Source: a virus. From it: a stretch of DNA of 64,000 nt. The stretch lies in IMG/VR virus record IMGVR_UViG_3300048790_000078, positions 22,260-86,259 of that record. One strand, given 5' to 3'. Below are positions 1-64,000 of this stretch, in pieces; within the stretch, counting starts at the first letter, position 1; each line of letters starts with the position of its first letter. The notes under the pieces are model-generated. The model was not told the origin of the DNA and did not search any database. It saw only the letters and a program-made list of their open reading frames with translations. The position numbers were made by a program, and so were the translations under genes.

Positions 1-3000
1 ACCGGTTGAGCTGGCGGATGTAAGGCGTCGGCGAAATGTTCAGCGCATCGCAGAAGATCCGCGCCAGCCATTCATCGAAGTCGTCCTTCAACATCGCGCC
101 CTTCGTCTCGAATGGCGAGGCTCCGGTGTGCGGGATGAACTTCACGCGGCGCCGCTTCGCGAGGTTGCCGGCAGCCTGATCGAAGATATCCTGGAATCGG
201 CCGATCTGCAGTTCAGTCCACGTCTCCGGGACCTGGATGATCATCTCCGGTGTGTTGCCGCTCGTGAAGTACTCGGTCTGGCTGACCATTCGATTGACGG
301 CCATCACGGCGTAATCGAGACAACTCTGAACAGGAGAATTCCCACACCAAGATGGCTTGCCGTTGCGACGAACATACACGATTCCGTTCGGCACGGTGAC
401 GCAATGTATCGTTCCTGCGTAATGAACGGTCTTGGCGGTGACCGACATCGCCGTCGAGTGACGCTCTGATACGACGAAACTTTCCCTACACGCTGACGTA
501 TATGGCTTTCCTCCATTTGGGAAAACGGTCTCGCATGGCGGTCTTCGACGAGTAGATGCCGAGAACCCCAGTTTTTGCGCGATCTCCACAAGGTCGGATT
601 CCAATTTATGGCTAACAGTCGTAGCTCTCCAGGCGCTTCGCGGGTGTTTCCCGCGCCCTGATTTACTCGGCCTTTTTTCCAGGCCGCCATCTCCGGCCAT
701 GTAAAACTCCCAGAAAATACGCAGCTGGCGGGCCGTTGCTCCCTTAACTGCCAACGGCACATACTTGTCCGCCGCCTTGCCGAACGCTGCAAAGTAGCGC
801 CCGACTTGCGCGTAACTGCAAATAAAGGCGTGCCCGTTGTAGCCGTCTTTCCCTGTGAGATTGATGCGCTTTAACAAAGCACTGAACACAGGGAACGCGG
901 GAGATTTGGCGTCTTGATTTATTTCGATTCCTCCGGCAGAGCGCAGATTTCCTTCTGCCAGATATGCGCCAATCAAAGCACAGAAGTCATCGCCGCTTAT
1001 CGAGAGAGACCGTTCCTTCGGTTTGGTTTTCGGGAAGTCGACCATTCCTATCTCGACGCCACCGGACCAGACTGACGTGACGGGAATCTTTCGGACTGGG
1101 TTGTTTCCCTTCTGGAGCTCGGCCGCAGTCATTATTTTTTCGTAACGGCGACTCGTCTCCAGCCTGCCTGTCGGAGCCTCCACGAGCATTCTGTGCTCCG
1201 GCGTCACCATGATGTCCATGGATCGAGCGGTAAAGTGAATCATCTCGCCGTCTCTGTCGTAATGGTGAATCGCGCTCGGGCGCTCCCATTCAAATTCTTT
1301 CGTGAGGGTGTTTCTGGTAGCTACCCGCTCCCCGTGCAGCAGATTCCGAAATAGTTGAAAACCTCTCGTCTCGGTCAGGATTTCCGTCTGATCGTCGTAA
1401 CACTGCCCGTAAAGGAATGGCGCGCGCGGGTTTTGCACCGAATAGAACAGCGGCATGCAGGTGCCGTCAACGCTCCGACCGTTCACGACGATCGTGTGAT
1501 ACCCATTCGTCTGGCACGACGGGCACTCGCCGGAGGTCATGTTCACCGATGGAGAATTACCGCACCACGCCGGTTTTCCGTTTCGACGCACATAGAGATT
1601 GCCATTCGGGACTGTCGCGCAATAGACCATGCCTGAGTAATCAACGGTGCTTATATCTGGCAGGCATGTCTCTTTTTGAGACCGGAAACCTACGACGTAG
1701 TGGACTCCGCGATTGATCACGCGGCGTTCACCGTCTTCGAAAATTTCACTCTGTGTCGCCGGCTCTGTCCTGATAGAAGCCGACTTTCCAAGCTTAAGGG
1801 CGATCTCCTGAATTTGATCCGCAAGGCGCTTGCTGCTGGTCGAACATCGATCACGTCCAGCGTGCCCATCACCGAGGTGGAAGAATCTCCAAAAAATTCC
1901 CAGTTGCCTGCGCGTTGCGTTCATAACAACGTCCGGAATCCACTTGTCGGTGGCGTGACCGAACTGCTTCAGATAGCGAATTAAGCTGACGGAATTGAAG
2001 ACGTATGAATTTTCAATCCTACGCGTCCTGTTGCCTGTCACTCGCTTCAGAAGTTCACCGTATTCGATGTCTCCGCGTCCGCCGTGGATTTGTGAAATAG
2101 CAACGACTGCGCCGCGAGGATCATCATTGCACGATCCCTCTGCCATGTAAGCCCCCATGAAGGCGCAGAAATCGTCTCCAGACATCGTGATCGGCAGGAT
2201 GTCTTTTGGTTGGCGCCGTCTTCCACGAACAGAAATTACGGTAACGGCTTGATGCGCGGCGGCGAGGCTCAGCCCACACTTGGCTGCGATCTGCGAATAC
2301 GAATCGCCGGCAGAGCGAAGATCCACGGCTTTCTGATCGACAACAAGCCGAGCGAAATGCTTGTCGTCTTCGCGGCGGGGGAATCGCTGCGGGCCAATTT
2401 CAGTGCCATCCCATCCCGCCGTAAGCGGTACCCGTGTTGAAACCGTATAGTTTGCAGCAAGATCATCGGCGCGCAAGAATAAACCCGTCGCAGTTCTTTC
2501 GGCTTGACGGAAGAGACTATGAGGAACCCGGGTCACCATCATCCGGTGGTTGGGCGTAACAAGCAAGTCAACAAAACGAGACCCGAAAGACTGCATCGGA
2601 CCGTCATACATGTACCCTGTCAAATCGGTAGGCGCTTGCCACTCCAGAGAGCCAGCAGCGTTTCTTGTCGCGAATTCATCACTTTTGCTGGCCGCACTCC
2701 ACGGTAGCCACCCGCGGCGTGTGAGAACTTCGCTGTCTTCCGAATAGCACCCCTTGATCTGCTGAGCATAGGCGGGGTTCGGCGCGTTCGGGGACCAGCC
2801 CTGTTCGTCCCACATCAATTTGATCGTGGCGCCGTCGAGAATGCGGAGTGATTTGCAGACCCTCTGATCGTCCATCACCGGCCAGATGGCGAGCGCGTCG
2901 ATCACGAGCACCTCTTCGAGCAGCATGCTCAGCCACGCCATCCAGTCATGCTCCTGGTCTGGCTTCTCAAAGAACCGCGTCAGGTATTGCACGCGGGGAT

Positions 3001-3445
3001 CGGCGGCCGACCGCTTGTCGAAGTCCTTCGACTTCTCGCCGGGCAGCTTATCAACCTTCCAGACCAGCGGGATCTTGACGATCTGCCGCTTCCGGCGGTT
3101 GATACAGAGGCGCATCACGTTGACAGCATCGGCGAACGCGCGAAGCTGCGGGAAGCTCGGGCCGCCCTGCTCTGTCCGAGGCTGAGAGTTCATGTTCAGC
3201 GTCATCGGATAGTCGGTCACGCGGGGAAGCGTGCCGGGAGGTGCCTGAGGCTTCAGCGGTTGCCCGGGCCCGAAGTATGACGCGCCGGTCACCGTGTCGA
3301 TGTAGTCGCGCGCCACGTCGATGAACGACACCGTCCGCGGGTCGACCTGCACGGTCAGGGCGTTAGCGGGGATCGACGGCAGCCCGGTCTTTGTTCCTTC
3401 GAAGGCGCCTGTGGCGGCATCGAGAGCTTTTGCGAGGATACTCAT
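1..3445 (-). CDS. Phage portal protein precursor with two inteins (partial, runs off left edge)
   Basis: I translated one uninterrupted minus-strand frame from ATG at 3445 to the window edge, about 1,148 codons. Removing two inteins leaves 232 + 51 + 112 residues of a portal protein, the dodecameric head vertex through which DNA is packaged. Diagnostic extein text includes YAVMAVNRMVSQ, GNTPEMIIQVPETWT, GNLAKRRRVKFIP and CDALNISPTPYIRQLNR. The 51-residue middle extein carries a short CPSC...C insertion. The start overlaps the upstream stop (ATGA). The gene lies downstream of terL in the same operon, as expected. The C-terminus is outside the window. Confidence 0.9.
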   Translation of the reverse strand, partial: MSILAKALDAATGAFEGTKTGLPSIPANALTVQVDPRTVSFIDVARDYIDTVTGASYFGPGQPLKPQAPPGTLPRVTDYPMTLNMNSQPRTEQGGPSFPQLRAFADAVNVMRLCINRRKRQIVKIPLVWKVDKLPGEKSKDFDKRSAADPRVQYLTRFFEKPDQEHDWMAWLSMLLEEVLVIDALAIWPVMDDQRVCKSLRILDGATIKLMWDEQGWSPNAPNPAYAQQIKGCYSEDSEVLTRRGWLPWSAASKSDEFATRNAAGSLEWQAPTDLTGYMYDGPMQSFGSRFVDLLVTPNHRMMVTRVPHSLFRQAERTATGLFLRADDLAANYTVSTRVPLTAGWDGTEIGPQRFPRREDDKHFARLVVDQKAVDLRSAGDSYSQIAAKCGLSLAAAHQAVTVISVRGRRRQPKDILPITMSGDDFCAFMGAYMAEGSCNDDPRGAVVAISQIHGGRGDIEYGELLKRVTGNRTRRIENSYVFNSVSLIRYLKQFGHATDKWIPDVVMNATRRQLGIFWRFFHLGDGHAGRDRCSTSSKRLADQIQEIALKLGKSASIRTEPATQSEIFEDGERRVINRGVHYVVGFRSQKETCLPDISTVDYSGMVYCATVPNGNLYVRRNGKPAWCGNSPSVNMTSGECPSCQTNGYHTIVVNGRSVDGTCMPLFYSVQNPRAPFLYGQCYDDQTEILTETRGFQLFRNLLHGERVATRNTLTKEFEWERPSAIHHYDRDGEMIHFTARSMDIMVTPEHRMLVEAPTGRLETSRRYEKIMTAAELQKGNNPVRKIPVTSVWSGGVEIGMVDFPKTKPKERSLSISGDDFCALIGAYLAEGNLRSAGGIEINQDAKSPAFPVFSALLKRINLTGKDGYNGHAFICSYAQVGRYFAAFGKAADKYVPLAVKGATARQLRIFWEFYMAGDGGLEKRPSKSGRGKHPRSAWRATTVSHKLESDLVEIAQKLGFSASTRRRPPCETVFPNGGKPYTSACRESFVVSERHSTAMSVTAKTVHYAGTIHCVTVPNGIVYVRRNGKPSWCGNSPVQSCLDYAVMAVNRMVSQTEYFTSGNTPEMIIQVPETWTELQIGRFQDIFDQAAGNLAKRRRVKFIPHTGASPFETKGAMLKDDFDEWLARIFCDALNISPTPYIRQLNR
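338..1402 (-). other. Intein 2 in the portal protein (LAGLIDADG type, 355 aa)
   Basis: Second intein of the same portal frame. It starts at Cys after extein LYGQ (block A CYDDQTEILTETRGF), has block-B TPEHRMLV, DOD motifs LIGAYLAEG and FYMAGDGG, and ends VPNGIVYVRRNGKPSWCGN before extein Ser-Pro-Val. All expected splicing residues are present (Cys1, block B His, terminal Asn, +1 Ser), except that the penultimate residue is Gly. The endonuclease motifs look intact, so it may still home. Confidence 0.9.
1556..2749 (-). other. Intein 1 in the portal protein (LAGLIDADG type, 398 aa)
   Basis: Splices out of the portal precursor. It begins at Cys (codon 2749-2747) with block A text CYSEDSEVLTRRGW after an extein ending IKG. 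It has a block-B TPNHR motif. It contains a central DOD endonuclease with FMGAYMAEG and FFHLGDG half-motifs, a helix-turn-helix-like stretch (SYSQIAAKCGLSLAAAH), and ends VPNGNLYVRRNGK...WCGN, followed by Ser-Pro of the extein. The usual penultimate His is Gly here. The C-terminal end closely resembles intein 2, so the two are probably related. Confidence 0.9.
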
Positions 3446-3648
3446 GCGGGTGTCAACTCCTGAAGGTCAGCATACGCCCGCTCCATTGCATGACGAGCAG
3501 AGAGCAAATCAGCGTGCCAATCGATATTGCCGTCGAATCGGCCGTTCCGCTCCACGAAGCGCGCCAGCCGCAACAGACGTGCCTTGGCATCGCGCGCGAT
3601 CTTCAGGGCCGAATCGTAGGTTAGCGTCTCAACACTGGGGTATCTCAT
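3442..3648 (-). CDS. Small hypothetical protein (68 aa) upstream of portal
   Basis: Charged, predicted helical protein rich in Arg, Ala and Leu (for example RLLRLARFVERNGRF). Its stop overlaps the portal start (ATGA) and its own start overlaps the previous stop, so it is translationally coupled inside the packaging operon. No family recognised. Confidence 0.7.
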   Translation of the reverse strand: MRYPSVETLTYDSALKIARDAKARLLRLARFVERNGRFDGNIDWHADLLSARHAMERAYADLQELTPA

Positions 3649-3899
3649 GCGGCAACTCCAGCGAGAGAGAGAACGTCGAGCGTCGCCGGACAGGCAGGGG
3701 AGTCCTGTCGATGTTTGTCGGCAACGGCCTCTTGCGCCCCATGCAGCGTGGTCGGGATCCGGCTCAGCGGGATGTTGCCGCTGGCCTTGCAGTCGAGGCA
3801 GTTCCAGCGAACGTGCCGCTCGAACTCGCCGACATTGATCCGGCCGGGCTTCACAACCCGGTACGCGCTACCGTCTTCCATCACCCGAACGGTGTTCAT
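3645..3899 (-). CDS. Small hypothetical protein (84 aa) with CxxC
   Basis: Contains WNCLDCKASGNIPLSRIP, one CxxC pair with nearby His residues, perhaps a metal site. It overlaps the next gene by ATGA. The ATG at 3899 has no good ribosome-binding site of its own. It lies inside a 23-codon frame with a strong AAAGGAGG site (3868-3939), so coupled initiation is likely. Confidence 0.65.
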   Translation of the reverse strand: MNTVRVMEDGSAYRVVKPGRINVGEFERHVRWNCLDCKASGNIPLSRIPTTLHGAQEAVADKHRQDSPACPATLDVLSLAGVAA

Positions 3900-3939
3900 G
3901 GAGACTATGATAAATCAGGCCGGGATGCTGCTGGGACAT
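3868..3939 (-). CDS. Putative 23-aa leader peptide with strong Shine-Dalgarno
   Basis: ATG at 3939 follows AAAGGAGGGGT, one of the strongest ribosome sites in this region. The frame ends 23 codons later, inside the start of the 84-aa gene. It may be a leader that delivers ribosomes to the ATG at 3899. No homology seen; the peptide itself may be dispensable. Confidence 0.35.
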   Translation of the reverse strand: MSQQHPGLIYHSLHEHRSGDGRR

Positions 3940-4402
3940 ACCCCTCCTTTGGTCCTTCAGACCAAGCTGCCCTGATAGCAGTTCTTTGAAAGGGAATTGG
4001 CGATTCTTCTTCCTGCCCTGTCCCGGACCATTTTCGGGAGGGCCGCAGCTTTACCTGAGTCGCTATCCCAGGTAACTGCCCGCGCCGTCCCCGCGCGTGC
4101 GTCGCAAGTCTGCCGGTGAACCGAAGTGTCCCGGATTGCGTCTGGATTGAAGAATCGGCATAAACCCAACTATTGCGGGATTAGCTATCACTTGTGATTG
4201 GTCCCCGCTTTCGCCCCAAGGAATCTCCATAAAGCGAAACCTTGCGGGTGGATCGCCCGCTCGACGAAGTGGGTTTAAGGGTGATGCGGTTGATTTCCCG
4301 CGTGCTGCTTCACTTCGAAATCATGATAGCATAGAGGTGCTGCTTCACAATTCCGCCCGGCCGCCAGCCTGATAACCTGGAACACGGCCGGGTTTCGTTT
4401 CT
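3940..4402. other. 463-bp non-coding gap inside the packaging operon
   Basis: No convincing reading frame on either strand. On the minus strand it holds a promoter-like pair, TTGTGA-16-TATCAT (4351-4324), and potential stems (for example TTTCGC pairing with GCGAAA, about 4205-4245). I looked for a tRNA and found no T-loop or acceptor pairing. It may be a regulatory leader or structured RNA for the portal transcript. Confidence 0.4.
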
Positions 4403-4597
4403 TTACGAGAGCGAGATCCAGAGATCTTTCTGGAAGTGGAGCGGACAACCGCAAGGGCATTTGCCTGTCAGGTAGGTTGCCACCCAGTACGCTTTGAATT
4501 CGTTCGGCGTATTCTCCTGAGGTTTCAGGTGGATGGCTTTCAGGCGGAACTCGATCTCGTTGCCGCGCAGCGCCTGTGGTTCCTTCGGCTTTCTCAT
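4403..4597 (-). CDS. Small Cys-rich hypothetical protein (64 aa)
   Basis: Starts at ATG 4597, which overlaps the stop of the membrane-protein gene (ATGA). The C-terminal half contains CPCGCPLHF, a compact Cys cluster that could bind zinc. No family recognised. It is the last gene before the 463-bp gap. Confidence 0.6.
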   Translation of the reverse strand: MRKPKEPQALRGNEIEFRLKAIHLKPQENTPNEFKAYWVATYLTGKCPCGCPLHFQKDLWISLS

Positions 4598-4848
4598 CGA
4601 AGCGGTTTCACGCTGATGGCCACCAGCAGGATCGTCAGAACGCCGCCAGCGATCCACGCGGCTGGCACGGACCAGAAGTGAACTCCCCACGCAATCGCCC
4701 CGCACGCGGCCACCGTCGCGAAGTCTGTCAGCATGAACGTCACGAGCTTGACGATTCCCAGCCCGGCGGTTCGGGACCAGCTCCGGCAGAGAACGAGCAA
4801 GGACTGCAGCATCGGTACTACGGTGGCGGAAAGTTTCTTTGCGATCAT
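4594..4848 (-). CDS. Small membrane protein, holin-like (84 aa)
   Basis: ATG at 4848 is preceded by AGGAAC. The protein has a basic N-terminus and two hydrophobic segments in the second half (LTDFATVAACGAIAWGVHF and AWIAGGVLTILLVAISV). Size and topology would fit a holin, but no lysin gene is visible nearby, so this is only one possibility. Confidence 0.55.
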   Translation of the reverse strand: MIAKKLSATVVPMLQSLLVLCRSWSRTAGLGIVKLVTFMLTDFATVAACGAIAWGVHFWSVPAAWIAGGVLTILLVAISVKPLR

Positions 4849-4964
4849 TTTGTTCCTGTTCGAGTAGTTCCCATCGAGATCCGGATTCTGCCGCTTAACT
4901 ACGACGAAACCACCGGCTGCGTATGACCTGGAGAAATGAGCCGCCCGCATACGGCCCGAGCAAT

Positions 4965-5243
4965 CTACCCGAACTTGAAGTTTGCTGGCAACACCGGCCG
5001 CACCTTGCGGACTTCCACTGCGATCGGTCGGCCCTGCGATCCTTCCGACAGGCGGAACTCAACCTGGTCGCCTTCGAGGATACTGCCATGGTCCGCCACG
5101 TTCTTGCTGTGGCAGAACACCTCGGAGCCGTCAGGGAGAATAATGAAGCCGAAATTACGTTGTGGGTTTGGTTCGTTCCACTGAAACCACTTTACGGTTC
5201 CTCGGACACGAACTGCAGGATCGATGGATGTCGTTGAAGGCAT
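4965..5243 (-). CDS. Cold-shock-domain protein (CspA family)
   Basis: 92 aa with a single cold-shock OB fold: VRGTVKWFQWN at the first strand, NFGFI as RNP1 and VFCHSKNV as RNP2, then a GDQVEFRL strand. Family members bind single-stranded RNA or DNA and melt RNA structure. The usual lysine-glycine before FGFI is replaced by RN. It sits immediately downstream of terL, an unusual place for a Csp, and may act on late transcripts. Confidence 0.85.
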   Translation of the reverse strand: MPSTTSIDPAVRVRGTVKWFQWNEPNPQRNFGFIILPDGSEVFCHSKNVADHGSILEGDQVEFRLSEGSQGRPIAVEVRKVRPVLPANFKFG

Positions 5244-5269
5244 GCAGCTTTGAGAACCATGTTACACCG

Positions 5270-6805
5270 TCAGAGCATAAAAGTGGAATTAGTGGAGATA
5301 TCCTCGAATCCCGGTTGCTTGATTTCCGGTTCGTCGGAGAAGGGTTTGAAGACTCCGGAGACGGCCGTCTGGTTCTTGCGCGCGGCGGCATCGCTGTCGG
5401 CCTGCCCCTCATAGAACTTCATCAGCGCTTCAGCCGAAGATAGATCGAAGAGCTTCGATACTGCGTACACCAGCACGTCCAGCCTGTTCGGAGATCGCCC
5501 GAGACGCTGTTTGATCTCCGGCGTGGTATCGCCCTGTTTGACGGAGCACATCTCCTCTTCGAGCGCATAGAAGTTCCCGCAGTGAACGATCTTTGTCCCA
5601 TCGTTCTGCGTGTACAGCAGGCTGACGGGCTCGGCTCGGACTGCCTTCCCGTGCGAGGCGTTGACCATCTCGACCGGTGTGTTCGGGTTGGCATGCCGAA
5701 GGACTTCAAGGACCATCGCGCCGCCGTAGTTCTTTTCAGCGACCACCAGATCGGCGCCCCACTTGATCCTGAGATCCTCCACCTTGCGCGCCCAGGCGGC
5801 CGGTGGCCCGTTCATTGTGCCATCTTCGAGCACGTAACCTCGATCGTCGATTCCCTTGCCAACCACGATGATGCCGACGTCGTCACCCTGCCCGATCCCT
5901 TCACCTGACGTGCCCGATGGATCGACGGCAATGATGATCCGCCGCATCGGCACCGGAAGCGATTGCGGAGTCGCCTGGTTGCCGCGGGCGGCCGAGATCG
6001 CACTCAGCGTCCATAGGGCGCCGGCGAGTTCATCCTGATCCATCCCTTCGAGGAAGCGTAACCGCATTGCCAGCGGCATCGCGGCCAGCGACCGCATGTA
6101 CTCTTCCGAGAGGTGCGGATTGTCTTTCGGGTTCATCCGCAAGCTGGCGTATAGGGACCGGTCCAATCTGCGCTCGCGTTCCATCGGGTCAAGCCCGAGA
6201 TCGTACTCGACATATGACCAGTGGCTCTTGCCGACTGGGTTGAGATCGTCGTATTCCTTCTGCAGCAACCGGCCCTTTGGATTCTCCGACGTTGCCATGT
6301 CCGGATTGAAGACTTCCTGCGAAAGCCGGGTGCGCGTCTTCAGGATGGACTGGTAGGAGATCTGCGAGACTTCATTATGATGCAGCCCGACAAATTCACG
6401 GCCGAGGATCTTGTCCACGCGCTCTTTATCGTCGAGGCCGCCGATCCAGTATTCCGCTTTGTTCCAGAACTCCAGGCGCATCTCGCCGCGGGCGTTGACC
6501 TGCCGAATGTTTCCGTCAGCGGCGCTGAGGCCAGGGTAGAAGTTCGCGAGCACCTTGGGAATAGTGTCGAGCCACAAGCTGTTGACGGCATCGACCATGT
6601 GCAGCCGGAGACTTGCCTGCCGCGCGCTGGGGAAGTGAATGGCGCGGCCGATCATCTGGCGCACGATGATGGTTGTCTTCGTCGATCGCGCTCCACCCAC
6701 GAGCTTGATGTACCGCTTCGTCGGGTCGCGCATCAGCCCCAGAGCTTCGTTCTGCTTTGGGGTGATCTGAAAGATCGGCGACGCCGTGAGGTTCGGAGGC
6801 GTCAC
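5270..6805 (-). CDS. terL: Terminase large subunit (ATPase-nuclease packaging motor)
   Basis: 511 aa, full length for the family. The N-terminal ATPase has a Walker A-like GGARSTKTT near residue 37 and a strand EFVGLHHNEVSQ in the Walker B region. The C-terminal RNase H-like nuclease carries the acidic motifs IIAVDPSGTSG, DLVVAEKNYGG and SPNRLDVLVYAVSKL. It cuts concatemeric DNA and pumps it through the portal, whose gene lies downstream. Start overlaps the preceding small gene by ATGA. Confidence 0.95.
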   Translation of the reverse strand: MTPPNLTASPIFQITPKQNEALGLMRDPTKRYIKLVGGARSTKTTIIVRQMIGRAIHFPSARQASLRLHMVDAVNSLWLDTIPKVLANFYPGLSAADGNIRQVNARGEMRLEFWNKAEYWIGGLDDKERVDKILGREFVGLHHNEVSQISYQSILKTRTRLSQEVFNPDMATSENPKGRLLQKEYDDLNPVGKSHWSYVEYDLGLDPMERERRLDRSLYASLRMNPKDNPHLSEEYMRSLAAMPLAMRLRFLEGMDQDELAGALWTLSAISAARGNQATPQSLPVPMRRIIIAVDPSGTSGEGIGQGDDVGIIVVGKGIDDRGYVLEDGTMNGPPAAWARKVEDLRIKWGADLVVAEKNYGGAMVLEVLRHANPNTPVEMVNASHGKAVRAEPVSLLYTQNDGTKIVHCGNFYALEEEMCSVKQGDTTPEIKQRLGRSPNRLDVLVYAVSKLFDLSSAEALMKFYEGQADSDAAARKNQTAVSGVFKPFSDEPEIKQPGFEDISTNSTFML

Positions 6806-6996
6806 TGCTTTGGACCGAACCGAGCCCGAAGATCCGCCATGTCGCTGGCCCGCTGCACACGTTTGGCCTTGTCGGTCGAGAGCTCCTCTCCTGTTCGGCG
6901 TGACTTCCAGATGCGCCGGATGCCGCCAGGTACGACATCCTCACGTACCACGTCCCAGCCGCGCGAGTGGAGGTAATCTGTCGTCGGCAGTTTCAT
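6802..6996 (-). CDS. Small basic hypothetical protein (64 aa)
   Basis: Contains YLHSRGWDVVREDVVPGG and a basic C-terminus. Coupled by ATGA to terL downstream and to the 144-aa gene upstream. No family recognised; its conserved operon position suggests a packaging-associated role. Confidence 0.65.
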   Translation of the reverse strand: MKLPTTDYLHSRGWDVVREDVVPGGIRRIWKSRRTGEELSTDKAKRVQRASDMADLRARFGPKQ

Positions 6997-7427
6997 TGGC
7001 CTGCGATGAAGTTCTCAACCAGAGCCGTGGTCTCCGCGCTGGGCACGTACTCTTCGCAGTTCTGGATCCCAGCATGGCGGTAGCTCGGCGAGCCCATGCC
7101 GACCGTCACCTTCAGCCAGCCGTCGCCTGGCCGCATCTCGCTGGACAGAACATGCCTGCCGTCGAAATCAGCTTCCTCCTCGACTCCACCGAACCCGCCC
7201 TGATTGTCGATATAGAACGTCTGCCCGCGGTACACGACCTTCACCGCCTCGCGGATCTGCCCTTCCATCCCTTCGCACCACCAGCCCGGCTTCGCGGCGC
7301 CCATGACCACCTTGACCTTCGAGCATTCCGCTGGCTCACCGTTCCAGAACGTGTGCGACATGCGCGCGGCCCGGGAGAACGGCTTCACCCGCTTTGGCTT
7401 CTTGAGGAACATGCGACTGGCGCTCAT
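6993..7427 (-). CDS. Hypothetical protein (144 aa)
   Basis: Basic N-terminus (MSASRMFLKKPKRVKPF) followed by a beta-rich, Trp- and Gly-rich body (KPGWWCEGMEG, YIDNQGGFGGV). Coupled by ATGA at both ends. Possibly DNA- or virion-associated; function unknown. Confidence 0.65.
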   Translation of the reverse strand: MSASRMFLKKPKRVKPFSRAARMSHTFWNGEPAECSKVKVVMGAAKPGWWCEGMEGQIREAVKVVYRGQTFYIDNQGGFGGVEEEADFDGRHVLSSEMRPGDGWLKVTVGMGSPSYRHAGIQNCEEYVPSAETTALVENFIAGQ

Positions 7428-7495
7428 TGGCCAAAGCGCAAAAGAGGCCGGGGCCGCACCAGCCAGAACTTGTCAGGCGACACCGCAATTCTCAT
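7424..7495 (-). CDS. Tiny 23-aa protein coupled on both sides
   Basis: ATG at 7495 overlaps the upstream stop (ATGA) and its own stop overlaps the downstream ATG (ATGA), so it exactly bridges two genes that otherwise would be separated by 64 bp. Peptide is basic with an RPRPLLRF stretch. It may be a functional microprotein or simply a ribosome bridge. Confidence 0.5.
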   Translation of the reverse strand: MRIAVSPDKFWLVRPRPLLRFGQ

Positions 7496-7749
7496 TTGTG
7501 CCCCGCGAAGAAGAGCGGCGGCGCCACCGCGTCAAAATTTCTCTTATGGATCTTCACCGTCCCTGCCGGCGTCGCCTCGCACGTCATCTGGAACCACTCA
7601 TCGATCGTGGACATGCCGTCGATCTCGGAGCCGGACTTCACCCGCATCATCCATCTCACCAGATTACCCTCGCGCGAAGTCACGGCCACCATGTCTTCGC
7701 CCTTGGTTAGCAGGTCGCCGGGCTGTGGGTCACGTCTTGAATCAGCCAT
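7492..7749 (-). CDS. Hypothetical protein (85 aa)
   Basis: Begins MADSRRDPQPGDLLTKGEDM, which resembles small beta-barrel phage proteins, and has an EWFQMTCEATPAG stretch. TAATG overlap with the previous stop, ATGA overlap with the next ORF. Unrecognised. Confidence 0.65.
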   Translation of the reverse strand: MADSRRDPQPGDLLTKGEDMVAVTSREGNLVRWMMRVKSGSEIDGMSTIDEWFQMTCEATPAGTVKIHKRNFDAVAPPLFFAGHK

Positions 7750-7964
7750 TACTGACCACCTCTCGCTTTCAGGATCGCTTCGCTGGCCTCAAACGATTCG
7801 TCGGATTCCACCGTGGAGCACGTCGGACAGGGAATCCCGGCAGCGTATCCGTGCGGGCACTCGTTCGGCCCGCCGGCAGATTGCCATGGCACGAACTCTT
7901 TCGGGTCCACGCCGTCGATCGCCTTCGCGGCTACCGGGCGGGTTGGATCGAAGTCTTCCATCAT
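7749..7964 (-). CDS. Small zinc-ribbon-like protein (71 aa)
   Basis: Contains CPHGYAAGIPCPTC, a C-x9-CxxC knuckle. Start placed at ATG 7964, where ATGA overlaps the stop of the membrane-protein gene. Likely a structural zinc site; role unknown. Confidence 0.65.
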   Translation of the reverse strand: MMEDFDPTRPVAAKAIDGVDPKEFVPWQSAGGPNECPHGYAAGIPCPTCSTVESDESFEASEAILKARGGQ

Positions 7965-8209
7965 CGATACCACCACGACCACACTGCGGTTCCTGCCACC
8001 ATGAGCGCTACGCCGTAAACCACAAACATGACGAACGCAGGTATCAGATGGTCAAACGTCCGATTGAACGGCTCCCACGTTGCATCGAAGGCGGCTGTCT
8101 GCCGATCGGTTCCACGCGCTTTATTGAAGGCATCTATGGCTTTGCCGTGATCCCTTACCGCACGGGCCCACAGCCACGGCCCTTGCAGGAACACGATTAC
8201 CTTTCTCAT
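7961..8209 (-). CDS. Small membrane-anchored protein (82 aa)
   Basis: Starts at ATG 8209, overlapping the upstream stop (TAATG). Soluble basic N-terminus, then one strong hydrophobic segment near the C-terminus (IPAFVMFVVYGVALMVAG) ending in aromatic residues. Could be an accessory lysis or virion membrane protein. Confidence 0.6.
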   Translation of the reverse strand: MRKVIVFLQGPWLWARAVRDHGKAIDAFNKARGTDRQTAAFDATWEPFNRTFDHLIPAFVMFVVYGVALMVAGTAVWSWWYR

Positions 8210-8961
8210 TATTCCCTCCACCACTCAAACTCTGCGAGCGCCCACTCGCGAATCTGGGCAGCTATTTCCTCTTCGGTAGCGCCCTGATCGACCTCGATTT
8301 CATCATGGATTTTGCAACCCTGTAGGCGCATTGCGCAGCCCACCTTGATCTTAACGGTCGTCAGTTGTCCGGTTTCAGCGGACGACTCGGCGATGTTCGG
8401 TAAAGCCCGTGAGGTTAATCGCGGGTTGTATTCCGTCCACGGCCCGTCTGCGCATGGGCCAGGCACCGCTTCTTCGACCTCCTCGAACTCAGCGTCGATG
8501 ATCGTTTCGGCCGGACGCGGCGCGGCGGGCGCCGGTAGCGCGGCCAGCGGGCGATTGACCGATATGGGCGCGGCCTTTGCGACCGGCAACGCGCGAACAC
8601 GAGGCTCTTCGTCGCTCTCCTGGTAGCCGGAAAGGAACTTGAGCGCTGAGGCGATGCCGTCCAAATCCGCTATTTTCGTCGTATTTGCCGCGAGCTGCAT
8701 GTACTGCTGTGCGGTGCGATCCGATATCTTCGGGCAGTTCTGCTTCAGCCATGGAAGCCATTGACCGTGCTTGACTTGCTGTTTTGCCTCGATCAGCAAT
8801 TCGCCGACATGGACAGCGCGTTTCAGCGCTCCTTGAAAGAACTCTTCAACGCTGAAGTGCGCTGCGTTGATTCGCTCGGCCAGCGTCAACTTGGGTTCTG
8901 CCGCTGAGGACTCTCGCATCCGCCGCATTCGATCTGAAGTGGACTCGACAGCCTGCTTCAT
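8209..8961 (-). CDS. DUF3102-like protein (250 aa)
   Basis: The N-terminal 100 residues carry the DUF3102 pattern: HVGELLIEAKQQVKHGQW, WLKQNCPKISDRTAQQYMQL, then AALKFLSG-type text. The family occurs in phages and plasmids and has no firm biochemical role; the helix-rich region resembles DNA-associated proteins. A long Ala/Pro-rich linker precedes a basic-acidic C-terminal domain. TAATG and ATGA overlaps with neighbours. Confidence 0.75.
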   Translation of the reverse strand: MKQAVESTSDRMRRMRESSAAEPKLTLAERINAAHFSVEEFFQGALKRAVHVGELLIEAKQQVKHGQWLPWLKQNCPKISDRTAQQYMQLAANTTKIADLDGIASALKFLSGYQESDEEPRVRALPVAKAAPISVNRPLAALPAPAAPRPAETIIDAEFEEVEEAVPGPCADGPWTEYNPRLTSRALPNIAESSAETGQLTTVKIKVGCAMRLQGCKIHDEIEVDQGATEEEIAAQIREWALAEFEWWRE

Positions 8962-9239
8962 TTCGCCCCTTTGATCGCATCGATGTAGCCTGCCGTCTGG
9001 TCCGGCTTTTCAGCTTTCGGTTTGCGTCTCTTCGGGGCGAACACTTCACGCGCCGACGCCCTGACCAAAGCTTTCTTTCGAGCGCTCCGACCGCACGTCG
9101 CGACACCTGGACCGTTGAGGACTTCAGACAGGATATTGACGGCGAGCGTCGAATGCGGAATCCCGCGCTTCCCAGCTTCGTCCCGGAGGATGGCCAGATC
9201 CGATTCCGGCATCCGCATCTGTACTACAGGAGATGGCAT
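8958..9239 (-). CDS. Probable ribbon-helix-helix-like DNA-binding protein (93 aa)
   Basis: N-terminal strand VVQMRMPESDLAILRDEAGKR followed by two helices is typical of Arc/CopG-type folds. The C-terminal half is a basic tail (FAPKRRKPKAEKP). ATGA overlap with the DUF3102 gene. It may regulate the packaging operon or bind near the terminase site. Confidence 0.55.
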   Translation of the reverse strand: MPSPVVQMRMPESDLAILRDEAGKRGIPHSTLAVNILSEVLNGPGVATCGRSARKKALVRASAREVFAPKRRKPKAEKPDQTAGYIDAIKGAK

Positions 9240-9279
9240 GCGTACAGCCTAACACCTTACCTGTAATACAAGCAAGCGC

Positions 9280-9924
9280 CTACCACTGCCCCTTATCGTC
9301 AGCGGGGCAAGACGCCATTTTAACGATTTGCACGTTCGTCTGGTTGATCTGCTGGTTCAGCGTCCGCGCGTCCACATTCACGCTCATCCCCTCCACGAAG
9401 CCCATCATCCGGCCGATCTGGTATTCGAGCGCACTCATCTCCTTCAGCAAGGCATTGTCCTGCCGGAGCTCGGGAACCGCGGTCTTGCCGACCATCCGCA
9501 TCTCGATCACCACGAAGCCGGTTGTGATCCCCGGCAGCTTGCGCAAGTTCGGCATCTCGCCCTGTTTGGCGCCTGTCAGCCGGCGGACCATCTCGTTGGC
9601 CGGATCCGAGTAGTTCGCGATCCTGTCGTCGCGGATCTGGCAGAGCGCCTTCCACCGGTTGTACTTCTCGCGGACCTGGCCGTCCTTGTGCGCGATCGCA
9701 ATCTCGGTGTTCGTGATGTCCGCTTCACCCCGAAGGCGCCGCGCGACGTCCGTCTGGAGTTCTGCAATTCTGGCAACAATTGCAGTCTTTTGTTGCAATT
9801 TCCAGGCACTTGCATGGGCAGCGTTGGCGCTGAACCCGGCAGCTATGTATGATTCTGCTGGAGTTAGCCCTTTTGCAATCCCGTTGCAAAAAAGCTCGTG
9901 ACGTTGCTTTTCAAGTACAGGCAC
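9280..9924 (-). CDS. Terminase small subunit-like protein (214 aa)
   Basis: GTG start. The N-terminus (RHELFCNGIAKGLTPAESYI, then AAGFSANAAHASAWKL) matches the helix-turn-helix region of small terminases that recognise the packaging site. A predicted coiled or helical body follows (VARIAELQTDVARRLRGEADI). It lies upstream of terL in the same operon but is separated from it by eight small genes. The call is by pattern, not by alignment. Confidence 0.65.
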   Translation of the reverse strand: MPVLEKQRHELFCNGIAKGLTPAESYIAAGFSANAAHASAWKLQQKTAIVARIAELQTDVARRLRGEADITNTEIAIAHKDGQVREKYNRWKALCQIRDDRIANYSDPANEMVRRLTGAKQGEMPNLRKLPGITTGFVVIEMRMVGKTAVPELRQDNALLKEMSALEYQIGRMMGFVEGMSVNVDARTLNQQINQTNVQIVKMASCPADDKGQW

Positions 9925-9986
9925 GTCACCAGATTACCCTGGAGCGGTTTCTGGCGCATCGTCCATGCCGCATCCCTGACCGAAAA

Positions 9987-10319
9987 TCAGTCCGTACTAA
10001 CGCGATAGAAATACCGCGCGGTCACTGCCGCCCATGGCGCCGCGGCCTTGAATTCGGCCTTTGTGATCTGGCAAAGGATGTAGAACGGCTGGCTCTCGAA
10101 CGTGTAGGTACGCCGGCCGTCCGAGACCTGAAACTCCACCAGATAGACCTCCTGGCGCGCGTATATCGCGGATCGTTTGCGGTTACGTGGCGAGCCCACC
10201 ATCGACTGCAAGAGTTTCTGGTTGCTGGTGCATACCAGATACGGCATCCGGTTGAGGATCTCGATGGCCTTCTCGCGCGACATTTGCGGCGAGAGGGCTG
10301 TGGCTGCGGCGGCGCTCAT
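9987..10319 (-). CDS. Hypothetical protein (110 aa)
   Basis: Contains REKAIEILNRMPYLVC and a beta-strand-rich second half (EVYLVEFQVSDGRRTYTF, PFYILCQI). No family recognised. About 60 bp of featureless sequence separate it from the small-terminase-like gene. Confidence 0.6.
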   Translation of the reverse strand: MSAAAATALSPQMSREKAIEILNRMPYLVCTSNQKLLQSMVGSPRNRKRSAIYARQEVYLVEFQVSDGRRTYTFESQPFYILCQITKAEFKAAAPWAAVTARYFYRVSTD

Positions 10320-10328
10320 GCGTTCAGG

Positions 10329-10595
10329 TTAGCCGAAGAACTTGTCCAGTGTTTCGCCATCGGACACCTCTTTCTTCGTTTTCGGCCGGCGTCGCACTTC
10401 CAGACCGATATCCGGCACTGCTTCGGCGAGCACGGCCCACGTATTGCCGACCTTGATGCCGCGGAGCTTTCCTTGTCGGAGAAGACGCTTTATCGACTCC
10501 GTGGTCTTGCCTACGTTCCGGGCCGCCACGGTGATGCTGACGTAGTCAGGCACTGATCCGCGCTCCACTGAATACCGCCACGCGCTTAGAGGCAT
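10329..10595 (-). CDS. Helix-turn-helix protein, MerR/excisionase-like (88 aa)
   Basis: DYVSITVAARNVGKTTESI then RRLLRQGKL-type text: the first helix pair plus short wing is the usual HTH_17/excisionase layout. Start chosen at ATG 10595; an upstream in-frame ATG at 10646 and a GTG further down are possible alternatives. Probably a transcription or packaging-site DNA binder. Confidence 0.6.
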   Translation of the reverse strand: MPLSAWRYSVERGSVPDYVSITVAARNVGKTTESIKRLLRQGKLRGIKVGNTWAVLAEAVPDIGLEVRRRPKTKKEVSDGETLDKFFG

Positions 10596-10624
10596 TGCAC
10601 AAAACAACAGTACATCACTATTTA
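10595..10624 (+). promoter_or_regulatory. Predicted sigma70-type promoter for two rightward genes
   Basis: TTGCAC (10595-10600), 18-bp spacer, TATTTA (10619-10624). It precedes the only plus-strand genes in this otherwise leftward operon. Prediction from consensus only. Confidence 0.35.
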
Positions 10625-10696
10625 GCGCCTTGCCGCAACAAAACATTCCAGGTTACACTCGGACTTGGACAACGAATCGAGAGGAGGGCCACCAAC

Positions 10697-10948
10697 GTGC
10701 AGGATCAAAACCGCGATATGCAAATCCATCCTTCCGTCCAGCCGTCCACCCCGCGATACGTTGTTCGAGTGTCGCGGGTGTTGACGTGCGCCTCCGATCG
10801 CGGCACGGTGCAGATCCTGTCTCAGCCGTCGCCGACAGCTGAGCGCGAGCTCACCATCCAGCACGAGGACTTCGCTACCTGCCGGAAGTGCTTCGGTGAA
10901 GCGGGTCACCACCTCGACTCTTGCCCGGCGGTGCTGCAATGCCTGTGA
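10697..10948 (+). CDS. Small Cys/His protein on the opposite strand (83 aa)
   Basis: GTG at 10697 follows a GAGGAGGG ribosome site. The C-terminus has CRKCFGEAGHHLDSCP, a CxxC...H...C zinc-knuckle pattern. It runs against the surrounding leftward operon and overlaps the next plus-strand gene. Possibly a moron-type insertion. Confidence 0.6.
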   Translation: MQDQNRDMQIHPSVQPSTPRYVVRVSRVLTCASDRGTVQILSQPSPTAERELTIQHEDFATCRKCFGEAGHHLDSCPAVLQCL

Positions 10949-11100
10949 AACCGGCCTGTACGACAGCCGAGCGGGTTTACGGGCCTTGCGCTTCCGGTGG
11001 CGGCGTCGAGGGCGCTCACTCCACCCCACCGGTCGCGCACGTTGTGGATGGGCACGCGTTCTGTCCTCAGTGCTGTCCGAACTGCGCCGCGCGGCCTTAA
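10939..11100 (+). CDS. Small Cys-rich protein (53 aa)
   Basis: ATG at 10939 overlaps the end of the previous plus-strand gene. Contains CPQCCPNC near the C-terminus, a likely metal site, and HVVDGHAF before it. Unrecognised. Confidence 0.5.
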   Translation: MPVKPACTTAERVYGPCASGGGVEGAHSTPPVAHVVDGHAFCPQCCPNCAARP

Positions 11101-11133
11101 ACCTGCCGCACCAGAATCGCTGAGTTCCTTCAA

Positions 11134-11152
11134 AGGGCCGGGAACCGGCCTT
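11134..11152. terminator. GC-rich hairpin between convergent genes
   Basis: GGCCGG-GAA-CCGGCC stem-loop 34 bp after the plus-strand pair and before the leftward methyltransferase-like gene. It has only a short T-rich flank (CTTTG on the minus strand), so termination activity is uncertain. Confidence 0.35.
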
Positions 11153-11214
11153 CGGGCGCTAACGTGGGCGTTGTAATGCCGTGCGTGGCCTGAGAAGCAA
11201 GATGATTTGCGTGT

Positions 11215-11853
11215 TCACTCCGTCATTTGTTGGCTTCGGACAAATACCGCCGAATAATGCGTCATCTGCTGTGCCCATCCGCAGTGGTAGCAGGTCCAGT
11301 TTGAGATCCGGTACCCGCGGAGCCCCGCCAGCTTCTCCATCTGGAACCGGCATACCTCGGCATACCGCCTATGCAGGTGATCGTTACCGAAGTGGTCCAC
11401 GGCGCCTGTCTTTTGCAGCGATTTAGATTCCCAGCCTGATTTCCCGCAGAGATACTGCCGCAGCCCATCGGTAACCACCATGGCGAGGATCGGCGGAAAG
11501 GCCCGCGACGACGTGAAGAAGCCTTCGAGAAGAGGATTCGGATCACCCCATGGATCCACGTCGACGAAGTTGACCTGCAGGTGGGCCCCGGCGCCCTTTG
11601 CCACCGCGGCGACGCTGTCAGCCCGATAGACGGCCCAGCCCGGCCGCTGCTTTGCCAGCGCTTCGCACTTTTCCGGATCCTTCTCGATCACCACGCCGCT
11701 CTCCACGTCGCTGTAGCAGGCCTTCCAGATCTCTCCGAAGCCTCCGTTCGTCTCCATCACCACCGGACGCACCGGAAGCGCCCGGAGCGCGGCACGCCGC
11801 AGGTTCACTTTGAGCAGGATGGTCGCGTTGTCTTTTTTTGGCGCGGTCGGCAT
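11215..11853 (-). CDS. Class I methyltransferase, Trm1-like motif (212 aa)
   Basis: SAM-binding motif I VMETNGGFGEIW, an acidic strand GVVIEKDP, and motif IV VDVDPWGDP, close to the DPFG signature of tRNA guanine-26 N2-methyltransferase Trm1. It is much shorter than Trm1 (lacks its zinc and C-terminal domains). Substrate may be tRNA, another RNA or DNA. The C-terminus contains a WTCYHCGW CxxC motif. TAATG overlap with the ParB-like gene. Confidence 0.6.
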   Translation of the reverse strand: MPTAPKKDNATILLKVNLRRAALRALPVRPVVMETNGGFGEIWKACYSDVESGVVIEKDPEKCEALAKQRPGWAVYRADSVAAVAKGAGAHLQVNFVDVDPWGDPNPLLEGFFTSSRAFPPILAMVVTDGLRQYLCGKSGWESKSLQKTGAVDHFGNDHLHRRYAEVCRFQMEKLAGLRGYRISNWTCYHCGWAQQMTHYSAVFVRSQQMTE

Positions 11854-12501
11854 TACTGGAGGCTGATCCCGCCAACCTCGGCGTTCTTCGCTCGGATGTA
11901 GGCCTGGCAGATCTCCATCACCGCCGCCGCCCTGGTCGACTGCCCGGCCAACCTGATGGCTTCCTCGAACGCTGCCAGCGATTGCATGTACACCACCACA
12001 TGCAGCATTTTATCCCGATCCGCGTTCCTCGAAGCATGCCCCGGGCCGGCGGCCGGGCCCCCAGCCGCGCCAGCGATCATCTCCCCGAGCTCCTCTGGGT
12101 CGAAGCCGGTTAACGACAAATCAAAGCCGATTTCACTCAGATCCGCCATTTCGCCGGCGAGCAGGCCGACGTCGAACTCTGCTTCGGAGTGGGATCGGTT
12201 TTCCATTATCCGAAGCCCACGGATCTTCTCCGGCGACAGCCCGCGCGCGACGTGCACCGGCACGGTCTTCAGCCCCAGCTTGATCGAAGCCAGCCTTCTG
12301 ACGTGCCCGATGACTATAACCCCGCTTTCCTCGACAACGATCGGCTGCACGAACCCGTAGGCCTGAATGCTGGCGGCCACCTTGTCGATTGCCGATTGCG
12401 GTATCACCCGCGCATTTTTCTTGTACGGGCGTTAGACGTTCGATCTCCCAGATCTCGATGGACAGATCGGCGGATGGGGACGGCGGGCGCGCGGCTGACA
12501 T
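11853..12501 (-). CDS. ParB-like nuclease-domain protein with apparent frameshift
   Basis: Read through one frameshift, the protein is MSAARPPSPSADLSIEIWEI + ERLTP | YKKNARVIPQSAIDKV..., the classic ParB/Srx N-domain, followed by IVIGHVRRLASIKLG and ENRSHSEAEFD. The shift lies in a CCC run at about 12427-12430 (one base too many). The upstream ATG (12501) has a good GGAAG site. Without the shift, a GTG at 12407 could give a truncated 184-aa product. A C-terminal domain (LHVVVYMQSLAAFEEAIRLA) recurs in the ParB-like genes at 33-35 kb. Confidence 0.75.
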
Positions 12502-12695
12502 TCGACTTCCAGTATGTCCTGGTGATCATAGACGGCGCAAACCTGGAGGGTTCCAAAGTCTTCCATTGGGCGGGTTTTCCAATGGCGCGATGGCGGGTTA
12601 CCAAAGCAGGCCAGTTTCTACAAGCATAGGAGCCAATCCGTAGACGTACCGGCTCAAACCCACGCCAATTCACCTGTCGGACGGCTCCAAACCTA

Positions 12696-12974
12696 TCAAA
12701 ACAAAGGGTTTACTGGAGTCCAAAATAAGGCTCTCAAGTCACTCATTCTAAAGGGTTTAGAGATTTCCACAGTTTCGGCTAGTTTTCCACATTTCGGGCG
12801 GAATTGTGCACAGGAAATCCACAGTCAGCAGGCTGAAAATCGCTTCTAAGTAACTCAAAACAAAGCGTTTAACAAAACTTGTGGATAACTCAGAATTCTA
12901 CAGCCAGGGCGGTTTTCATCCTCGGTTTCAGGGTATTCTATAAGAGTAGTAAGTAATACAAAACAAACGGGTTA
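12696..12974 (+). repeat. Iteron-like direct repeats, core AAAGsGTTTA
   Basis: TCAAAACAAAGGGTTTA at 12696-12712 and TCAAAACAAAGCGTTTA at 12855-12871 differ by one base. A third, diverged copy, ACAAAACAAACGGGTTA, lies at 12958-12974, and a half copy AAAGGGTTTA at 12750-12759. Together with the interspersed DnaA-like boxes this is the architecture of an iteron-type origin. No initiator gene is identified next to it. Confidence 0.6.
12763..12888. other. Cluster of DnaA-box-like sites
   Basis: A perfect box TTATCCACA on the minus strand (12880-12888) plus plus-strand ATTTCCACA (12763-12771), TTTTCCACA (12783-12791), TTGTGCACA (12804-12812) and AAATCCACA (12815-12823). Five sites in 126 bp is far above chance in this GC-rich genome. 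It suggests host DnaA recruitment at the divergence point. Confidence 0.6.
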
Positions 12975-13427
12975 CGACACGCGGCGCGGCTTTTTTTGCG
13001 CGTCGGGACGGCCAGGACGGCGTCTAGTGACTCCTCGGCAATTTGATCTTTCACAATTCGACAACCAAAGCGAGACTAGGCGCATACGCGTCCTGTGGTC
13101 GCGGAAACCATTTCAACGGGTTTTAGATGTTGACGGGGAGAATATCTCACTAACCTATCGTCATAAGTCCTGGCAGTCTCCAGGCTGGCGAGCAGGGCCC
13201 TGGATTAGAGAACACCCAAACCAACAGAATCTCAGTCCCAAGACTTTGCGGACGTCCTGAGAGATTGTTTCCTGCCCTGGGAAGTGACCAACTGTAAAGA
13301 GCGTATTTGAGCCTAACAAGGGCGTATATAGGGTAGTTTCCCAAGCGGGAGATATCGGGCGGATTCTTCGTTCGGTCCTACAGACTATAGCCTGGCACGC
13401 GTCGCGCGGGTTTGTCGAGACAGATAT

Positions 13428-13456
13428 TTGACAACTAAATAGAGCTCTGAAATCAT
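13428..13456 (+). promoter_or_regulatory. Predicted rightward promoter
   Basis: TTGACA (13428-13433), 17-bp spacer, AATCAT (13451-13456). It lies about 420 bp before the first rightward gene. A second TTGACA at 13491 lacks a clear -10. Consensus-based prediction. Confidence 0.35.
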
Positions 13457-13875
13457 GGACTTAGAACGTATGAGTGCTTTTTGTCGCGGTTTGACAGAAT
13501 GACAAGGCGGCGACTCCATGAGGCGAGCAAACCTTCAAATCAGCGTATAGGCGAGAGCCTTTTGATTCCGACGAAATGATGTATCCCTCGCGGGTGTTTT
13601 CGGTTATGTTGCGAGCATTGAGAGACAGGAAAAGTTTACTCCCAATAGCCAATAGCCGGAGCCTTCATAGTTGCGTCAACAGTAATCAGCGCGAGATTTG
13701 ACGGCCGGTTGAGAGCCGGTCGAAATGTTCCAGGGCGGACGCATAAGGCGAAAGGCATCGCAGCGTCCAAACTGGAAAATGATCCGAGAAATTGCTACCT
13801 CCCCGTGGTTCGGATCGTAAACGTCAGCCGCGCGGCTTGACGGCCAAATGCAAACCCTCCCGAAAGGCAAAATCC

Positions 13876-14004
13876 ATGAAACGAAATATCGCAATAGCTA
13901 TGCAAGCCCGTGCTGCCAAAATCATCCGCCTGAATCAGATGCGGCGCAATTCCCGTGTAATCTCCAAGCATTCGGTCGTGCCAGCGACCCACGGAAAAGC
14001 GTAG
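13876..14004 (+). CDS. Small basic protein, first gene of rightward operon (42 aa)
   Basis: ATG at 13876 follows CCCGAAAGGCAAAATCC. The peptide is strongly basic (AMQARAAKIIRLNQMRRNS) and could bind nucleic acid. Its stop codon TAG is the centre of a CGTAGACG site. Upstream lies the leader element shared with genes at 14140 and 14746. Confidence 0.55.
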   Translation: MKRNIAIAMQARAAKIIRLNQMRRNSRVISKHSVVPATHGKA

Positions 14005-14011
14005 ACGCGCC

Positions 14012-14095
14012 ATGCGGGCCGGATGGCCGGTCCGCTTTCAAATGTCCATCAAAACACCAGCTTCCCCGCAGCGATGGACGGGCAACGGAGCGTAG
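14012..14095 (+). CDS. Possible 27-aa ORF ending in a CGTAGACG site
   Basis: ATG at 14012 to a GCG-TAG stop at 14093-14095. The 5-prime half coincides with a strong hairpin (14014-14035), so the frame may be incidental. No ribosome site is obvious. Kept at low confidence because its stop is again embedded in CGTAGACG. Confidence 0.25.
   Translation: MRAGWPVRFQMSIKTPASPQRWTGNGA
14014..14038 (+). terminator. Hairpin followed by TTT
   Basis: GCGGGCCGG-ATGG-CCGGTCCGC, a 9-bp stem with one G-T pair and a 4-base loop, followed by TTT. It stands between two CGTAGACG sites (14000 and 14091). May act as attenuator for the gene at 14140. Confidence 0.45.
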
Positions 14096-14139
14096 ACGTT
14101 CCGGCAATGGTGAACCTTCCCGAAAGTGAACAAACGAAC

Positions 14140-14610
14140 ATGAAAACGACTGACCTGCAGTTCAAGAATGAAACCTCAGACAAGACCTATACCGTCGCGA
14201 TCGACGGCCTGGAGGTGCTCTACATCTTCGGCAAGCGCGAAGGAACGAAGACGACCATGTTCCAGATCGCGGATGACAAGGCGGAAGCCCGCCAGCTCCA
14301 TGACGATTGCGTCAAAGGCCTGCTGAAGAAAGGCTACACGCTGGCGGCCGGTTCGGTGGCGCCGAAGACTCCGACCGATATCGCGGAGTTCCGGCGGGCC
14401 GCGGCTCTGAAAGCATGGGCGACCATGCGCGCCAACGGCATCAAGCCGGCGGAAGCGAAAGTGAAACGCTCGGAACCCATGACGGCGGAGGAACGCTCGG
14501 ACGCAGCGAAGCGCGCCTGGATCACCATTCGGGCGAATCGCGAAGCGGCTGCCAAAGCGGTCAAGGCCGAGGCGCGCGCGGCGAAGAAGCTCGCGAAGGT
14601 CGCGGCGTAG
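14140..14610 (+). CDS. WGR-like domain protein with SDAAKRAW motifs (156 aa)
   Basis: Residues about 8-70 resemble a WGR domain (VAIDGLEVLYIFGKREGTK, then LHDDCVKGLLKKGYTLA), a DNA-end-sensing fold known from PARPs. The C-terminal half is Lys/Ala-rich with two AAK/ALKAW repeats (AAALKAWATMRANG, SDAAKRAWITIRANRE) of the type seen in many phage proteins. Start at ATG 14140 after the shared CCTTCCCGAAAG leader; an upstream ATG at 14023 lies in the hairpin region. Confidence 0.65.
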   Translation: MKTTDLQFKNETSDKTYTVAIDGLEVLYIFGKREGTKTTMFQIADDKAEARQLHDDCVKGLLKKGYTLAAGSVAPKTPTDIAEFRRAAALKAWATMRANGIKPAEAKVKRSEPMTAEERSDAAKRAWITIRANREAAAKAVKAEARAAKKLAKVAA

Positions 14611-14630
14611 ACGTTTCGATCCTGTAGTGC

Positions 14631-14660
14631 CCGGGCGGTGAGTTTACCCGCCCGGTTTTC
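14631..14660 (+). terminator. Rho-independent terminator
   Basis: CCGGGCGG (14631-14638), 9-base loop, CCGCCCGG (14648-14655), then TTTTC. It follows the 14140 gene by 20 bp and a CGTAGACG site at its stop codon. It would end or attenuate transcripts before the gene at 14746. Confidence 0.7.
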
Positions 14661-14745
14661 CAATGCCTGCAAAATCGCAGCCTTCCCGTGGCGCAGGTGA
14701 TCTGTTACCAATGCGAAACCTTCCGAAAGTGAGATCCATCCATCC

Positions 14746-14955
14746 ATGACCGCTTCAATGAAATCCCGCGCGGATCGCGCGACCATCGACCTGATTCGCA
14801 TGTCGGCGAGCAAGCTCGTAGACGACACGAAAATTCATCTGGTGACACCGCTTCGCCCGCCCATGAAGCCGGCGACGGCCACCATCGGCGAATGCCTGGC
14901 GTTTGCCGGCCGCCTGGGGCAGTTCTCCAGCGTCACGATTCAGGCGGTGCGCTGA
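14746..14955 (+). CDS. Small hypothetical protein (69 aa)
   Basis: Follows the CCTTCCGAAAGTGAG leader. Contains SASKLVDDTKIHLVTPL; the LVD is encoded by a CGTAGACG site. The C-terminal ECLAFAGRLGQFSS stretch looks helical. Unrecognised. Confidence 0.55.
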   Translation: MTASMKSRADRATIDLIRMSASKLVDDTKIHLVTPLRPPMKPATATIGECLAFAGRLGQFSSVTIQAVR

Positions 14956-14956
14956 C

Positions 14957-15322
14957 ATGGCGATTTCCTCCTTCCGCTCCGAAAGCATTATCGAACTCCT
15001 GCAGTATGAGGGGATCAAGAACGAACGGGACTTCGCCAACTGGTGCGCGGAGCGCCGGCAAAAAGGCGAGTCCCGCTTCTCGACTCTGAAGCGGATCTTC
15101 GGCGAGGTCAACGCTCACCGGATCATGCGCGTGGTCGAGGTCGCAAGCTGGAAGCTCGTAGACGTTCGCAAGAAGCGCGCGGCGATCAAGCGTACTGCCA
15201 GAACCATAGCGGCCACGCGGCGCGACCTGAAGGGCATCCGGCGCCAACTGATTCCGGCCGATGAGCGGTTGGATCTCAACCTGGTCGATTACTACTACAC
15301 CCGCGAAATGGGCGGAGCGTAG
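14957..15322 (+). CDS. Basic helical hypothetical protein (121 aa)
   Basis: ATG 2 bases after the previous stop. Rich in Arg and Lys with likely helices (RRQKGESRFSTLKRIFGEV, KKRAAIKRTARTIAATRRDL), consistent with nucleic-acid binding. It contains one in-frame CGTAGACG and terminates in another. No family recognised. Confidence 0.6.
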   Translation: MAISSFRSESIIELLQYEGIKNERDFANWCAERRQKGESRFSTLKRIFGEVNAHRIMRVVEVASWKLVDVRKKRAAIKRTARTIAATRRDLKGIRRQLIPADERLDLNLVDYYYTREMGGA

Positions 15323-15327
15323 ACGTC

Positions 15328-15669
15328 ATGGCGATGCGTCCTTCGATCCGGCGGGAACTCAACAAAGCCCGCGAGCTGCTGCGCTTCATGCTGCGCGGCC
15401 AGCGCTGCTACTTCTGTCATGGCCCGCTCATCGAACCGGAGAAAGTGGTCCGGGACGGTGACGGGACGGCCGAACCGCTGGCCTTGGCGGTAACGATCCA
15501 TCACAAATCGGGTGACCACTCAGATAACAGCGCGGGCAATACCGTGCTGAGTCACTTCTCATGCCACAAAAGCCACCATGCAAAGCACATGGTCCGGGCC
15601 GGTGGCAAGTTCCACAAGCAGGGCGCGGCTGTTCTCGTAGACGCGCCAAAACGGAGGAAAGCAGCATGA
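15328..15669 (+). CDS. HNH endonuclease-like protein (113 aa)
   Basis: Zinc-binding HNH layout: CYFCHGPLIEP, then VTIHHKSGDHSDNSAGN and SCHKSHHAKHM. Small free-standing HNH proteins in phages nick DNA or help packaging. ATG is 3 bases after a CGTAGACG site; ATGA overlap with the next gene. Confidence 0.75.
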   Translation: MAMRPSIRRELNKARELLRFMLRGQRCYFCHGPLIEPEKVVRDGDGTAEPLALAVTIHHKSGDHSDNSAGNTVLSHFSCHKSHHAKHMVRAGGKFHKQGAAVLVDAPKRRKAA

Positions 15670-16022
15670 CGAAACCATGGGAATGCCCGCTCTGCTTCTG
15701 CGAAGGGAAGCACGCCGATAGGTGTGAGGCTGGACACCTGACGAAACCTCCGGCCGCACCGACCGTTCACATGAACGGTACAGGCTGGAAGGATCTTTAC
15801 AGTCAGATGGAGGATGCCGCACAGGCGCTCAGCGCAGCAATCGTTACGATGCGCGCAGCCTGCCCGAATGGCCGGGACTACTATGTACAGTCCCCCGGCG
15901 CCACGGAGATCGCGCAGAACGAACACTGGGAACGCATCCGTAAAATCATGGCCGTCAAAACTGAGCTCGAACTGGTATGGATGGCGATCTCGGATCAGGA
16001 ACCGAAACGGAGGACAACGTAG
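15666..16022 (+). CDS. Hypothetical protein with Cys-rich N-terminus (118 aa)
   Basis: Begins MTKPWECPLCFCEGKHADRC, a likely zinc site, followed by a helical region (MEDAAQALSAAIVTMRAACP). ATGA-coupled. Its stop codon is inside a CGTAGACG site. Confidence 0.6.
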   Translation: MTKPWECPLCFCEGKHADRCEAGHLTKPPAAPTVHMNGTGWKDLYSQMEDAAQALSAAIVTMRAACPNGRDYYVQSPGATEIAQNEHWERIRKIMAVKTELELVWMAISDQEPKRRTT

Positions 16023-16026
16023 ACGC

Positions 16027-16218
16027 ATGAACTTCACGCTCACCCTGAACCTGAATCCCGGCACCACGTATGCCGAAATCCAGCGGCAAGTGTTCATCGC
16101 AGCAAGCAAGCTGCCGGTGGATTCGAGCAAGCCGGGCGGCAAAGAAGAGATCCACTTCTTCTGGCCGGGCCGCGACGGAGCCGAAGACGTATCCGGCCAG
16201 TGGGTAATCGACAAGTGA
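16027..16218 (+). CDS. Small hypothetical protein (63 aa)
   Basis: Begins MNFTLTLNLNPGTTYAEIQR, two strands and a helix. ATG starts 1 base after a CGTAGACG. GTGA overlap with the ASCH gene suggests coupled expression. Confidence 0.6.
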   Translation: MNFTLTLNLNPGTTYAEIQRQVFIAASKLPVDSSKPGGKEEIHFFWPGRDGAEDVSGQWVIDK

Positions 16219-16643
16219 AAACCCCGCGCATCATCTCTATTCGCCAGCCTTGGGCATGGGCGATAACCTCGGGCGATATCCCTGCGGACCTGCGGAAGGA
16301 TTTGGAGAACCGCAACTGGAAAACGAACTACCGCGGGCCGCTTCTGGTCCATGCCAGCCTGAAACCGGATCGGCGTATCCCCGAAGTGGTATCGTTTCTC
16401 GAAATGGCAACGGGCCTTGAACTGCCGGCGCCCGCGGATCTCCCGCTCGGCGGCATCGTTGGGCGGACCAATCTCGTAGACGTTGTGAGCAAATCGAAGT
16501 CGCACTGGTTCTTTGGCCGGTACGGCTTCGTTCTGCGCGACTCGAAACCTCTGCCGTTCATCCCCTGCAAAGGGCAGCTCGGCATCTATTACCCCGACAG
16601 CGAACTGCTGGTCGCACTTCGCAAGAAAGGAATCATCCGATGA
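16215..16643 (+). CDS. ASCH/PUA-like domain protein (142 aa)
   Basis: IISIRQPWAWAITSGDIPAD, ENRNWKTNYRGPLLVHAS and GGIVGRTNLVDVV are the core of the ASCH fold, an RNA- or nucleotide-binding beta-barrel found in phage and host proteins. GTG start overlapping the previous stop (GTGA). It probably binds modified nucleic acid or RNA; specificity not readable from sequence. Contains one CGTAGACG. Confidence 0.8.
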   Translation: MKTPRIISIRQPWAWAITSGDIPADLRKDLENRNWKTNYRGPLLVHASLKPDRRIPEVVSFLEMATGLELPAPADLPLGGIVGRTNLVDVVSKSKSHWFFGRYGFVLRDSKPLPFIPCKGQLGIYYPDSELLVALRKKGIIR

Positions 16644-16864
16644 CATCGCAAATGCCGGCGCTTCCAACCGATCTGCCGCTGTTCGCTGAGCCGGAATGTC
16701 CCTGCGGCTTCGCGCACGCCACACTGAAGCGCCTCATGCTGCGCGAGCGCCGCACGCTGGCCGAATGCCAGGCCAGTAACCATCCGGCAGCCGAAGACAT
16801 GGCCGCTGGCGTAGACGCCCGCTGCGCGAAGCTGCAATGGCATCTGGACGGTGGCTGCGCATGA
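16640..16864 (+). CDS. Small hypothetical protein (74 aa)
   Basis: Has CPCGFAHATLKRLMLRERRT and a C-terminal HLDGGCA. ATGA-coupled to the ASCH gene. Contains one in-frame CGTAGACG (Val-Asp). Confidence 0.55.
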   Translation: MTSQMPALPTDLPLFAEPECPCGFAHATLKRLMLRERRTLAECQASNHPAAEDMAAGVDARCAKLQWHLDGGCA

Positions 16865-17147
16865 GCTACCCTGTCCATCCTGCGAGCTGACGGCCCCGCT
16901 GAGGACTGGCGGGATCGTTGGGCACGTTCTGGAGTGCTTCGGATGCGGGCGCAAGGTTTGCGTCCCGGTCGGCACGCCGGTATTCGATCTGGGAACGCAG
17001 CGGATCGTAGACGCTGCGCCTCCCGTCGAGCATACCGACTTCAGCTATCTCCGCTTCACCTGGCGGAAAGGCAAGGGCACTGTACGGCGCATGGTGTCCG
17101 GTAAAGATCGCGCCGCTCAACTCGATTACCTTCTGGAGGCTGCATGA
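16851..17147 (+). CDS. Zinc-ribbon protein (98 aa)
   Basis: GTG start overlapping the previous gene by 14 bp. CPSC near residue 8 and CFGCGRKVC near residue 29 form a standard zinc ribbon. A beta-rich C-terminus follows (FSYLRFTWRKGKGTVRRM). Contains one CGTAGACG. Confidence 0.6.
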   Translation: MAAHELPCPSCELTAPLRTGGIVGHVLECFGCGRKVCVPVGTPVFDLGTQRIVDAAPPVEHTDFSYLRFTWRKGKGTVRRMVSGKDRAAQLDYLLEAA

Positions 17148-17308
17148 ACTCGTTACCGATCTGGCGCATCTTTAACTACCTCGCGAAAACATGGTACGAC
17201 CTGCCGACCGCGCGGATGGATGAATTCGACGGCTGGTATCCTCCGGCCATAAGCGCCGTCTGGAGCATGGCCAACGCTCAGGAACTCGAAAGACGGGCAA
17301 CCTCATGA
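17144..17308 (+). CDS. Small hypothetical protein (54 aa)
   Basis: ATGA overlaps at both ends. Aromatic-rich: LPIWRIFNYLAKTWYDLP and GWYPPAISAVWSMA. Unrecognised. Confidence 0.5.
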   Translation: MNSLPIWRIFNYLAKTWYDLPTARMDEFDGWYPPAISAVWSMANAQELERRATS

Positions 17309-17685
17309 ACCGCGCCATCGTTCCCGAACCCATCCGCCAGGTGCTCGACTCGTTCCGCCACCTAGCAAGCAATCCGCCCCTGTATCGGGCCAGCGTAGAC
17401 GCGCTCAACTTCGCCGTGATGGAGATCGCGGCCGAGGTCGGGCCGTGTCCATCGTGCGGCGCGGACAGCGGGGTGAAACCGAACCGCTTCCCGCTGAAGG
17501 TCGAATCCGAACGCGGCTCTGAATACTGCGCCGTGTGCGGTGAGCCGGCGCGGGAGTTTCCGGTTCCGGTCCCTGTCGGCATGCCTTCGGACTTTGACCC
17601 GGAAGACTACCGCATCCGCCACGCGGAAGCCCGCGCCTACTTCTGCGGACTCGGCGAATCCCCCATGGAGCGCGACCGCCGATGA
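17305..17685 (+). CDS. Zinc-ribbon hypothetical protein (126 aa)
   Basis: CPSCGADSG and YCAVCGEPA form a four-Cys zinc site in the middle; flanks are helical. ATGA-coupled on both sides. Contains the CGTAGACG at 17394. Confidence 0.6.
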   Translation: MNRAIVPEPIRQVLDSFRHLASNPPLYRASVDALNFAVMEIAAEVGPCPSCGADSGVKPNRFPLKVESERGSEYCAVCGEPAREFPVPVPVGMPSDFDPEDYRIRHAEARAYFCGLGESPMERDRR

Positions 17686-17765
17686 ACGCCATCGGCCGCG
17701 ATTTCCTCGTCGCAATCGTCTTGATCGCCTTCGGTATCTGCATCCTCGCCAAAGGCAAACTGTAA
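17682..17765 (+). CDS. 27-aa single-span membrane peptide
   Basis: ATGA overlap with previous stop. Sequence is one hydrophobic helix (FLVAIVLIAFGICILA) with a short basic end. May be a toxin-like or accessory membrane peptide. Confidence 0.5.
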   Translation: MNAIGRDFLVAIVLIAFGICILAKGKL

Positions 17766-17790
17766 CCCGTCAACCGAAAGGACAAACGAA

Positions 17791-17925
17791 ATGCTCGCAC
17801 TTCTAATGTCGATCCTGCTTCCGCTGCTTCCGCCAATCGGGCCGCCCTCGCCGATCGATCCCGGTCACGGCTTGCACGCCATCGGGCCTGCGCGGCCATG
17901 CGTCAACTGTCGGCACCTGCGCTAA
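17791..17925 (+). CDS. 44-aa peptide with hydrophobic N-terminus
   Basis: ATG after CCGAAAGGACAAACGAA. Hydrophobic start (LALLMSILLPLLPPIGPP) then a Pro/Gly-rich tail with CVNC. Could be exported or membrane-anchored. Confidence 0.45.
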   Translation: MLALLMSILLPLLPPIGPPSPIDPGHGLHAIGPARPCVNCRHLR

Positions 17926-17930
17926 CGGAC

Positions 17931-18137
17931 ATGGAAAGCCCAACACTGTCTGCCCGCGTGGTAGTCGTCACGCCCCTGCATCCGTACTGGGGCGAAACCT
18001 GCTACATCGTCCGAAGCCGTAAAAAACCGGACTGCTTTCTCTGCGAGGTCATCGGGCAACCGAAATGCCGCGCATGGTTCGCAGAGTACGACCTGATGGA
18101 CGAACGCAATTACAACGATCTTGCCGACCGGCAATAA
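17931..18137 (+). CDS. Small hypothetical protein (68 aa)
   Basis: Start chosen at ATG 17931, 5 bp after the previous stop; ATG 17898 in frame is possible. Contains CYIVRSRKKPDCFLCEVIG and a beta-rich WFAEYDL. Possibly a small SH3-like barrel. Confidence 0.55.
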   Translation: MESPTLSARVVVVTPLHPYWGETCYIVRSRKKPDCFLCEVIGQPKCRAWFAEYDLMDERNYNDLADRQ

Positions 18138-18147
18138 AAGGAGAACC

Positions 18148-19647
18148 ATGCCATCCACCCTGAACATCGCAAATTACGCCGATGCGGGCTTTCCCGCAGT
18201 GGCAATCGCAACCGCCGACGAAGACAGATCCATCGCCCACTGTCTCTCGCAACTGAACAGGCCGAACGCCTGGCGCATCGCGGCGTCCGGCGGCCTGCTC
18301 GACGCCCGCACCGGCCGGGCCGTAGACGAAAAGGGCAACTACACCACGGCCCTGCTGAAAATGCGCACGCTGAAGCAGAACGAAGCCCCGCAGTGCGTCC
18401 TGTTCATGCTGGACTACCAGCATGTCATCCGCAACGCGGCGGCGTACCGGGCGCTCCGGGACACCATGACAACCTGCAAAGCGCTCGGGGCAATGATCGT
18501 GCTCGTGTCTCCGGCATGGCAACTGCCGGCGGAACTGGAACACGATATCCCGGTCGTGAACGACGCGCTGCCATCGCGGGAAGAACTGAACGCATCGCTC
18601 ACGATCTGCGCAAACGGCGCGGGCGCAGTGGTCGATGACGCAACCCGCACGGCCATCCTCGACGCCGCTTCCGGCCTGACCCTGGGCGAAGCGGAAGGCG
18701 CGATCGCACTCAGCTTCAACGGCACCAGCTTCGATCCCGGACTGGTCACCGAAGAGAAGATGAAGCTGGTCCGGCAGTCCGGTTACCTCGAAGTCTCCGC
18801 ACCGGCGAACATCGCGGACCTGGGCGGGCTCGGCGGGTTCCGCAGCTACATCGAACAGGAAGTCGTTCCCGTGCTGCATGAACCGGACCTGAGAGTTCGC
18901 GGCGTGTTGCTGGTCGGAATTCCTGGCACGGGAAAGTCGCTTGCGGCCCGCGTCATGTCGGCGATGCTCAACCGCCCTATTCTCCGATGCGATATCGGGT
19001 CTCTCCAGGGGTCTCTGGTCGGCGAATCTGAACGCAAAATGGCCGCGATGTTCAAGCTGGCCGAAGCCGTCGCACCTATCACGTTATGGTTTGACGAGCT
19101 TGAGAAGGCAGTCGGCGGCTATGCGTCATCGGCCAATACCGATGGCGGCGTGAAGCTCGGGATGGTCGGCATGCTGCTTACCTTCCTGCAAGAACACCGA
19201 AGCGACATTATCGTAGTCGCGACGGTCAACGACTACCAGAAACTCCCCGCCGAACTGACACGCGCAGGCCGCTTCGATGAACGGTTCTTCGTGAACCTGC
19301 CATCGTGGGCGGAGCGGGTCGAGATCGCCGCAGTCCATCTCCGCAAATACGGAATCGCTGGCGGGACATGCGCGGAGCGCGCGGCGGACCTCAGCTCTGA
19401 ATGGACGGGCGCGGAGATCGAGCAATTGGTCCGCTCGGCTGCCCGGCGCACGCGGCGCGCCATCACACCGGAAGCTCTTGAAGCTTGCGCTCCAGACATT
19501 CGCCCGATCTCCAAAGTCCGAGGGCCGGAGATCGCAGCCCTTCGCGAATGGGGCACGGCGAACCTTCGCCTGGCAAACACGGTGGAAGCAACGCAGCCGG
19601 TAGCGTCGGGCCGGAAGATTGGTGCGCGCGTCGCAAAGGCAAGCTGA
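18148..19647 (+). CDS. AAA+ ATPase, Ycf46-like (499 aa)
   Basis: AAAGGAGAACC before ATG 18148. The N-terminal 200 residues have the Ycf46-type layout (VLFMLDYQHVI, VLVSPAWQLPAELE). The C-terminal AAA module has Walker A GIPGTGKS (257-264), a VGESERKM pore-region loop, Walker B LWFDELEKA and arginine-finger text LTRAGRFDERF. Members are hexameric remodelling ATPases of unknown substrate. It heads a module with DUF3150-like and DUF1257-like genes. Contains one CGTAGACG. Confidence 0.85.
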   Translation: MPSTLNIANYADAGFPAVAIATADEDRSIAHCLSQLNRPNAWRIAASGGLLDARTGRAVDEKGNYTTALLKMRTLKQNEAPQCVLFMLDYQHVIRNAAAYRALRDTMTTCKALGAMIVLVSPAWQLPAELEHDIPVVNDALPSREELNASLTICANGAGAVVDDATRTAILDAASGLTLGEAEGAIALSFNGTSFDPGLVTEEKMKLVRQSGYLEVSAPANIADLGGLGGFRSYIEQEVVPVLHEPDLRVRGVLLVGIPGTGKSLAARVMSAMLNRPILRCDIGSLQGSLVGESERKMAAMFKLAEAVAPITLWFDELEKAVGGYASSANTDGGVKLGMVGMLLTFLQEHRSDIIVVATVNDYQKLPAELTRAGRFDERFFVNLPSWAERVEIAAVHLRKYGIAGGTCAERAADLSSEWTGAEIEQLVRSAARRTRRAITPEALEACAPDIRPISKVRGPEIAALREWGTANLRLANTVEATQPVASGRKIGARVAKAS

Positions 19648-19967
19648 TGATTTGCGACTTCTGTTCGGAACCTCAGCCTGCAATCGCCTTCGAATATCCC
19701 TGCCGGGACTTCGTAGCGCTGGACCCGGATGAAAACCATCTGGGCTTGGGGCTTGGAATGAATGGGTCGTGGCTGGCCTGTTCGTCCTGCTCGGAACTGA
19801 TCGAGCGCGGCATGCTGTCCGAACTGGCAACCCGCCAGCTTGCCGCCCGCGATGACCTGCCCGAAGATCTCGACTTCCAATGCGAGATCATCGGCCTGCT
19901 GGTGCAAACCTTCATGCGGTTCCAGTCTCTTCGCATGGGACCGCGCCGCGAACTTCAACCCGCATAA
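19647..19967 (+). CDS. Zinc-finger phage protein (106 aa)
   Basis: TGATG overlap with the AAA gene. MICDFCSEP and WLACSSCSELIERG are two CxxC pairs, a pattern common in small phage proteins of this size. A helical C-terminus follows. Its coupling to the AAA gene suggests a partner or adaptor role (inference). Confidence 0.65.
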   Translation: MICDFCSEPQPAIAFEYPCRDFVALDPDENHLGLGLGMNGSWLACSSCSELIERGMLSELATRQLAARDDLPEDLDFQCEIIGLLVQTFMRFQSLRMGPRRELQPA

Positions 19968-19992
19968 TCGAAACCGAAAGGAAACCTTCACC

Positions 19993-20976
19993 ATGAGCAC
20001 AATTAACGAACGGGCCATGCTCGTTACCCTGAACATCAGCATGTGGACTGCGGCGGTCGGAGATTCCGAAGCCGCGAAAGAAGCCATGCGCGCAATCGGC
20101 GCGGATGAGAAATTCGAATCGGGCTCCGAAACCGGACGCCTGACGAAGTTCCTCATCGATCCGAAAGCGCTCGCACCTGGCAATAAGCTGGCGGGCGCGG
20201 CGCGCAAACAGCACAAGAAACTGACGTCGCCGTACTCTGACGACAGCACGCGCATCATCGCAGGCGCGGGCTACCGGAAATACATGGACGGCATGGCGGA
20301 AGCCGAGCGGGACTTCTGGAACTGGTACCAGCACACGTTCAAGCCGGCGTACCCGGGACTGGTGGCCAAAGCGCGGACCACGCGCAAAGGCGACTTCCGG
20401 CTGAGCGAGTATCCCGATGCGCACCTGATCGATATCGACCGTGGGGAATGGCGGGACAGGACGCCATCGACCAAGCTCGATCGCAAGTTCGGATTCGCAG
20501 TCACCCCGGCGCCGGTCCCTGAAGCGAATCACTTCTCGAACCTGATCGGAGTCAGCGCGGCGGACATGGCTCTGATTCAGCAGTCGGCCATGAACGACGC
20601 CAACGCCCGCATCGAGCGCGCGGTGAACGACGTGTGGCAGCGGCTTCTGGTAGTGGTCGAAGCCATGGTGGAACGGCTCACCGTGTTCGGTACGCCGCTC
20701 GTAGACGAAAACGGACAGGAAACTGGCAAACGGGCTTTCTTCCTCGATACGCTCGTGACCAACATCACCGGGCTTCTCGATCTGGTCCCGATCCTGAACG
20801 TGACGGCGGATCCGGAGATCACGGCGACGGCGCGGGAGATCGAGCAGCGCCTGACGCAATACAGCCCGCAGGTGCTCAGGAGCTCGCCGCAGATCCGCAC
20901 TGACGTACTCAGGTCGGCAACTCAGATCATGAGCTCTATCCGCGGCACTCGCCGGATCGTTGCGAGGGCGGCGTAA
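19993..20976 (+). CDS. DUF3150-like protein (327 aa)
   Basis: AMLVTLNISMWTAAVGDSEA, LTKFLIDPKALAP, then YRKYMDGMAEAERDFW and a long C-terminal helical region match the pattern of DUF3150, a phage/plasmid family usually encoded beside AAA ATPases. Function unknown. TAATG link to the next gene. Carries the last CGTAGACG (20700). Confidence 0.65.
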   Translation: MSTINERAMLVTLNISMWTAAVGDSEAAKEAMRAIGADEKFESGSETGRLTKFLIDPKALAPGNKLAGAARKQHKKLTSPYSDDSTRIIAGAGYRKYMDGMAEAERDFWNWYQHTFKPAYPGLVAKARTTRKGDFRLSEYPDAHLIDIDRGEWRDRTPSTKLDRKFGFAVTPAPVPEANHFSNLIGVSAADMALIQQSAMNDANARIERAVNDVWQRLLVVVEAMVERLTVFGTPLVDENGQETGKRAFFLDTLVTNITGLLDLVPILNVTADPEITATAREIEQRLTQYSPQVLRSSPQIRTDVLRSATQIMSSIRGTRRIVARAA

Positions 20977-21215
20977 TGGCGGCAATCGCAAAGGTGCGCA
21001 GCGGGGAACTGCGCACCGTGTACGACGATCGGTGGGCCGGCATCCTGTCGGCCATCGGCAAAGTCACCATCGAACGCGCGTCGGATGTCGAGTACGACCA
21101 CGGCGCGGGTGAATGGGTCGCAACGCATCACGCCACGGGCGTAGTCATAGCGCGTGGCGCAAACCGCAGCGAAGTTATCGCCGCCGAAGTTCGGTGGCTC
21201 GAAGAGAGGATCTGA
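20976..21215 (+). CDS. Small hypothetical protein (79 aa)
   Basis: TAATG overlap with the DUF3150-like gene and directly abuts the DUF1257-like gene. Beta-rich (TVYDDRWAGILSAIGKVTIE). Position suggests the third piece of the Ycf46-type module. Confidence 0.6.
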   Translation: MAAIAKVRSGELRTVYDDRWAGILSAIGKVTIERASDVEYDHGAGEWVATHHATGVVIARGANRSEVIAAEVRWLEERI

Positions 21216-21722
21216 ATGTCGCACACCGTCAAAATCGCAATCGAGTTTCAGAACCGCACGGCGCTTTCCGCAGCCGTAGAAGCCATCGGGGGCACCGTCA
21301 GGGGCGAGGGCACTCACTACCTGTTCGCTGGGCAGGAGCAAGGCTTCTGCTTCGAGCTGCCAGGCTGGCGCTACCCGCTGGTACTCCGCAGCGACAACAC
21401 GCTGGCCTTCGATGACTATCACGGCTCCTGGGGCAACGTGAAGGACATCGACAAGCTGAAGGGCGCCTATGCCATCGAAGCCGCGCATCAGGCGGCATCG
21501 GAGCAAGGCTGGATCTCGGAGCGGCAGGCGGACGGCACTCTGCTGATCTATCACCCGTCCGGCGGGACGTTCACCGTAACGAACGAGGGCGTGATGGACG
21601 CAACCGGGTTTGTCGGGACCAGTTGCGACGTGGCCGCCGTCATCGAAGCTGCACTCGGTCCTGTGTCCGAACGGCAGAACAAAGCGGATTACTACGTGGA
21701 GTCGGTTCACATTCGAGAATAG
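21216..21722 (+). CDS. DUF1257/Ycf35-like protein (168 aa)
   Basis: Begins MSHTVKIAIEFQNRTALSAA, the hallmark of DUF1257 (Ycf35), and keeps FDDYHGSWGNVKDIDKLKGA and YAIEAAHQAASEQGW. In cyanobacteria and plastids the family co-occurs with other ycf genes; here it lies four genes after a Ycf46-like ATPase. Biochemical role unknown. Confidence 0.75.
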   Translation: MSHTVKIAIEFQNRTALSAAVEAIGGTVRGEGTHYLFAGQEQGFCFELPGWRYPLVLRSDNTLAFDDYHGSWGNVKDIDKLKGAYAIEAAHQAASEQGWISERQADGTLLIYHPSGGTFTVTNEGVMDATGFVGTSCDVAAVIEAALGPVSERQNKADYYVESVHIRE

Positions 21723-21729
21723 AGCGCTT

Positions 21730-21745
21730 CCCCTTTCCGAAGGGG
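21730..21745 (+). promoter_or_regulatory. Hairpin covering the ribosome-binding site of the next gene
   Basis: CCCCTT-TCCG-AAGGGG, a perfect 6-bp stem with a tetraloop. The right arm AAGGGG is the only candidate Shine-Dalgarno for ATG 21751, so folding would mask it. Likely translational control. Confidence 0.45.
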
Positions 21746-21750
21746 CCTGA

Positions 21751-21981
21751 ATGGCTCTGGCTCTGGCTCTGGCTATGGCTATGGCGATGGCTAAAAACTT
21801 CCAGCCGGGGGATTCCCGGCATCCTAACGCGCTTCAGGCAACGGCAGAGGCCCGCGCCATTGACGAACTCGACCACGTACTTTCGCTGCGGTTGGCCGGT
21901 GGCAGCTACAAGGCCATCGCCGAAGCGACCGGCTGGAGCGTTGCGAAAGTCCGGAAGGTATGCAAACAGGAGGACTGTTAA
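21751..21981 (+). CDS. HTH protein with hexanucleotide-repeat N-terminus (76 aa)
   Basis: Starts with GGCTCT/GGCTAT-type hexamer repeats that encode ALALALAMAMAMAK; several in-frame ATGs follow one another. The C-terminal half is a helix-turn-helix (GGSYKAIAEATGWSVAKVRK). Repeat slippage in multiples of six would change the N-terminus without breaking the frame. TAATG overlap with the next gene. Confidence 0.55.
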   Translation: MALALALAMAMAMAKNFQPGDSRHPNALQATAEARAIDELDHVLSLRLAGGSYKAIAEATGWSVAKVRKVCKQEDC

Positions 21982-22247
21982 TGCCGAAATCGAAACCGAA
22001 GGGACGCCGAGTTACATCGCTCCAGCGTGCTCAGGACTTGCGGATGTTCCTCGCCGCGATTCAGGAAGCCGGTGACCGCTATGGCTTCCGCATCGAATCG
22101 GAGGACGTTGGCCGCAATCTGGCCATCTTCGACGAACGCGAGGAGCGGCCGGCAACCTGGCCCGTGGTGGCCTTCGCCGAAAGCATCGGCGCAAAGGTCA
22201 AAGGGCTGAACATGCAGTCCATCATGCCAACGACCATGGAGGAGTGA
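21981..22247 (+). CDS. Hypothetical protein (88 aa)
   Basis: ATG overlaps the previous TAA. Basic N-terminus (MPKSKPKGRRV), then a helical region RMFLAAIQEAGDRYGFRIE. Unrecognised. Confidence 0.6.
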   Translation: MPKSKPKGRRVTSLQRAQDLRMFLAAIQEAGDRYGFRIESEDVGRNLAIFDEREERPATWPVVAFAESIGAKVKGLNMQSIMPTTMEE

Positions 22248-22254
22248 AAGCCCG

Positions 22255-22803
22255 ATGGAAACGACTCTGTACTACAGGGACGAAGAGAACAATTCCGACA
22301 AGTTCTACCGTGCCCGTCTCGATTTGATAGCCGCGACCGTCACTTTCACTTGGGGGCGGCGCGGCACGGTCGGACAATCGAAAACGGAGACGTTCGGTGG
22401 GGCCGCATGGAGGGCGGAGGAAGCCTACCGTTCAAAGCTGGCAGAGAAGCGGGCGAAGGGCTACCAGGAAGACTACCGCGACGTTTCCGGTGCCCGGCGG
22501 TGCTGCATCACCGGCTGCACCGTAACGGCTGAATCTCCAAGCGCCTATTGCAGCCGTCATCGTTCCGCTGCCGGGATTTCTCCGCCCAATCCAGTACCTT
22601 TTCATCGCCCGACTGGATCCCCGCCGCCGTCATTCGATCCGCCTCAGGTCCGCTCCAATTACCGCGTTCCTGCTCGGCCACTGCAACGAACGGCAGTTCC
22701 TGAACCACCCACTCCCGAACCCGCGCCGATCATGCTGTTTGGCGGTCGGCGCATCATCAAAGCAAACAGGTCACTGCAAAAGAAAGAGGACACGAACCCA
22801 TGA
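22255..22803 (+). CDS. WGR-domain protein with Cys-rich tail (182 aa)
   Basis: FYRARLDLIAATVTFTWGRR, GTVGQSKTETFGG and KLAEKRAKGYQ form a canonical WGR domain (residues about 15-78). It is followed by a CCITGC...CSRH zinc-like segment and a Pro-rich tail. WGR domains sense DNA breaks in PARP-type proteins. Directly upstream of, and ATGA-coupled to, a ligase that also has a WGR domain, so the two probably act together on nicks. Confidence 0.8.
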   Translation: METTLYYRDEENNSDKFYRARLDLIAATVTFTWGRRGTVGQSKTETFGGAAWRAEEAYRSKLAEKRAKGYQEDYRDVSGARRCCITGCTVTAESPSAYCSRHRSAAGISPPNPVPFHRPTGSPPPSFDPPQVRSNYRVPARPLQRTAVPEPPTPEPAPIMLFGGRRIIKANRSLQKKEDTNP

Positions 22804-24098
22804 CAACCACGACACCGATCAAATTCCTCCGCCTTGAAGCCTTCAGCGCTTCGGGAAGCAAGTTCTACTCCATCGAAATCAACGAAGACCCGGACTGGGT
22901 CGAGAAGACAGGCATCGCCACTCAGCGATTCACCGTGGACTTCAGCTACGGCGCAGTCGGCGGCTCGATCAAGAGCGGCACGAAGACTCCTAGGCCGGTC
23001 GCTCTCGACAAGGCCGAAGCCATCATGGACAAGCTGCGGATGGAGAAGCAGAACGGCGAGAGCCACTATCATTTCGTCGAAGAGCGCAACGCTGGAGTTC
23101 CGGCCTTCGCTCATCCCAGCCTCGACTGCCCGCCGGCCGCCGCATCGCGCTTCCCCGATTTGGCTGAACGCAAGTATGCCAACTACCAGATGAACAAAGC
23201 CGCGTTCGGTGCGATAGGGATTGACGCTCCGCCGAAACCGCTTCCGGCCTGCATCCCGCCGCGACTGCTCAACGACGTAGACCACGACGCCATCCTGAAC
23301 CTGACCAAGCTCGATAACTGGTGGGTCCAGATCAAGCACGACGGAGACCGGGTGCAATTGCACTGGGACCACGAAACGCAGTCCATCGTCCTATACTCCG
23401 GCCGGTCGGCAAAGACCAGGGCATGCCCGGCGGCCATCGCGGAGGCCTGCGCTGGCATCACCGATGAATCCTTCGTCCTTGACGGCGAGCTCGTCGGCGA
23501 AACGCTCTGGGTCTTCGATCTCCTGAAGTCTCGCTCCAAGGTCCACACGTTCGACCTGATCGCGGCCGAGGCGTCGTACAAGGACCGCTACGCACTGCTC
23601 ATCCGGTCACTGGCAAGCTGGTCCCGGCAATCTCCCCGCTTCGCTGCCGGTGCTATCCGGCTGGTGATCGCGGCGCAAACCTACGAAGAGAAGGCCGAAC
23701 TAATCCTGAAGGCGAAAGAGGAGCACGCCGAAGGCGTCGTGTTCGTAAATAACCGGGCTCCATACCGCGCCGGGCGCCCGAACCGCGGCGGGGACAATCT
23801 CCGCTGGAAGTTCATCGCATCCGGCTCTTTCATCGTCCACTCGCACAACATGGACAAGGGGAAGATGTCGATCGACGTCGCGCTCTATGACGGCACCGTA
23901 ATCGGCACCTGTTCTGTGATCGGCAAGGAGGTTCCTGCAATCGGTGCGATCTGCGAAATCGCCTACCTTTACTGCCTTGAAAAGCTGGTGCAGGCCCGGC
24001 TGAAAGGCGTCCGCACCGACGTTCCACGCATCGCCTGTAACCGCCGCCAGTTGAAGTTTCGGGACGGGATCGACCCGTCGAAAGGACGTGCGCGATGA
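22800..24098 (+). CDS. ATP-dependent DNA ligase with N-terminal WGR domain (432 aa)
   Basis: Residues about 20-95 form a WGR-like domain (FTVDFSYGAVGGSIKSGTK). The ligase core has adenylation motif I QIKHDGDRVQLH with catalytic Lys179, motif III DGELVGETLWVFD, motif IV AEGVVFVNN and motif V NLRWKFIASG. It seals nicks in phage DNA replication or recombination. The WGR fusion would add nick or end recognition. ATGA-coupled to the free WGR protein. Confidence 0.9.
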   Translation: MTTTTPIKFLRLEAFSASGSKFYSIEINEDPDWVEKTGIATQRFTVDFSYGAVGGSIKSGTKTPRPVALDKAEAIMDKLRMEKQNGESHYHFVEERNAGVPAFAHPSLDCPPAAASRFPDLAERKYANYQMNKAAFGAIGIDAPPKPLPACIPPRLLNDVDHDAILNLTKLDNWWVQIKHDGDRVQLHWDHETQSIVLYSGRSAKTRACPAAIAEACAGITDESFVLDGELVGETLWVFDLLKSRSKVHTFDLIAAEASYKDRYALLIRSLASWSRQSPRFAAGAIRLVIAAQTYEEKAELILKAKEEHAEGVVFVNNRAPYRAGRPNRGGDNLRWKFIASGSFIVHSHNMDKGKMSIDVALYDGTVIGTCSVIGKEVPAIGAICEIAYLYCLEKLVQARLKGVRTDVPRIACNRRQLKFRDGIDPSKGRAR

Positions 24099-24589
24099 AG
24101 ATGCTCTTGAAGTGCGTCTGCAGCAACGAATTCAGCGATGGATACGACTACGCCGTCGTGGACCTCGACCCGGACCTGGCCAACCTGCTCCTGCAACGGA
24201 TCGAGATGTTCCAGATGCTGACCGCTCACCCGGCGTTCTTTATCTCGTCGCCGGCTGCCGCCAATTCTCTGTATGAGATGCGCTTCCATGACTGCTCGGT
24301 CCAGTACCTCAACGATGAATGCACGATGACCGACGATGATTCGCCAACGGTCGATGATATCGATTTCGGCGAAAAGGAATTCACTCAACTGCCGGACGGC
24401 TTCGAGATCCGCGAGGACTGGCACGCCCGCTCCGAAGGTGACTACATGGTCATCCGCAATCAGGGTGTGACCGAACCACGCTTTGAAGTCTGCTGGGTCT
24501 GCCGCCCGAAACACACCTCGGACCATGTTGAGACGGCAGATCTCGACCTGGAAACCATCAAGATCGCAGCGAAAGGACAGAACCTGTGA
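24095..24589 (+). CDS. Hypothetical acidic protein (164 aa)
   Basis: N-terminus has KCVCSNEF and YDYAVVDLDPDLANLL; the middle has MRFHDCSVQYLND; C-terminus VCWVCRP. Acidic overall. ATGA and GTGA coupling to ligase and next gene. No family recognised. Confidence 0.6.
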   Translation: MKMLLKCVCSNEFSDGYDYAVVDLDPDLANLLLQRIEMFQMLTAHPAFFISSPAAANSLYEMRFHDCSVQYLNDECTMTDDDSPTVDDIDFGEKEFTQLPDGFEIREDWHARSEGDYMVIRNQGVTEPRFEVCWVCRPKHTSDHVETADLDLETIKIAAKGQNL

Positions 24590-25209
24590 AATTCCAACTG
24601 ACCGTCAACATCGATTCGGACCCGCTCAACCACGTCAACGACGTGCTCGGGGCCATGCACGAGGTCTCCATGGATCTCGAAGACCTGCGCGGCGAACCTC
24701 TGCCGCCAACCGGCACGGTCAAGTATCCGCTCGGCAAGGACCGCGCCACATGGACGTTCCGGGCGCCGCTGGCCGCTGGGTCGTCCTTCCCGCTTGACCA
24801 GCAGGCCATCTTCACCGCCAACGCCATGGACAACATGGCGACCGCACTTCGCGAACATGCCAACGACTTGCGGGCTAGTTCTCCTGGTGAGCCGAACTTC
24901 ACGGCGCGGGAAGCCTGTACGGTCCTCGCGGCACTGCGCTGCTTTCAGGAGATCGTTGCTGCGGCGAAGCCTGGCTTCAACAAAGACGTGATCTTCAATG
25001 CGTCGGCCGTCATCGCCATGGAGCACTTTGAAGACGCCGAACCTCTGACGCTCGACGAAATCGATTCGCTCTGCGAACGCATCAACGTGGAGTGGACAAG
25101 CCCGTTCGACCGCATCCGCCGATGCCTTAAATGCAATGAGACCTACCTGCTGCCGACCGATGGCGATCCTCACCGATGCCCGAAAGAGGACGCCGATGCC
25201 ACGGTATAG
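24586..25209 (+). CDS. Hypothetical protein with TANA motif and zinc tail (207 aa)
   Basis: GTG start (GTGA overlap). The middle holds DQQAIFTANAMDNMATALRE, a motif repeated in the distant gene at 53894. The C-terminus has CLKCNETY...HRCP, a zinc finger. Role unknown. Confidence 0.6.
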   Translation: MKFQLTVNIDSDPLNHVNDVLGAMHEVSMDLEDLRGEPLPPTGTVKYPLGKDRATWTFRAPLAAGSSFPLDQQAIFTANAMDNMATALREHANDLRASSPGEPNFTAREACTVLAALRCFQEIVAAAKPGFNKDVIFNASAVIAMEHFEDAEPLTLDEIDSLCERINVEWTSPFDRIRRCLKCNETYLLPTDGDPHRCPKEDADATV

Positions 25210-25465
25210 ACTCCTCTGGGAGATCGACATCGAAGCTGGCACGCCGGAGCAAGCTGCTCGCCAGGCTCTGGCCATACAGCGCGATCCGCAATCGACGGCC
25301 ACGGCGTTCACGGTCCGCATGGTCGGGCCTTGCCCAAGCTGCCATGCCATGGCTGTTCACAAAGCTAAATGCAACACGCTGGCGAAGCTGTTCGGCTCGG
25401 GAACCGATAACGAACTGGAGCTTGCACCATCGATTCCTGTGGAGGTTGCCGATGCCAAAGCGTGA
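25196..25465 (+). CDS. Small hypothetical protein (89 aa)
   Basis: YRLLWEIDIEAGTPEQAARQ AL-type start is typical of small alpha/beta phage proteins; a CPSCHAMAVHKAKC site follows. Overlaps the previous gene by 14 bp. Confidence 0.6.
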   Translation: MPRYRLLWEIDIEAGTPEQAARQALAIQRDPQSTATAFTVRMVGPCPSCHAMAVHKAKCNTLAKLFGSGTDNELELAPSIPVEVADAKA

Positions 25466-25673
25466 CCACACCCCGCACATCAACGGAGACCGAGCCCGCT
25501 GCGCCTGCACAAAGTGGCAAGGGCTGTTCCGCGGGCCGGATGAAGCTGCTGGCGTTTTCACCCTGCGCGCGTCCGATGCTCACCGGGAGCACGTCGAGCG
25601 CGCCCGCCAGATGGTCGAGCAAACGGAACTATTCGGCCAGCAACCGGACCTGTTCGGCCAGGAGGCTGCATGA
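25452..25673 (+). CDS. Small hypothetical protein with repeated LFGQ motif (73 aa)
   Basis: Basic N-terminus with CACTKW; the C-terminus has ELFGQQPDLFGQEAA, two QxxLFGQ-like motifs resembling sliding-clamp-binding peptides (QL-type). Clamp binding is an inference. Confidence 0.55.
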   Translation: MPKRDHTPHINGDRARCACTKWQGLFRGPDEAAGVFTLRASDAHREHVERARQMVEQTELFGQQPDLFGQEAA

Positions 25674-25909
25674 AAATGACACGTCGAAACCAGGCCCGGT
25701 TCGTCCGGGAGCTATGCGACAGTATTCGCCATAGCGTCATCGAACTGATCGGATCCGGCGCGATTCCCGACACATGGAATGGCGCTGAACTTCGGGTTCT
25801 GCTCGCCGGTAAGTTCGCGGAATCGGCCAGTATGGTTCCCGATCTGCTCGACAAGCGCACTGCGCGCCGCCGGCAGTTCGACAACGATGTTCTCACGAGG
25901 AACCTATGA
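25670..25909 (+). CDS. Helical hypothetical protein (79 aa)
   Basis: Likely all-alpha (RNQARFVRELCDSIRHSVIE, LAGKFAESASMVPDLLDKR). ATGA-coupled on both sides. Unrecognised. Confidence 0.6.
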   Translation: MKMTRRNQARFVRELCDSIRHSVIELIGSGAIPDTWNGAELRVLLAGKFAESASMVPDLLDKRTARRRQFDNDVLTRNL

Positions 25910-26208
25910 CGGACCTGCAACCCGAAGCGATTCGTGGTGGCACAACACCGGAAGACCTGCTCGTGCAGGCCTGCGCTGCCCAGCACTACTTCTGGGATCT
26001 GCTCGGGGCACTCGAAGACGCCTTGGGCGGAATTGAGATTTCTGCCGATCAGGATCTCGACAACGTGACCATCGAAAGCCTTATCGCAGCGGCGGACGAT
26101 GACGAAGAGGATGACGAACCTGCCGAAGAGTTCTGCGAGTGCGGACGTGCTCCGGCAGACTGCACCTATACTCTCGACAACCTGGTCCATGGAGACAGAA
26201 CGGAATGA
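25906..26208 (+). CDS. Acidic hypothetical protein (100 aa)
   Basis: Very acidic stretch AADDDEEDDEPAEEFCECG; upstream helix QACAAQHYFWDLLGALEDAL. The acidic tract could mimic DNA, but that is speculative. ATGA-coupled. Confidence 0.55.
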   Translation: MTDLQPEAIRGGTTPEDLLVQACAAQHYFWDLLGALEDALGGIEISADQDLDNVTIESLIAAADDDEEDDEPAEEFCECGRAPADCTYTLDNLVHGDRTE

Positions 26209-26411
26209 CGCCCCGCGAGGCTCTCCATGCGGCACTGAAGCGCGGCGGCAATGCCGACATCCTGGCTGCTGCCGCATACCACCTCGCAGTGGTCGACAAG
26301 CCCGGATTCGCAGAGCACGCCCGCAGCGTAGTTGGTTCCTCGGCCGCACAGTGGACGTTCGGCCTGTTCGTTCTGAAAGAAGAGGAGACAAATGCAACAG
26401 CAGCTTGTTGA
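26205..26411 (+). CDS. Small helical protein (68 aa)
   Basis: REALHAALKRGGNADILAAA and HLAVVDKPGFAEHARSV. Overlaps the clamp-loader start by 20 bp. Possibly a clamp-loader accessory subunit by position only. Confidence 0.55.
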   Translation: MTPREALHAALKRGGNADILAAAAYHLAVVDKPGFAEHARSVVGSSAAQWTFGLFVLKEEETNATAAC

Positions 26412-27183
26412 CAAGTACGCTCCGCGCCGTATCGGAGACTTCGTTGGGCTTGCAGCGCCGAAGGCGATGTTCTCGCGTCTGGTGGCCGATCCATACCAGT
26501 CATCCTGGTTGAGCCTGGGAAATCCTGGGGTCGGCAAAACGGCCATGTCATTCGCGGCGGCGCACGCGATGAAAGCGGCCATCCACCACGTCCCCGCCCG
26601 CCAGTGCGATCTCGAAGAGGTGGACCGCATCTGCCGGATGTGCGCGGGCTATCCCATGATCGGCGAACGCTGGGTCGTAATTATCGACGAAGCGGACGTG
26701 ATCACCGGGCCGGCGCAACTCGCCCTGCTCTCCGTCCTCGACGGCACGGCTGGCCTGAAGGACGTCGTCTTTCTCATGACTGCCAACTCGACGAAGCTCC
26801 TCCATGACCGCTTCCTTAGCCGAGTGCGGACACTCCACTTCAACGCGCCGTCAGACGATGAGGTCGCGGAGTTCCTTCAGCGGGTCTTCAAGGCGGAACG
26901 CGGCAAGGGCAGACCGGACTTCACCGCGATCGCCGCGGCCGCCCGGGGGAATGTCCGATCAGCGTTAATGACACTCGAAACTGAGCTTCTGGTTCCGGGC
27001 TCTTTCGTCCCACTTCCACCCGCACCTATCCCGATGGTTTCCGCGACTACATCCGCCGCCGGATCATCCAATAACCATGCGCAACCCAGTGAAATCACAG
27101 AGTTACAGCAGCGGCGCTCAGACGCAGCCAAAAGAGCATGGGCGAGCAGTCCGAAGCTGCAAGCGTTAAGAAAGCGAGCGTAA
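26392..27183 (+). CDS. Clamp-loader/RFC-type AAA+ ATPase (263 aa)
   Basis: VDKYAPRRIGDFVGLAAPK is the classic RFC/DnaX opening. Walker A is GNPGVGKT (about 43-50), Walker B VVIIDEAD, sensor I FLMTANSTK, SRC-like FLSRVRTLHF. It would load a sliding clamp. It is shorter than T4 gp44-type subunits: the collar domain is replaced by a Pro/Ser linker and QQRRSDAAKRAW tail, the same tail motif as in the 14140 protein. A homing HNH gene follows immediately. Confidence 0.8.
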   Translation: MQQQLVDKYAPRRIGDFVGLAAPKAMFSRLVADPYQSSWLSLGNPGVGKTAMSFAAAHAMKAAIHHVPARQCDLEEVDRICRMCAGYPMIGERWVVIIDEADVITGPAQLALLSVLDGTAGLKDVVFLMTANSTKLLHDRFLSRVRTLHFNAPSDDEVAEFLQRVFKAERGKGRPDFTAIAAAARGNVRSALMTLETELLVPGSFVPLPPAPIPMVSATTSAAGSSNNHAQPSEITELQQRRSDAAKRAWASSPKLQALRKRA

Positions 27184-27214
27184 AATCCAGAAATTCCCCG
27201 CCGAAATTGATACA

Positions 27215-27790
27215 ATGGCCCAATACACAATGAGGGTCATAAAACGCAACGAAGAATTTGTATACCAGGCCGTCATCAACGGAGACCTGGAGATCCGCGA
27301 AGACGGGACGATTTGGAGACTGAGAAAACGCAGCGGGCAGAAAACCGGCGGCGCTGTCAGTTATCCATGTAAGCCTGTACGTGCGGAAAGACCATTCGGG
27401 CCATACCTCCAGGTGCGCGCCATGATCGACGGCAAGCGCCTAAGCGCACTCGCTCACAGACTGGTTTACAAGCATTTCAAAGGACCGATACCTGAAGGCC
27501 TCACAATCAACCATGAGGACGGAAAGAAGCGCAATAACAGGCCGGATAACTTAGAAAAGGCAACAGATTCAGAGCAACAGATTCACGCCACTAGGGTATT
27601 AAAAGTAAGCCACGCCGCTCACCAAGACGGTCCTCAAAATTACATGTGCAAACTCACAACTGCACAAGTGGAAGAAATCAAACGCCGCCGCCTTGGCGGA
27701 GAAAAACTTAACTCTATTGCTGCGGACTTCGATGTCCGCTTCCAGCAAATCTCAAGAATCGCGCGCGGAGACAGGCGCGCTAAAGCATAA
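27215..27790 (+). CDS. HNH homing endonuclease, NUMOD-like (191 aa)
   Basis: HNH core LTINHEDGKKRNNRPDNLEK preceded by LAHRLVYKHFKG; the C-terminus has KLTTAQVEEIKRRRLGGEKL, a NUMOD/HTH-type DNA-binding segment. AT-richer codon use than neighbours suggests recent arrival. It separates the clamp-loader gene from the Gp37-like gene. Confidence 0.85.
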   Translation: MAQYTMRVIKRNEEFVYQAVINGDLEIREDGTIWRLRKRSGQKTGGAVSYPCKPVRAERPFGPYLQVRAMIDGKRLSALAHRLVYKHFKGPIPEGLTINHEDGKKRNNRPDNLEKATDSEQQIHATRVLKVSHAAHQDGPQNYMCKLTTAQVEEIKRRRLGGEKLNSIAADFDVRFQQISRIARGDRRAKA

Positions 27791-27804
27791 ACAGGAGAAC
27801 ATCA

Positions 27805-28779
27805 TTGCCGAACAAAACAATCATCGCGTGGGCCTCGTATACCGTGAATCCATCTCACGGATGTTCAAAGCCTGCCGCCGCTCCACTCGAAGCTATCCTC
27901 GATCTTAACGCCTTCGATACGACCCTCAAAGACCGCCTTTATCCGCACGGCATTCCGCTCAAATGGGGCAAGCCGGACACCAGCCTCGAATGTAGTAGAT
28001 GTTATGCAGAATTACTCAGCAACCGCCGCGGCTGGACTCCGAAGCCATGGCTCGAAGCGAACGCCGAAGAGAACCTGACGCTCCGGCCTGAACGCTTTCG
28101 GGAGTTCACCAAGGTAAAGGTGAAGGACGTCACGCTTCCACCATCGCAACGCGAGCGCTTCTTCGTGTGCAGCATGTCCGACGTGTTCCATAAACTCATC
28201 CCGGACGAACACATCCACCGCATGCTCGACGCCATGGCTGCCACACCGCACATCTACCAGGTGCTGACGAAGCGCCCTGAACGCGCCTACAACTTTCCGC
28301 ACTCTTGGCCGGCAAACATCTGGCTCGGCACCACCTGCGGGCACCCGATCACGAAATGGCGTCTCGAATACCTTCGCCGCTCACTGGCGAAGACCCGCTT
28401 CGTGAGCATGGAGCCGCTTCTCGATTCCATGCTGCCTCTCGACCTTACCGGAATCGACCAACTCATCATCGGCGGAGAATCCGGTGCCGGCTACCGCAAA
28501 ATGGAAATGTCCTGGGCCCGCGAGATGCGCGATCTGTGCGCGGAGACTAAGACTGCGTACTTCTATAAACAGGACGCGGCCTTCGTTACGGAGCGCCGAT
28601 GCTACCTCATGGAAACGGACGGGCGATGCCTCCAGTACCGGCAGTTCCCCGGCGAGCTCACCGCTCCGGTAGAAGTTCAGCCAGACAATGCTGCCTACCA
28701 TCGCACTCTGTTTCCGAACTGGAGACCAGGCGCCGCGCCCGCCGCGCAGCCGGCGGATCTCTTCCCGGTGCTGCCATGA
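27805..28779 (+). CDS. Phage Gp37/Gp68 family protein (DUF5131), 324 aa
   Basis: TTG start with AGGAG 9 bases upstream. Pattern WASYTVNPSHGCSK, CSRCYAE, VCSMSDVFHK, YQVLTKRPER, NIWLGTTCGHP, FVSMEPLL and IIGGESGAG is that of DUF5131. The family has a Cys cluster reminiscent of radical-SAM-like proteins; biochemical role not established. Confidence 0.85.
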   Translation: MPNKTIIAWASYTVNPSHGCSKPAAAPLEAILDLNAFDTTLKDRLYPHGIPLKWGKPDTSLECSRCYAELLSNRRGWTPKPWLEANAEENLTLRPERFREFTKVKVKDVTLPPSQRERFFVCSMSDVFHKLIPDEHIHRMLDAMAATPHIYQVLTKRPERAYNFPHSWPANIWLGTTCGHPITKWRLEYLRRSLAKTRFVSMEPLLDSMLPLDLTGIDQLIIGGESGAGYRKMEMSWAREMRDLCAETKTAYFYKQDAAFVTERRCYLMETDGRCLQYRQFPGELTAPVEVQPDNAAYHRTLFPNWRPGAAPAAQPADLFPVLP

Positions 28780-28892
28780 ACCGGGCCGAGCATCTTCAAT
28801 GGGCGAAAGACCGCGCCCTTGCCTACCTCCCGCACGATCCGGCCAACGCCTGGGCGTCATTCGCTTCCGACATCGAACCGGACGAACCATGA
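28776..28892 (+). CDS. 38-aa small protein
   Basis: ATGA overlaps at both ends. LQWAKDRALAYLPHDPANAW and AWASFASDIE resemble short phage proteins encoded next to DUF5131 genes. Unrecognised. Confidence 0.5.
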   Translation: MNRAEHLQWAKDRALAYLPHDPANAWASFASDIEPDEP

Positions 28893-29200
28893 ACGACGAA
28901 AGCGAAGTCTTCACCGAGCAACTGCAGGCCGCCCGGATCGCGCAGATGGCGGACTGGGTCCATGTTCTGCCGCGCGTCCCTGCCAGCGTCACAGGAATCG
29001 AAATGCTGGTCACCTACGATGACGCCGGGCAGATCAAAGTCAGCGTCGGCTTGGACCGGCGGGACGAATACCTGCACGCTGGCCTGCAAGACGAACCGGC
29101 GCCGCCGAAACCGCGAACGTACTGGATCGCCTCAGCGACCATGCTGGGCGCTGTCGTTCTCGGCACCGTTATCGGATTCTGGCTGGAACAGGTTTTGTAA
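28889..29200 (+). CDS. Tail-anchored membrane protein (103 aa)
   Basis: Soluble N-terminal 75 residues then one C-terminal hydrophobic helix (MLGAVVLGTVIGFWLEQVL). ATGA-coupled upstream. Could anchor a complex at the membrane. Confidence 0.6.
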   Translation: MNDESEVFTEQLQAARIAQMADWVHVLPRVPASVTGIEMLVTYDDAGQIKVSVGLDRRDEYLHAGLQDEPAPPKPRTYWIASATMLGAVVLGTVIGFWLEQVL

Positions 29201-29201
29201 C

Positions 29202-30023
29202 ATGGCCAAATCCGTCCATCCACCCGCTCCGCTCACCAGCCTGGCAAAACTCATTGAGTCCGTCAGCTACCGGCGGCACAACCATGAAGTGTTTTCGGAC
29301 TTCGTTGAGATGTCCGCGATCGCCATCAGCAATGCCGTGGACCTCGGCCAGCGCGAGAAGCGCGAAGCCGACTACATGCGCATCGTCAAGAAGTACGAAC
29401 CGCAGGAGATCGAGAAGTTTCCGGAGATGCTGGCCTCTCTGGTCACTGCGCTCGACGTTCACGAGGACGGCCTGTCGGACGTGCTCGGCAAGACCTATCA
29501 CGATCTGGAGCTTCACAACAAATGGGTCGGGCAATACTTCACCCCGTTAGAGATCTGCCGCATGATAGCGAAGATGACCATCGGCGACAACGGGCCCACG
29601 CTTCCCGAATGCGGTTACCTGACCGTCATGGAGCCAGCGGCGGGCAGCGGCGCCATGGTCCTTGCCTTCGCAGCGGAGATGAAGGCGGCGGGCCTCAACT
29701 ACCAGACCCAGCTTCACGTCACCGCCGTCGACGTCGATCTGAAGTGCTGCGCAATGACCTATATTCAACTCTCTCTATTGCATATCCCGGCCGTGATCGT
29801 CCACGGCAATTCGCTCAGCCTGGAAGAATGGAGTCGGTGGTACACGCCGGCTCACATCCTCAATCGGTGGGATTATAAGCTCCGCCGTAAGCGCGAGACT
29901 GACCCTCTAGCTACACTCCTGCCGAACGATGAAGGCATTGCGCCGAAATCGTTCAGCCTGCAGGAGGAACCGACAATCACGCTTCCCGTGGCTGACAAGC
30001 GCGGGCAGTTCTCACTGTTTTGA
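29202..30023 (+). CDS. N6-adenine DNA methyltransferase-like protein (273 aa)
   Basis: HNKWVGQYFTPLEICRMIAKM and MEPAAGSGAMVLAFA match the HsdM/N6-methylase motif X and motif I region. I do not see an NPPY motif IV; the corresponding place reads GNSLSLEEWSRWYTPAH. It may be a diverged or inactive MTase, or may use another catalytic loop. No restriction partner visible. Confidence 0.75.
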   Translation: MAKSVHPPAPLTSLAKLIESVSYRRHNHEVFSDFVEMSAIAISNAVDLGQREKREADYMRIVKKYEPQEIEKFPEMLASLVTALDVHEDGLSDVLGKTYHDLELHNKWVGQYFTPLEICRMIAKMTIGDNGPTLPECGYLTVMEPAAGSGAMVLAFAAEMKAAGLNYQTQLHVTAVDVDLKCCAMTYIQLSLLHIPAVIVHGNSLSLEEWSRWYTPAHILNRWDYKLRRKRETDPLATLLPNDEGIAPKSFSLQEEPTITLPVADKRGQFSLF

Positions 30024-30033
30024 AAGGACCACC

Positions 30034-30317
30034 ATGAAACGCCTCGCCGTTCTCTTCTTCTGGCCGTCGCGCTGCTGCTGGCCGCCCCGCGCTATCGCCA
30101 CACCTACCCGCGCAGCCGCGCTGTCACCCGCGAGTTCCAGCGTCTGAATCCGTGCCCGTCAACAGGCAAGAGGTACGGCGCATGCCCGGGCTATGTGAAA
30201 GACCACGTTCGCGCCCTGTGCAAAGGCGGATCCGATGCACCATGGCAAATGCAGTGGCAGTCAGTCGAACAAGCCAAGATTAAGGACCGCTGGGAGCGGA
30301 GCATTTGCCGCCGATGA
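30034..30317 (+). CDS. Secreted HNH-type nuclease, apparent frameshift
   Basis: ATG 30034 gives MKRLAVLFF, and the -1 frame then continues LLLAVALLLAAPRYRHTYPR and CPSTGKRYGACPGYVKDHV, ALCKGGSDAPWQMQWQS, AKIKDRWERSICRR, a known small HNH-like family (DH...GG...NMQWQ). The join lies in a TTCTTCT tract at about 30050-30058. Without the shift there is no good start codon for the conserved frame. Its end overlaps the convergent HNH gene. Confidence 0.6.
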
Positions 30318-30947
30318 ACGCCTGAGCGGTGGTCGCGATTGAACATTGGCAATTGACTGTTCGAGCGTGTAACCGCGCCGCCGATAATATCCGTGAAGCC
30401 GAAAGTAACCTAGATGGAGTCGATTGGCTAATTGCTTTAGCGTCATCGTCTCGCCGAGATAAGTGACAATCACGTTTTTGGAAGTGTTCTGCCCTTGCTC
30501 TTCCCTTGTTGCCCAGCGGACGTTTCCCGGCTCGTAATTGCCGTCTTTGTTTGGCCATCGATCTAGCGAATGTAGCGGCGTTGGCCGCTGGCCGACATAG
30601 GACAAGAAGGCCGTAAAGTTTTCCACCCATTCCTGACACATCGTTATTCCGCGTCCGCCGTAACGGTGATACTCGTTGTGCTTAGGATAGAAGCAGCGCT
30701 GTTTCGCCCCTGCCCAAGATTGATATTCCAATTGGTGCGTGTTCTTGATTGCATTCGGCCTCAAGGCCCCGCACGGTTGGCATGATCTGCTCTTCCCTGA
30801 GCGCAAATCGTTCGTGCCTACCTCCTTAACGGTTCCGCATTCGCACCTGCACAGCCATCGCACCCTCTTCTTCTGCGCTGTCCTCTCGATAACGAACCAC
30901 TTCCCGAACGTCTGCCCTGTTACGTCAATAAAGTTGTCTCTGCCCAT
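30261..30947 (-). CDS. HNH homing endonuclease (228 aa), inserted against the operon
   Basis: Cys-rich zinc N-terminus (CRCECGTVKE, CQPCG), then YRYGGRGITMCQEW-type and SLDRWPNKDGNYEPGNVRW core shared with the endonucleases at 42597 and 50288. It is the only minus-strand gene in the 14-33 kb rightward block and has AT-richer codon use. A mobile insertion. Confidence 0.85.
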   Translation of the reverse strand: MGRDNFIDVTGQTFGKWFVIERTAQKKRVRWLCRCECGTVKEVGTNDLRSGKSRSCQPCGALRPNAIKNTHQLEYQSWAGAKQRCFYPKHNEYHRYGGRGITMCQEWVENFTAFLSYVGQRPTPLHSLDRWPNKDGNYEPGNVRWATREEQGQNTSKNVIVTYLGETMTLKQLANRLHLGYFRLHGYYRRRGYTLEQSIANVQSRPPLRRSSAANAPLPAVLNLGLFD

Positions 30948-30954
30948 AGGAATG

Positions 30955-30964
30955 AGTATATACT
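30955..30964. promoter_or_regulatory. Palindromic operator candidate AGTATATACT
   Basis: A perfect 10-bp palindrome in the 32-bp gap between the divergent HNH gene and the ribbon-helix-helix gene, 15 bp before the latter's ATG. The size and symmetry fit a CopG/Arc-type operator for autoregulation. Confidence 0.45.
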
Positions 30965-30979
30965 AACCATACCGCATAT

Positions 30980-31147
30980 ATGCGAACAAAATTACTTATC
31001 TCTCTCGAAAAAGAACTCCTGGACCGGATCGAAGAGCACCGGTACAAAAACCGCATACCCAGCCGCGCTGAGGCGATGCGCTCGCTCATGGTGACAGCCC
31101 TCGACAAGGCTGCGCCGCCTCCAACAAAAAGGAAGGTCCGCAAATGA
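30980..31147 (+). CDS. Ribbon-helix-helix regulator, CopG-like (55 aa)
   Basis: MRTKLLISLEKELLDRIEEH is the beta-strand plus helix A, and NRIPSRAEAMRSLM the second helix of a CopG/MetJ-type fold; a basic tail follows. Such dimers bind palindromes in the major groove; one lies just upstream. ATGA-coupled to the next gene. Confidence 0.75.
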   Translation: MRTKLLISLEKELLDRIEEHRYKNRIPSRAEAMRSLMVTALDKAAPPPTKRKVRK

Positions 31148-31812
31148 AACGATCAGACCGCCGCTTTTATTACGAGACCCCGCAGCACCTCACAGATGCC
31201 GCGCTGTCCATCTGCGTAGAACTCGACCGGGAGTATCCGTACCTGGCCGAGTTCCACCTCGAAAACGACGGCACTTACCGGCTGTTCAGCCTGCACACCG
31301 TCAGCCGTTCAATCGCCAACACCGGCAAGGAGTATGTTGGCAAAACCGGCTGGGACGTGGCATGGATCGAGCGCGACGGAACCTACGCCTACCATCAGTC
31401 GAGCGGCGGCGGCGGGCTGCGTCACAAGGTCAGCGGGATCTACTGGCGGCATCCGGACATGCCGCACATGGTCCGCGAAGAGACGGCGACGTATTGCGAT
31501 AAGGCTTTCAGGAAGCGCAACAAGACCCGGCGTTTGCGGCGGATTCCGGATGACCTGCTGCGAGACCATTACGGGAGAGGCAAGTACGACTGCCTCATGG
31601 AAATGCTGGAAAGCACTGCCATCGACAGCGACGTGTATTATTGCGCGATCTGCGAACAGGACCTGCCGGATCGGCCGGAATCTCTCTGCCAGCATGTCTG
31701 GTGGTGCGACGAAACCGGTGCGCTTCGCGGGCCCGGCTCTGACGAATACACGGAACCATGCGAGGACGAAGACTGCTACGATTGCTCGCGCGCAAAGGAA
31801 CGGGCGGCATGA
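31144..31812 (+). CDS. Cys-rich hypothetical protein (222 aa)
   Basis: The C-terminus has CAICEQDLP, CQHVWWCDE and CEDEDCYDCS, a likely multi-zinc module. The N-terminal part is alpha/beta (ALSICVELDREYPYLAEFHL). ATGA-coupled on both sides. No family recognised. Confidence 0.6.
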   Translation: MKRSDRRFYYETPQHLTDAALSICVELDREYPYLAEFHLENDGTYRLFSLHTVSRSIANTGKEYVGKTGWDVAWIERDGTYAYHQSSGGGGLRHKVSGIYWRHPDMPHMVREETATYCDKAFRKRNKTRRLRRIPDDLLRDHYGRGKYDCLMEMLESTAIDSDVYYCAICEQDLPDRPESLCQHVWWCDETGALRGPGSDEYTEPCEDEDCYDCSRAKERAA

Positions 31813-32096
31813 GGAAGACTCCGCAAGCGCGCCGCTACAAATGCCGCAACGCTGGGTGCTCAAACCACTACGATGACATCATCGGCGGCGATACCGCATT
31901 CGGCAATCACAAGGCCGGCGCCGTCTGCATCCCGTGCCTGTACGCGGACCAGATGGTCAGCCACGGCCAGACCATCGAACAGGTCGAAGCCGTCCCTCTC
32001 CTGATGGCGCAATTCTCCGGGCTGTTGGCGAGGACAGGCTGGACGTGGGAGCATGTCAAAGAGTCCCACAAGCGAATGGCTGGAGCCGTCCAATGA
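31809..32096 (+). CDS. Zinc-site hypothetical protein (95 aa)
   Basis: CRNAGCSNHYDD and CIPCLYADQM give a four-Cys site; C-terminal helix. ATGA-coupled. Unrecognised. Confidence 0.6.
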   Translation: MRKTPQARRYKCRNAGCSNHYDDIIGGDTAFGNHKAGAVCIPCLYADQMVSHGQTIEQVEAVPLLMAQFSGLLARTGWTWEHVKESHKRMAGAVQ

Positions 32097-32560
32097 GCGC
32101 CGACCGTGTACCCGTCCCGATATTCTATGGCGACATCGGGAACGGCAAGATCAATCTCGGTGATGATCGCGCCTTTTTTTCAAACCTCCTGAAAGCCCTT
32201 GAAGGCAAAGAGATCGCCATCGCAATGTGGGAACGGTTCGACCCCGAAGATATCCTGCAACTCAGGGGATATTTTCATGGGTATGTTCTCCCCGCTATTG
32301 CCCTGGCCAGCGGGGAAAATAAAATCACGCCAGAGGTTTTGGATCGGGTGAAACGCGGGCTGAAAATTCTCTTCCTCACTGACCCGGCGACAGGCAAAGT
32401 CCCGAGCACGGAGAGCCTCAAGAAGGGCCAGTATTGGCAGTTCATTGAGAACTGTCGGCAGTACTCAGCTGAGACCCTGTGCCACTACATCGACGACCCG
32501 GACAGGGCGCGGCTCCAGCGTGCGGTCAACAGGCGGACGCCACCGGAGGTCGCATCGTGA
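32093..32560 (+). CDS. Hypothetical protein (155 aa)
   Basis: VPIFYGDIGNGKINLGDD, then a helical body (EDILQLRGYFHGYVLPAIAL, QYWQFIENCRQYSAETL). Compact globular look, no motif recognised. GTGA overlap with the next gene. Confidence 0.6.
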   Translation: MSADRVPVPIFYGDIGNGKINLGDDRAFFSNLLKALEGKEIAIAMWERFDPEDILQLRGYFHGYVLPAIALASGENKITPEVLDRVKRGLKILFLTDPATGKVPSTESLKKGQYWQFIENCRQYSAETLCHYIDDPDRARLQRAVNRRTPPEVAS

Positions 32561-32763
32561 AGGACTGCACGCCTCACGCCGACCCAATGGAGCTTTGGCG
32601 CAAAGGCGTTCCCTTGCGCGAGATTCCGATCTGCATCACCACGCCGATCTGCCAGCGGTGCCAGCGTTGCATCGTTCATTGCCTTTGTCCGCCGCCTGCC
32701 GAACGCGCGACCACTGACGAATGGAAGCGCAACGGCAGAGGCAATCTGGTGCTCAAGTCATGA
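32557..32763 (+). CDS. Small Cys-rich protein (68 aa)
   Basis: GTG start. CITTPICQRCQRCIVHCLCP packs six Cys and one His, probably a metal cluster or zinc knuckles. Unrecognised. Confidence 0.5.
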   Translation: MKDCTPHADPMELWRKGVPLREIPICITTPICQRCQRCIVHCLCPPPAERATTDEWKRNGRGNLVLKS

Positions 32764-32987
32764 AGGCCGTGGTCACGAAGCGCGGGCGAGGACAGCGCGG
32801 CGGCTGCACGAAGCTCGACGACCCGAGCAGGATGCCGTGGCCGGCGGATTACTTCGAGACCCGGCCACCATCCTGCGGCAGCTCCCTCGACGGATTGGGA
32901 CCGCCGCCGGAACCGATTCCCCAGCGCAGACCACGAACACGGAAAGGACGATCTCTCAATGGCGATGAGCCCATGCAAATGCGGTAA
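32760..32987 (+). CDS. Small basic Pro-rich protein (75 aa)
   Basis: KRGRGQRGGCTKL at the N-terminus and PQRRPRTRKGRSL near the end; between them Pro-rich. Overlaps the next gene by 29 bp, so the exact extent is uncertain. Confidence 0.4.
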   Translation: MKAVVTKRGRGQRGGCTKLDDPSRMPWPADYFETRPPSCGSSLDGLGPPPEPIPQRRPRTRKGRSLNGDEPMQMR

Positions 32988-33246
32988 GAACCGATGGGAA
33001 TACCGGCTCGACGAAACCGACTACCGAATCCACGCGACATGCAAAGCATGCAAACGAGTGGTTTCATTCCTCAGCAAGAAGGGCAAGAAACTCGCCTCCG
33101 GCTGGGTTCCGCCGCCGCTGACCAAAGGCGTTCACGCCCACGACTACAAAGCAATCGAACACGGCCCGGGCCCGGACGCTACCGGTGACGAGCTCTGGCC
33201 ACCATGGATTCCGTTCAGCGATCGCGTTGGAGTTCCTGCTCAATGA
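32959..33246 (+). CDS. Zinc-ribbon protein (95 aa)
   Basis: CKCGKNRWEYRLD and ATCKACKRVVSF are two CxC/CxxC pairs of a zinc ribbon. Start at ATG 32959. ATGA overlap with the last gene of this operon. Confidence 0.6.
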   Translation: MAMSPCKCGKNRWEYRLDETDYRIHATCKACKRVVSFLSKKGKKLASGWVPPPLTKGVHAHDYKAIEHGPGPDATGDELWPPWIPFSDRVGVPAQ

Positions 33247-33434
33247 CAGGCCGGACACTACGCGATCATCTGAATCTGGTTCCTGACTCATGGCTCGATC
33301 TTGAGGTGGAACTGTCGGTCGCCTCAGTGGAACGCCCGCTGCAGCACGTCCAGCTTCACGAAGAGTTCGACGAAAGCCAACCATTCGGCACCGTCATTTC
33401 GACGCGCCGGGTGCTTCAGCTTACGGACGTTTGA
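33243..33434 (+). CDS. Small hypothetical protein (63 aa), last gene of rightward operon
   Basis: LRDHLNLVPDSWLDLEVELS. Its 3-prime end overlaps the convergent ParB-like gene by 14 bp, so the two operons collide here. No terminator hairpin is obvious. Confidence 0.5.
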   Translation: MTGRTLRDHLNLVPDSWLDLEVELSVASVERPLQHVQLHEEFDESQPFGTVISTRRVLQLTDV

Positions 33435-34261
33435 CCAGCGGTATAACCTGGCTGGCCAACAGATACGGCGCGTTCTCGTCGAACCCATGCGCCCGCATCC
33501 ACGCGACCCGCTGCCCGACTTCGAAGGTTACGACAAGGTAGTAGTTGCCATCGAGCGCTGCCGAACTGCGGTCCTTTGCGACTGCTTCGGAACTCCGCTC
33601 TGAACGGGCTCGCCGTTGCGATCTCCTGCAACTGGTCAATGACCGGCTGCGCGGCGGCCTGTTCCTGCGCGAAGATCCCCGCGATCTCCGGCAACCGGCC
33701 AAACTCGATCTCCATGTCGATCCGCGTCATCCCCGCCTCGGCCAAGTCCAGCGACCCATCGGCAATCATGGCGAGGAACGGGTCTTTATCGAACTGGCCT
33801 TGTGACTGACGATTGTTGAGCTGGACGTTCATCTCCCGCTCGGTCTTCTCGTCGACGTCGATCGCCATGACCCCGACGATGTAGGACTGGCTCCCTTCGA
33901 GCTCATCGAGGATCGACAATCTCTGATGACCGCCTACGACTAGGCCGCTGCGCCTGTTCCATGTGATCGGCGTGACGCAGCCAACCGTCTCCAGCTTCTT
34001 CTTGAGCAAGCCACGCGCGTATGAGCTGATGCGGCGCGGGTTCCACGGGGCTCCTTGAATTTGATCCCTGCGGATTTCCATATAGACGCCGCTCTGGTGC
34101 TCGGTGCGCGACAGGACGACTTCCGGCTTGGGCGGCTTCGGCGCTTTGACATTGCGCTCCTTGCGCGAAGCATTCGGGTTTGGTGGCGCCTTCTCGCGCT
34201 TCTCCCGTACTTTCTTCTCGGCCCGCTCCGGCCTGACGTTCGGATTTCGTTCAGCCACCAA
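33421..34261 (-). CDS. ParB-like protein 2 with apparent frameshift
   Basis: Basic N-terminal tail, then ParB-like core IQGAPWNPRRIS, LVVGGHQRLSILDEL and NVQLNNRQSQGQF. After ATASPF the open frame becomes compositionally odd, whereas the +1 frame continues SEAVAKDRSSAALDG, YYLVVTFEVGQRVAW and LLASQVIPLV, matching the C-terminal domain of the neighbour (ALMVVWPSTAERNAW). A single extra base near 33605-33615 explains this. Start is TTG/GTG at 34261/34258. Confidence 0.7.
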
Positions 34262-34967
34262 AGAACTCCTTGCTCGACCAGAAACGGCCGCCCGGATCCA
34301 GCCCGACAGATTCCAGCCAGGCGTTTCGCTCGGCAGTAGAAGGCCACACCACCATCAGCGCGTCCGTCTCTTCTTTCGGCGGTGCTGCGGTATGCGTGGC
34401 CTGCTTCTCGCTGTGGATGGCCACCACGGCTTCGACAGGCGCCAGCGGCCCGGCACCCGCCGCCGGCAACGTCGCGCCCGGGAACATCGCCGCCAGATCC
34501 TCCTCGCCCATGCCGACTTCTTCGAGGTCTAGCCCTTCGGCCACCATCTGCAGCAGCGCTTCGCTGAAGTTGCCCTGCGCTGCCGCGTTGTTCATGAAGA
34601 CGTTGAGCGCCCGCTCCTGCTTCTCTGACAGCCGGACCACGGCGACACCGACCAGGTAGTCGTTCTTCAGCGGGAGGTCTTCAAAGGGCGGTTCGTAGTG
34701 GTTGAGATCGTCCAGGATGCTCAGACGCAAATGACCCGAGACCAGTACCCCGCTCCGCTCATTCCAGCAAAGGGTCTCGACAAGCCCGTTCTTCTCGATC
34801 TGCTTCTTCAGCAGCCGCCGGGACTTCTCTGTGACCAAGCGCGGATTGTATGCTGCGGTGCGGATCGTGGAGCGCTGGATCTCCCTGTAGGAGAACGTCT
34901 GGTGTTTGCTTTTTGCTGACCCGCTTGGGGCGCTCGGGGCGGTTTCGTTTGGCAAGCTCTCGCTCAA
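34251..34967 (-). CDS. ParB-like nuclease-domain protein (238 aa)
   Basis: REIQRSTIRTAAYNPRLVTE, ERSGVLVSGHLRLSILDDLN and NVFMNNAAAQGNF are the ParB/Srx-type core; residues 195-235 form a C-terminal domain shared with the other two ParB-like genes. TTG start. Adjacent to a PAPS-reductase-like gene, as in IbrA/IbrB pairs. Overlaps both neighbours. Confidence 0.8.
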   Translation of the reverse strand: MSESLPNETAPSAPSGSAKSKHQTFSYREIQRSTIRTAAYNPRLVTEKSRRLLKKQIEKNGLVETLCWNERSGVLVSGHLRLSILDDLNHYEPPFEDLPLKNDYLVGVAVVRLSEKQERALNVFMNNAAAQGNFSEALLQMVAEGLDLEEVGMGEEDLAAMFPGATLPAAGAGPLAPVEAVVAIHSEKQATHTAAPPKEETDALMVVWPSTAERNAWLESVGLDPGGRFWSSKEFFGG

Positions 34968-35610
34968 TTTCTTTTTGTCTCTGTAATTCCAGTGCTCGAT
35001 CTGCCTGTGCTGCGGCGCCCGGAAAGACTTGTAGCACCCGGTCGTAGTCCGAAGGCCAGTTCTCCCTCAAGTAGAGCATACTGCTCGGGAGCACGTTCAC
35101 GCCAACGCTGCGGCCGTAAGACAGGTTCGGGATGATGATGCCGGACCGTGACAGGTAGGCTTTTACGTCCTTCTCGGACCAGTCCTTGATCGGAGCGAAG
35201 CGCTTTTCTTTCGCGTTGATGCCGTCGACATACATCGAGAGGATGCCGCGGCGCTCCAGTGAATCGCGGGACTTATAGCCGTATCCGATCCACTCGCAGC
35301 CGGACTCGCGCTTCGCCATGGCTTCGACTTCTTTAACAGAGACGGCGGGGACGTCGACCGGCGATCGGAAGATGCCGTTGCGGAGGTAGTTAGAGGTATT
35401 CCAGTGCTGATACTGGCGGACTTTGACGTGGAAAGTGTCGGCGGCGTACTCACACCAGAACCGGGAGAAGTCCAGGCCAGGTATGAAAAACATGTACATG
35501 CAGGAAAACCTGCGGCCAGCATCTTTGAGTATCTGGCAACAGGCCAAACTGTCCTTCCCGCCGCTGTAGCTGATCAAAAGCTCATCGGCGGCAGGAAGGA
35601 TACTCGGCAT
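34759..35610 (-). CDS. PAPS-reductase/IbrA-like PP-loop protein (283 aa)
   Basis: ELLISYSGGKDSLACCQIL is the PP-loop; IPGLDFSRFWCEYAAD, GCEWIGYGYKSRDS and RFAPIKDWSEKDVKAYL follow the phosphoadenosine-phosphosulfate-reductase pattern. Family members bind an adenylated nucleotide; phage versions have unknown substrates. The last 70 codons overlap the ParB-like gene in another frame by 209 bp, unusual here, so the native stop may have been lost. Confidence 0.8.
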   Translation of the reverse strand: MPSILPAADELLISYSGGKDSLACCQILKDAGRRFSCMYMFFIPGLDFSRFWCEYAADTFHVKVRQYQHWNTSNYLRNGIFRSPVDVPAVSVKEVEAMAKRESGCEWIGYGYKSRDSLERRGILSMYVDGINAKEKRFAPIKDWSEKDVKAYLSRSGIIIPNLSYGRSVGVNVLPSSMLYLRENWPSDYDRVLQVFPGAAAQADRALELQRQKEIERELAKRNRPERPKRVSKKQTPDVLLQGDPALHDPHRSIQSALGHREVPAAAEEADREERACRDPLLE

Positions 35611-35622
35611 GCTTGAAGTTTA

Positions 35623-35808
35623 CTACTCGTGGGAGCCGGCGGTCGCAGCCTTTGCGGCGGAAGCCAGACGGCTCGCAGCCCGGAGACGCGCAGGGCTATA
35701 ACGCCCACCACCAGCAGCGGCGGCACGCCGGACACCGGCACCAGCCTGTTTCGTAGCAGCCCGGCCAGCGGCTCGTCCGCGGGCGGCAGCACTTACTTTT
35801 TTAGCCAT
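35623..35808 (-). CDS. Small Ala/Arg-rich basic protein (61 aa)
   Basis: AKKVSAAARGRAAGRAATKQ and RLRAASRLASAAKAA: histone-H1-like composition. ATG 35808 with AAGGAA upstream. Could compact DNA or bind RNA; composition bias limits certainty. Confidence 0.5.
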   Translation of the reverse strand: MAKKVSAAARGRAAGRAATKQAGAGVRRAAAAGGGRYSPARLRAASRLASAAKAATAGSHE

Positions 35809-35926
35809 AAGTCGATAGTTCCTTTCAGGAATGAGATGTGGACGGATGGCCGAAACTGGTTTCAGCATAGCAAACATTATGGTCCCGCGAAATCAAATCG
35901 TTCGCGACCCTGATTCTATTGGTGAT

Positions 35927-36637
35927 TTAATAGTCCGGATCGTCAGGAGTCAGCAGACCGCGAGAGGGAAGCTTCGCTGGAACGATCTTCGCTGGCGGTG
36001 CGATCGGCGGCGCTTCGGACGGTTCCTCGGCGGCGAACAGGCCTTCCTGGACTGCTTCCTCGTCGAACGTGGCGATCGTGATCTCCACCCTGGGCCGCGC
36101 GGAGTCCTTCAGAAGCCGGCTGCCGTCCGTGGATTTGATCTGTGAATCGTCCAGGATGATGCCCATACCTTCTCGGCTCTGCCTCCCTTGGTGGAGCGGC
36201 CGTCGACACTCCGAGCACTTCACCCCGGCGACCGTTGGTGAGAGCGTCTTCTTTTTGCATACCGCGCAGGGGAAGGCGTACATCGGTGCCTGCAGTCCGT
36301 CTGCGATCGCGTCGTAATACCCGAACAAATCGCCCACTGCGGCCTTCCTGAAGATCAACATCTTGACCGAAACAGGGACATCGATCGGCAGCTTTACGCC
36401 AGCCTTCTGCAAGGCAAATCGGATCGCAGGAGCCTGAAGGATTGCTTCGTCCAGCCACTTCTTGAAAGCGTCAGACGGCAACAGCTTATTGAATCCGCTG
36501 GCCCGGCCAACCTCTTGACCGCATTCCGAGCACTTCCGGTATTCCTCGGTGCGCTTGCCCGGAATATGCACAATGTTCGGACTGTTTTTTTTGGTCCGTG
36601 GAATTCCTTCGACAACCAGACGGCAAATCTCGCTCAT
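35927..36637 (-). CDS. RusA-family Holliday-junction resolvase (236 aa)
   Basis: VEGIPRTKKNSPNIV at the start, GDLFGYYDAIADGLQ in the middle and GIILDDSQIKSTDGSR near the end are RusA motifs with the catalytic acids (D of DAIAD, DD of LDDSQ). Two inserted CxxC zinc pairs (CSECGQEV, CAVCKKK...CSECRR) are extra to classical RusA. It resolves recombination or replication junctions before packaging. ATGA-coupled upstream. Confidence 0.85.
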   Translation of the reverse strand: MSEICRLVVEGIPRTKKNSPNIVHIPGKRTEEYRKCSECGQEVGRASGFNKLLPSDAFKKWLDEAILQAPAIRFALQKAGVKLPIDVPVSVKMLIFRKAAVGDLFGYYDAIADGLQAPMYAFPCAVCKKKTLSPTVAGVKCSECRRPLHQGRQSREGMGIILDDSQIKSTDGSRLLKDSARPRVEITIATFDEEAVQEGLFAAEEPSEAPPIAPPAKIVPAKLPSRGLLTPDDPDY

Positions 36638-36852
36638 GAAGCCTCGGTAACGCAAGCGGTCGCTTCAGTTCCGTTCTCTTCATTTTCCTGGTGCTGCCAG
36701 AACTGTGCTAGCGCGGCCTGTTTCCGTAGCTCCGTAAGCTCGGCGAGAAGATCGTTTATTTCTTCCGTGTTCGAGTGTGAGCCTTGAATGTGGCCAAACA
36801 GCCACGAAAGAAAGCACGCGACCAGCCACGCGATACCAACGATTACTTGCAC
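36634..36852 (-). CDS. Small membrane protein with coiled-coil tail (72 aa)
   Basis: GTG start (36852). N-terminal hydrophobic span VIVGIAWLVACFLSWLFG, then EEINDLLAELTELRKQAALA coiled coil. The arrangement resembles Rz-type or other single-span phage proteins. Overlaps both neighbours. Confidence 0.55.
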   Translation of the reverse strand: MQVIVGIAWLVACFLSWLFGHIQGSHSNTEEINDLLAELTELRKQAALAQFWQHQENEENGTEATACVTEAS

Positions 36853-37043
36853 GCGCGCTCCACGGCTACGATGCGGGTCTGGCACATGCCGAGATCGATA
36901 GCGTGACGGATCAGCCGGTGCTTCATGGCGTAGATTGCCGCGTTGCAGTCGGTCATGTTCCGCCGCTGGTCGTGACTGACCCGGGCGAAGCTGTTCAGCT
37001 TGGCGACCGCCGGAAGTGCTTCGAGGATCTGACGCTCGGTCAC
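36843..37043 (-). CDS. Small helical protein (66 aa)
   Basis: GTG start in a GTGA overlap. ERQILEALPAVAKLNSFARV and NAAIYAMKHRLIRHAIDLGM. Unrecognised. Confidence 0.55.
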   Translation of the reverse strand: MTERQILEALPAVAKLNSFARVSHDQRRNMTDCNAAIYAMKHRLIRHAIDLGMCQTRIVAVERACK

Positions 37044-37270
37044 AGTTTGAGTTTCTCCTTTGAGTGCTTCGGGCAGACATCCGTATCCGGTTCCGTGTGC
37101 ACCGCGCAGCCACCACATAGCGGCTTGTCGCATGTCTTCCCGCCGCCCATTGGGAAGTCGCACAGCTTGTCACCGGGCTTGCCACAGACCGAGCACGGCT
37201 TACTCCGACTACGACCGCCGCAGACGATTGCAAACTTCCCGTTGGCAAAGCCAACCGTTCGGCACGGCAT
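37040..37270 (-). CDS. Zinc-finger protein (76 aa)
   Basis: CSVCGKPGDKLCDFP, CDKPLCGGCAVH and CPKH form a cross-brace-like multi-Cys site, similar to small phage zinc proteins. TGATG coupling upstream. Likely structural. Confidence 0.65.
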   Translation of the reverse strand: MPCRTVGFANGKFAIVCGGRSRSKPCSVCGKPGDKLCDFPMGGGKTCDKPLCGGCAVHTEPDTDVCPKHSKEKLKL

Positions 37271-37452
37271 CAGATCTCCTCGCTGGCTTTCTCAGCCTTA
37301 AGCAAATCGATGGCCCGCGAAGCCTCCGCGACCGTCAGTTCGTCGGCATAGGACTTTCCGGGGAACCGAAGCTGAATCCAGCCGCGCCGCTGCGCACTGG
37401 TGTCGTAACCGCAATCAACGAAGAGGATGGCCAGGAACTCGGCCTGTGTCAT
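37270..37452 (-). CDS. Small hypothetical protein (60 aa)
   Basis: MTQAEFLAILFVDCGYDTSA and ELTVAEASRAIDLLKAEKA; alpha/beta. Starts 5 bp after the metallo-beta-lactamase-fold gene. Unrecognised. Confidence 0.55.
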   Translation of the reverse strand: MTQAEFLAILFVDCGYDTSAQRRGWIQLRFPGKSYADELTVAEASRAIDLLKAEKASEEI

Positions 37453-37457
37453 CTTGC

Positions 37458-38243
37458 TCAAAGCTCTACGACCTCCGTTCTCCTGTCCTGCGCGGCGATC
37501 GTCAGGCTGGCGTTCGACCCGCGCCGCAACAGCGCTTCCTGTGCCCGCTCCCGAACTGCCGCCGGATCGTTGCAAGTTCGACTCAAATGGGCCAACATGA
37601 CGTGGCGCACAGCCCGCCCCAGGTCACCGCGGAGGTACTCTTCGGTGTCGCCGTTCGACAGATGCCCGAGCTCGCCAGAGACCCGCAGCTTGACGTTGTG
37701 CGGGTGCGGTCCGGCCATCAGCATCGCCAGATCGTGATTGGACTCGATCATCAGTGCGTCGATACTGCGGAAGGTCCAGCGGAGCGCGTCCGGGATGTAC
37801 CCGAGGTCTGTCGCTACCCCGATCTTCGCGTGGTTCGATTCGACGATGAAGCCCACGGCGTCAACGCAGTCGTGCGGAACACTCCATGGCTGGATCCGCA
37901 GATCGCCAACCTCGAACGCCTTACCCGCCTCGAAGTACCGCACCGGCGGCCGCTCCAGATCGCCCCACTTGATGAGCGCATTGGTCGCCTCGGTCACATA
38001 CACCGGAAGCGCCACGCCTCTGCTGATGCAGTGCCGGACAGCCCGCACTACTCCTGAGACATGATCGGTGTGCGCGTGCGACAGAACGATCCCGGACAGG
38101 CCTTCAATGGTCTCGCCGATCTCGCGGAGTCGCGCTGCCAGCGTCTTCATGGGTAGGCCGTTGTCTATGAGGATCTTCGTGGTGCCGCTCGACAAGAACG
38201 TCGCGTTGCCGGCCGACCCGCTCGCGAGAGAACATAGTCTCAC
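37458..38243 (-). CDS. Metallo-beta-lactamase-fold hydrolase (261 aa)
   Basis: LSHAHTDHVSG is the HxHxDH zinc motif; LASGSAGNATFL, GVATDLGYIPD and IESNHDLAML place it in the YycJ/WalJ-like branch, many of which are nucleases. It probably processes DNA or RNA ends. ATGA-coupled to the preceding gene. Confidence 0.85.
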   Translation of the reverse strand: MRLCSLASGSAGNATFLSSGTTKILIDNGLPMKTLAARLREIGETIEGLSGIVLSHAHTDHVSGVVRAVRHCISRGVALPVYVTEATNALIKWGDLERPPVRYFEAGKAFEVGDLRIQPWSVPHDCVDAVGFIVESNHAKIGVATDLGYIPDALRWTFRSIDALMIESNHDLAMLMAGPHPHNVKLRVSGELGHLSNGDTEEYLRGDLGRAVRHVMLAHLSRTCNDPAAVRERAQEALLRRGSNASLTIAAQDRRTEVVEL

Positions 38244-38461
38244 AAGGCCGCCGCCTTCGATGTATGGAATGGCGGGTTGGGTATTTCCTCAACCGTGCAG
38301 CGGAAGAACCGGCAAAGCTCTGACTCCAGTTCCGCGGTGTCGTTGGTCGCAGCAATCCAGCCACGCGCCTGCATGTCCCTGATCGGGTACTCGAAGAGCA
38401 ACCTGTCCGGTAGCTGCCGCTTGCAGGGCTGCGCGAGACAGAAGTGGGTACCTTCAGCCAT
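38240..38461 (-). CDS. Small hypothetical protein (73 aa)
   Basis: CLAQPCKRQLPDRLLFEYPI and RGWIAATNDTAELESELCRF. Possible small metal site; no family. Overlaps neighbours by 4 and 8 bp. Confidence 0.55.
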   Translation of the reverse strand: MAEGTHFCLAQPCKRQLPDRLLFEYPIRDMQARGWIAATNDTAELESELCRFFRCTVEEIPNPPFHTSKAAAL

Positions 38462-38798
38462 TTCCGTTCTCTCCGTACATGTCCGCCCGCATCTCTGCGG
38501 CGGCTTTCTGGATCTCTTCCTTCGTGTCTTCCTTTAATCGTTCTGCAGGCGGCATGTAATCGTTGTACGCTTTGCGGAACGCCGGGTCGCAGAACTGAAG
38601 TACCAGCTTGCAGTCTCGAATAAACTGCTGCTTCCCTGCTTCGTCGAGAGAGGCGAAGTAGCTCATGGACCGCTCGTACTCGGTCGGATCGGCCTTACGG
38701 CGCCGCCCGGCGTCAATACGCTTCTTGCGGACCTTCCGGGGCTTTACTGTGCCGGTAGCTTCGAGGAGCGGGTGTGGTTGAGTTTCAGTGTCGGTCAT
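38454..38798 (-). CDS. Hypothetical protein with basic N-terminus (114 aa)
   Basis: KPRKVRKKRIDAGRRRKADP then a helical region (YFASLDEAGKQQFIRDCKL, EEIQKAAAEMRADMYG). Nucleic-acid binding is plausible. ATGA-coupled to the 46-aa zinc ribbon upstream. Confidence 0.6.
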   Translation of the reverse strand: MTDTETQPHPLLEATGTVKPRKVRKKRIDAGRRRKADPTEYERSMSYFASLDEAGKQQFIRDCKLVLQFCDPAFRKAYNDYMPPAERLKEDTKEEIQKAAAEMRADMYGENGNG

Positions 38799-38935
38799 TT
38801 TGTGTCAAACCTCGTCTGACAGCGCGGGCATTTCATGGACCCGCCTGGTTTCCGCGTCTTCCAAACGTGCTTGCAGGACGGTGACGGACAGGTGGCTATC
38901 TCGGCCTGTCCCATCTGCTTTAACTTGGGCTTCAT
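38795..38935 (-). CDS. 46-aa zinc-ribbon protein
   Basis: IATCPSPSCKHVWKTRKPGG then CPRCQTRFDTK: two CxxC-type pairs. ATG 38935 and ATGA overlap with the next gene support it as real despite its size. Confidence 0.6.
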   Translation of the reverse strand: MKPKLKQMGQAEIATCPSPSCKHVWKTRKPGGSMKCPRCQTRFDTK

Positions 38936-38969
38936 GCTTTGACTAGACTACGGTAGAGTGGTCAACTTG

Positions 38970-39338
38970 TCAAGCGCCGCGAAGCAACTCGAACAGAGCG
39001 AAGTGCGCCGCCGCTTCCTTCTCTCGTGAGAAGCCGTAGCGTTTCTCAAAGTCTGGCCAGCCAATCGAATGCTGCTGTTCATGATGAAACCTGCACAAAG
39101 GGACCGCCCCGCTATCTGTGCCCTTCAAGCCCTTCCCCGCGCTCGGACCATGGGCGGGGTCAATCGGGTAGCTATGGTACTCGCCTTCGCCCGACACGAG
39201 ACATTCCCGCTCCTTCAGCCAATCGAGATACGGACGGCACCTGAAGACGGTGGTTCGCCGCGGCTTCGCGCGCTTCGCCCGTATCGGCTTCGTCGCCTTT
39301 GGCATCGGAGTGCGCCGGAGTGGACCGCCGCGCTTCAC
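38970..39338 (-). CDS. HNH-type nuclease, DUF968-like (122 aa)
   Basis: CLVSGEGEYHSYPIDPAHGP, KGTDSGAVPLCRFHHEQQHS and IGWPDFEKRYG match small phage HNH nucleases of the recombination region. Basic N-terminus. GTG start in a GTGA overlap. Confidence 0.75.
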   Translation of the reverse strand: MKRGGPLRRTPMPKATKPIRAKRAKPRRTTVFRCRPYLDWLKERECLVSGEGEYHSYPIDPAHGPSAGKGLKGTDSGAVPLCRFHHEQQHSIGWPDFEKRYGFSREKEAAAHFALFELLRGA

Positions 39339-39613
39339 CGGATAGACTCCAGGTGTCCACGTCCAGCTTGCGTGATGCGCCATCCCCAACTACTGCTGCC
39401 GGACGTCCACTCCACGTAACCGCTACCTGCAAGACGCCTGAGTATCCTGGACGCGCTCCCGCCGAAACCCTGGGATGTCATTTGAACGCCTGGCCATATT
39501 TCCATCCCAATGGCATTTGCCGGAATCAGTTCGCGTCTGTCTTTTGTCGCAAGATACGTCAGGGCACGCAATGTGGCAGTGGCGAGATCCACTGGATATC
39601 CAACGCGCCTCAC
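39335..39613 (-). CDS. Winged-helix-like hypothetical protein (92 aa)
   Basis: GTG start (GTGA). ATLRALTYLATKDRRELIPA, ASRILRRLAGSGYVEWT and WGWRITQAGRGHL suggest a winged helix with a terminal wing. Target unknown. Confidence 0.6.
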   Translation of the reverse strand: MRRVGYPVDLATATLRALTYLATKDRRELIPANAIGMEIWPGVQMTSQGFGGSASRILRRLAGSGYVEWTSGSSSWGWRITQAGRGHLESIR

Positions 39614-39948
39614 AACACCGTCTCCCAGAGCGCCCGCGCCGGCCGCTTCTTGTCTGGCTCCAGATTCACCTTGGGGCGCTTGAAACAACCTGTCGCCGCC
39701 GACTTCGCCTCTTCCATCGTCTTCCCCACCGCGAACGCATACGGGCCGTGTTTGGCCGGGTAGAACAGGTGCTCCCTGTAGGCGCCAAATGTGCCCGGCG
39801 TTTGCTTTACTCCCATCGGCCAATCTTGTGGAGCATCTTCCGGGATCTCATGGACGTACACCACGAACTCGCCGCTGCAGAAATACTGCACGCCGGAAGA
39901 ATCCGACCCGGTTGACCAGTCGATGAAGGTTGCCCGCTCAGTCTGCAT
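39610..39948 (-). CDS. Hypothetical protein (112 aa)
   Basis: ATG 39948 with AGGAG upstream, overlapping the dnaB 3-prime end by 11 bp. Beta-rich (VQYFCSGEFVVYVHEIPED, HGPYAFAVGKTMEEAKSAA). Unrecognised. Confidence 0.6.
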   Translation of the reverse strand: MQTERATFIDWSTGSDSSGVQYFCSGEFVVYVHEIPEDAPQDWPMGVKQTPGTFGAYREHLFYPAKHGPYAFAVGKTMEEAKSAATGCFKRPKVNLEPDKKRPARALWETVL

Positions 39949-42607
39949 GTTGCCACTCCTGTTGCTCTGGTGGAATATCCCCGAGATCTTCCGCTCTGCT
40001 CTCGAACTTTTGCATTGCTGCCATCCACGCGAGATCGATCGTCCCAACGCTTCCGTTGCGCTGCTTTGCGAGAATAAGTTCTGCCAGCCCGCGAAGATCT
40101 TCGCGATCTTTTTTGTACATCTCCTCGCGAAAGATGAACGCCACTAGGTCAGCATCCTGCTCCAGTGAGTTGTGGACATAGATGTCGTTGGCTACATAGT
40201 TTTCATTTCCCGGTACCGTCAAATCGAACGTCTCCTGAACACCGGACGGCTCTACTGAGACCACCTCATCCCAGTAGATATCGCTGGCTGCTAGCTTTCC
40301 GAGTCGTTCGCATCCAGATGCCGATGCGAACTTTGCGGCCCGCTCACGGCTCATGTTTTGATGGTGGGTAGAAACTCCAGAATAAGAACAACCTGACAAC
40401 TCCGCCAGTTGCCGCGAATCGAGTCCTTTGGAACGCATCGCTGCGTCCACCTCAGTCCACATAGAGGCAGGGATAATGTCGCGATTCGTATTGTGCTCGA
40501 TCATGTCCAGATGCTCGACGATAAGCTCCAGTTGACGCTTGTGTCTCTCGCTCATGGCACCTATAGAGTTGGCGAACCGTGTCATGTCCGGCTTCCCGCT
40601 GAGGGTAACGTGATAATTCACAAGGCCTTTTTTCTGCGGTACAGGAACAGTCCTTGCATTGATAGACAACCTCAGCAGCGCCGATTGAATCTGGCAGGCC
40701 AGCTTCTGACTGCTGGTGGAGTAATAAACATTCGGCCCGTCGTCGAATGAAATACAGCCATCCGTTGACCATAGATGAGCAAGAAACTTTGCGATGGCCG
40801 TTACTGGCTGCATAAATATAGCTTCCGGCATCTTCTTGTCCGGCGCCCTCAACCCGAACAGTCCCATCGGTTCAAGCCACGCCCGCACAGGCGTCATACG
40901 GCCACGTGCTAACCGAAATGAAGCTGACAGGTAAACCTGTATCCATGTTCTCTCCCGTGAAATGCGCGGAGAGATACGGTCGCCAAACATTCGGCTGGCG
41001 CACGCTGCCACCATATCGGCGAGTTCTGGATGCGGGGTCGTGTACTGCACAATATGCCGCGGAAGGGTACATCCATTACCGATCAGATGCCCGAGGAGCA
41101 TCAACTCGTCGTCAGACATCGTTTGAGACTGCGAGCATGCTCTTGTAACGCGAGGCACGCCAATTCTCGTCCCCGTAGTGATTTCATCAAGCCTGAGCCA
41201 CCCCTGGAAGCCCATAAATTTCTGGTTGGCGGTAGCGACAATGGAGCGCCCGAGCTGAGTAGTAAGTCTGAAAGTTGGCTTCATCCCTGTGCTGAACGCC
41301 CGCACAGCAATGCCACACTCCTGCTTTAGCGTATCCTTCCCGCTCGTCAAAACAGGTAAAGGCCCCATGTTTAGCGTTGAGGATATTTCGAGGCGCGCGC
41401 CTGATGAGGCGACCGTCACAAGAGACGCTCCTGCCAGACAGCCAGACTCCTTCAGGTCAATCAGCCGCGGCCGCATGTCGCCGGTCCGCTTCTCGCTCTC
41501 CCTGCTCACCTGGGACAGCGCCACGATCGCCATGTCGAGCTGGTCCGACCCGGTGAGCATCTTCAGCCCGCGGGAGATCTTTGAGACCTCCTGGTTCCGG
41601 CTCTCGCCCTTGCCTGCCATCAACTGCAGGTAGTCGATCACCGCCAGGCAGAACTTGATCTTGTTTTTCTGCTGGCACTGCCGGACCTTCGCGTGGAAGT
41701 CCATCACCGTAAGATTCGAGGAATCGTCCACGTAAAGCGGGGTGTCGACGATCCGGTTGGCGGCCTCGCGTAGCTTCGCGATTTCCTGCTGATTTAGATA
41801 CCCGGCCCGGAGCCGGTGCGAGTCGATCCGCGCCACACTGCACAATAACCGCAGCATGAGGCTTTCGGTGGACATCTCCAGCGCGAAGACGGCCACAGGC
41901 TCGTTATACCGCGATGCCACGTTCCATGCCATGTTCAGGGAGAAGGCACTTTTGCCAGCGCCGGGTCTTGCGGCCAACAGCATCAGTTCGCCGCTTCGCA
42001 GCCCGCCGGTCATCTCGTCGAACTTCGCGAAGCCGATCTGGCGGCCGTTCTCTCGGGTATGCGGTTGGACGAAGCTCTGAAGTCCGCCCGGGAATCCGCG
42101 GAGGTACTCGCCGGCCGAGACAAGGCCGCCGCCGGCCTTCTGCCGTCCCTCTCCGATCCCCATGAACGCTTCCCCGGCGCCAGCGAGGATCTCGTCTGGT
42201 GACTCCTGAGCCAGCAAGGCCCGGTTCCGGATGTGCTCCGAGGTGTGGATGATCCGCCGGAGCGAGGCCTTGTCCTTGATGATTTTGATGTAGCTCGACA
42301 GGTCGCGGACGTGGGGCATGCCCTCTTCCATCGAGAGGAGCCCCGACAGCCCGCCGGCGGATTCCAGTTCTTTGTGCCGCATCAACTCTTCGGCGATTTC
42401 GACGCGGCCGATCTTCTCCCCGCGCTCGGCCAGATCCACCAGGCGGGCGAAGATCAGACGATGCGCGTTCAGGGAAAACAAGTCCGCATGCAGTTCACCG
42501 GCAATCTCGCTGAATCGTTCGCCGTCGATCAGGACAGATGCGAGGACGAACTGTTCAGCCTGACGGCTCTCGGGGAGTCCGCGATCTAATTCGATGTCAG
42601 GCCGCAT
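39938..42607 (-). CDS. dnaB: Replicative DNA helicase DnaB with intein (889-aa precursor)
   Basis: The N-terminal domain starts LDRGLPESRQAEQFVLASVL. Walker A is ARPGAGKS (213-220); H2-H4 motifs include VFALEMSTESLMLRLLCSVA, AVIDYLQLMAG and RLIDLKESG. After removing the 424-aa intein the helicase is 465 aa, normal length, and its C-terminus reads SLEQDADLVAFIFREE and LAKQRNGSVG. The hexamer unwinds DNA at the fork. Its start overlaps an HNH homing gene, and a truncated copy of its own 5-prime end lies beyond that gene. Confidence 0.95.
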   Translation of the reverse strand: MRPDIELDRGLPESRQAEQFVLASVLIDGERFSEIAGELHADLFSLNAHRLIFARLVDLAERGEKIGRVEIAEELMRHKELESAGGLSGLLSMEEGMPHVRDLSSYIKIIKDKASLRRIIHTSEHIRNRALLAQESPDEILAGAGEAFMGIGEGRQKAGGGLVSAGEYLRGFPGGLQSFVQPHTRENGRQIGFAKFDEMTGGLRSGELMLLAARPGAGKSAFSLNMAWNVASRYNEPVAVFALEMSTESLMLRLLCSVARIDSHRLRAGYLNQQEIAKLREAANRIVDTPLYVDDSSNLTVMDFHAKVRQCQQKNKIKFCLAVIDYLQLMAGKGESRNQEVSKISRGLKMLTGSDQLDMAIVALSQVSRESEKRTGDMRPRLIDLKESGCLAGASLVTVASSGARLEISSTLNMGPLPVLTSGKDTLKQECGIAVRAFSTGMKPTFRLTTQLGRSIVATANQKFMGFQGWLRLDEITTGTRIGVPRVTRACSQSQTMSDDELMLLGHLIGNGCTLPRHIVQYTTPHPELADMVAACASRMFGDRISPRISRERTWIQVYLSASFRLARGRMTPVRAWLEPMGLFGLRAPDKKMPEAIFMQPVTAIAKFLAHLWSTDGCISFDDGPNVYYSTSSQKLACQIQSALLRLSINARTVPVPQKKGLVNYHVTLSGKPDMTRFANSIGAMSERHKRQLELIVEHLDMIEHNTNRDIIPASMWTEVDAAMRSKGLDSRQLAELSGCSYSGVSTHHQNMSRERAAKFASASGCERLGKLAASDIYWDEVVSVEPSGVQETFDLTVPGNENYVANDIYVHNSLEQDADLVAFIFREEMYKKDREDLRGLAELILAKQRNGSVGTIDLAWMAAMQKFESRAEDLGDIPPEQQEWQHAD
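40169..41440 (-). other. Intein in DnaB (LAGLIDADG type, 424 aa)
   Basis: Inserted between DLKESG and SLEQDAD, a known intein site of DnaB helicases. Begins CLAGASLVTVASSGARL, has a TANQKFMGFQGW block B, DOD motifs LLGHLIGNGCT and FLAHLWSTDGCI, a helix-turn-helix-like segment, and ends DLTVPGNENYVANDIYVHN before Ser. The penultimate His is present, unlike the portal inteins. Confidence 0.93.
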
Positions 42608-43067
42608 GTGCGCGTGGACTCCTATAGGCGACAGCCTCCGTCAACGCCCTCTCGGGTGTCCAGCCTTTTTTTATCCTCAGCCTGATGACATATGCCGGGA
42701 TCGCTACACGATCAGACCAGTCAGCAATACATAAGTTCTCGCCGTTGTGCTCTATAAGGCGATTGGCCTTTGTATTGCGATTCTGTTGGCTTGGTGTAGC
42801 CCACCGGACGTTTCCAGGTTCATAATTTCCTGCTTTGTTTGGGAATCTATCCAAACTGTGGAGGGAAGTTGGCTTGCGACCAACTGCGGCAAGAAAAGAC
42901 GTAAAACAGACCCTCCACTCTTCGCAGACAATTACGCCCGCGCCGCCATAGCGATTGTAGGCACAATGCTTTGTGTTGTAGCACCGAGCCTTCATTGACA
43001 GCCATGCAATATACTCTCGGCTGTAACCTGAACTATGCACACTTTCACCGTGCTTTCTGATAAACAA
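42597..43067 (-). CDS. HNH homing endonuclease between dnaB copies (156 aa)
   Basis: NRYGGAGVIVCEEWRVCFTS and SLDRFPNKAGNYEPGNVRW are the core shared with endonucleases at 30261 and 50288. Its stop overlaps the ATG of intact dnaB, and 30 bp beyond its start lies a truncated dnaB 5-prime end. It has AT-richer composition. It appears to have invaded the dnaB 5-prime region. Confidence 0.88.
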   Translation of the reverse strand: MFIRKHGESVHSSGYSREYIAWLSMKARCYNTKHCAYNRYGGAGVIVCEEWRVCFTSFLAAVGRKPTSLHSLDRFPNKAGNYEPGNVRWATPSQQNRNTKANRLIEHNGENLCIADWSDRVAIPAYVIRLRIKKGWTPERALTEAVAYRSPRAHAA

Positions 43068-43096
43068 CCAGTCCCCGCTTCCGGCTTATAGCCTGA

Positions 43097-43231
43097 TTAA
43101 ATTGCCGCCACTTCAGTGAACCGCTCCCCGTCGAGGATGATCGATCCGAGGAGGAACCGCTCGGCGTCGAGCGCCTGCGGAAGTCCGCGATCCAGCGGAG
43201 AGGTGTCCGACGGTGCTCCGTTCCTGCTCAT
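43097..43231 (-). pseudogene. Truncated dnaB 5-prime copy (44 codons)
   Basis: MSRNGAPSDTSPLDRGLPQ and AERFLLGSIILDGERFTEVA align with the start of intact dnaB (LDRGLPESRQAEQFVLASVL, IDGERFSEIA), about 60 percent identical over about 30 residues, then stop at TAA. It is ATGA-coupled to the HD gene, as the original dnaB would be. The downstream HNH gene and a diverged second 5-prime end separate it from the functional gene. Confidence 0.8.
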
Positions 43232-43944
43232 CGGGCATGCCTGTTCGTACTTGTCCAGGTATCTTCCGCGCCATCCTTGTGCGCGGCCACCCACTCGCGC
43301 ATGTAGCGGCACAGTTCGATGTGCCATTCGACCTGACGGTTCCGATAATCACCAGCCTTGAATCGCCCGCTGGTCATATCGGCGTGATGCGCCATCTTCA
43401 GATACTCGTGGATCTCGCCGGTCCAGTTCGCCATCAGCAGATAGAGCCAGCGGGGAGTGAGCGTAATCGCCAGTTTATCGGCGACACAAAGCCGGGAGAA
43501 CGGGAGTCCGAGGCGCTTCGCAAAATACCGCGAATGGAGCAAGCTGAAATCGTGCCAGCGATAACGCGGCCGACGCAACAGCGTGAATGAGTTCTCGCAT
43601 ATAACGATCTCCCATCCGGCGATCAGCAACGCATTGAATTCCTGAGTGTTTACGCGCCACGGAACACCCTTCCCGCCGTGCGACCATTCCATCCACTCGA
43701 AATCGTATGGCCTTCTGTCGAACAGGCTCTGCATGATTCTTGCCCCTACAGTCGGGTGCTCCTCGCCTTCCGGGCCGTCCATGTTCGGCTTGCAGAGATA
43801 GCCGATGTCATGGACAAAGAATGCCACCCACAAGCGCGGATCGAACGGGAAGCCGTAGAGCCTCCACCATGCCGCCGCGACGAACCACGGGTGCAGGAAA
43901 AAGCAGTGCGCCCCGAATAAAACTGACTTTGTTCCGACTCTCAT
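43228..43944 (-). CDS. HD-domain phosphohydrolase-like protein (238 aa)
   Basis: VLFGAHCFFLHPWF supplies an early His, FVHDIGYLCKPNMDG is the HD motif, and HPTVGARIM a later His. HD phage proteins are often nucleotide phosphohydrolases. A Trp- and Tyr-rich C-terminal half follows. Start at ATG 43944 (ATGA overlap). Confidence 0.65.
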   Translation of the reverse strand: MRVGTKSVLFGAHCFFLHPWFVAAAWWRLYGFPFDPRLWVAFFVHDIGYLCKPNMDGPEGEEHPTVGARIMQSLFDRRPYDFEWMEWSHGGKGVPWRVNTQEFNALLIAGWEIVICENSFTLLRRPRYRWHDFSLLHSRYFAKRLGLPFSRLCVADKLAITLTPRWLYLLMANWTGEIHEYLKMAHHADMTSGRFKAGDYRNRQVEWHIELCRYMREWVAAHKDGAEDTWTSTNRHAR

Positions 43945-44135
43945 CGCTCTGGCACCCACGCCGCCGTCTCCGAATCCCATTTCACAAACCTGCCTCCCTT
44001 TCCGTCGTACACCGGCTTACTACAGTCGGCCTTCGCTTCGTGCTCCGCGACCTGCTTCAGCGCTTCCTCTGCCGTTGCAGCCTCAAACGTGCGGCAACAG
44101 GTCCGGCAGTGCATCTGGTGACTTCCGCCGTTCAC
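43941..44135 (-). CDS. Small Cys-rich protein (64 aa)
   Basis: GTG start at 44135 (GTGA) giving VNGGSHQMHCRTCCRTF, then a helix (AEEALKQVAEHEAKADC). ATG 44114 is an alternative. Possible zinc finger. Confidence 0.5.
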   Translation of the reverse strand: MNGGSHQMHCRTCCRTFEAATAEEALKQVAEHEAKADCSKPVYDGKGGRFVKWDSETAAWVPER

Positions 44136-44377
44136 GGCTGCACCCTGACTTTCCGCTTGTAGTCCACCATCCACGACCGGCAGGAACTGGCAGGGCGGGC
44201 TGGCCAGATGAAATCGAACTCCTTGAGGTCCACGGGCGGATCCAGCGCGTCGCCTTGGATGAATCGGAACGGGTACCTCGACTGTGGCCGGATGTCGATC
44301 CCGGTCACGTCGAACCCGGCGCGATGCAGGCCCATACCGGCCCCGCCAGCGCAGCAGAAAAGATCGAGTGCCATCAC
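44132..44377 (-). pseudogene. DNA methyltransferase relic (81 codons)
   Basis: ALDLFCCAGGAGMGLHRAGF and DVTGIDIRPQ are motif I of cytosine methyltransferases; FIQGDALDPP and EFDFIW follow. Catalytic ASPPCQ is present only in another frame (one G missing near 44200), and no target-recognition domain follows. A decayed phage methyltransferase that keeps coupling overlaps. Confidence 0.65.
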
Positions 44378-44778
44378 AGTCCCTTCCTCCCCACCAGCGC
44401 CCGCTCACATACCGCGATCTCGGAAGGGTGAACGCTGAGCACGCCGCCGGAATACGGCCCACTGATGAACTCCACCTGGAAGTTTGCCGAATCGTTCCGG
44501 TCGGCGACAAAGCCCTCCGATTCCCCGACGCGAACCAGGTCACCGATGTTGAACGACACGCCCCGGTATTTCTTCGTGTGCTCGAATGCGGGCGTGTTGC
44601 GCGGCGCTCCAAGCATACGCACATTCACGTCCATCAGCTTGATATCCGGCCACGGCTCCCGAACGTGAATCCAGTGCCGGTACCGCGCTTTGGATCGGGT
44701 CAGTGCGTGGACGGTCGTTTCTCCCCAATCGGAGCCCTTGACGGAACACGCGAATGCTCTCAGTTTCAGTTCGCTCAC
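44374..44778 (-). CDS. Hypothetical protein (134 aa)
   Basis: GTG start. Mixed alpha/beta (ARYRHWIHVREPWPDIKLMD, VSFNIGDLVRVGESEGFVAD). It ends ALVGRKGL at a GGAAGG-GTGA junction nearly identical to that of the next gene upstream (GLVGRKAL). Unrecognised. Confidence 0.6.
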   Translation of the reverse strand: MSELKLRAFACSVKGSDWGETTVHALTRSKARYRHWIHVREPWPDIKLMDVNVRMLGAPRNTPAFEHTKKYRGVSFNIGDLVRVGESEGFVADRNDSANFQVEFISGPYSGGVLSVHPSEIAVCERALVGRKGL

Positions 44779-45329
44779 AGTGCTTTCCTTCCCACCAAAC
44801 CCCGCACGATCTCCCCTGCTTCCCCAGGCGGCAACTCTCGGGACCGCGGATCGCGTACAGGTTCAAGCCGCGGCGCCACACGGCCACCAGCGGCTTCCGG
44901 CAGACCATCCGGGTAATGTTCCGACCATTCTGGCGGAGGAAGCGCGTCCAGTGGCTTGTTGCCCATCGCGCAAAAGGCCCACCGGAATTCCTTCATTCCG
45001 GGCCACTTGTCGTACAGCCGAACGAACCGGCGAACGAAGTCCATCGCCTGCTTTTGGGTTTCGCACATCGCACACACCTCGGCCCCGATCAACGGCACCG
45101 CCTGCACCAGTGAATACCCGTAATTGCCGGCTATCATCTCAGCGACCAACGTCCCGTACTCGCTCGGGAGAACTGCAGGTTTTGCTACCGGCGGTTCGGC
45201 CGCCTGCTTCGCCAGCCCAACCAGCGCCACGCCACGGGGACACGAGCACCGCGCCATCCCGCCCTTCTCGGATTCCACCCAGTAGCCGCCGGCAGCGGCG
45301 CATCGTTCACACGGTTCAGGTAACGTCAT
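44775..45329 (-). CDS. Hypothetical protein with zinc ribbon (184 aa)
   Basis: TAATG overlap with the DUF1376 gene. CERCAAAGGYWVESEKGGMA and CSCP form a zinc ribbon; a helical middle (AMDFVRRFVRLYDKWPGMKE) and Pro-rich tail follow. In this position phages often encode a helicase-loader partner, but no ATPase motif is present. Confidence 0.6.
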   Translation of the reverse strand: MTLPEPCERCAAAGGYWVESEKGGMARCSCPRGVALVGLAKQAAEPPVAKPAVLPSEYGTLVAEMIAGNYGYSLVQAVPLIGAEVCAMCETQKQAMDFVRRFVRLYDKWPGMKEFRWAFCAMGNKPLDALPPPEWSEHYPDGLPEAAGGRVAPRLEPVRDPRSRELPPGEAGEIVRGLVGRKAL

Positions 45330-46117
45330 TATTTCTCCCCTAGCGCCATTTTCGTCAGCATGTTGTTTTCGTTCCTGCGCACCAACCGGTCCGGGACGTT
45401 CTGAAACAGGGATCCTGTTCCGTTCCGCGCAATCGCCGATTCGACGGCCTTCGGATCGTCTTCCCACCGGCGGTTATTGATCCACGTTGAGGCGTGTATC
45501 GGACGCTCCATCGATGCAATCTTCACGGACTGCAATCGAAGACCGGCGATCACAGCGTCGCGCTCATCCGGTTTGATCTTTCGGGCATCGGCTTTCCCGC
45601 GCGCCTTGTTTTCCTTGACAGGCCATGAGGGCCAGAAAACGCCATCAAACCATTGATCTGATTCGGCTTGCATGGAAGGTTTTCTTTTCTGTTTAAGATC
45701 AAAAACAGAACCTTCAGAATCAGACTCAAACGGGCGTATGTGATCGGACGAACTATCGTCCGTATGTACGTCCGTATCATCGGATGTTGAACGGTCCCTG
45801 CGTCTTCGTACAGCATCCGAAGCCTGCTCACTCTTCGATATTGCGCGCGTTCTCTCTATCTCTTGTCGCGAGTTGTAAAGCCTTTCTTGACCACTGAAAC
45901 AGACAACCACACGCGGCCACAGCTTTGCAAATTCTTTCACCGGTATACGGAGAACGCGGGCGATTTCCTCGGGATTGGTCGGCAGTCCGTCATTCGTCCA
46001 TGATGCGTTCAGGCAGCGATGGAAGAGTCCCAGTTCGGCCAGCGACATGGCTGCGTATTTAGCGTCTGCCTCGGCGTCCTTTGGGAACCATCGGAAGTAT
46101 GGGAGTTCCTTCGCCAT
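45329..46117 (-). CDS. DUF1376 replication-initiation-like protein (262 aa)
   Basis: ELPYFRWFPKDAEADAKYAA, LGLFHRCLNASWTNDGLP and ARVLRIPVKEFAKLW are the DUF1376 domain found at the N-terminus of phage replication O-like proteins. A Ser/Asp-rich linker leads to a basic C-terminal domain (ASTWINNRRWEDD). TAATG-coupled to the HNH gene. It probably binds the origin or loads DnaB (inference). Confidence 0.75.
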   Translation of the reverse strand: MAKELPYFRWFPKDAEADAKYAAMSLAELGLFHRCLNASWTNDGLPTNPEEIARVLRIPVKEFAKLWPRVVVCFSGQERLYNSRQEIERTRAISKSEQASDAVRRRRDRSTSDDTDVHTDDSSSDHIRPFESDSEGSVFDLKQKRKPSMQAESDQWFDGVFWPSWPVKENKARGKADARKIKPDERDAVIAGLRLQSVKIASMERPIHASTWINNRRWEDDPKAVESAIARNGTGSLFQNVPDRLVRRNENNMLTKMALGEK

Positions 46118-46677
46118 TACTCGGCAGCCTCTTCTTTTCGCCGCTTCAAAATTCCAGAGACGTATCTTGCAAATCCGTCCCGGCCGTCGAAGTACCTCTT
46201 GCTGTCTCTCCACGCCGCTTTTTGGATAGCCCCTTCTACCTCGTCAACCCCGTACTCCCGAATCCAGCGGAGTATTGTGGATGTCTGCGGGGCGTCGTAA
46301 TAAATTCTGGCGTGTTCTGTCCAGTACGCCAGAACATTATCAGCGATCTCCTTGTAGAGGTCGTCCAGAACCTTCTTGGATTCCAGGTAAATGCGGGCTT
46401 CGGAAATCTCCTGCTGGACCGCCAGGAGTTGCATATTCGCGTCAGGTCGAACGGTCACCGCTCCTAAGACACGGTCGCTCTTTCCTGCGTTGCAATCGAC
46501 ACACGACGTCGTGAGGTTCTCTTCTGTATCCTCGCCGCCCTTACTCAGCGGGTGGATATGGTCCAGTTGAAGAACCGCATCGGGCGGCCTTAGTCCACAG
46601 TACTGGCAAGTGAAAAGATCACGTTCAAAGATTGCAAAGCGGGCGCGCTTTGACCTGGAGGTTCTTGCTTTCGGCAT
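46117..46677 (-). CDS. HNH endonuclease (186 aa)
   Basis: CQYCGLRPPDAVLQLDHIHP, LSKGGEDTEENLTTSCVDCN is a complete HNH/zinc motif. A long helical C-terminus follows. Coupled by TGATG and TAATG to neighbours, so it looks like a resident replication-module gene rather than a homing insertion. Confidence 0.85.
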   Translation of the reverse strand: MPKARTSRSKRARFAIFERDLFTCQYCGLRPPDAVLQLDHIHPLSKGGEDTEENLTTSCVDCNAGKSDRVLGAVTVRPDANMQLLAVQQEISEARIYLESKKVLDDLYKEIADNVLAYWTEHARIYYDAPQTSTILRWIREYGVDEVEGAIQKAAWRDSKRYFDGRDGFARYVSGILKRRKEEAAE

Positions 46678-46943
46678 CAGCCGGCCACCACGTGTGTGGC
46701 TGCGGCTCCCGGCGCCTCCATACTGCGCTGAACCGTCTGGATGGCGCTCTGGAACAACCAGCGCTTCTCAATCGGCCGCTGCTTGTCCGGGGTGTCCTTG
46801 CACTCTCGCCAGGCGTTACGGATAGCGCGTTTCAGTTCCTGGGGGATTGGGGCGAAGTGGGTCTTGCAGAAAAACCCCTCGGCCATCACAGTGCAGCCAG
46901 GGTAATTGCAACGAGGTTTCGGCGGTGACTTCGGTTTCTTCAA
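46677..46943 (-). CDS. Small zinc-finger protein (88 aa)
   Basis: TTG start after AAGGAGGG. CNYPGCTVMAEGFFCKTHF is a C..C..C..H zinc site; a helical C-terminus follows. First gene of the replication sub-operon. Confidence 0.65.
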   Translation of the reverse strand: MKKPKSPPKPRCNYPGCTVMAEGFFCKTHFAPIPQELKRAIRNAWRECKDTPDKQRPIEKRWLFQSAIQTVQRSMEAPGAAATHVVAG

Positions 46944-47076
46944 GCAATCCCTCCTTGGGATTCAGAGGCATCGGGCCGGGCAAGGAGTTCCGACCCGATT
47001 CGCGCCTCAGTCTTTGCGGACAGCAACGACCGCAAACTTAGTCTACCGCGCTCCACTCCTCAGAGCAAGCGCCGGC

Positions 47077-47964
47077 TCAACGTCTATCGATAACGATTCC
47101 AGCCGATGCTGCCCGCACGTCACAGGAATTGCATAGCGGCCCCGTGGGCACTACCATCACGCCTTTCTTTCCGTCCGGGCGCGTTCCCCAGCGGTGATGC
47201 TTACCGCACGCTTTGGCAATCACCGCGAGCCTGTCAATCTCCGTCGCCACGTCAGGCGCGTAGCGGCGAATCATCGTCAGTTCGTCCACCCGCGCGAACG
47301 CTCCACAGAAACACTCCCCAGACATCGCCAGCGGACTTTCCTTAATCGGATTACGCGGGAGGTCTTCGGCGCTCATGTACGCCGCCTGATCCGCCTGGGT
47401 GAAGTTGTGGCAAGGCGCGGTCCAGTATCGGCGCTTGTTGGCGATCCGCCGCGTTACCGGAAACAGCAACTCGTTTCGCATGTAATCCGAGTCCTTGATC
47501 GTTTCCTCGCCAATCTTCAGCGGTTCGACGCTGCCCATGCGGCGCGTGCTTTCTTCGGAACGGCATCCGGTTATCAGCGCAACTTTCTGCTTCGGGAACA
47601 ACTTCATGATCTTCCGAACGGCGCGCTCTTTGATTCGGTTATAAACCCATGCGTGGCGACCGGGGCCGGGAAATCCGCGATCTCGGACGAACTTCTCGTA
47701 CGTCTCAGTTTCGCTCTTGAACACGTGCAAGTTCCAACCGAACTCGTCGCAGGTTTCCTCAACGTGCCGCCGCGTGGCAAACGATCCAATTCCGGTGTCG
47801 ATGTGGTAAACGTCACCGGTGAACTTCTGGTGCGTGCTGGCGATCTTCACCGCCGTCAGAGAATCGTGTCCGCCGGAATAGAGCGGAACCATGACATCGG
47901 CACCGCGTTCAAAAGCCTCATCGATCACTGCCATCGAACTCTCCAGTAAAGCCTGTTCTGTCAT
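47077..47964 (-). CDS. PAPS-reductase-like PP-loop protein 2 (295 aa)
   Basis: VPLYSGGHDSLTAVKIA is the PP-loop; VYHIDTGIG, ALITGCRSEESTRR and APCHNFTQADQ fit the phosphoadenosine-phosphosulfate-reductase family. Extra C-terminal Cys (ECFCGAFA, LCNSC) could bind a metal or Fe-S centre, as in some sulfur-transfer ATPases. Substrate unknown. ATG 47964 preceded by AAAGGACATGGGG. Confidence 0.8.
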   Translation of the reverse strand: MTEQALLESSMAVIDEAFERGADVMVPLYSGGHDSLTAVKIASTHQKFTGDVYHIDTGIGSFATRRHVEETCDEFGWNLHVFKSETETYEKFVRDRGFPGPGRHAWVYNRIKERAVRKIMKLFPKQKVALITGCRSEESTRRMGSVEPLKIGEETIKDSDYMRNELLFPVTRRIANKRRYWTAPCHNFTQADQAAYMSAEDLPRNPIKESPLAMSGECFCGAFARVDELTMIRRYAPDVATEIDRLAVIAKACGKHHRWGTRPDGKKGVMVVPTGPLCNSCDVRAASAGIVIDRR

Positions 47965-48032
47965 TGCCCCATGTCCTTTACATTCGACGGGCGGCAACGG
48001 ACTCCCCGCAACCGCCCGCCATCCCTGCAACC

Positions 48033-48287
48033 TCAGACCGCCGGATCATCGCCGGGGCCTGAATTACCAGGTTTCTTATAGCTCAACCACCTCGCGACCA
48101 GATACTCCGCGAATTCATCACCCGGCTTGAGGGCGCGCCCGTCCCCCAGCGTAATCGAACCGCCGTTTTCATCGCTGTAGAGGACATACTCGACAACTTT
48201 TCCGTTCAGCAGCACAACAGACTGCCCGCGGTCGCCCGGCGGCGGAAGCTCCATAACATCGCCGGTAATCAGGTTTTTCATCTTCAT
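48033..48287 (-). CDS. Small hypothetical protein (84 aa)
   Basis: ITGDVMELPPPGDRGQSVVL, VVEYVLYSDENGGSITLGDG: beta-barrel-like. Start chosen at ATG 48287. Unrecognised. Confidence 0.55.
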   Translation of the reverse strand: MKMKNLITGDVMELPPPGDRGQSVVLLNGKVVEYVLYSDENGGSITLGDGRALKPGDEFAEYLVARWLSYKKPGNSGPGDDPAV

Positions 48288-48324
48288 TGCGTCCACCACT
48301 CCACCACTAGCATACGGACAGGCA

Positions 48325-48912
48325 TTACTGCAGCACCGCCCAGTGCCGTTGCTCGTGAAAGGCTTCCGGATTGCCGCCCATGTCCGGATGCACCGCTTTC
48401 GCCGCGAGCCGGTAGGCGCCCTGTAAATCGCCTCTGACCTGCTTCTCCGCCCAGCCTGTCTGCTGAGACAGGAAAGCCACCGCCCTTGCTCGGCTATCGC
48501 CCGCCGGCGGCAGCGCCGCGAACCCGCGGTACTGCTCATTGTTGCGGGTGACGCCGTAGCGGTCCACCATGCGCAGCGCCTGGAGCGACAGCGCGATCGC
48601 GCGGAGGTTATCCTCCCAGCCATTGAATCGGTCGCACGGGAACGACATCTGCCCGCTAGAGCCCATGAACGTCACAATCACGCCAGGCTGAGATGGACGC
48701 GCTGCCGACCTCGGCCACCCATCGTTGCGGATATCTTCGCGCTTCAGATGCGCCTGAATCAGGATGTCCGTTGCCTTCAGGTGCTTCAGTTCAGTTTCTA
48801 GGAGATCCAGCGTGCTGGCGTATGCCGCCCGGAACGGAGCGTGCTTCCGCTTCCAACTCGGCGTCGGGACTCCGGGCCACTGGTCGACAGCGACGAAACA
48901 GGCGTCGATCAC
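48325..48912 (-). CDS. Protein with C-terminal J-domain-like HPD motif (195 aa)
   Basis: GTG start overlapping the previous stop. The end reads AYRLAAKAVHPDMGGNPEAF, resembling the HPD loop of DnaJ-like domains found in phage proteins, which recruit Hsp70. The upstream region is helical and lacks a recognisable motif. The chaperone link is inferred. Confidence 0.6.
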   Translation of the reverse strand: MIDACFVAVDQWPGVPTPSWKRKHAPFRAAYASTLDLLETELKHLKATDILIQAHLKREDIRNDGWPRSAARPSQPGVIVTFMGSSGQMSFPCDRFNGWEDNLRAIALSLQALRMVDRYGVTRNNEQYRGFAALPPAGDSRARAVAFLSQQTGWAEKQVRGDLQGAYRLAAKAVHPDMGGNPEAFHEQRHWAVLQ

Positions 48913-49079
48913 GGCTTTGATGTCCTTCCTCTGGGAACATGCTGGTCAATAAGGCTTTCCAGCCACGGTTCTGGCTTTTGCTTTGCCAGCGCTGCCGCCG
49001 CCCTGATGCGAAACTCCAAGGTGCGCGACACTCTGGGACGCCAATAATCCGGCTTCTCTTCTGTTTTCTTAGCTGCCAT
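48909..49079 (-). CDS. 56-aa basic protein, first gene of the leftward operon
   Basis: MAAKKTEEKPDYWRPRVSRT and LEFRIRAAAALAKQKPEPWL. The strand-helix pattern may be ribbon-helix-helix-like. Its ATG sits at the predicted transcription start (possible leaderless mRNA). Confidence 0.55.
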   Translation of the reverse strand: MAAKKTEEKPDYWRPRVSRTLEFRIRAAAALAKQKPEPWLESLIDQHVPRGRTSKP

Positions 49080-49085
49080 GCGAAC

Positions 49086-49115
49086 ATGATACGACTACCG
49101 TTGACATTTTGTCCA
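49086..49115 (-). promoter_or_regulatory. Predicted leftward promoter
   Basis: TGGACA (49115-49110), 18-bp spacer, TATCAT (49091-49086) on the minus strand. The start would fall at or next to the ATG at 49079. Interleaved with the rightward promoter. Confidence 0.5.
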
Positions 49116-49130
49116 GAAAACCCTTATGAT
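49101..49130 (+). promoter_or_regulatory. Strong predicted rightward promoter
   Basis: TTGACA (49101-49106), 18-bp spacer, TATGAT (49125-49130), the best sigma70 match in the window. It overlaps GACATTTTGTC, an interrupted palindrome that may be an operator shared with the leftward promoter. Confidence 0.65.
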
Positions 49131-49195
49131 GCTTTCGTGAGCACCAATCCATCCACCACACCTCGGCCGTCCTGGCCACCGAAGGAAAACACAAC

Positions 49196-49798
49196 ATGAA
49201 AATGAAGCTTTCAAATGTCTCCATCACCGGAATCGCGGTCGTGAACTCCAAAAAGAACTCCGGCGGCGCGGTCTGCCGGATCCAGATGTCGGTAAACCTG
49301 ACGAAGTCGGCCCGCAAGGCTCTGGGAATCGGAGACGAACAGGAATGGCCGCCATCGCCTGAGTCCGCAGGGAAGATCCGCGCGAGCTTCGACGCGACCC
49401 GCCTGGTTCTCAAGGCGAAGCAGGGCAACACGCTCGGGGAGCCGGAAGAGCTCGATATCGCAATCACGCTGGCGGACGGCTGGCGGTGGAAAATGGAAGA
49501 CCCGAAAGACGAAACCAACACCACGGTCGAATACACTTTCTCGGCCCGCACTGCGGATGAAGCTGCAGCGCTGCTGGCGGTCGGGTATAAGTTTTCCGCA
49601 TCCTCTGCGGACTCGACGGGCGAGCTCTTCTATAACAAGCCTGGCGACGGCACGCAGGTCGATATGTCGAACGAGGATGAGGATTCCGCCCAGCCGCTTC
49701 TCGACGGCGCGGAAGCTGCGGAAGAAGGCGACGGCGAAGGTATCCACACCATGAAGCGGGGCCGCGGGCGCCCTCGCAAGGACGCAACAGTTCAGTAA
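49196..49798 (+). CDS. Hypothetical protein with AT-hook tail (200 aa)
   Basis: Beta-rich N-terminal 120 residues (LSNVSITGIAVVNSKKNSGG, TLADGWRWKMEDP), an acidic linker and a C-terminal KRGRGRPRKDA AT-hook that binds the minor groove. First gene after the strong promoter, upstream of recombination genes. May be an ssDNA- or DNA-binding acc. factor; unproven. Confidence 0.6.
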   Translation: MKMKLSNVSITGIAVVNSKKNSGGAVCRIQMSVNLTKSARKALGIGDEQEWPPSPESAGKIRASFDATRLVLKAKQGNTLGEPEELDIAITLADGWRWKMEDPKDETNTTVEYTFSARTADEAAALLAVGYKFSASSADSTGELFYNKPGDGTQVDMSNEDEDSAQPLLDGAEAAEEGDGEGIHTMKRGRGRPRKDATVQ

Positions 49799-49941
49799 GG
49801 GTTCGTAGCTGGAGCCGTGGCCGATTCGCAAGGCTGCCGCTGATGGCCGGGAAGCGAGACGGATACCGAAGACCTCAGGACCGTACCTTGCCATTTTCAG
49901 AGCGAACGCGGGGCGGCGCGTAATCCGCCCGGCAAATACTT

Positions 49942-50109
49942 ATGAAAAACGACGGACACAGGGAGCGGCACGAACTCCTGCACAAGAATCTCGACGAGCT
50001 TATCGCGGACTGGATTCGCCACAATCCCGGCAAGATCCCGTCAACCTCGACCATCATGGATCTCATGAATTGGTCGCACAAACAAACTCTCAACCCAACC
50101 GAGTTATAG
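49942..50109 (+). CDS. 55-aa small protein
   Basis: MKNDGHRERHELLHKNLDEL and helix FIADWIRHNPGK-type text; compact helical. Starts 10 bp after the first 35-bp repeat. Unrecognised. Confidence 0.5.
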   Translation: MKNDGHRERHELLHKNLDELIADWIRHNPGKIPSTSTIMDLMNWSHKQTLNPTEL

Positions 50110-50119
50110 GACAGACACC

Positions 50120-50245
50120 ATGAGCGAACAGGACGAACGTCAGCAAACCGCCGTAGTGCGGCAGGAATTCAATGCGGTGGTGGAGAGCCAGTTTCACGAG
50201 ACTGCCGCCAGCGCGATCGCAGAGCGAACGCGGGGCGGCGCGTAA
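50120..50245 (+). CDS. 41-aa small protein
   Basis: Starts MSEQDERQQTAVVRQEFNAV; its last codons (ERTRGGA) and stop are within the second 35-bp repeat. The opening MSEQ resembles the start of the annealing-protein gene beyond the HNH insert, but the similarity is too short to prove common origin. Confidence 0.45.
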   Translation: MSEQDERQQTAVVRQEFNAVVESQFHETAASAIAERTRGGA

Positions 50246-50287
50246 TCCGCCCGGTGAACCAATGGTTCAGGTTCAAAGGAGAATTTC

Positions 50288-50875
50288 GTGCCGCGCGAAC
50301 GTATTCAGATCGGTTCGAGGAAATGTCAGCAGTGCGGCGGCGTCTTCCCTGTCTTCGACGACTGCGAGAACCAGAAGTTCTGCAATCACAAGTGCATGGG
50401 AGTCCATTATCGAACCGCCAATATCATTCACGGCCACGCGGCGGGCGGGGTGATCAGTCCTGAATATGCAACATGGGCATCGATGCTTGCCCGGTGCTTC
50501 GATGAAAATTCAACGAGTTATCCGCGATACGGAGGGCGCGGAATAACGGTCTGCGAGCGCTGGTGGGACTTCCAGAACTTTCTTGCCGACGTTGGATTGA
50601 AGCCATCGCCCGAGCTTTCCATCGACCGCTTCCCCGATAACAATGGAAACTACGAACCGGGCAACGTGCGATGGGCCACAAAGAAACAGCAGGCCCGTCA
50701 CCGGCGAAGTTCTCGCCTCATAACCGCATTCGAACAAACGCTCACTCTGGTGGAGTGGTGCGAAATCAAAAACATTCCCATTCAGACGTTATGGAACAGG
50801 CTCGACCGTGGCATTGCGCCCGAGATCGCCTTGACCATAAAGCGTCATCAGAAGGTCAGGAGCCTTTTAGCATGA
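50288..50875 (+). CDS. HNH homing endonuclease (195 aa)
   Basis: GTG start with AAAGGAG. CQQCGGVFPVFDDC and a CxxxC pair form a zinc N-terminus; YPRYGGRGITVCERWWDF and SIDRFPDNNGNYEPGNVRW are the core shared with 30261 and 42597. It ends ATGA-coupled to the annealing-protein gene. Confidence 0.88.
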   Translation: MPRERIQIGSRKCQQCGGVFPVFDDCENQKFCNHKCMGVHYRTANIIHGHAAGGVISPEYATWASMLARCFDENSTSYPRYGGRGITVCERWWDFQNFLADVGLKPSPELSIDRFPDNNGNYEPGNVRWATKKQQARHRRSSRLITAFEQTLTLVEWCEIKNIPIQTLWNRLDRGIAPEIALTIKRHQKVRSLLA

Positions 50876-52056
50876 GCGAACAGAACACAGAAACCACGGA
50901 AACAACGCAGGAAATCCAAACAACCCAACCGCAACCCCGGCGAACCGAGGTTATCGTTCCGGACATGCTCAGCATGGTCACTGGATCCCGTGCCGATGAA
51001 CGAGACCAGCTTATCCTGATGCGGGCGAAATTCGATTACGCCCAGCGCATCGCCAAACTGTTCGCCGTCTCGGGGTGCTTCGCAGACGTAAAAGACACAC
51101 GCGAAGAGGTTGCCATCGCCAAGGCATTGGTCAAAATCAAGCTGGGCGAGAGCATGGGCTTCACCGAAGCGGAAGCGATGAGTGGGATCGACATTATCCA
51201 GGGGCGCGTTGCGGTCGGCGCCAATCTCCGCGCTGCCAGGATGCAGCGGTCCGGCTTCTCGTGGCCGCAGATGATCGTCAACGACAAGGGGTGCTGGATA
51301 CCGCTGATGTTCAAAGGCGAACCGCTGATGCACCAGAAGGTCGATGAAGACGGCCAGACCGTCATCGTGAACGGCGCGCCCGTGATGGTTCAGGTAGTTG
51401 TATCTTTCACGCTGAAGGATGCACAGCTCGCGGGGCTGTCGGCGAAGGACAACTACAAGAAAGACCCCAGTTCGATGTTCTTCGCCCGTGCCATCACCCG
51501 CGCTCAGCGGAGGTATGGGCCCGGGGTTCTCGGCATCGATATTCTGGACACCTACGAAGCTGGCGACCTGATCGAGACCACGGAACCCGTTTCGCGCCCG
51601 GACAACAGGGAATCCCCACAAGAGCACAGCGCCAGGATTCACCAGAAGATCCACGAGCAGGCCGAGGAGGCCCGCAAACAAGCCGAGCAGCCGACCACGA
51701 AGGCCGACGACAAGCCGGCGGCGGCCGAGACGAAAGCGCCCGCCGCTGAGACGAAACCTGCAGCAACTGAACCGGAGCGCGCTGCTGGCGAGACGAAGAC
51801 GGGAAAGGGCTGGCCGAGCCGGCCGGAGATGATGTCAGCCTTCCGGTATTTGATCCAGCAACTCGACGAAAAAGAGGTTTGGCAGATCTTCGGCGCCAAC
51901 TCCATCGCCGAGGAAGGCGAGCTCGACCCGGCAGGCTCCAATGACACCATGCGTGCCTTTGAAGCGCTGAAGGCGGCAGTGGCGGCGAAGAACAAGCCTG
52001 CGGATGAGCCGGAGACTCTGTTCGGGAACCGCAATCGGACTGGGAGGAAATCATGA
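50872..52056 (+). CDS. Putative single-strand annealing recombinase (RecT/Erf-like), 394 aa
   Basis: Core text FDYAQRIAKLFAVSGCFADV, LGESMGFTEAEAMSGIDIIQ, DPSSMFFARAITRAQRRYGP resembles phage recombination proteins that anneal ssDNA. A Lys/Ala/Glu-rich linker (about 260-310) leads to a short C-terminal region. It is followed by an SMC-type ATPase, a common pairing with annealing proteins. Start ATG 50872 overlaps the HNH stop. Confidence 0.6.
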   Translation: MSEQNTETTETTQEIQTTQPQPRRTEVIVPDMLSMVTGSRADERDQLILMRAKFDYAQRIAKLFAVSGCFADVKDTREEVAIAKALVKIKLGESMGFTEAEAMSGIDIIQGRVAVGANLRAARMQRSGFSWPQMIVNDKGCWIPLMFKGEPLMHQKVDEDGQTVIVNGAPVMVQVVVSFTLKDAQLAGLSAKDNYKKDPSSMFFARAITRAQRRYGPGVLGIDILDTYEAGDLIETTEPVSRPDNRESPQEHSARIHQKIHEQAEEARKQAEQPTTKADDKPAAAETKAPAAETKPAATEPERAAGETKTGKGWPSRPEMMSAFRYLIQQLDEKEVWQIFGANSIAEEGELDPAGSNDTMRAFEALKAAVAAKNKPADEPETLFGNRNRTGRKS

Positions 52057-53546
52057 GCGAGCTTTTCATCAAGAAGATCCGCGTCACCAACGCGCGGTGT
52101 GTCAAAGAGGCCGTTTTGAACTTCGGCCCGAAAGTGCCCGGACAGGGGCAGTTCGAGGAGATCGTCGGAGAGAACGCTGCCGGCAAAACCACTCTGAAAG
52201 AGATGATCGACAAGATCTGGCGCGGAGGTAAAGACCCGACGCTGGTCCGCAACGGCGCCGACGTCGCCGAGGGATCGATCCTGCTCTCTGACGGCCACCT
52301 GTCGGTCCGGACGCACACCCGCACCGAATCCACGTTGACAATAATCGGGCCGGAAGGCGTCAAGGTCGAGGGCGGTCCCGTCACATGGCTGAAGCGGTTG
52401 GGCCCGTGGTTCTCGCGTGACCCTGTCGCATTCGACGACGCGGATCCGAAAAAGCGGCTGGAGATGCTGCTGGAGATGGCGACGGACGTGACGTTCGAGC
52501 CGGCGGAGATCGGGAAGTGTTTGGGGCGGGAAGTGGCGAAGACCATTCCCGCCCCGGCCGATGTGATCGACCTGAAGGAGTTCGGAAAGTTTCACCAGTC
52601 GGTAGTTGACCGGCGGGCGGCCACCGGAAGGCAGCAGAAGGAGAAGGCTGGGTTTATCGAGACGCTGCGCAAGACGCTGGTGGCGCCGGAAGGTGCTCCG
52701 GTAGACTGGGCGGCGCGGCTGGCGGAAGTCGAGCGGCAGATCGCGGCGATCGCGAAGACCGAGGACTCTGAGATCTCCGCAATCGGGCGCGCGGCGGCCG
52801 TGAAGCGGCTGGAACTGAATGCCGACATCCGCAAACTGGACGATAAGGCTCAGTCGGACTTCGCGACCATGCTCGCCAGTGCCCGCTCTGGCGATACCAA
52901 CAATCCGGAATGGGACGAAGACGAACCTGCCGTGATGGCCACTCTCCGGATGCTGGCGTCACGGTACCAGGCTCTGAATCTCCTCAACGAAGGCGAGGCG
53001 GAATCGGTCCAGGCGGCAAAGGACCGCGCTTCTGCGGCGCGCGAGGCTCTGGCTGCAGCAAAGGCCGAAGCCCGCGCCGGTGCCGACACCCAGCTCAGGG
53101 AACAGGGGACGCTGGCGGGGATCGATAAGACCACGACCGAGTGTCAGGCTCTGAGCGCGCTGTACGACAGCCTGGACAACGCCGCGCATGCTCTCGATAA
53201 GCTCCGGAAGTCGAAGGTCGACAAGGCTCTCCTGAAAGGCATGGAGGTCCGGGCCGATGGCCTGATCTACATGAACGGTATCGACTGGGATGCGGAGAAT
53301 ACAGCCACCAGGCTGTTCAACTCGATCGCGCTCTGCACCCGGGCGACCGGCGATATCTGGGATGGGTTCGTTTGCATCGACGGCGGGGAGAGGTTCGGGC
53401 CGAAGCGGAAAGAGGAGATCCGGCAGGCTGTAATCAGGAGCGGGGTTCAGGCGGTGATGTTCACCGTGGCCAGTCCGGAGTGGATTGCCGAGCACGGGCC
53501 AGACATGCAGAGCGTCCGCGGCGGGTTCCTGACGGTAGCGAAGTAA
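52053..53546 (+). CDS. SMC/RecF-type AAA ATPase (497 aa)
   Basis: Walker A GENAAGKTT (39-47) in a RecF/SbcC-like N-terminal strand-loop, a helical and Ala-rich coiled middle, and a C-terminal DGFVCIDGGERFGPKRKEE region near the Walker B/D-loop position. These ATPases act with nucleases or annealing proteins on DNA ends. ATGA-coupled to the annealing gene. Confidence 0.8.
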   Translation: MSELFIKKIRVTNARCVKEAVLNFGPKVPGQGQFEEIVGENAAGKTTLKEMIDKIWRGGKDPTLVRNGADVAEGSILLSDGHLSVRTHTRTESTLTIIGPEGVKVEGGPVTWLKRLGPWFSRDPVAFDDADPKKRLEMLLEMATDVTFEPAEIGKCLGREVAKTIPAPADVIDLKEFGKFHQSVVDRRAATGRQQKEKAGFIETLRKTLVAPEGAPVDWAARLAEVERQIAAIAKTEDSEISAIGRAAAVKRLELNADIRKLDDKAQSDFATMLASARSGDTNNPEWDEDEPAVMATLRMLASRYQALNLLNEGEAESVQAAKDRASAAREALAAAKAEARAGADTQLREQGTLAGIDKTTTECQALSALYDSLDNAAHALDKLRKSKVDKALLKGMEVRADGLIYMNGIDWDAENTATRLFNSIALCTRATGDIWDGFVCIDGGERFGPKRKEEIRQAVIRSGVQAVMFTVASPEWIAEHGPDMQSVRGGFLTVAK

Positions 53547-53582
53547 GCGGGCTTGCCGCCGATAGAGAGCAGGGAGAAGGAG

Positions 53583-53897
53583 ATGATGACTGAATTGTTT
53601 TTGGCGATGAGTCTTTTACTGGACGGAGATATCCCGGTTGATCCCCGCCAAATGGCCACGGGAGATCGAGCTTGTGTTTTCCCTGTCCACTCATCCAGGG
53701 AGTCGAACATATGGGTTAGTCCAGGCGCTGTGTACCGACGAAACGATGGCTGTATTTTCACGTTGCAAAAAACCGGATTCGGTTGGAGAATTTTCACTAA
53801 AGGGATACCGATCAAGGTAATCGGGACTACGCCGGATTCCGAATTCGCATCGTTTGGATGGCTGAAACTTGGGCCGCACGCTGAGGTAATCCAATGA
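53583..53897 (+). CDS. Hypothetical protein (104 aa)
   Basis: GGGAGAAGGAG before two adjacent ATGs (53583/53586). Hydrophobic start (LFLAMSLLLDG) and beta-rich body (FGWRIFTKGIPIKVIG), a phage KOW/SH3-like look. Unrecognised. Confidence 0.55.
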   Translation: MMTELFLAMSLLLDGDIPVDPRQMATGDRACVFPVHSSRESNIWVSPGAVYRRNDGCIFTLQKTGFGWRIFTKGIPIKVIGTTPDSEFASFGWLKLGPHAEVIQ

Positions 53898-54205
53898 CCG
53901 ACTCGAAACCCCTGAGCCTGCGCGACCAGGCGATACTGACGGCCAACGCGCTGGATAACGTGGCGATGGAACTGGAACGAAACTGGCCGAACAAGGCGGA
54001 AGTTCTCCGCTCCCACGCTATGGACCTGCGGGCGATCGCCGAAGCGGAGAAGTCCGATATCGAGCGCCTGAAGGCCAGCCATGCGGATCTGCTGAAGGCC
54101 CTGAAAGCAAAGCGTGAGTGGCACGAAAACTACTACGGCGAAGACCCTGTAACCGACATCTTGGTCGATACGGCCATCGCCAACGCGGAGGCGCTGAATG
54201 CCTGA
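53894..54205 (+). CDS. Helical protein with TANA motif (103 aa)
   Basis: DQAILTANALDNVAMELER recurs in the 24586 protein (DQQAIFTANAMDN), followed here by a long coiled-coil region (SDIERLKASHADLLKALKAK). ATGA-coupled upstream. Confidence 0.6.
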   Translation: MTDSKPLSLRDQAILTANALDNVAMELERNWPNKAEVLRSHAMDLRAIAEAEKSDIERLKASHADLLKALKAKREWHENYYGEDPVTDILVDTAIANAEALNA

Positions 54206-54403
54206 GATGACGCCTGAACAGGTAGCCGACGCCATCGCGAATTCAATTTTCGCGGGCAGTTGACCGTTCAGGGAGCGAACGGAGCGCATGTGAAGTACAA
54301 GCAGAAGGGATGCGGAAACCTGGTATTCTTGATGCCGATTCGGGATTGGGAAGTCTGGATGAAAGTCGATACCACGACGCTGCTGAAACGAGGCACTGAA
54401 TGA
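54198..54403 (+). CDS. Small protein with apparent frameshift
   Basis: ATG 54198 gives MPEMTPEQVADAIANSIF; then the intact frame is FRGQLTVQGANGAHVKYKQK, GNLVFLMPIRDWEVWMKVD. The join is at a TTTT run (54246-54249) and would need one more T. It ends in an ATGA overlap with the next gene. Without correction only a 21-aa peptide is made. Confidence 0.5.
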
Positions 54404-54723
54404 CTGAACCGCTTTTCAACGCCGCCCGACTGGCTATGATAGACACCAAAATCGCACCTGGTCGCAATGGAGTAATACCTGGGGGCAGAAAGATAATCCG
54501 CGACCTCCGCGCGTCACAGAAGGAACTGGTGGAGGCGCTGAGAAAGGCGGTGTCTGCTGCATCTTATGCCGTTCGGCTGGCCGAGGATACGCTGGCCTGC
54601 GGGAACTCCCCCAATCCCGCTGTCAAAGCGGACTGGGCCGGTACCGTCGCTCACATGTATGCCGCGATGAACTTTGTAACCGAGGCCCGTTCGGCCCTCC
54701 GCAATGCAGGGGTGGCCGAATGA
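54400..54723 (+). CDS. Hypothetical helical protein (107 aa)
   Basis: RKIIRDLRASQKELVEALRK, AASYAVRLAEDTLACG, YAAMNFVTEARSALRN: all-alpha. ATGA-coupled both sides. Unrecognised. Confidence 0.6.
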   Translation: MTEPLFNAARLAMIDTKIAPGRNGVIPGGRKIIRDLRASQKELVEALRKAVSAASYAVRLAEDTLACGNSPNPAVKADWAGTVAHMYAAMNFVTEARSALRNAGVAE

Positions 54724-54998
54724 GCCGCAAAGTGAAGTACAGCGGCCCGCAGCCTGGCGGTACGTACAGGCCGAATCCAGCGCCCGTGGTCATCAAGCCG
54801 GGGCAGGTATGGCGGGACAAGGACAAGCGGCGGGAGGAAGATGGAATCGTGCGAACGTTCCGCGTTACCGGCGTAAAATTCGACGGGCGATGGATCGAAT
54901 GCAGAAACCCTGGGACCGGGCGCGTATATGGGTTTGCCGCGAAGCGCTTTGGCTCCGGTCGCGCCAACGATAGCTTTGAACTGGTGGAGGACGTGTAA
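54720..54998 (+). CDS. Small SH3-like hypothetical protein (92 aa)
   Basis: VVIKPGQVWRDKDKRREEDG and FRVTGVKFDGRWIECRNPG have the KPGQVWxD pattern of short beta-barrel phage proteins. TAATG-coupled to the next. Confidence 0.6.
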   Translation: MSRKVKYSGPQPGGTYRPNPAPVVIKPGQVWRDKDKRREEDGIVRTFRVTGVKFDGRWIECRNPGTGRVYGFAAKRFGSGRANDSFELVEDV

Positions 54999-55096
54999 TG
55001 ATCGTCGGGATGGGAGCGGGACTTAAGTATCTCGTCTGCATGGCAGCGGGCGCTATCAGGGCTATACGGGACAGGAGGAGGACACGCAATGTATGA
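54998..55096 (+). CDS. 32-aa peptide with hydrophobic start
   Basis: MIVGMGAGLKYLVCMAAGAI then a basic tail (RDRRRTRN). Coupled by TAATG and overlap with the next gene. Possibly membrane-active. Confidence 0.4.
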   Translation: MIVGMGAGLKYLVCMAAGAIRAIRDRRRTRNV

Positions 55097-55289
55097 CGCC
55101 GTGATCGCGGTGGGACTAATCGCATTCATCGCAGGAGTTGTCGGAGTCGGAGTCGGAGTCGGAATAGGCACATTTCGGGAGTGGGTAGATCATCGCCAGT
55201 TTTGCGATTGCAAACAGTGCGGTATATGGCGCGAGGGGTTGGCTGCTAAGGCCAAAAAGAAGGAGGGCCGACCGTGGATGAAATCCTGA
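55089..55289 (+). CDS. Membrane-anchored protein with hexanucleotide repeat (66 aa)
   Basis: Hydrophobic N-terminus AVIAVGLIAFIAGVV; GTCGGA repeats at about 55139-55162 encode VGVGVGVG. Then CDCKQCGIW gives a Cys site. Type I-like anchor; repeat tract may vary in length. Confidence 0.55.
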   Translation: MYDAVIAVGLIAFIAGVVGVGVGVGIGTFREWVDHRQFCDCKQCGIWREGLAAKAKKKEGRPWMKS

Positions 55290-55795
55290 CCGACGAGAAA
55301 CTCGCGGCGCTGAAAGCGGAATTGAAGTCCGCTCACGATACCCACGATGCCCGCATGAAAGACAAGAATGCCGAAATCCTGAAGGCGCACATCGCCGCGA
55401 CCGCAGTGTACCTGTCGTCGCCCGCGATGAAGACCTTCGCAGACCTGAAGACATCGAAGGCCGGGACCGTTCTTGCGATGCTCCAGGATGGCGCGATCTC
55501 GCGCGGCAAGGCGTGCGAGGTGCTGGCGCTCCTGGCGCATGGGGTTGGCTGGGATGATATCCCGCTGCCAGTTGAGAGTGGTCGCCAGTTCGGCGAGGAT
55601 GAGGTTCCGGCGGATGTATGCGCGGCGTTGAAGGAGTCCATGCGCCTGATCGCCAGCGGGGAGAAGCGCCTGGTGATGTATGGCGGAAACGGGTGCCTGA
55701 CCGACCTTTGCGATCACTGGGATGACGGGACGTGCAGCATGAAGGAACCGTACTGTCGGATCGGAAGGACTTTAGGTGCGACATCCCAACGATGA
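55274..55795 (+). CDS. Hypothetical protein (173 aa)
   Basis: GTG start. Helical middle (LSSPAMKTFADLKTSKAGTV, GKACEVLALLAHGVGWDD) and Cys-containing end (CDHWDDGTCSMKEPYC). Last gene of this rightward block; its end overlaps a small leftward gene. Confidence 0.6.
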   Translation: MDEILTDEKLAALKAELKSAHDTHDARMKDKNAEILKAHIAATAVYLSSPAMKTFADLKTSKAGTVLAMLQDGAISRGKACEVLALLAHGVGWDDIPLPVESGRQFGEDEVPADVCAALKESMRLIASGEKRLVMYGGNGCLTDLCDHWDDGTCSMKEPYCRIGRTLGATSQR

Positions 55796-55930
55796 GGATC
55801 CATCACCCTGCGTCCGGTAGATCGTCGGGAACTTCGCTTCCGGTTCGATCTCGGTGAGGTGCGAATACGTCACGCGGATGTTCTGAGTGGGGATGGTATC
55901 GCCATGAGCGAATTCGATTTCTGGAATCAT
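55772..55930 (-). CDS. 52-aa small protein
   Basis: MIPEIEFAHGDTIPTQNIRV and YSHLTEIEPEAKFPTIY. ATG 55930 with AAAGG upstream, overlapping a 14-codon ATGATG frame that links it to the gene at 55984. Overlaps the convergent gene by 24 bp. Confidence 0.45.
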   Translation of the reverse strand: MIPEIEFAHGDTIPTQNIRVTYSHLTEIEPEAKFPTIYRTQGDGSSSLGCRT

Positions 55931-55983
55931 CTGCAAATCAACCTTTCTAATTGCGCGAGTTTCGTCATCATTCGGTCGGAGGG

Positions 55984-56160
55984 TTATGCGACGGGCGGCG
56001 GCGCGAAGACGGTAGCGATCTCTGTGATCAGGGCGTCGAAGTTATTCGGCTGCGGAAGGGTCGAGGCTCCTCCGGCGGCGGTCGCGGCATATGCTTGGTC
56101 GGCGATGATCGCCATCTGGAGAGCTTTCATGAGGAAATTCTGAATCGACGATGGTTTCAT
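55984..56160 (-). CDS. 58-aa small protein
   Basis: MKPSSIQNFLMKALQMAIIA then an Ala/Pro-rich region. ATG 56160 with GAAGG upstream, 5 bp after the secreted-protein gene. Unrecognised. Confidence 0.5.
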   Translation of the reverse strand: MKPSSIQNFLMKALQMAIIADQAYAATAAGGASTLPQPNNFDALITEIATVFAPPPVA

Positions 56161-56164
56161 GCCT

Positions 56165-56611
56165 TCATCTTCCCACAATCAGCCGCGCGTTGCCGACGAA
56201 CCCGACGCCGATTGGCGCCGCCAGCCCAAGGTCTACCAGCCCCGTCGCCCGCTCCCATGGATCACGGTAGCGCCAGCGCTGAAAGGCCGGCAAGAACTCC
56301 AGCGCCTCCTGCCCGATGCCGAACGCGAGAATCGCCGCTTTCGCAGCGGTGAACTTCGGCACGTTGAGCACGCACGGCTTCAGCAGGAATACTGCGTTCT
56401 GTTCGCACAGCGGCCCGCCAGGCGATCCGTACCTGATGGTGGTCACGTAGTCCCCGGCAGAGAACATCTGAAGCGCTGCGTTGGCCGTGCGGCGGAATGT
56501 GACGTCGTTCGGTGCATGGTGGTAGATGTGCGCGATGGCCGAGAGCGGGATCGAGACGGTCTGGGCCTGAGCGGAGAAGCAGGCGAGAAGGGCGGCGAGC
56601 AAGGGCTTCAT
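56165..56611 (-). CDS. Secreted hypothetical protein (148 aa)
   Basis: Signal peptide MKPLLAALLACFSAQAQ with AQA|QTVSI cleavage. Body has AIAHIYHHAPNDVTFRRTAN and ALQMFSAGDYVTTIRYG. Start at ATG 56611; an earlier ATG would bury the signal. Last of four exported tail-region proteins. Confidence 0.65.
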   Translation of the reverse strand: MKPLLAALLACFSAQAQTVSIPLSAIAHIYHHAPNDVTFRRTANAALQMFSAGDYVTTIRYGSPGGPLCEQNAVFLLKPCVLNVPKFTAAKAAILAFGIGQEALEFLPAFQRWRYRDPWERATGLVDLGLAAPIGVGFVGNARLIVGR

Positions 56612-56747
56612 GTGTCCAGGATACCGCGATTCAGTTCGCAAGGAATCCTTGACCGCTGGACGCGGAAATGTCACCGCGCCGGTCCCGTCCCGCCGGTCAC
56701 CCGCACGTCCTGGTTCCGGGCGCTTGCGGTGATGCAGAGGGACGGTC

Positions 56748-58913
56748 TCAATTTATCACCGTATAACTGAAGCAAGCTGGGTTTGTTACCGGTGCTGAGC
56801 TTGTGATGGTAAAGCTGACCCCCGCTGTACGAGCGCTCACCCCGAATAATGCTGGCTCCGTGGCGTTGCAGGTAACTCCCAGTTTAGCTCCGAGGCTGGC
56901 ATCGAATGTTACCAAAATTTGTGAATTGGCCGTGACTACTGAAGTGTTTACGGTCACCGTTGTTGCGGAAGCGGTGACCACTACAGATCCTGACGGAGCG
57001 TTCGCGCACGCTGCTGGCGAGGCAGAAGATGAACAATTGGAACTGGTCAATAAAAAAGGGGCGGATGGTAGCGTGATGTTTGAGGCAGGTTTCAGCGCTA
57101 CCATAAAAGCTGCGAACGGATCAGCCGAAGTATTGTCATTTGATACAGCGTTGGTGCTCCCGGCTATTCCCTGAACTTTATACTCTGTCAGAACCTGATT
57201 GGACAAGAATCTTTGAATCGCAGTGAACCCGCTCCCCGCGCTGTTCACGCCATTGTAAACAAGGGTGAACCCGAAAATTAAATCGTTATTGATGGCATTC
57301 GGGGCGATTGGGGTGTAGACGTTTCCCGTCCCCGTTCCACTCGTAGAACTGTTATTGGCGCTTTTTGTTGCGGCCTCAATAGAGGTGCACGACTTAGCAC
57401 CAACGATTTCGACCGCGAACATCCTCGGGTAGTTGGTGGACGTTGCTGCCGTGAGAGTCACAGTATTGCTGGCGGTCGAAAATGTATTTGATGCACAGAA
57501 AATCTCCGCGACGGTCGCGCTTCCATTGATGGCCGTGACGGCGCCTGCACCCGCATCGGCATATGTGTTTGTCGCGGTGTCGGCCACGCTGATTGTGTTG
57601 TTATTGGAATTTGATCCGCCGCTTAGAATGACGCTTCCGGGTGTAAGCGGATTGGTGAAAGTACATGCCAGATTAGGGCTTCCAGTTCCTGCCGGAGCCG
57701 TATTACTGCATGAATTGACGACCTGAAAACCATAGCCAACGGAAGCATTCAGAGCGGAGGTCGGGAAGATATTCCCAGTAGTATCCTGCTGAAATGGACT
57801 CAGCGAAGATAACGCCGCTCCGGTATTATTCGCGGGGATTGGCCCATACGCTACAGCCACCCCGGAACGCGGAACCCATCCGTTCGCGTTAAGCCCAATC
57901 GAAACCGGAGCGCTCCACGTTCCTGAATTTCCCGGCCACGAAGGGCTCTCGCTCCATGCCATTCCTGTCCCGGCATTTGACTGATCCATGTACATCCGGT
58001 AAGCTGTTGCGCCTGCCGATGTTGTGTATGTAACCAAAGACCCAGCTTCGACTGCCCCCCAATTTCCCCAGTTGGAGGCAGTTAAAGAGCACCCTGCTGT
58101 CGGCCCGGTGCATGTGAAATACACCAGTTGCTGCGTCCCGCTATTGTTGTTTTTGGCAACTAAAATGTAAGCGCCGCCGATGATGTACATCGAGCCATCG
58201 ATGTAATTTGTCCCCGTGATCGCATTTGGATTTCCACCTACAGTGCTTGTTCCCTGGGGGTTGACGGTTGACGTTCCGGCCCCAAAAGAGGAGAACGGAT
58301 TTGCCGCGGATGAAGTCACGGGAAGAGAATAAATCTCCATCGTGTTCATGGAGGCATTCCCCGCGCTGAGCATTACGTAGATACTTCCGTCTGCGTCTAT
58401 AAAAGGCTTAGGTGCCCAAAAGTCAACCGCTCCGGTGATAGTCGGCGTGACGGTAGCATAGGCACTCCAGTGAAGACCATCCGTACTGTTAGCGATCCCG
58501 AAATAGGCGTTATTCGACGTTGTATCGGTACACGATGCCGTGTCGGCGGTGTAAAACAGCCACCACTGATTATAAAGAAACAGGATGTCAGGGTCGCGCA
58601 GGGCAACTGTTGGAGTATAGGTAGGCCCGTCTCCCAGAAGCGTGAAGTTATGCCCGTCCGTAGAAATGGACAGGTGCATCTTGCATGAGCCAGGCTCTCC
58701 ACTGACCGATCCGTCGAAAGTCGGAAGCAGGATCATTTGAGTAGAGATCCACGCGGCGGAACTCGAAGACTGACCTACCACGACAGCCCCCGCGCTCGGA
58801 CTTACCGTTACCAGGGTGGGACCGATCCCCGAGGAGGCGGAACTTCCGATTTGGGCGTCCTGGCCGAGAAGCGCGGCGGCCGAAAGCAGAACTGCGACGA
58901 TAAGGCTTCTCAT
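56748..58913 (-). CDS. Secreted glycosidase-like protein (721 aa)
   Basis: Signal peptide MRSLIVAVLLSAAALLGQ. Residues about 60-350 look like a five-bladed beta-propeller of the GH43/GH32-type superfamily: RDPDILFLYNQWWLFYTADT, FWAPKPFIDADGSIYVML and GGAYILVAKN. The C-terminal half is Ser/Thr/Asn-rich beta (TITVN-type). It probably cleaves host glycans. ATGA-coupled to the next secreted gene upstream. Confidence 0.7.
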   Translation of the reverse strand: MRSLIVAVLLSAAALLGQDAQIGSSASSGIGPTLVTVSPSAGAVVVGQSSSSAAWISTQMILLPTFDGSVSGEPGSCKMHLSISTDGHNFTLLGDGPTYTPTVALRDPDILFLYNQWWLFYTADTASCTDTTSNNAYFGIANSTDGLHWSAYATVTPTITGAVDFWAPKPFIDADGSIYVMLSAGNASMNTMEIYSLPVTSSAANPFSSFGAGTSTVNPQGTSTVGGNPNAITGTNYIDGSMYIIGGAYILVAKNNNSGTQQLVYFTCTGPTAGCSLTASNWGNWGAVEAGSLVTYTTSAGATAYRMYMDQSNAGTGMAWSESPSWPGNSGTWSAPVSIGLNANGWVPRSGVAVAYGPIPANNTGAALSSLSPFQQDTTGNIFPTSALNASVGYGFQVVNSCSNTAPAGTGSPNLACTFTNPLTPGSVILSGGSNSNNNTISVADTATNTYADAGAGAVTAINGSATVAEIFCASNTFSTASNTVTLTAATSTNYPRMFAVEIVGAKSCTSIEAATKSANNSSTSGTGTGNVYTPIAPNAINNDLIFGFTLVYNGVNSAGSGFTAIQRFLSNQVLTEYKVQGIAGSTNAVSNDNTSADPFAAFMVALKPASNITLPSAPFLLTSSNCSSSASPAACANAPSGSVVVTASATTVTVNTSVVTANSQILVTFDASLGAKLGVTCNATEPALFGVSARTAGVSFTITSSAPVTNPACFSYTVIN

Positions 58914-59398
58914 TGTTCTATCCACCTGACGAAGGTATCCCCGCTGATGGTCCCGGTGAGCGGAGTCACCGAAACGCTGATGTTCTGGACGGTCGCGAGT
59001 CCGCGGGTCATGAACATGTTGGCGATGTTGAACGGCTGATTGCTGGTGAACGTGTAGCATCCCGCCGTCACACCGCCGCTGGAGTTGCTCGCCGTGTAGA
59101 CCTTGGTGGCTGAGATCGGAGCGCCAAAGAGTTGCTTCGGGCCCCCGGTATCCAGCGTGGTTGTAGCGGCCGTGCCGTTGTTGATGAAGCAGGCCTTAGC
59201 CGATTGCCCTGGCGTCAGGCTGATGCCGAGGTAGGCCCCGACCCACTGCCTGTTGGCGCCCGCCGGCAGTTGCAGCGTCAGTGTCTCTCCGGCCGAGGAG
59301 GCGAACGAGTCGTCGTAGGAGTACTGATTCGGCGGAGGAATCGTGCCTTGCGCCAGCAACGCGAGCGCGGTGAACGTCAGGATGAGCAATCGCTTCAT
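58910..59398 (-). CDS. Secreted hypothetical protein (162 aa)
   Basis: Signal peptide MKRLLILTFTALALLAQ, cleavage at LLA|QG. Beta-rich body (ETLTLQLPAGANRQWVGAYL, CYTFTSNQPFNIANMFMTRG). Between the glycosidase-like and spike genes, so likely part of the same surface-glycan module. Confidence 0.65.
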   Translation of the reverse strand: MKRLLILTFTALALLAQGTIPPPNQYSYDDSFASSAGETLTLQLPAGANRQWVGAYLGISLTPGQSAKACFINNGTAATTTLDTGGPKQLFGAPISATKVYTASNSSGGVTAGCYTFTSNQPFNIANMFMTRGLATVQNISVSVTPLTGTISGDTFVRWIEQ

Positions 59399-59443
59399 GC
59401 GAACAGTCTACCAATTCAGGACGTCTCCGTGGAGGTATGTCCT

Positions 59444-61915
59444 TTATTGGAGCACTCCGTTTACCCATGTGTACGTGCTGTTTGAGCATCCGCTCGGGAT
59501 GCCTGCCATGATCGTCGAGCAGTTCGTGACGTTCGTGGTTCCTGTGTACCCGGCCACCATCGCCGGGATAGAAAGGACGTTACCGGACTCCTGAAGCCCT
59601 GTGCCGACCGTGATCGCGCCTGTGTCGCCGCCGAGTGATGAGACGCCGGAGCTGCCACCGCCCATACAGTTCCAGTTTCCGTGATCGTATTGAGCAACCG
59701 TCCCAGTGCCACCCGTGACGCAAGCGCCTCCGGTAAATCCATCCTGTGAATTCTTGCAGTCAGTACAGTAAGCGAGAGCCCCGTCGCCGGGGACGCCAAG
59801 GCTGGAAAAGGCATAGTGGGTAAGCGCCAACTGCCCGTCCATGTTCACGTTTCCGTATAGATGAGTCGCTCCTGTAGACGTGGAAATGTGCATCAACTTT
59901 ACATATGTTTGACTGGTGCCTGCGGGCTTGCGATAGATAGAAAAGCTGTCGGCGTCTGAAAACGTCGCATCGTCATACCCTCCGATGTCCACTGCCCATG
60001 ATGGAAGGGCGCTGTTAGCCGGGACGCCTCCTGTGGTAGACGCTTTGGTTTCGTTTGCGGCCAGCCAAAGGCCATTGTAGTTACTTGCCGAGCCGCCGTT
60101 TGAGTGAAGCGCGCTGCCGAGTCCTGACGTAAAGGGGAACTGGATGTGAGAGGATGCTGCGGTACCAAAGCTAAAATCAAGCGAGTCCCACGCCATATTC
60201 AAAGATGTGAAAAACATCGACTGACTCGGACGATAGAAAGTGAATGTTTTAGCGACATTGAGAGCCGTGAAATCCATGACCCAGTCCCCGCCACCGTTGA
60301 GCTTAACAGCGATCTTATCGGTCGCTGCTGAGCCAAGGGAGAAAGGTCCGATGTCGAACTCATTCACTGCCGGGGTCTGGGTCACTCCCCCAGATCGCTC
60401 GCCAATTATCCCTATATCCGGCAGGAAACAGCTTGCCCCGTTGTTCCCGATCTGAGTCGGTGGCGACGATGCGTACAACGATCCGTTCAGGCAATTCGTA
60501 TAGCTGGCCTGTGTTCCGCCAACCACAGTCATTTCGTAAGGCAGTTGACCGTTCGTACTCGCGGTCGTGACGACGTTGGTGTTGTACTCCATGTACACGT
60601 CATCAAGCTGCAAGTTGCTTCCGCCGTCGTACAGAATACCGTCCGCGCCGCCGTCGATAAAGCCGCCGCTGATCTTGGTTCCAGCCGAGTTGCGCACGAT
60701 CACGTTCGACACGTAGCCCTTGACGCCGGTCCCGCGCATACGTGCATCGTTGCCGCCCGCATTGCCTGAACCAGGCCCATCGAATGACACCCCGAATGAT
60801 CCGGTCCATGTCTTTTGGTTGTAGAAATTCTCAATGGTCGAATCGACAATCTGGTTGCGATAGGTGACCGCTGTCGGCGTCCCGACCGCGTCCATATACA
60901 TCCAGATTCCTTGCCACATGTTGTTCATGTAGACATCTTTGATGATGCAGAACTGGGTATGCGTGGTCGTGGCATCGCTTGTGATCTCGATACCTTGATA
61001 CTGTGTTCCGCCGACCCCCTGGAAAGTGGCTCCGAGGACTTTGTTGCTGGAACCGAGGATAGTGAATACCCACTGGTTCGCGCAAATAGGGTTTATTACC
61101 GCTCCATACCCGCTGATCGTAATTGGCGCATTGGCGTTGGGCGTTCTGATCGTGACGGCGCAGATCGAATAGTTTCCGGCTGGCATCAGGATTGTTCCAC
61201 CGGAAATCTGAAGGCTATTGATAGCGGTCTGCAATGCCTGAGTGTCCGTTCCTGAGAAGTCTTTCACGCTGACGATATCCCGCATCTTCGCCTGAGCGCT
61301 ACGGGCCACGACAGCACCTGTCCCCTGCTGCACGAAAGTCTGAGAGTTGACCGAGCCGTTCGCTGTCGCCGTGACGGTCCAGTAATCGGTCGCTGAGTGC
61401 CCCGTTGTCGCCGCCCATGTGATCGTGACGCCATCACTGCCCGTCACCGTACCGCCCGATGTCCACGCCGCCGGGCAGCTTCCGACTGGAACCGAGAACT
61501 GCGTTGCGCTGACTCGCAGAACTGAAGCGTTCGCCACGTTGTAGCCGGATGGCGCTGCGCCGGTAACGGTCGCCTGCGCGCCGGTGAGCAGCCCATGAGA
61601 CGCTGCCGTGAAGGTGATCCGGCTTGCGGTACATGACGCCGCGGTGACCGTGCCTGCCGGATAGGTCATCGCCTGAGCTGCGCCTGTGACGTTGACCGCC
61701 GCGGTGGCCGTCCCGCCGTCGCGGGAGAACGTCACGGTGTCTGGCGTCCCCGACGCGGCAATCGTGGCCGTGTAGTAGTGGTTCGCCGCCGGGCTGGTGA
61801 ACGTCCCGCCGGAGGTCGCATCGTTCAGGCCGCTGCCTGTGAATACCGGCGGCCCGATGCTCACTGTCTGGGCGAGAGCGCAAGAGGAAACGAGGATAAG
61901 AAGTAGGGCTTTCAT
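59444..61915 (-). CDS. Tailspike-like protein with pectate-lyase fold and signal peptide (823 aa)
   Basis: Signal peptide MKALLLILVSSCALAQ (ALA|QTVS). Ig-like repeats follow (about 20-190), then IVSVKDFSGTDTQALQTAIN and TILMPAGNYSICAVTI, the start of a right-handed beta-helix (Pectate_lyase_3), and a long Gly/Ser/Asn-rich C-terminus. Typical of phage tailspikes that degrade capsule, but a Sec signal on a spike is unusual. Confidence 0.75.
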   Translation of the reverse strand: MKALLLILVSSCALAQTVSIGPPVFTGSGLNDATSGGTFTSPAANHYYTATIAASGTPDTVTFSRDGGTATAAVNVTGAAQAMTYPAGTVTAASCTASRITFTAASHGLLTGAQATVTGAAPSGYNVANASVLRVSATQFSVPVGSCPAAWTSGGTVTGSDGVTITWAATTGHSATDYWTVTATANGSVNSQTFVQQGTGAVVARSAQAKMRDIVSVKDFSGTDTQALQTAINSLQISGGTILMPAGNYSICAVTIRTPNANAPITISGYGAVINPICANQWVFTILGSSNKVLGATFQGVGGTQYQGIEITSDATTTHTQFCIIKDVYMNNMWQGIWMYMDAVGTPTAVTYRNQIVDSTIENFYNQKTWTGSFGVSFDGPGSGNAGGNDARMRGTGVKGYVSNVIVRNSAGTKISGGFIDGGADGILYDGGSNLQLDDVYMEYNTNVVTTASTNGQLPYEMTVVGGTQASYTNCLNGSLYASSPPTQIGNNGASCFLPDIGIIGERSGGVTQTPAVNEFDIGPFSLGSAATDKIAVKLNGGGDWVMDFTALNVAKTFTFYRPSQSMFFTSLNMAWDSLDFSFGTAASSHIQFPFTSGLGSALHSNGGSASNYNGLWLAANETKASTTGGVPANSALPSWAVDIGGYDDATFSDADSFSIYRKPAGTSQTYVKLMHISTSTGATHLYGNVNMDGQLALTHYAFSSLGVPGDGALAYCTDCKNSQDGFTGGACVTGGTGTVAQYDHGNWNCMGGGSSGVSSLGGDTGAITVGTGLQESGNVLSIPAMVAGYTGTTNVTNCSTIMAGIPSGCSNSTYTWVNGVLQ

Positions 61916-61920
61916 GGGTT

Positions 61921-64000
61921 TTACGCTGGAATTGGCCAGTCAATCGTTGGCGTCGACGTTGCGCGCGTGTTGCCGGTCGCGTCGGTCTGGAAAGAGATCA
62001 CGCATTCAGTGTTCGCTGGGCTCGCCGACGTGTTCAGCGTCCCCTGGATGAAGTAGCCGTTGGACGGCGTCACGCTGAGCGAGTGGCCTTGCTGCTGCCA
62101 CCAGGTCGGGCTGGAGTCCGGACTATTGCCGGTGTTCGCTGCCGCCAGCGATACGTAAAGCTGCGCGACGTTCGAGCCGCCAGGTGCGAAGTGAACGAAT
62201 ACGCCGGCCGCATACGTGGTCCCGACTGCCCATGCTGGCGCACTCGGGTCTTCCTGGCTGATAAGGGACCAGTTTGTCAGGATGCCCGCGCCGGTGCTGT
62301 AGTTGATCGGCTGGCCGAGGATCGTGTCCTGGGTGAGCACCAGCAGGTTAGTTCCCTTTGAGGCATCCGGCGTTGCCACACCGTTGACAATAGGGACGTT
62401 GTAGTAGGGGCTCGGTGGCGCGACCGTGCCGCTCTGGCCGAAGATGTACGTCTCCTGCATTGGCGACAGTTCAAAGTCCGACAGGTTGCCCAGCGAATCG
62501 GCCGATTGGAGAACCAGCAGCGAACTGACGCCGCTCTGGTTCGGGACTGGCACGGTCACGACGTTCGCGAGCGTTGGGTAGGTGTATGGCGTCCCCGAAA
62601 TGACCACCGTGTTAAGGGCCAGCGTCAGGTCCGATGAGCCGTTCACGACTACGCTCGGGGTGTCTTTGAACCCAAGCGGAGAAGGGTAGAGGATAACGAA
62701 GTCCGTCGTCGCGTCCGGCGTCACGGCCCACATGCCTTCAATCGTTATCGAGGTGCTCGTGTTCGATGCGATCTTGTTGTAAATCTGCCCCGCGCCGGTT
62801 CCGCCGACCGCTATGATGATGTTGCCTTTGTCCTGGTTGACAGCCAGGCCGGAAGGCGCGTAACTGCTCACGAAGTTCGGATCGGTGAAGCTGTTCGAGG
62901 TGATGCTCTGGGGCATGATGCGGCACACCCAAACGTCCCCGGACGGAACGGACGAAGACAGAATTCCGGCGGTCACGAACACGCTCAGATCGGTGTCCAG
63001 CGTCAGGACAGAGGCTGGTCCGGCCGTGTTGCTCACGATGCCGACTTCGAGGAGCGGGATGAAGTCGATCAGGCCGCCAGGTGCCAGAGCGTAAAGCTTC
63101 AGCCGATACCCAGCCAACTGATTGAGCGTCAGGTTCGCGCTGCTGAACGTGACAGTGAACGATCCATACGATGTCGCAATGTCGCCGAAGATTCCGCCAT
63201 GCGAGATCTGGAACGCGGTCATGCGGAGGTGGTCTTCTACCTCGTCGAGCGGGCCGTAACCGTCCCCTGGCCCAAACGGTGCCAGCGAACTGAGCGTAAT
63301 CGTCGCTGGCGCTCCACCGATTCCGCCGTTGCCGCTCACAAAGCTCAACTGGTCGATGTTTGGGCCGGAGTACACCCGATAGCCGTAATTGCTCGGGTCC
63401 CATGACGGCGTAATCACGACTTTAGAGCTACCGCTCGCCACAACGACCGTCGTCAATGCGAAGTTGGTTTCGATCCCATTGGTATCGTATCCAGACAAGG
63501 CCACGAGGTAGGTGCCGGCCGCGATGCTTCCGCCTCCGATAACTGCCGTGCTGGTGATCTTCGGTGCGCGGATCGCAGTCGTCGCCGTGTTCTTGGGAGG
63601 AATAAAGGCTGATGCAATCCCGACGCTGACGCTCGGGTCGGAGTTCTGGACACTCGACTGCATCAGGGTCATCCCGGGAGTCAGGCCGAGAAGGCTTGGG
63701 TCCTCGTTCAGGTTGAACGCTCCGACAGGCTGAGGCGGTAGAGGGAACCGTGTCTGTGTGCCTCTCACGGTGAACGGATACGCCGTCACGCTGGAGATGT
63801 TCTCATGCTGCTGGCCTGCCTGGTTGAACGCCGGAAACTTGAACCAGAACGTCTTGCCGATGTCGCCGGGCTGCAGTTGGTATTCGTACTGATTCCCATC
63901 TGCGATCAGAGTGAATGGCGCGTTGGAGGCATGCGGAACGTCGAACGTTCCGAAAACCCCGCGGCGCATGTACTTCGCCCCGCCGCCGGACTCGAAGTCG
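61921..64000 (-). CDS. Tail-tip/host-specificity protein, C-terminal part (runs off right edge)
   Basis: The frame stays open past the first internal ATG (63969) to the edge, with GGGAKYMRRGVFGTFDVPHA, then beta-rich repeats (LVALSGYDTNGIETNFALTT, YRVYSGPNIDQLSFV). It resembles the C-terminal part of gpJ/tail-tip proteins that precede the spike gene. About 693 residues visible; the N-terminus is beyond the window. Ends 5 bp before the spike start. Confidence 0.7.
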   Translation of the reverse strand, partial: DFESGGGAKYMRRGVFGTFDVPHASNAPFTLIADGNQYEYQLQPGDIGKTFWFKFPAFNQAGQQHENISSVTAYPFTVRGTQTRFPLPPQPVGAFNLNEDPSLLGLTPGMTLMQSSVQNSDPSVSVGIASAFIPPKNTATTAIRAPKITSTAVIGGGSIAAGTYLVALSGYDTNGIETNFALTTVVVASGSSKVVITPSWDPSNYGYRVYSGPNIDQLSFVSGNGGIGGAPATITLSSLAPFGPGDGYGPLDEVEDHLRMTAFQISHGGIFGDIATSYGSFTVTFSSANLTLNQLAGYRLKLYALAPGGLIDFIPLLEVGIVSNTAGPASVLTLDTDLSVFVTAGILSSSVPSGDVWVCRIMPQSITSNSFTDPNFVSSYAPSGLAVNQDKGNIIIAVGGTGAGQIYNKIASNTSTSITIEGMWAVTPDATTDFVILYPSPLGFKDTPSVVVNGSSDLTLALNTVVISGTPYTYPTLANVVTVPVPNQSGVSSLLVLQSADSLGNLSDFELSPMQETYIFGQSGTVAPPSPYYNVPIVNGVATPDASKGTNLLVLTQDTILGQPINYSTGAGILTNWSLISQEDPSAPAWAVGTTYAAGVFVHFAPGGSNVAQLYVSLAAANTGNSPDSSPTWWQQQGHSLSVTPSNGYFIQGTLNTSASPANTECVISFQTDATGNTRATSTPTIDWPIPA

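Follow-up and report, generated by a model that had tools for sequence, protein, structure and literature searches.

We found that the portal gene of a bacterial virus, for the DNA gate of its capsid, very probably encodes a single portal protein carrying two separately homed class 1 inteins that would splice autocatalytically; both the splicing and the endonuclease cutting are predicted from sequence. Two site-specific lineages of portal inteins would have homed separately into conserved sites 153 bp apart, and at each homing step the empty site would have been cut and the gap repaired from an intein-bearing allele. After translation, each intein would excise itself by an N-S shift at Cys1, transfer to Ser+1, and cyclisation of the terminal Asn. 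This splicing is presumably fast, and ligation of the three exteins would give a portal of 564 amino acid residues, which would then assemble.

Materials and methods

The window, that is, the whole stretch of 64,000 nucleotides analysed here, spans bases 22260-86259 of a virus record of the IMG/VR type that is 86,259 bases long. The intein boundaries were set by the conserved ends and by comparison with relatives. The intein-family profile consisted of 22 rows, including both inteins of the window. In the case of the viral relatives, a scan with the spliced extein alone gave none, as the patterns were too specific; relatives were gathered with a portal alignment and patterns upstream of both insertion sites, and 57 of them were sampled. 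For the scan of IMG/VR with the intein profile, we used the best 80 of at least 521 matches, which biased the sample towards relatives of intein 2, and added the loci obtained earlier.

The portal gene and its product

The sequence-only reading had described a minus-strand frame open from position 3445 to the window edge, with two complete inteins inside a portal gene. The coordinates were correct, and the frame continues for 509 bases past the edge. Read from the record, the full gene (contig 21751-25704) encodes 1317 amino acid residues, with no stop codon or frameshift across its 1317 codons; it is cut by the window edge only and is whole in the genome. The parts of the gene and the neighbouring terminase gene are as follows.

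1..3445, minus strand: portal precursor ORF, in-window part; AGGAG, resembling a ribosome-binding site, upstream of the ATG
2750..3445, minus strand: N-extein, residues 1-232 (232 residues); aligns with intein-free portals
1556..2749, minus strand: intein 1, residues 233-630 (398 residues); site 1, QQIKG^SPSVN; Cys1, TPNH, Asn398, Ser+1
1403..1555, minus strand: middle extein, 51 residues between the inteins; C-x2-C-x5-H-x10-C loop native to the portal clade
338..1402, minus strand: intein 2, residues 682-1036 (355 residues); site 2, LYGQ^SPVQS, within the conserved motif YGxSPVE; Cys1, TPEH, Asn355, Ser+1
1..337, minus strand: C-extein, in-window part (281 residues when whole)
5270..6805, minus strand: terminase large subunit gene without an intein, upstream of the portal gene; Terminase_6C, E 3e-10

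The joined exteins matched a profile of 48 intein-free relatives over the whole length (E 4e-130) and were 36% identical to annotated portals of Brevundimonas phages. With the portal alignment as the query, the solved portal 8q7d was matched (E 3e-4). The match of the spliced extein to PF04860 reached 30.8 bits against a curated cut-off of 39.1 (E 2e-7), and the NCBIfam search gave only a weak portal match. On these alignments, the joined exteins are assigned to one caudoviral portal family, and the question raised earlier of whether the extein segments come from a single family is answered by the end-to-end match. Most relatives of the portal in host genomes come from Alphaproteobacteria, which suggests an alphaproteobacterial host.

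A Cys-rich loop (C-x2-C-x5-H ... C) lies just before the YGxSP motif in the portals of the window, L043, L055, L056, and L057. Its His is absent in L057, and the loop is missing in relatives outside the clade of the window portal. Perhaps it is a metal-binding loop. The intein-like string YHTIVVNG had suggested that the middle extein might hold a third, degenerate intein; we rejected this, because the intein-free L055, L056, and L057 carry a similar Cys-rich insertion.

Downstream of the portal gene, two adjacent proteins (L002 1291-4906, minus strand; contig 16291-19906) contain four copies of FNPNH followed by G-x-F. One of these proteins also has 2'-5' RNA ligase-like and ADP-ribosyltransferase-like domains. 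The repeated motif may serve as a tag for targeting or cleavage.

Architecture and class of the inteins

The presence of two complete inteins was borne out by the profile search, which gave exactly two full-length copies in the ORF (about 370 bits each, E < 1e-110); the same search, which covered the window and contig 1-15000, gave no further full copy of this family.

Class 1 inteins have Cys or Ser at position 1, a T-x-x-H motif, and a C-terminal Asn followed by Cys, Ser, or Thr; their penultimate residue is typically His. Both inteins of the window start with CY and finish with WCGN|S. Cys1 is invariant across the 22-row family alignment, the block B motif (TPNH in intein 1 and TPEH in intein 2) is near-invariant in the family, and the terminal Asn is followed by Ser+1 at both C-terminal junctions. 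The penultimate residue in both inteins is Gly, not His, as in nearly all members of the family. According to the report on mycobacteriophage inteins, the RDF intein with a penultimate Gly splices fully, and replacement of that Gly by His impaired splicing (PMC5050341). Because the RDF intein splices fully with Gly, the penultimate His is no strict requirement; by analogy, the Gly is a family trait that should be compatible with good splicing.

The conserved splicing residues, together with the sporadic occurrence of the inteins, fit ordinary, unregulated splicing. In class 3 inteins, the position-1 nucleophile is absent, and a Trp-Cys-Thr triplet (B:12, F:4, and G:5) is found. A class 3 or hybrid mechanism was rejected: both inteins have Cys1, and with Met at B:12 and Cys at G:5 they lack the triplet. 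The F:4 Cys is present in the window inteins and is near-universal in the family alongside Cys1.

The AlphaFold models of both inteins were confident (pLDDT 89 for intein 1 and 91 for intein 2), and the closest solved structures to both were the endonuclease-bearing inteins 7qsu, PI-SceI, and PI-PfuI. The precursor also matched LAGLIDADG_3 (E 6e-7), and the following elements were located.

2213..2362, minus strand: helical insert of intein 1, residues about 130-179 (about 50 residues), resembling a helix-turn-helix; helices from the model, weak HTH_23 match below the cut-off
2135..2161, minus strand: LAGLIDADG motif 1 of intein 1, FMGAYMAEG, which retains the acidic residue
1865..1891, minus strand: LAGLIDADG motif 2 of intein 1, WRFFHLGDG, which retains the acidic residue
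950..976, minus strand: LAGLIDADG motif 1 of intein 2, LIGAYLAEG
686..712, minus strand: LAGLIDADG motif 2 of intein 2, WEFYMAGDG

The acidic residues of the motifs in both inteins are Glu (AEG) and Asp (GDG). The endonuclease domains are apparently intact, and would be expected to cut. Intein 2 is without the helical insert seen in intein 1. From these motifs and models, both are complete class 1 inteins with a HINT fold and an endonuclease insertion, and they are predicted to splice. Site-2 inteins of this lineage in L045, L108, L153, and L163 end in Gln (WTSQ, WTKQ), not Asn.

Empty sites and portal inteins in other viruses

Most of the sampled relatives (54 of 57) were intein-free, and an intein was present in three; none of the 57 had a two-intein portal. 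L043 has an intein exactly at site 1, and L045 and L108 have inteins exactly at site 2. L043 (IMGVR_UViG_3300044823_000288) belongs to the same portal clade as the window, and its site 1 is filled by an intein 57% identical to that of the window, whereas its site 2 is empty. Its extein is 92% identical to that of the intein-free L055. In the DNA alignment of the two, L055 is continuous, and L043 is interrupted at site 1 by exactly 1206 bases, corresponding to the 402-codon intein. L055 and L057 have a native Ser after KG; in the clade of the window portal, the nucleophile at site 1 was thus probably in place before the intein arrived. Conservation was in the top 3% of stretches at site 2 and in about the top quarter at site 1.

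The best 80 of at least 521 matches in the IMG/VR scan, together with the earlier loci, contained at least 41 distinct complete inteins in at least 38 portal ORFs. Eight or more insertion sites are represented, among them KG^SP, YGx^SP, Y^TxGN, ENW^TA, DG^TI, and AYQ^S. Among the matches listed, at least three other portals have two inteins: L122 at site 2 and ENW^TA, L131 at site 2 (where the contig ends within the intein) and Y^TEGS, and L196 at the N-terminal FWF^SA and Y^TSGN. As in the window, the site-2 intein of L122 (IMGVR_UViG_3300050026_000895) is of the intein 2 lineage, but its other intein is found further downstream, at ENW^TAEQ, and site 1 is empty. Portal inteins of mycobacteriophages had also been reported previously (PMC5050341). 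The initial statement that portal inteins are uncommon thus has to be withdrawn: they are not rare, though a single portal is usually without any. The portal gene is a hotspot for inteins, which occupy at least eight sites in it and entered some of these independently more than once; double occupancy of portals arose in different site combinations.

We also observed other inteins outside portal genes. The third intein of this phage is in a DnaB-type replicative helicase of 889 residues (window 39938-42607, minus strand), with Pfam matches to Intein_splicing (E 3e-17) and LAGLIDADG_3 (E 1e-12). The portal-intein profile gave only a weak partial match to this gene (E 5e-6), and the DnaB intein apparently belongs to a different family from the portal inteins. 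L187 and L190 each have two inteins in a single large ORF resembling phage RNA polymerase subunits. In the case of L042, an ORF from near 3916, probably for a portal-type protein, has two intein-like domains abutting each other (YAN|AYDENTEIL) with no extein between them, the second without Cys1; the arrangement resembles a tandem or nested intein.

Splicing and capsid assembly

The sequence-only reading had also proposed that splicing times capsid assembly. On this proposal, the precursor would wait for a cue before splicing, and the cue would thereby set the moment at which portal rings and capsids form. Both inteins break conserved portal segments, and an unspliced precursor should therefore not assemble. 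Conditional splicing is known for some inteins, such as the DnaB inteins of M. smegmatis (PMC6195587, abstract), and the two inteins of the terminase of cyanophage Mic1 were proposed as sensors (PMC7156551). Against such a timer, the inteins are sporadic among the sampled relatives, none of which has two, and the double-intein portals differ in their site combination. Moreover, all splicing residues are conserved, and no cue-sensing feature was identified. We consider the timer improbable, and the proposal was not upheld. Slightly less probable still is a dependence of portal supply, and hence of capsid initiation, on slow or conditional double splicing ordered with the help of the metal-binding-like C-x2-C-x5-H-x10-C loop. 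It is plausible that splicing must come before assembly of the dodecamer. Because both sites are in conserved segments, it is reasonable to expect that an unspliced portal would be unable to form the ring.

Origin of the two inteins

In the intein tree, intein 1 was sister to the site-1 intein of L043 (100/100), and intein 2 grouped with the site-2 inteins of L122, L124, and L125 and with the intein of L003 (100/100). The L003 portal looks like a different, DUF1073-like type, with its intein at a seemingly corresponding WGVS motif. The site-2 inteins formed at least three separate groups. The site labels required 16 changes on the tree versus 29.2 in shuffles; the site correlates with the phylogeny. 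An apparent site switch was seen between the related portal inteins of L138 (site 2) and L144 (site 3), which are placed side by side (100/99). The third-position G+C was 0.56 and 0.61 in the inteins and 0.83, 0.80, and 0.74 in the exteins, and the lower values of both inteins fit a foreign origin.

The tree grouping, the correlation of site with phylogeny, and the third-position G+C argue for two separate homing events and not for an internal duplication, in which one intein would have been copied from the other and moved to the second site of the same gene. The two inteins are of one broad family, with 30% BLAST identity and similar ends, but each joins the inteins at its own site in other phages on the tree; duplication within the gene is thus very improbable. 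A recent duplication is ruled out by the tree; the two may share an ancient common ancestor. Just as improbable is a merging of two single-intein alleles of a mixed population into one contig, which the IMG/VR type of the source might allow, since the reading frame is kept across both extein junctions, the two inteins are too dissimilar in sequence to provoke a misjoin, and portals with two inteins were found again in independent metagenomes (L122, L131, and L196).

Comparison with known systems

Portal inteins (PMC5050341) and two inteins in one phage terminase gene (PMC7156551, PMC7886860) are already known. No report of a double-intein portal was found in the searchable open-access literature. 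The PORT and TerL inteins of mycobacteriophages resemble those of the window in being class 1, in residing in head-packaging proteins, and in commonly having a non-His penultimate residue, including Gly (PMC5050341). In contrast, no double-intein portal was found in the passages of that report that were consulted, and the host-genome relatives of the window portal are mostly alphaproteobacterial and not mycobacterial. Cyanophage Mic1 (PMC7156551) and the crAss-like OBYQ01000140 (PMC7886860) have, like the window, two inteins in one phage packaging gene; in both, the gene is that of the terminase large subunit, not the portal. An endonuclease domain was described for the larger intein of Mic1, whereas both inteins of the window have one.

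The closely spaced MCM-a and MCM-d inteins of Haloferax mcm likewise are two endonuclease-bearing inteins in one gene (PMC10643990). There, homing of the two neighbouring inteins together is poor when the target allele is empty, and homing is efficient when the target already has one of them. If this behaviour holds in phages, the double allele of the portal would have been built from single-intein alleles. Both single-intein alleles were found, in different phages, and empty alleles were found too. These portals thus offer phage material for the question raised in Haloferax, namely whether the homing of one intein is impeded by its neighbour, in which case doubles would arise only via singles. 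The Haloferax gene differs in encoding an archaeal helicase, and homing was tested by experiment there, whereas in the phage portal it is deduced from sequence comparison.

Follow-up and report, generated by a model that had tools for sequence, protein, structure and literature searches.

Assembly of tailed-phage virions is assumed to take place in the cytoplasm. In phage lambda, a gene between those for the tail spike and tail fiber codes for Lom, described as a leader-bearing outer-membrane beta-barrel (PMC12309495), so the gap between spike and fiber genes can host exported cargo. A tailspike-like fold can also be exported, as illustrated by WceF of Pantoea stewartii, a beta-helix protein that has an export signal and is reported to act on exopolysaccharide (PMC7949094). 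Lys44 of phage fOg44 and other signal-peptide endolysins are described as using host Sec export during infection (PMC6116005). We found no description of leader-bearing fibers as a class in searches of an open-access collection of papers.

The window analyzed here spans the last 64 kb, at the right, of an IMG/VR virus record of 86,259 bases from a soil phage, and its right edge is the end of the contig. Its tail region contains four adjacent minus-strand genes, A to D (823, 162, 721, and 148 aa), which share features with each of these systems. The products are leader-bearing like Lom, which also neighbors tail spike and fiber genes, but Lom is an outer-membrane beta-barrel and not fiber-like, whereas A to D match no such family in Pfam up to E 0.1. 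A resembles WceF as a predicted tailspike-like beta-helix protein with an export signal, but WceF is the product of a bacterial gene and has a Tat signal, whereas no twin-arginine motif is seen by eye in A, and none was found in the leaders of A to D on reading of the translations. The endolysins match our reading of A to D as phage proteins that would use host Sec export during infection, but they are lysis enzymes and not tail-related; no peptidoglycan-cutting domain was matched in A to D in Pfam or PHROGs. Within their tail modules, four phages of Tunturiibacter (Tunturi 1, 2, 4, and 5) have runs of 3 to 6 leader-bearing fiber or spike genes, and many of the leaders have their predicted cut before Q. 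No sequence relation to A to D emerged from the searches.

A cluster of leader-bearing genes in the tail region

Leaders were scored with a home-made rule that considers the n, h, and c regions and small residues at -3/-1. As positive controls, five of six E. coli leaders were caught and PhoA was missed; there are some false positives among short proteins, including two short tail-completion proteins that wrongly passed a lower threshold. By this rule A, B, C, and D score 14.4, 11.8, 13.7, and 12.4, respectively, and have the positive n-region, hydrophobic core, and small -3/-1 residues of Sec-type leaders. Scores above 11 are reached by only five of the 138 called genes in the contig, the fifth being a 477-aa head-module protein (13.7) encoded outside the window, where its gene is flanked by those for TnpB and the head protease; the next-best score is 10.5. 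If five leader genes were strewn randomly over 138, the chance of four in a row is, by simple arithmetic, ~5e-5. A sequence-only reading of the window had placed signal peptides on four consecutive tail-region proteins and proposed signal-peptide prediction as a check; its coordinates are right, and all four leaders prove strong when that prediction is made with our rule. Its further claim that all four are cleaved near Q agrees with inspection by eye, but the cut preferred by the rule has Q at +1 in A and D only, where QTV follows MKALLLILVSSCALA and MKPLLAALLACFSAQA, respectively (Table 1).

The same reading had raised the possibility that translation starts downstream of the hydrophobic stretch. 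Later in-frame start codons are indeed present, a GTG in A (codon 18) and TTGs in B (codons 4 and 14), but the start of A lies 5 bases past the stop of the upstream gene, and the leader-bearing ATG of C overlaps the stop of B as ATGA, although the mechanical open reading frame of C extends further upstream. The leader-bearing starts as called are thus likely, as judged from gene spacing. A sigma-70 promoter scan gave no signal above chance. We note that a GGTANNCT motif precedes the ATGs of B and D by 6-7 bases, a placement that a leaderless promoter might show; it is found at that place in 3 of 137 genes.

Table 1. Positions of the features discussed; coordinates are those of the window unless a contig or locus is named
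Feature	Position	Strand	Remarks
Tail-tip-like gene upstream of A	61921..63999	-	Cut by contig end; start unseen
A, predicted leader-bearing beta-helix-type tailspike	59444..61915	-	823 aa; 13 cysteines after leader
Putative leader of A	61871..61915	-	MKALLLILVSSCALA then Q; rule-based
GGTANNCT motif before B	59399-59413	-	
B, small leader-bearing protein	58910..59398	-	162 aa; 2 cysteines
Putative leader of B	59351..59398	-	MKRLLILTFTALALLA before Q; rule-preferred cut two residues later
C, leader-bearing protein	56748..58913	-	721 aa; 12 cysteines; weak GH43-like and K1-lyase C-terminal similarity
Putative leader of C	58863..58913	-	MRSLIVAVLLSAAALLG before Q; rule-preferred cut earlier
GGTANNCT motif before D	56612-56626	-	
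D, small leader-bearing protein	56165..56611	-	148 aa; 2 cysteines after leader
Putative leader of D	56564..56611	-	MKPLLAALLACFSAQA then Q; rule-based
Short DnaB-like N-terminal piece	43097-43231		
DnaB helicase with intein	39938-42607	-	LAGLIDADG domain
Portal protein, 1317 aa	1-3445, onward left as L015:1751-5704	-	Matches Hint and LAGLIDADG domains
477-aa leader protein	G000:C1:12669-14102 (L014:12669-14102)	-	8 cysteines after leader
2'-5' RNA ligase-like and ADP-ribosyltransferase domain fusion	L014:18545-19906	-	Outside window; late operon; weak Acb1 match

Protein A is, as judged from alignment, a beta-helix-type tailspike. Its helix-start region aligns with spikes at 12 IMG/VR loci (12 of 13 stretches scanned confirmed), all within residues 183-330, and no alignment to these 12 begins before residue 183. 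None of the 12 has a leader by the rule, with genes taken as called under the match, so these spikes resemble A in the helix start but begin with leaderless N-terminal domains. The leader and new domains of A would thus replace the usual leaderless N-terminal attachment domain. Phage isolates yielded two matches, covering 7-9% of A, and A and D had no match when each was compared with 199 Acidobacteriota genomes. AlphaFold single-sequence models of C and A gave unusable folds (mean pLDDT of 33.7 and 33.9), and sequence searches of both against solved structures found no meaningful match.

For the description of C as glycosidase-like, the Pfam matches are to GH43 (17.0 bits; cut-off 32.2) and K1-lyase_C (24.5 bits, E 3.8e-5; cut-off 27), both below the cut-off; C is probably a glycan-directed companion of A. 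We propose that B and D, for which nothing exceeds the cut-off in Pfam or PHROGs, are small accessory proteins. No relatives of B, C, D, or a 692-aa tail protein were confirmed in IMG/VR using peptide patterns, and C and the 477-aa leader protein have none among phage isolates. The product of the tail-tip-like gene preceding A matches a 1147-aa tip-like protein of a related phage, G001 (34% over 88 aa). Elsewhere in the source phage, the 1317-aa portal protein probably holds a second intein, in addition to that in DnaB.

Leader-bearing proteins in related and cultivated phages

The capsid protein of the source phage belongs to PHROG 13692 (E 1e-94) and led to 58 loci in IMG/VR and 33 in bacterial genomes. 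We read 22 contigs of this family fully or partly: the source phage, part of Brevundimonas phage Strzyga, and 20 further virus records. Fiber-like leader proteins are evident, by reading, in the late operons of nine of these (G000, G001, G002, G004, G006, G012, G015, G020, and G021), and none of the 27 genes in the Strzyga stretch reaches a score of 11. The leader genes shift place among the nine: they follow the tip gene or the tape measure gene, lie among the tail genes, or occupy the gap between terminase and portal genes, the last in G006 and G001; the 209-aa G001 protein encoded there is similar to the 477-aa protein over 55 aa (47%). Leaderless fiber-like genes are also present in G001, G002, G004, G020, and G021, and their leader genes lie elsewhere.

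Ten related prophages in named hosts (nine Rhizobiales and one Rhodocyclaceae bin) served as a control set in which few leaders were expected. However, in seven the tail module encodes one to three leader proteins, with lengths of 293 to 919 aa, these being prophages of Rhodoblastus acidophilus DSM 142, DSM 137, and MO, two more Rhodoblastus bins, a Beijerinckiaceae bin, and Bradyrhizobium sp. Tv2a-2. The three without them include the badly gene-called G232, which is uninformative yet counted. Among late genes of at least 100 aa in the prophages, 20 of 211 score 9 or more. A restriction of the trait to Acidobacteriota is therefore rejected, because seven of these ten prophages, which are mostly of Alphaproteobacteria, show it.

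A fiber of the related phage G006 matches a tail fiber of Tunturi 2 over 4% of its length. Tunturi 2 is one of five cultivated Acidobacteriota phages, which have podo-, sipho-, and myovirus forms and are reported to be unrelated except for Tunturi 1 and 2 (PMC11924767). Four of the five (Tunturi 1, 2, 4, and 5) encode leader-bearing fibers or spikes, with structural roles taken from annotations; the term "signal peptide" has no occurrence in the main text of the paper describing these phages, which leaves the trait unmentioned there (PMC11924767). Tunturi 1 and 2 both have leaders on gp12, gp13, gp14, gp16, and gp17 (in Tunturi 1, five of the 22 proteins checked; in Tunturi 2, five of eight), among which gp13 is annotated as a tail fiber (in Tunturi 2), gp14 as a pectin lyase/tail spike, and gp17 as a virion structural protein. 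Most of the large fiber or spike candidates among the 22 Tunturi 1 proteins have leaders, and leaderless ones are few. Leaders are present on gp113 and gp114 of Tunturi 4 (17 checked), and on its tail fiber gp111 too if an upstream TTG start is used; the GenBank start of gp111 (position 30433 of the locus, L182:30076-33171) omits this TTG, which adds both the leader and a stretch shared with gp113. In Tunturi 5, for which two stretches totaling 100 kb of 309 kb were covered, six consecutive genes (gp337 to gp342) encode leader proteins, of which three have tail-fiber annotations. None of 17 Tunturi 3 proteins checked has a leader. Fibers of one phage can have in common the stretch just past the leader, as in gp111 and gp113 of Tunturi 4 and gp337 and gp341 of Tunturi 5. 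The trait is thus wider than the one phage, being present in other environmental phages, in prophages, and in cultured Acidobacteriota phages.

We also observed an Acidobacteriota chromosomal cluster (L169-L175; G085, G073, G127, G060, and G203 were read) that contains a gene for a phage portal (in L169, Pfam E 5e-57) together with capsid- and connector-like genes by eye; no tape measure gene was seen. At the same place in each is a gene for a fiber-like protein of ~1,090-1,540 aa with an apparent leader, and a GDSL lipase domain was found in the one scanned; the N-terminal domain of this protein has a match in 13 of 199 genomes. The cluster may be a domesticated phage or a gene-transfer-like element.

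Cleavage style, cysteines, and leaderless controls

With a scorer blind to the +1 residue, this residue was compared between phages and hosts. Among host leaders, Q is at +1 in 20 of 43 for two Acidobacteriota genomes versus 3 of 19 for two genomes of Alphaproteobacteria (p=0.025, Fisher test). The phages show the same difference, with 11 of 19 leaders of Tunturi 2, 4, and 5 and the source phage having Q at +1 (3 of 5, by the rule, in the source phage itself) versus 2 of 13 in the control prophages. The phage leaders follow the cleavage style of their hosts. For the source phage, this style is the only hint of an Acidobacteriota host, and a weak one. A host link through a 174-aa protein of the related phage G001 is also weak, with a match in 1 of 149 Acidobacteriota genomes. 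A 3.8-kb contig of a MAG labeled Gemmatimonadetes (palsa_1236; L047) has a capsid start 85% identical to that of the source phage, but the contig is too short for the host label to be trusted.

Leader-bearing late proteins have more cysteines than others (1.50 per 100 aa in 35 proteins versus 0.85 in 365; p=0.008) and more often an even number of them (20 of 29 versus 125 of 295; p=0.005), although the proteins are not independent in either comparison. Neither a broader comparison (p=0.20) nor the source phage alone (p=0.21) is significant, so a general description of leader proteins as cysteine-rich is weakened, the difference being significant in the late-module comparison only. The cysteine statistics agree weakly with export.

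By the rule, none of 21 structural-region proteins of Agrobacterium phage 7-7-1 has a leader; many of these are reported by its authors to have been detected by mass spectrometry. The premise that virion proteins normally lack export signals is borne out by these and by the 12 spikes related to A, but the leader-bearing phages described above depart from it.

Probable export and its alternatives

The leaders are present, clustered, recurrent, and host-styled. Because they look real and have these properties, secretion during infection or attachment to particles after export, as the sequence-only reading had proposed, are the right alternatives to weigh; the depolymerase and receptor-blocker roles that it suggested are no more than candidate roles. 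We interpret A to D as Sec-exported members of a tail-fiber/spike module. Late in infection they would be made as pre-proteins and passed through the host Sec channel, and host signal peptidase I would cut them next to Q. Once out of the cytoplasm they would fold, with oxidation of cysteine pairs possible there, and they would work at the cell surface or beyond it, with glycans as the most likely target. Export itself is highly likely, because the leaders match the host cleavage style, and action on glycans is fairly probable. The clustering of the leaders, the fiber position past a tip-like gene, the spike identity of A, and the recurrence in other phages all speak for a fiber or spike reading, and we consider it reasonably probable overall that A to D are exported, extracytoplasmic fiber or spike proteins, irrespective of whether they are mounted on particles.

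As to their fate, we favor a scheme in which A to D would wait in the periplasm and join particles at cell lysis, because of their fiber nature, the scarcity of leaderless large fiber candidates in Tunturi 1, and the post-leader stretches common within a phage. Mounting on virions nonetheless stays tentative, with a likelihood a little under even. The strongest alternative is that A to D are free cargo, released during infection or by lysogens without ever joining virions; they could then trim surface or matrix glycans, aid spread, or block superinfection, in the manner of Lom-like cargo encoded at the same spot in lambda. The changing late-operon positions of the leader genes and the coexistence of leaderless fiber-like genes in several related phages favor this, since leader genes lying elsewhere beside leaderless fiber-like genes fit accessory cargo better than an essential spike. 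Both leader-bearing Lom, encoded between spike and side-fiber genes (PMC12309495), and WceF, a tailspike-like enzyme with an export signal (PMC7949094), are precedents. However, many of the leader proteins have fiber-like sequence, the Tunturi annotations are tail fiber or virion structural, and the few leaderless large fiber candidates in Tunturi 1 argue for a virion role for at least some of them; we therefore regard free cargo as rather unlikely for A to D.

It is much less likely that the hydrophobic N-terminus is a virion anchor or assembly peptide, or that translation begins past it. Cleavage is a prediction and later in-frame starts such as the GTG of A are available, but the -3/-1 residues are peptidase-like, the +1 residue follows host habit, the start of C is coupled to the stop of B, and similar leaders recur in unrelated phages. 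An artefact of chance hydrophobic starts, or of host genes misassembled into what is a single metagenomic contig scored with a predictor that has some false positives, we hold to be already refuted, given five strong leaders in 138 genes with four adjacent, and a matching pattern both in cultured phages with complete genomes and in bacterial prophages.

If A to D and their counterparts are exported fibers and spikes, part of the host-recognition apparatus of some phages may be built outside the cytoplasm. We can envisage, with less confidence than for any part of the A to D scheme, a widespread class of tailed phages with hosts of at least two phyla, in which fibers and spikes would be secretory, disulfide-matured in the periplasm, and added to complete the virion at or after lysis. 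If fibers and spikes are exported first, assembly order, disulfide folding, lysis timing, and host recognition would need to be rethought for many soil phages. Receptor-binding proteins would also be mis-annotated, as where the GenBank record of Tunturi 4 drops the leader of one fiber through a later start, or would be read as secreted enzymes of the host or as auxiliary metabolic genes. The cultured Tunturi isolates make the trait directly testable.
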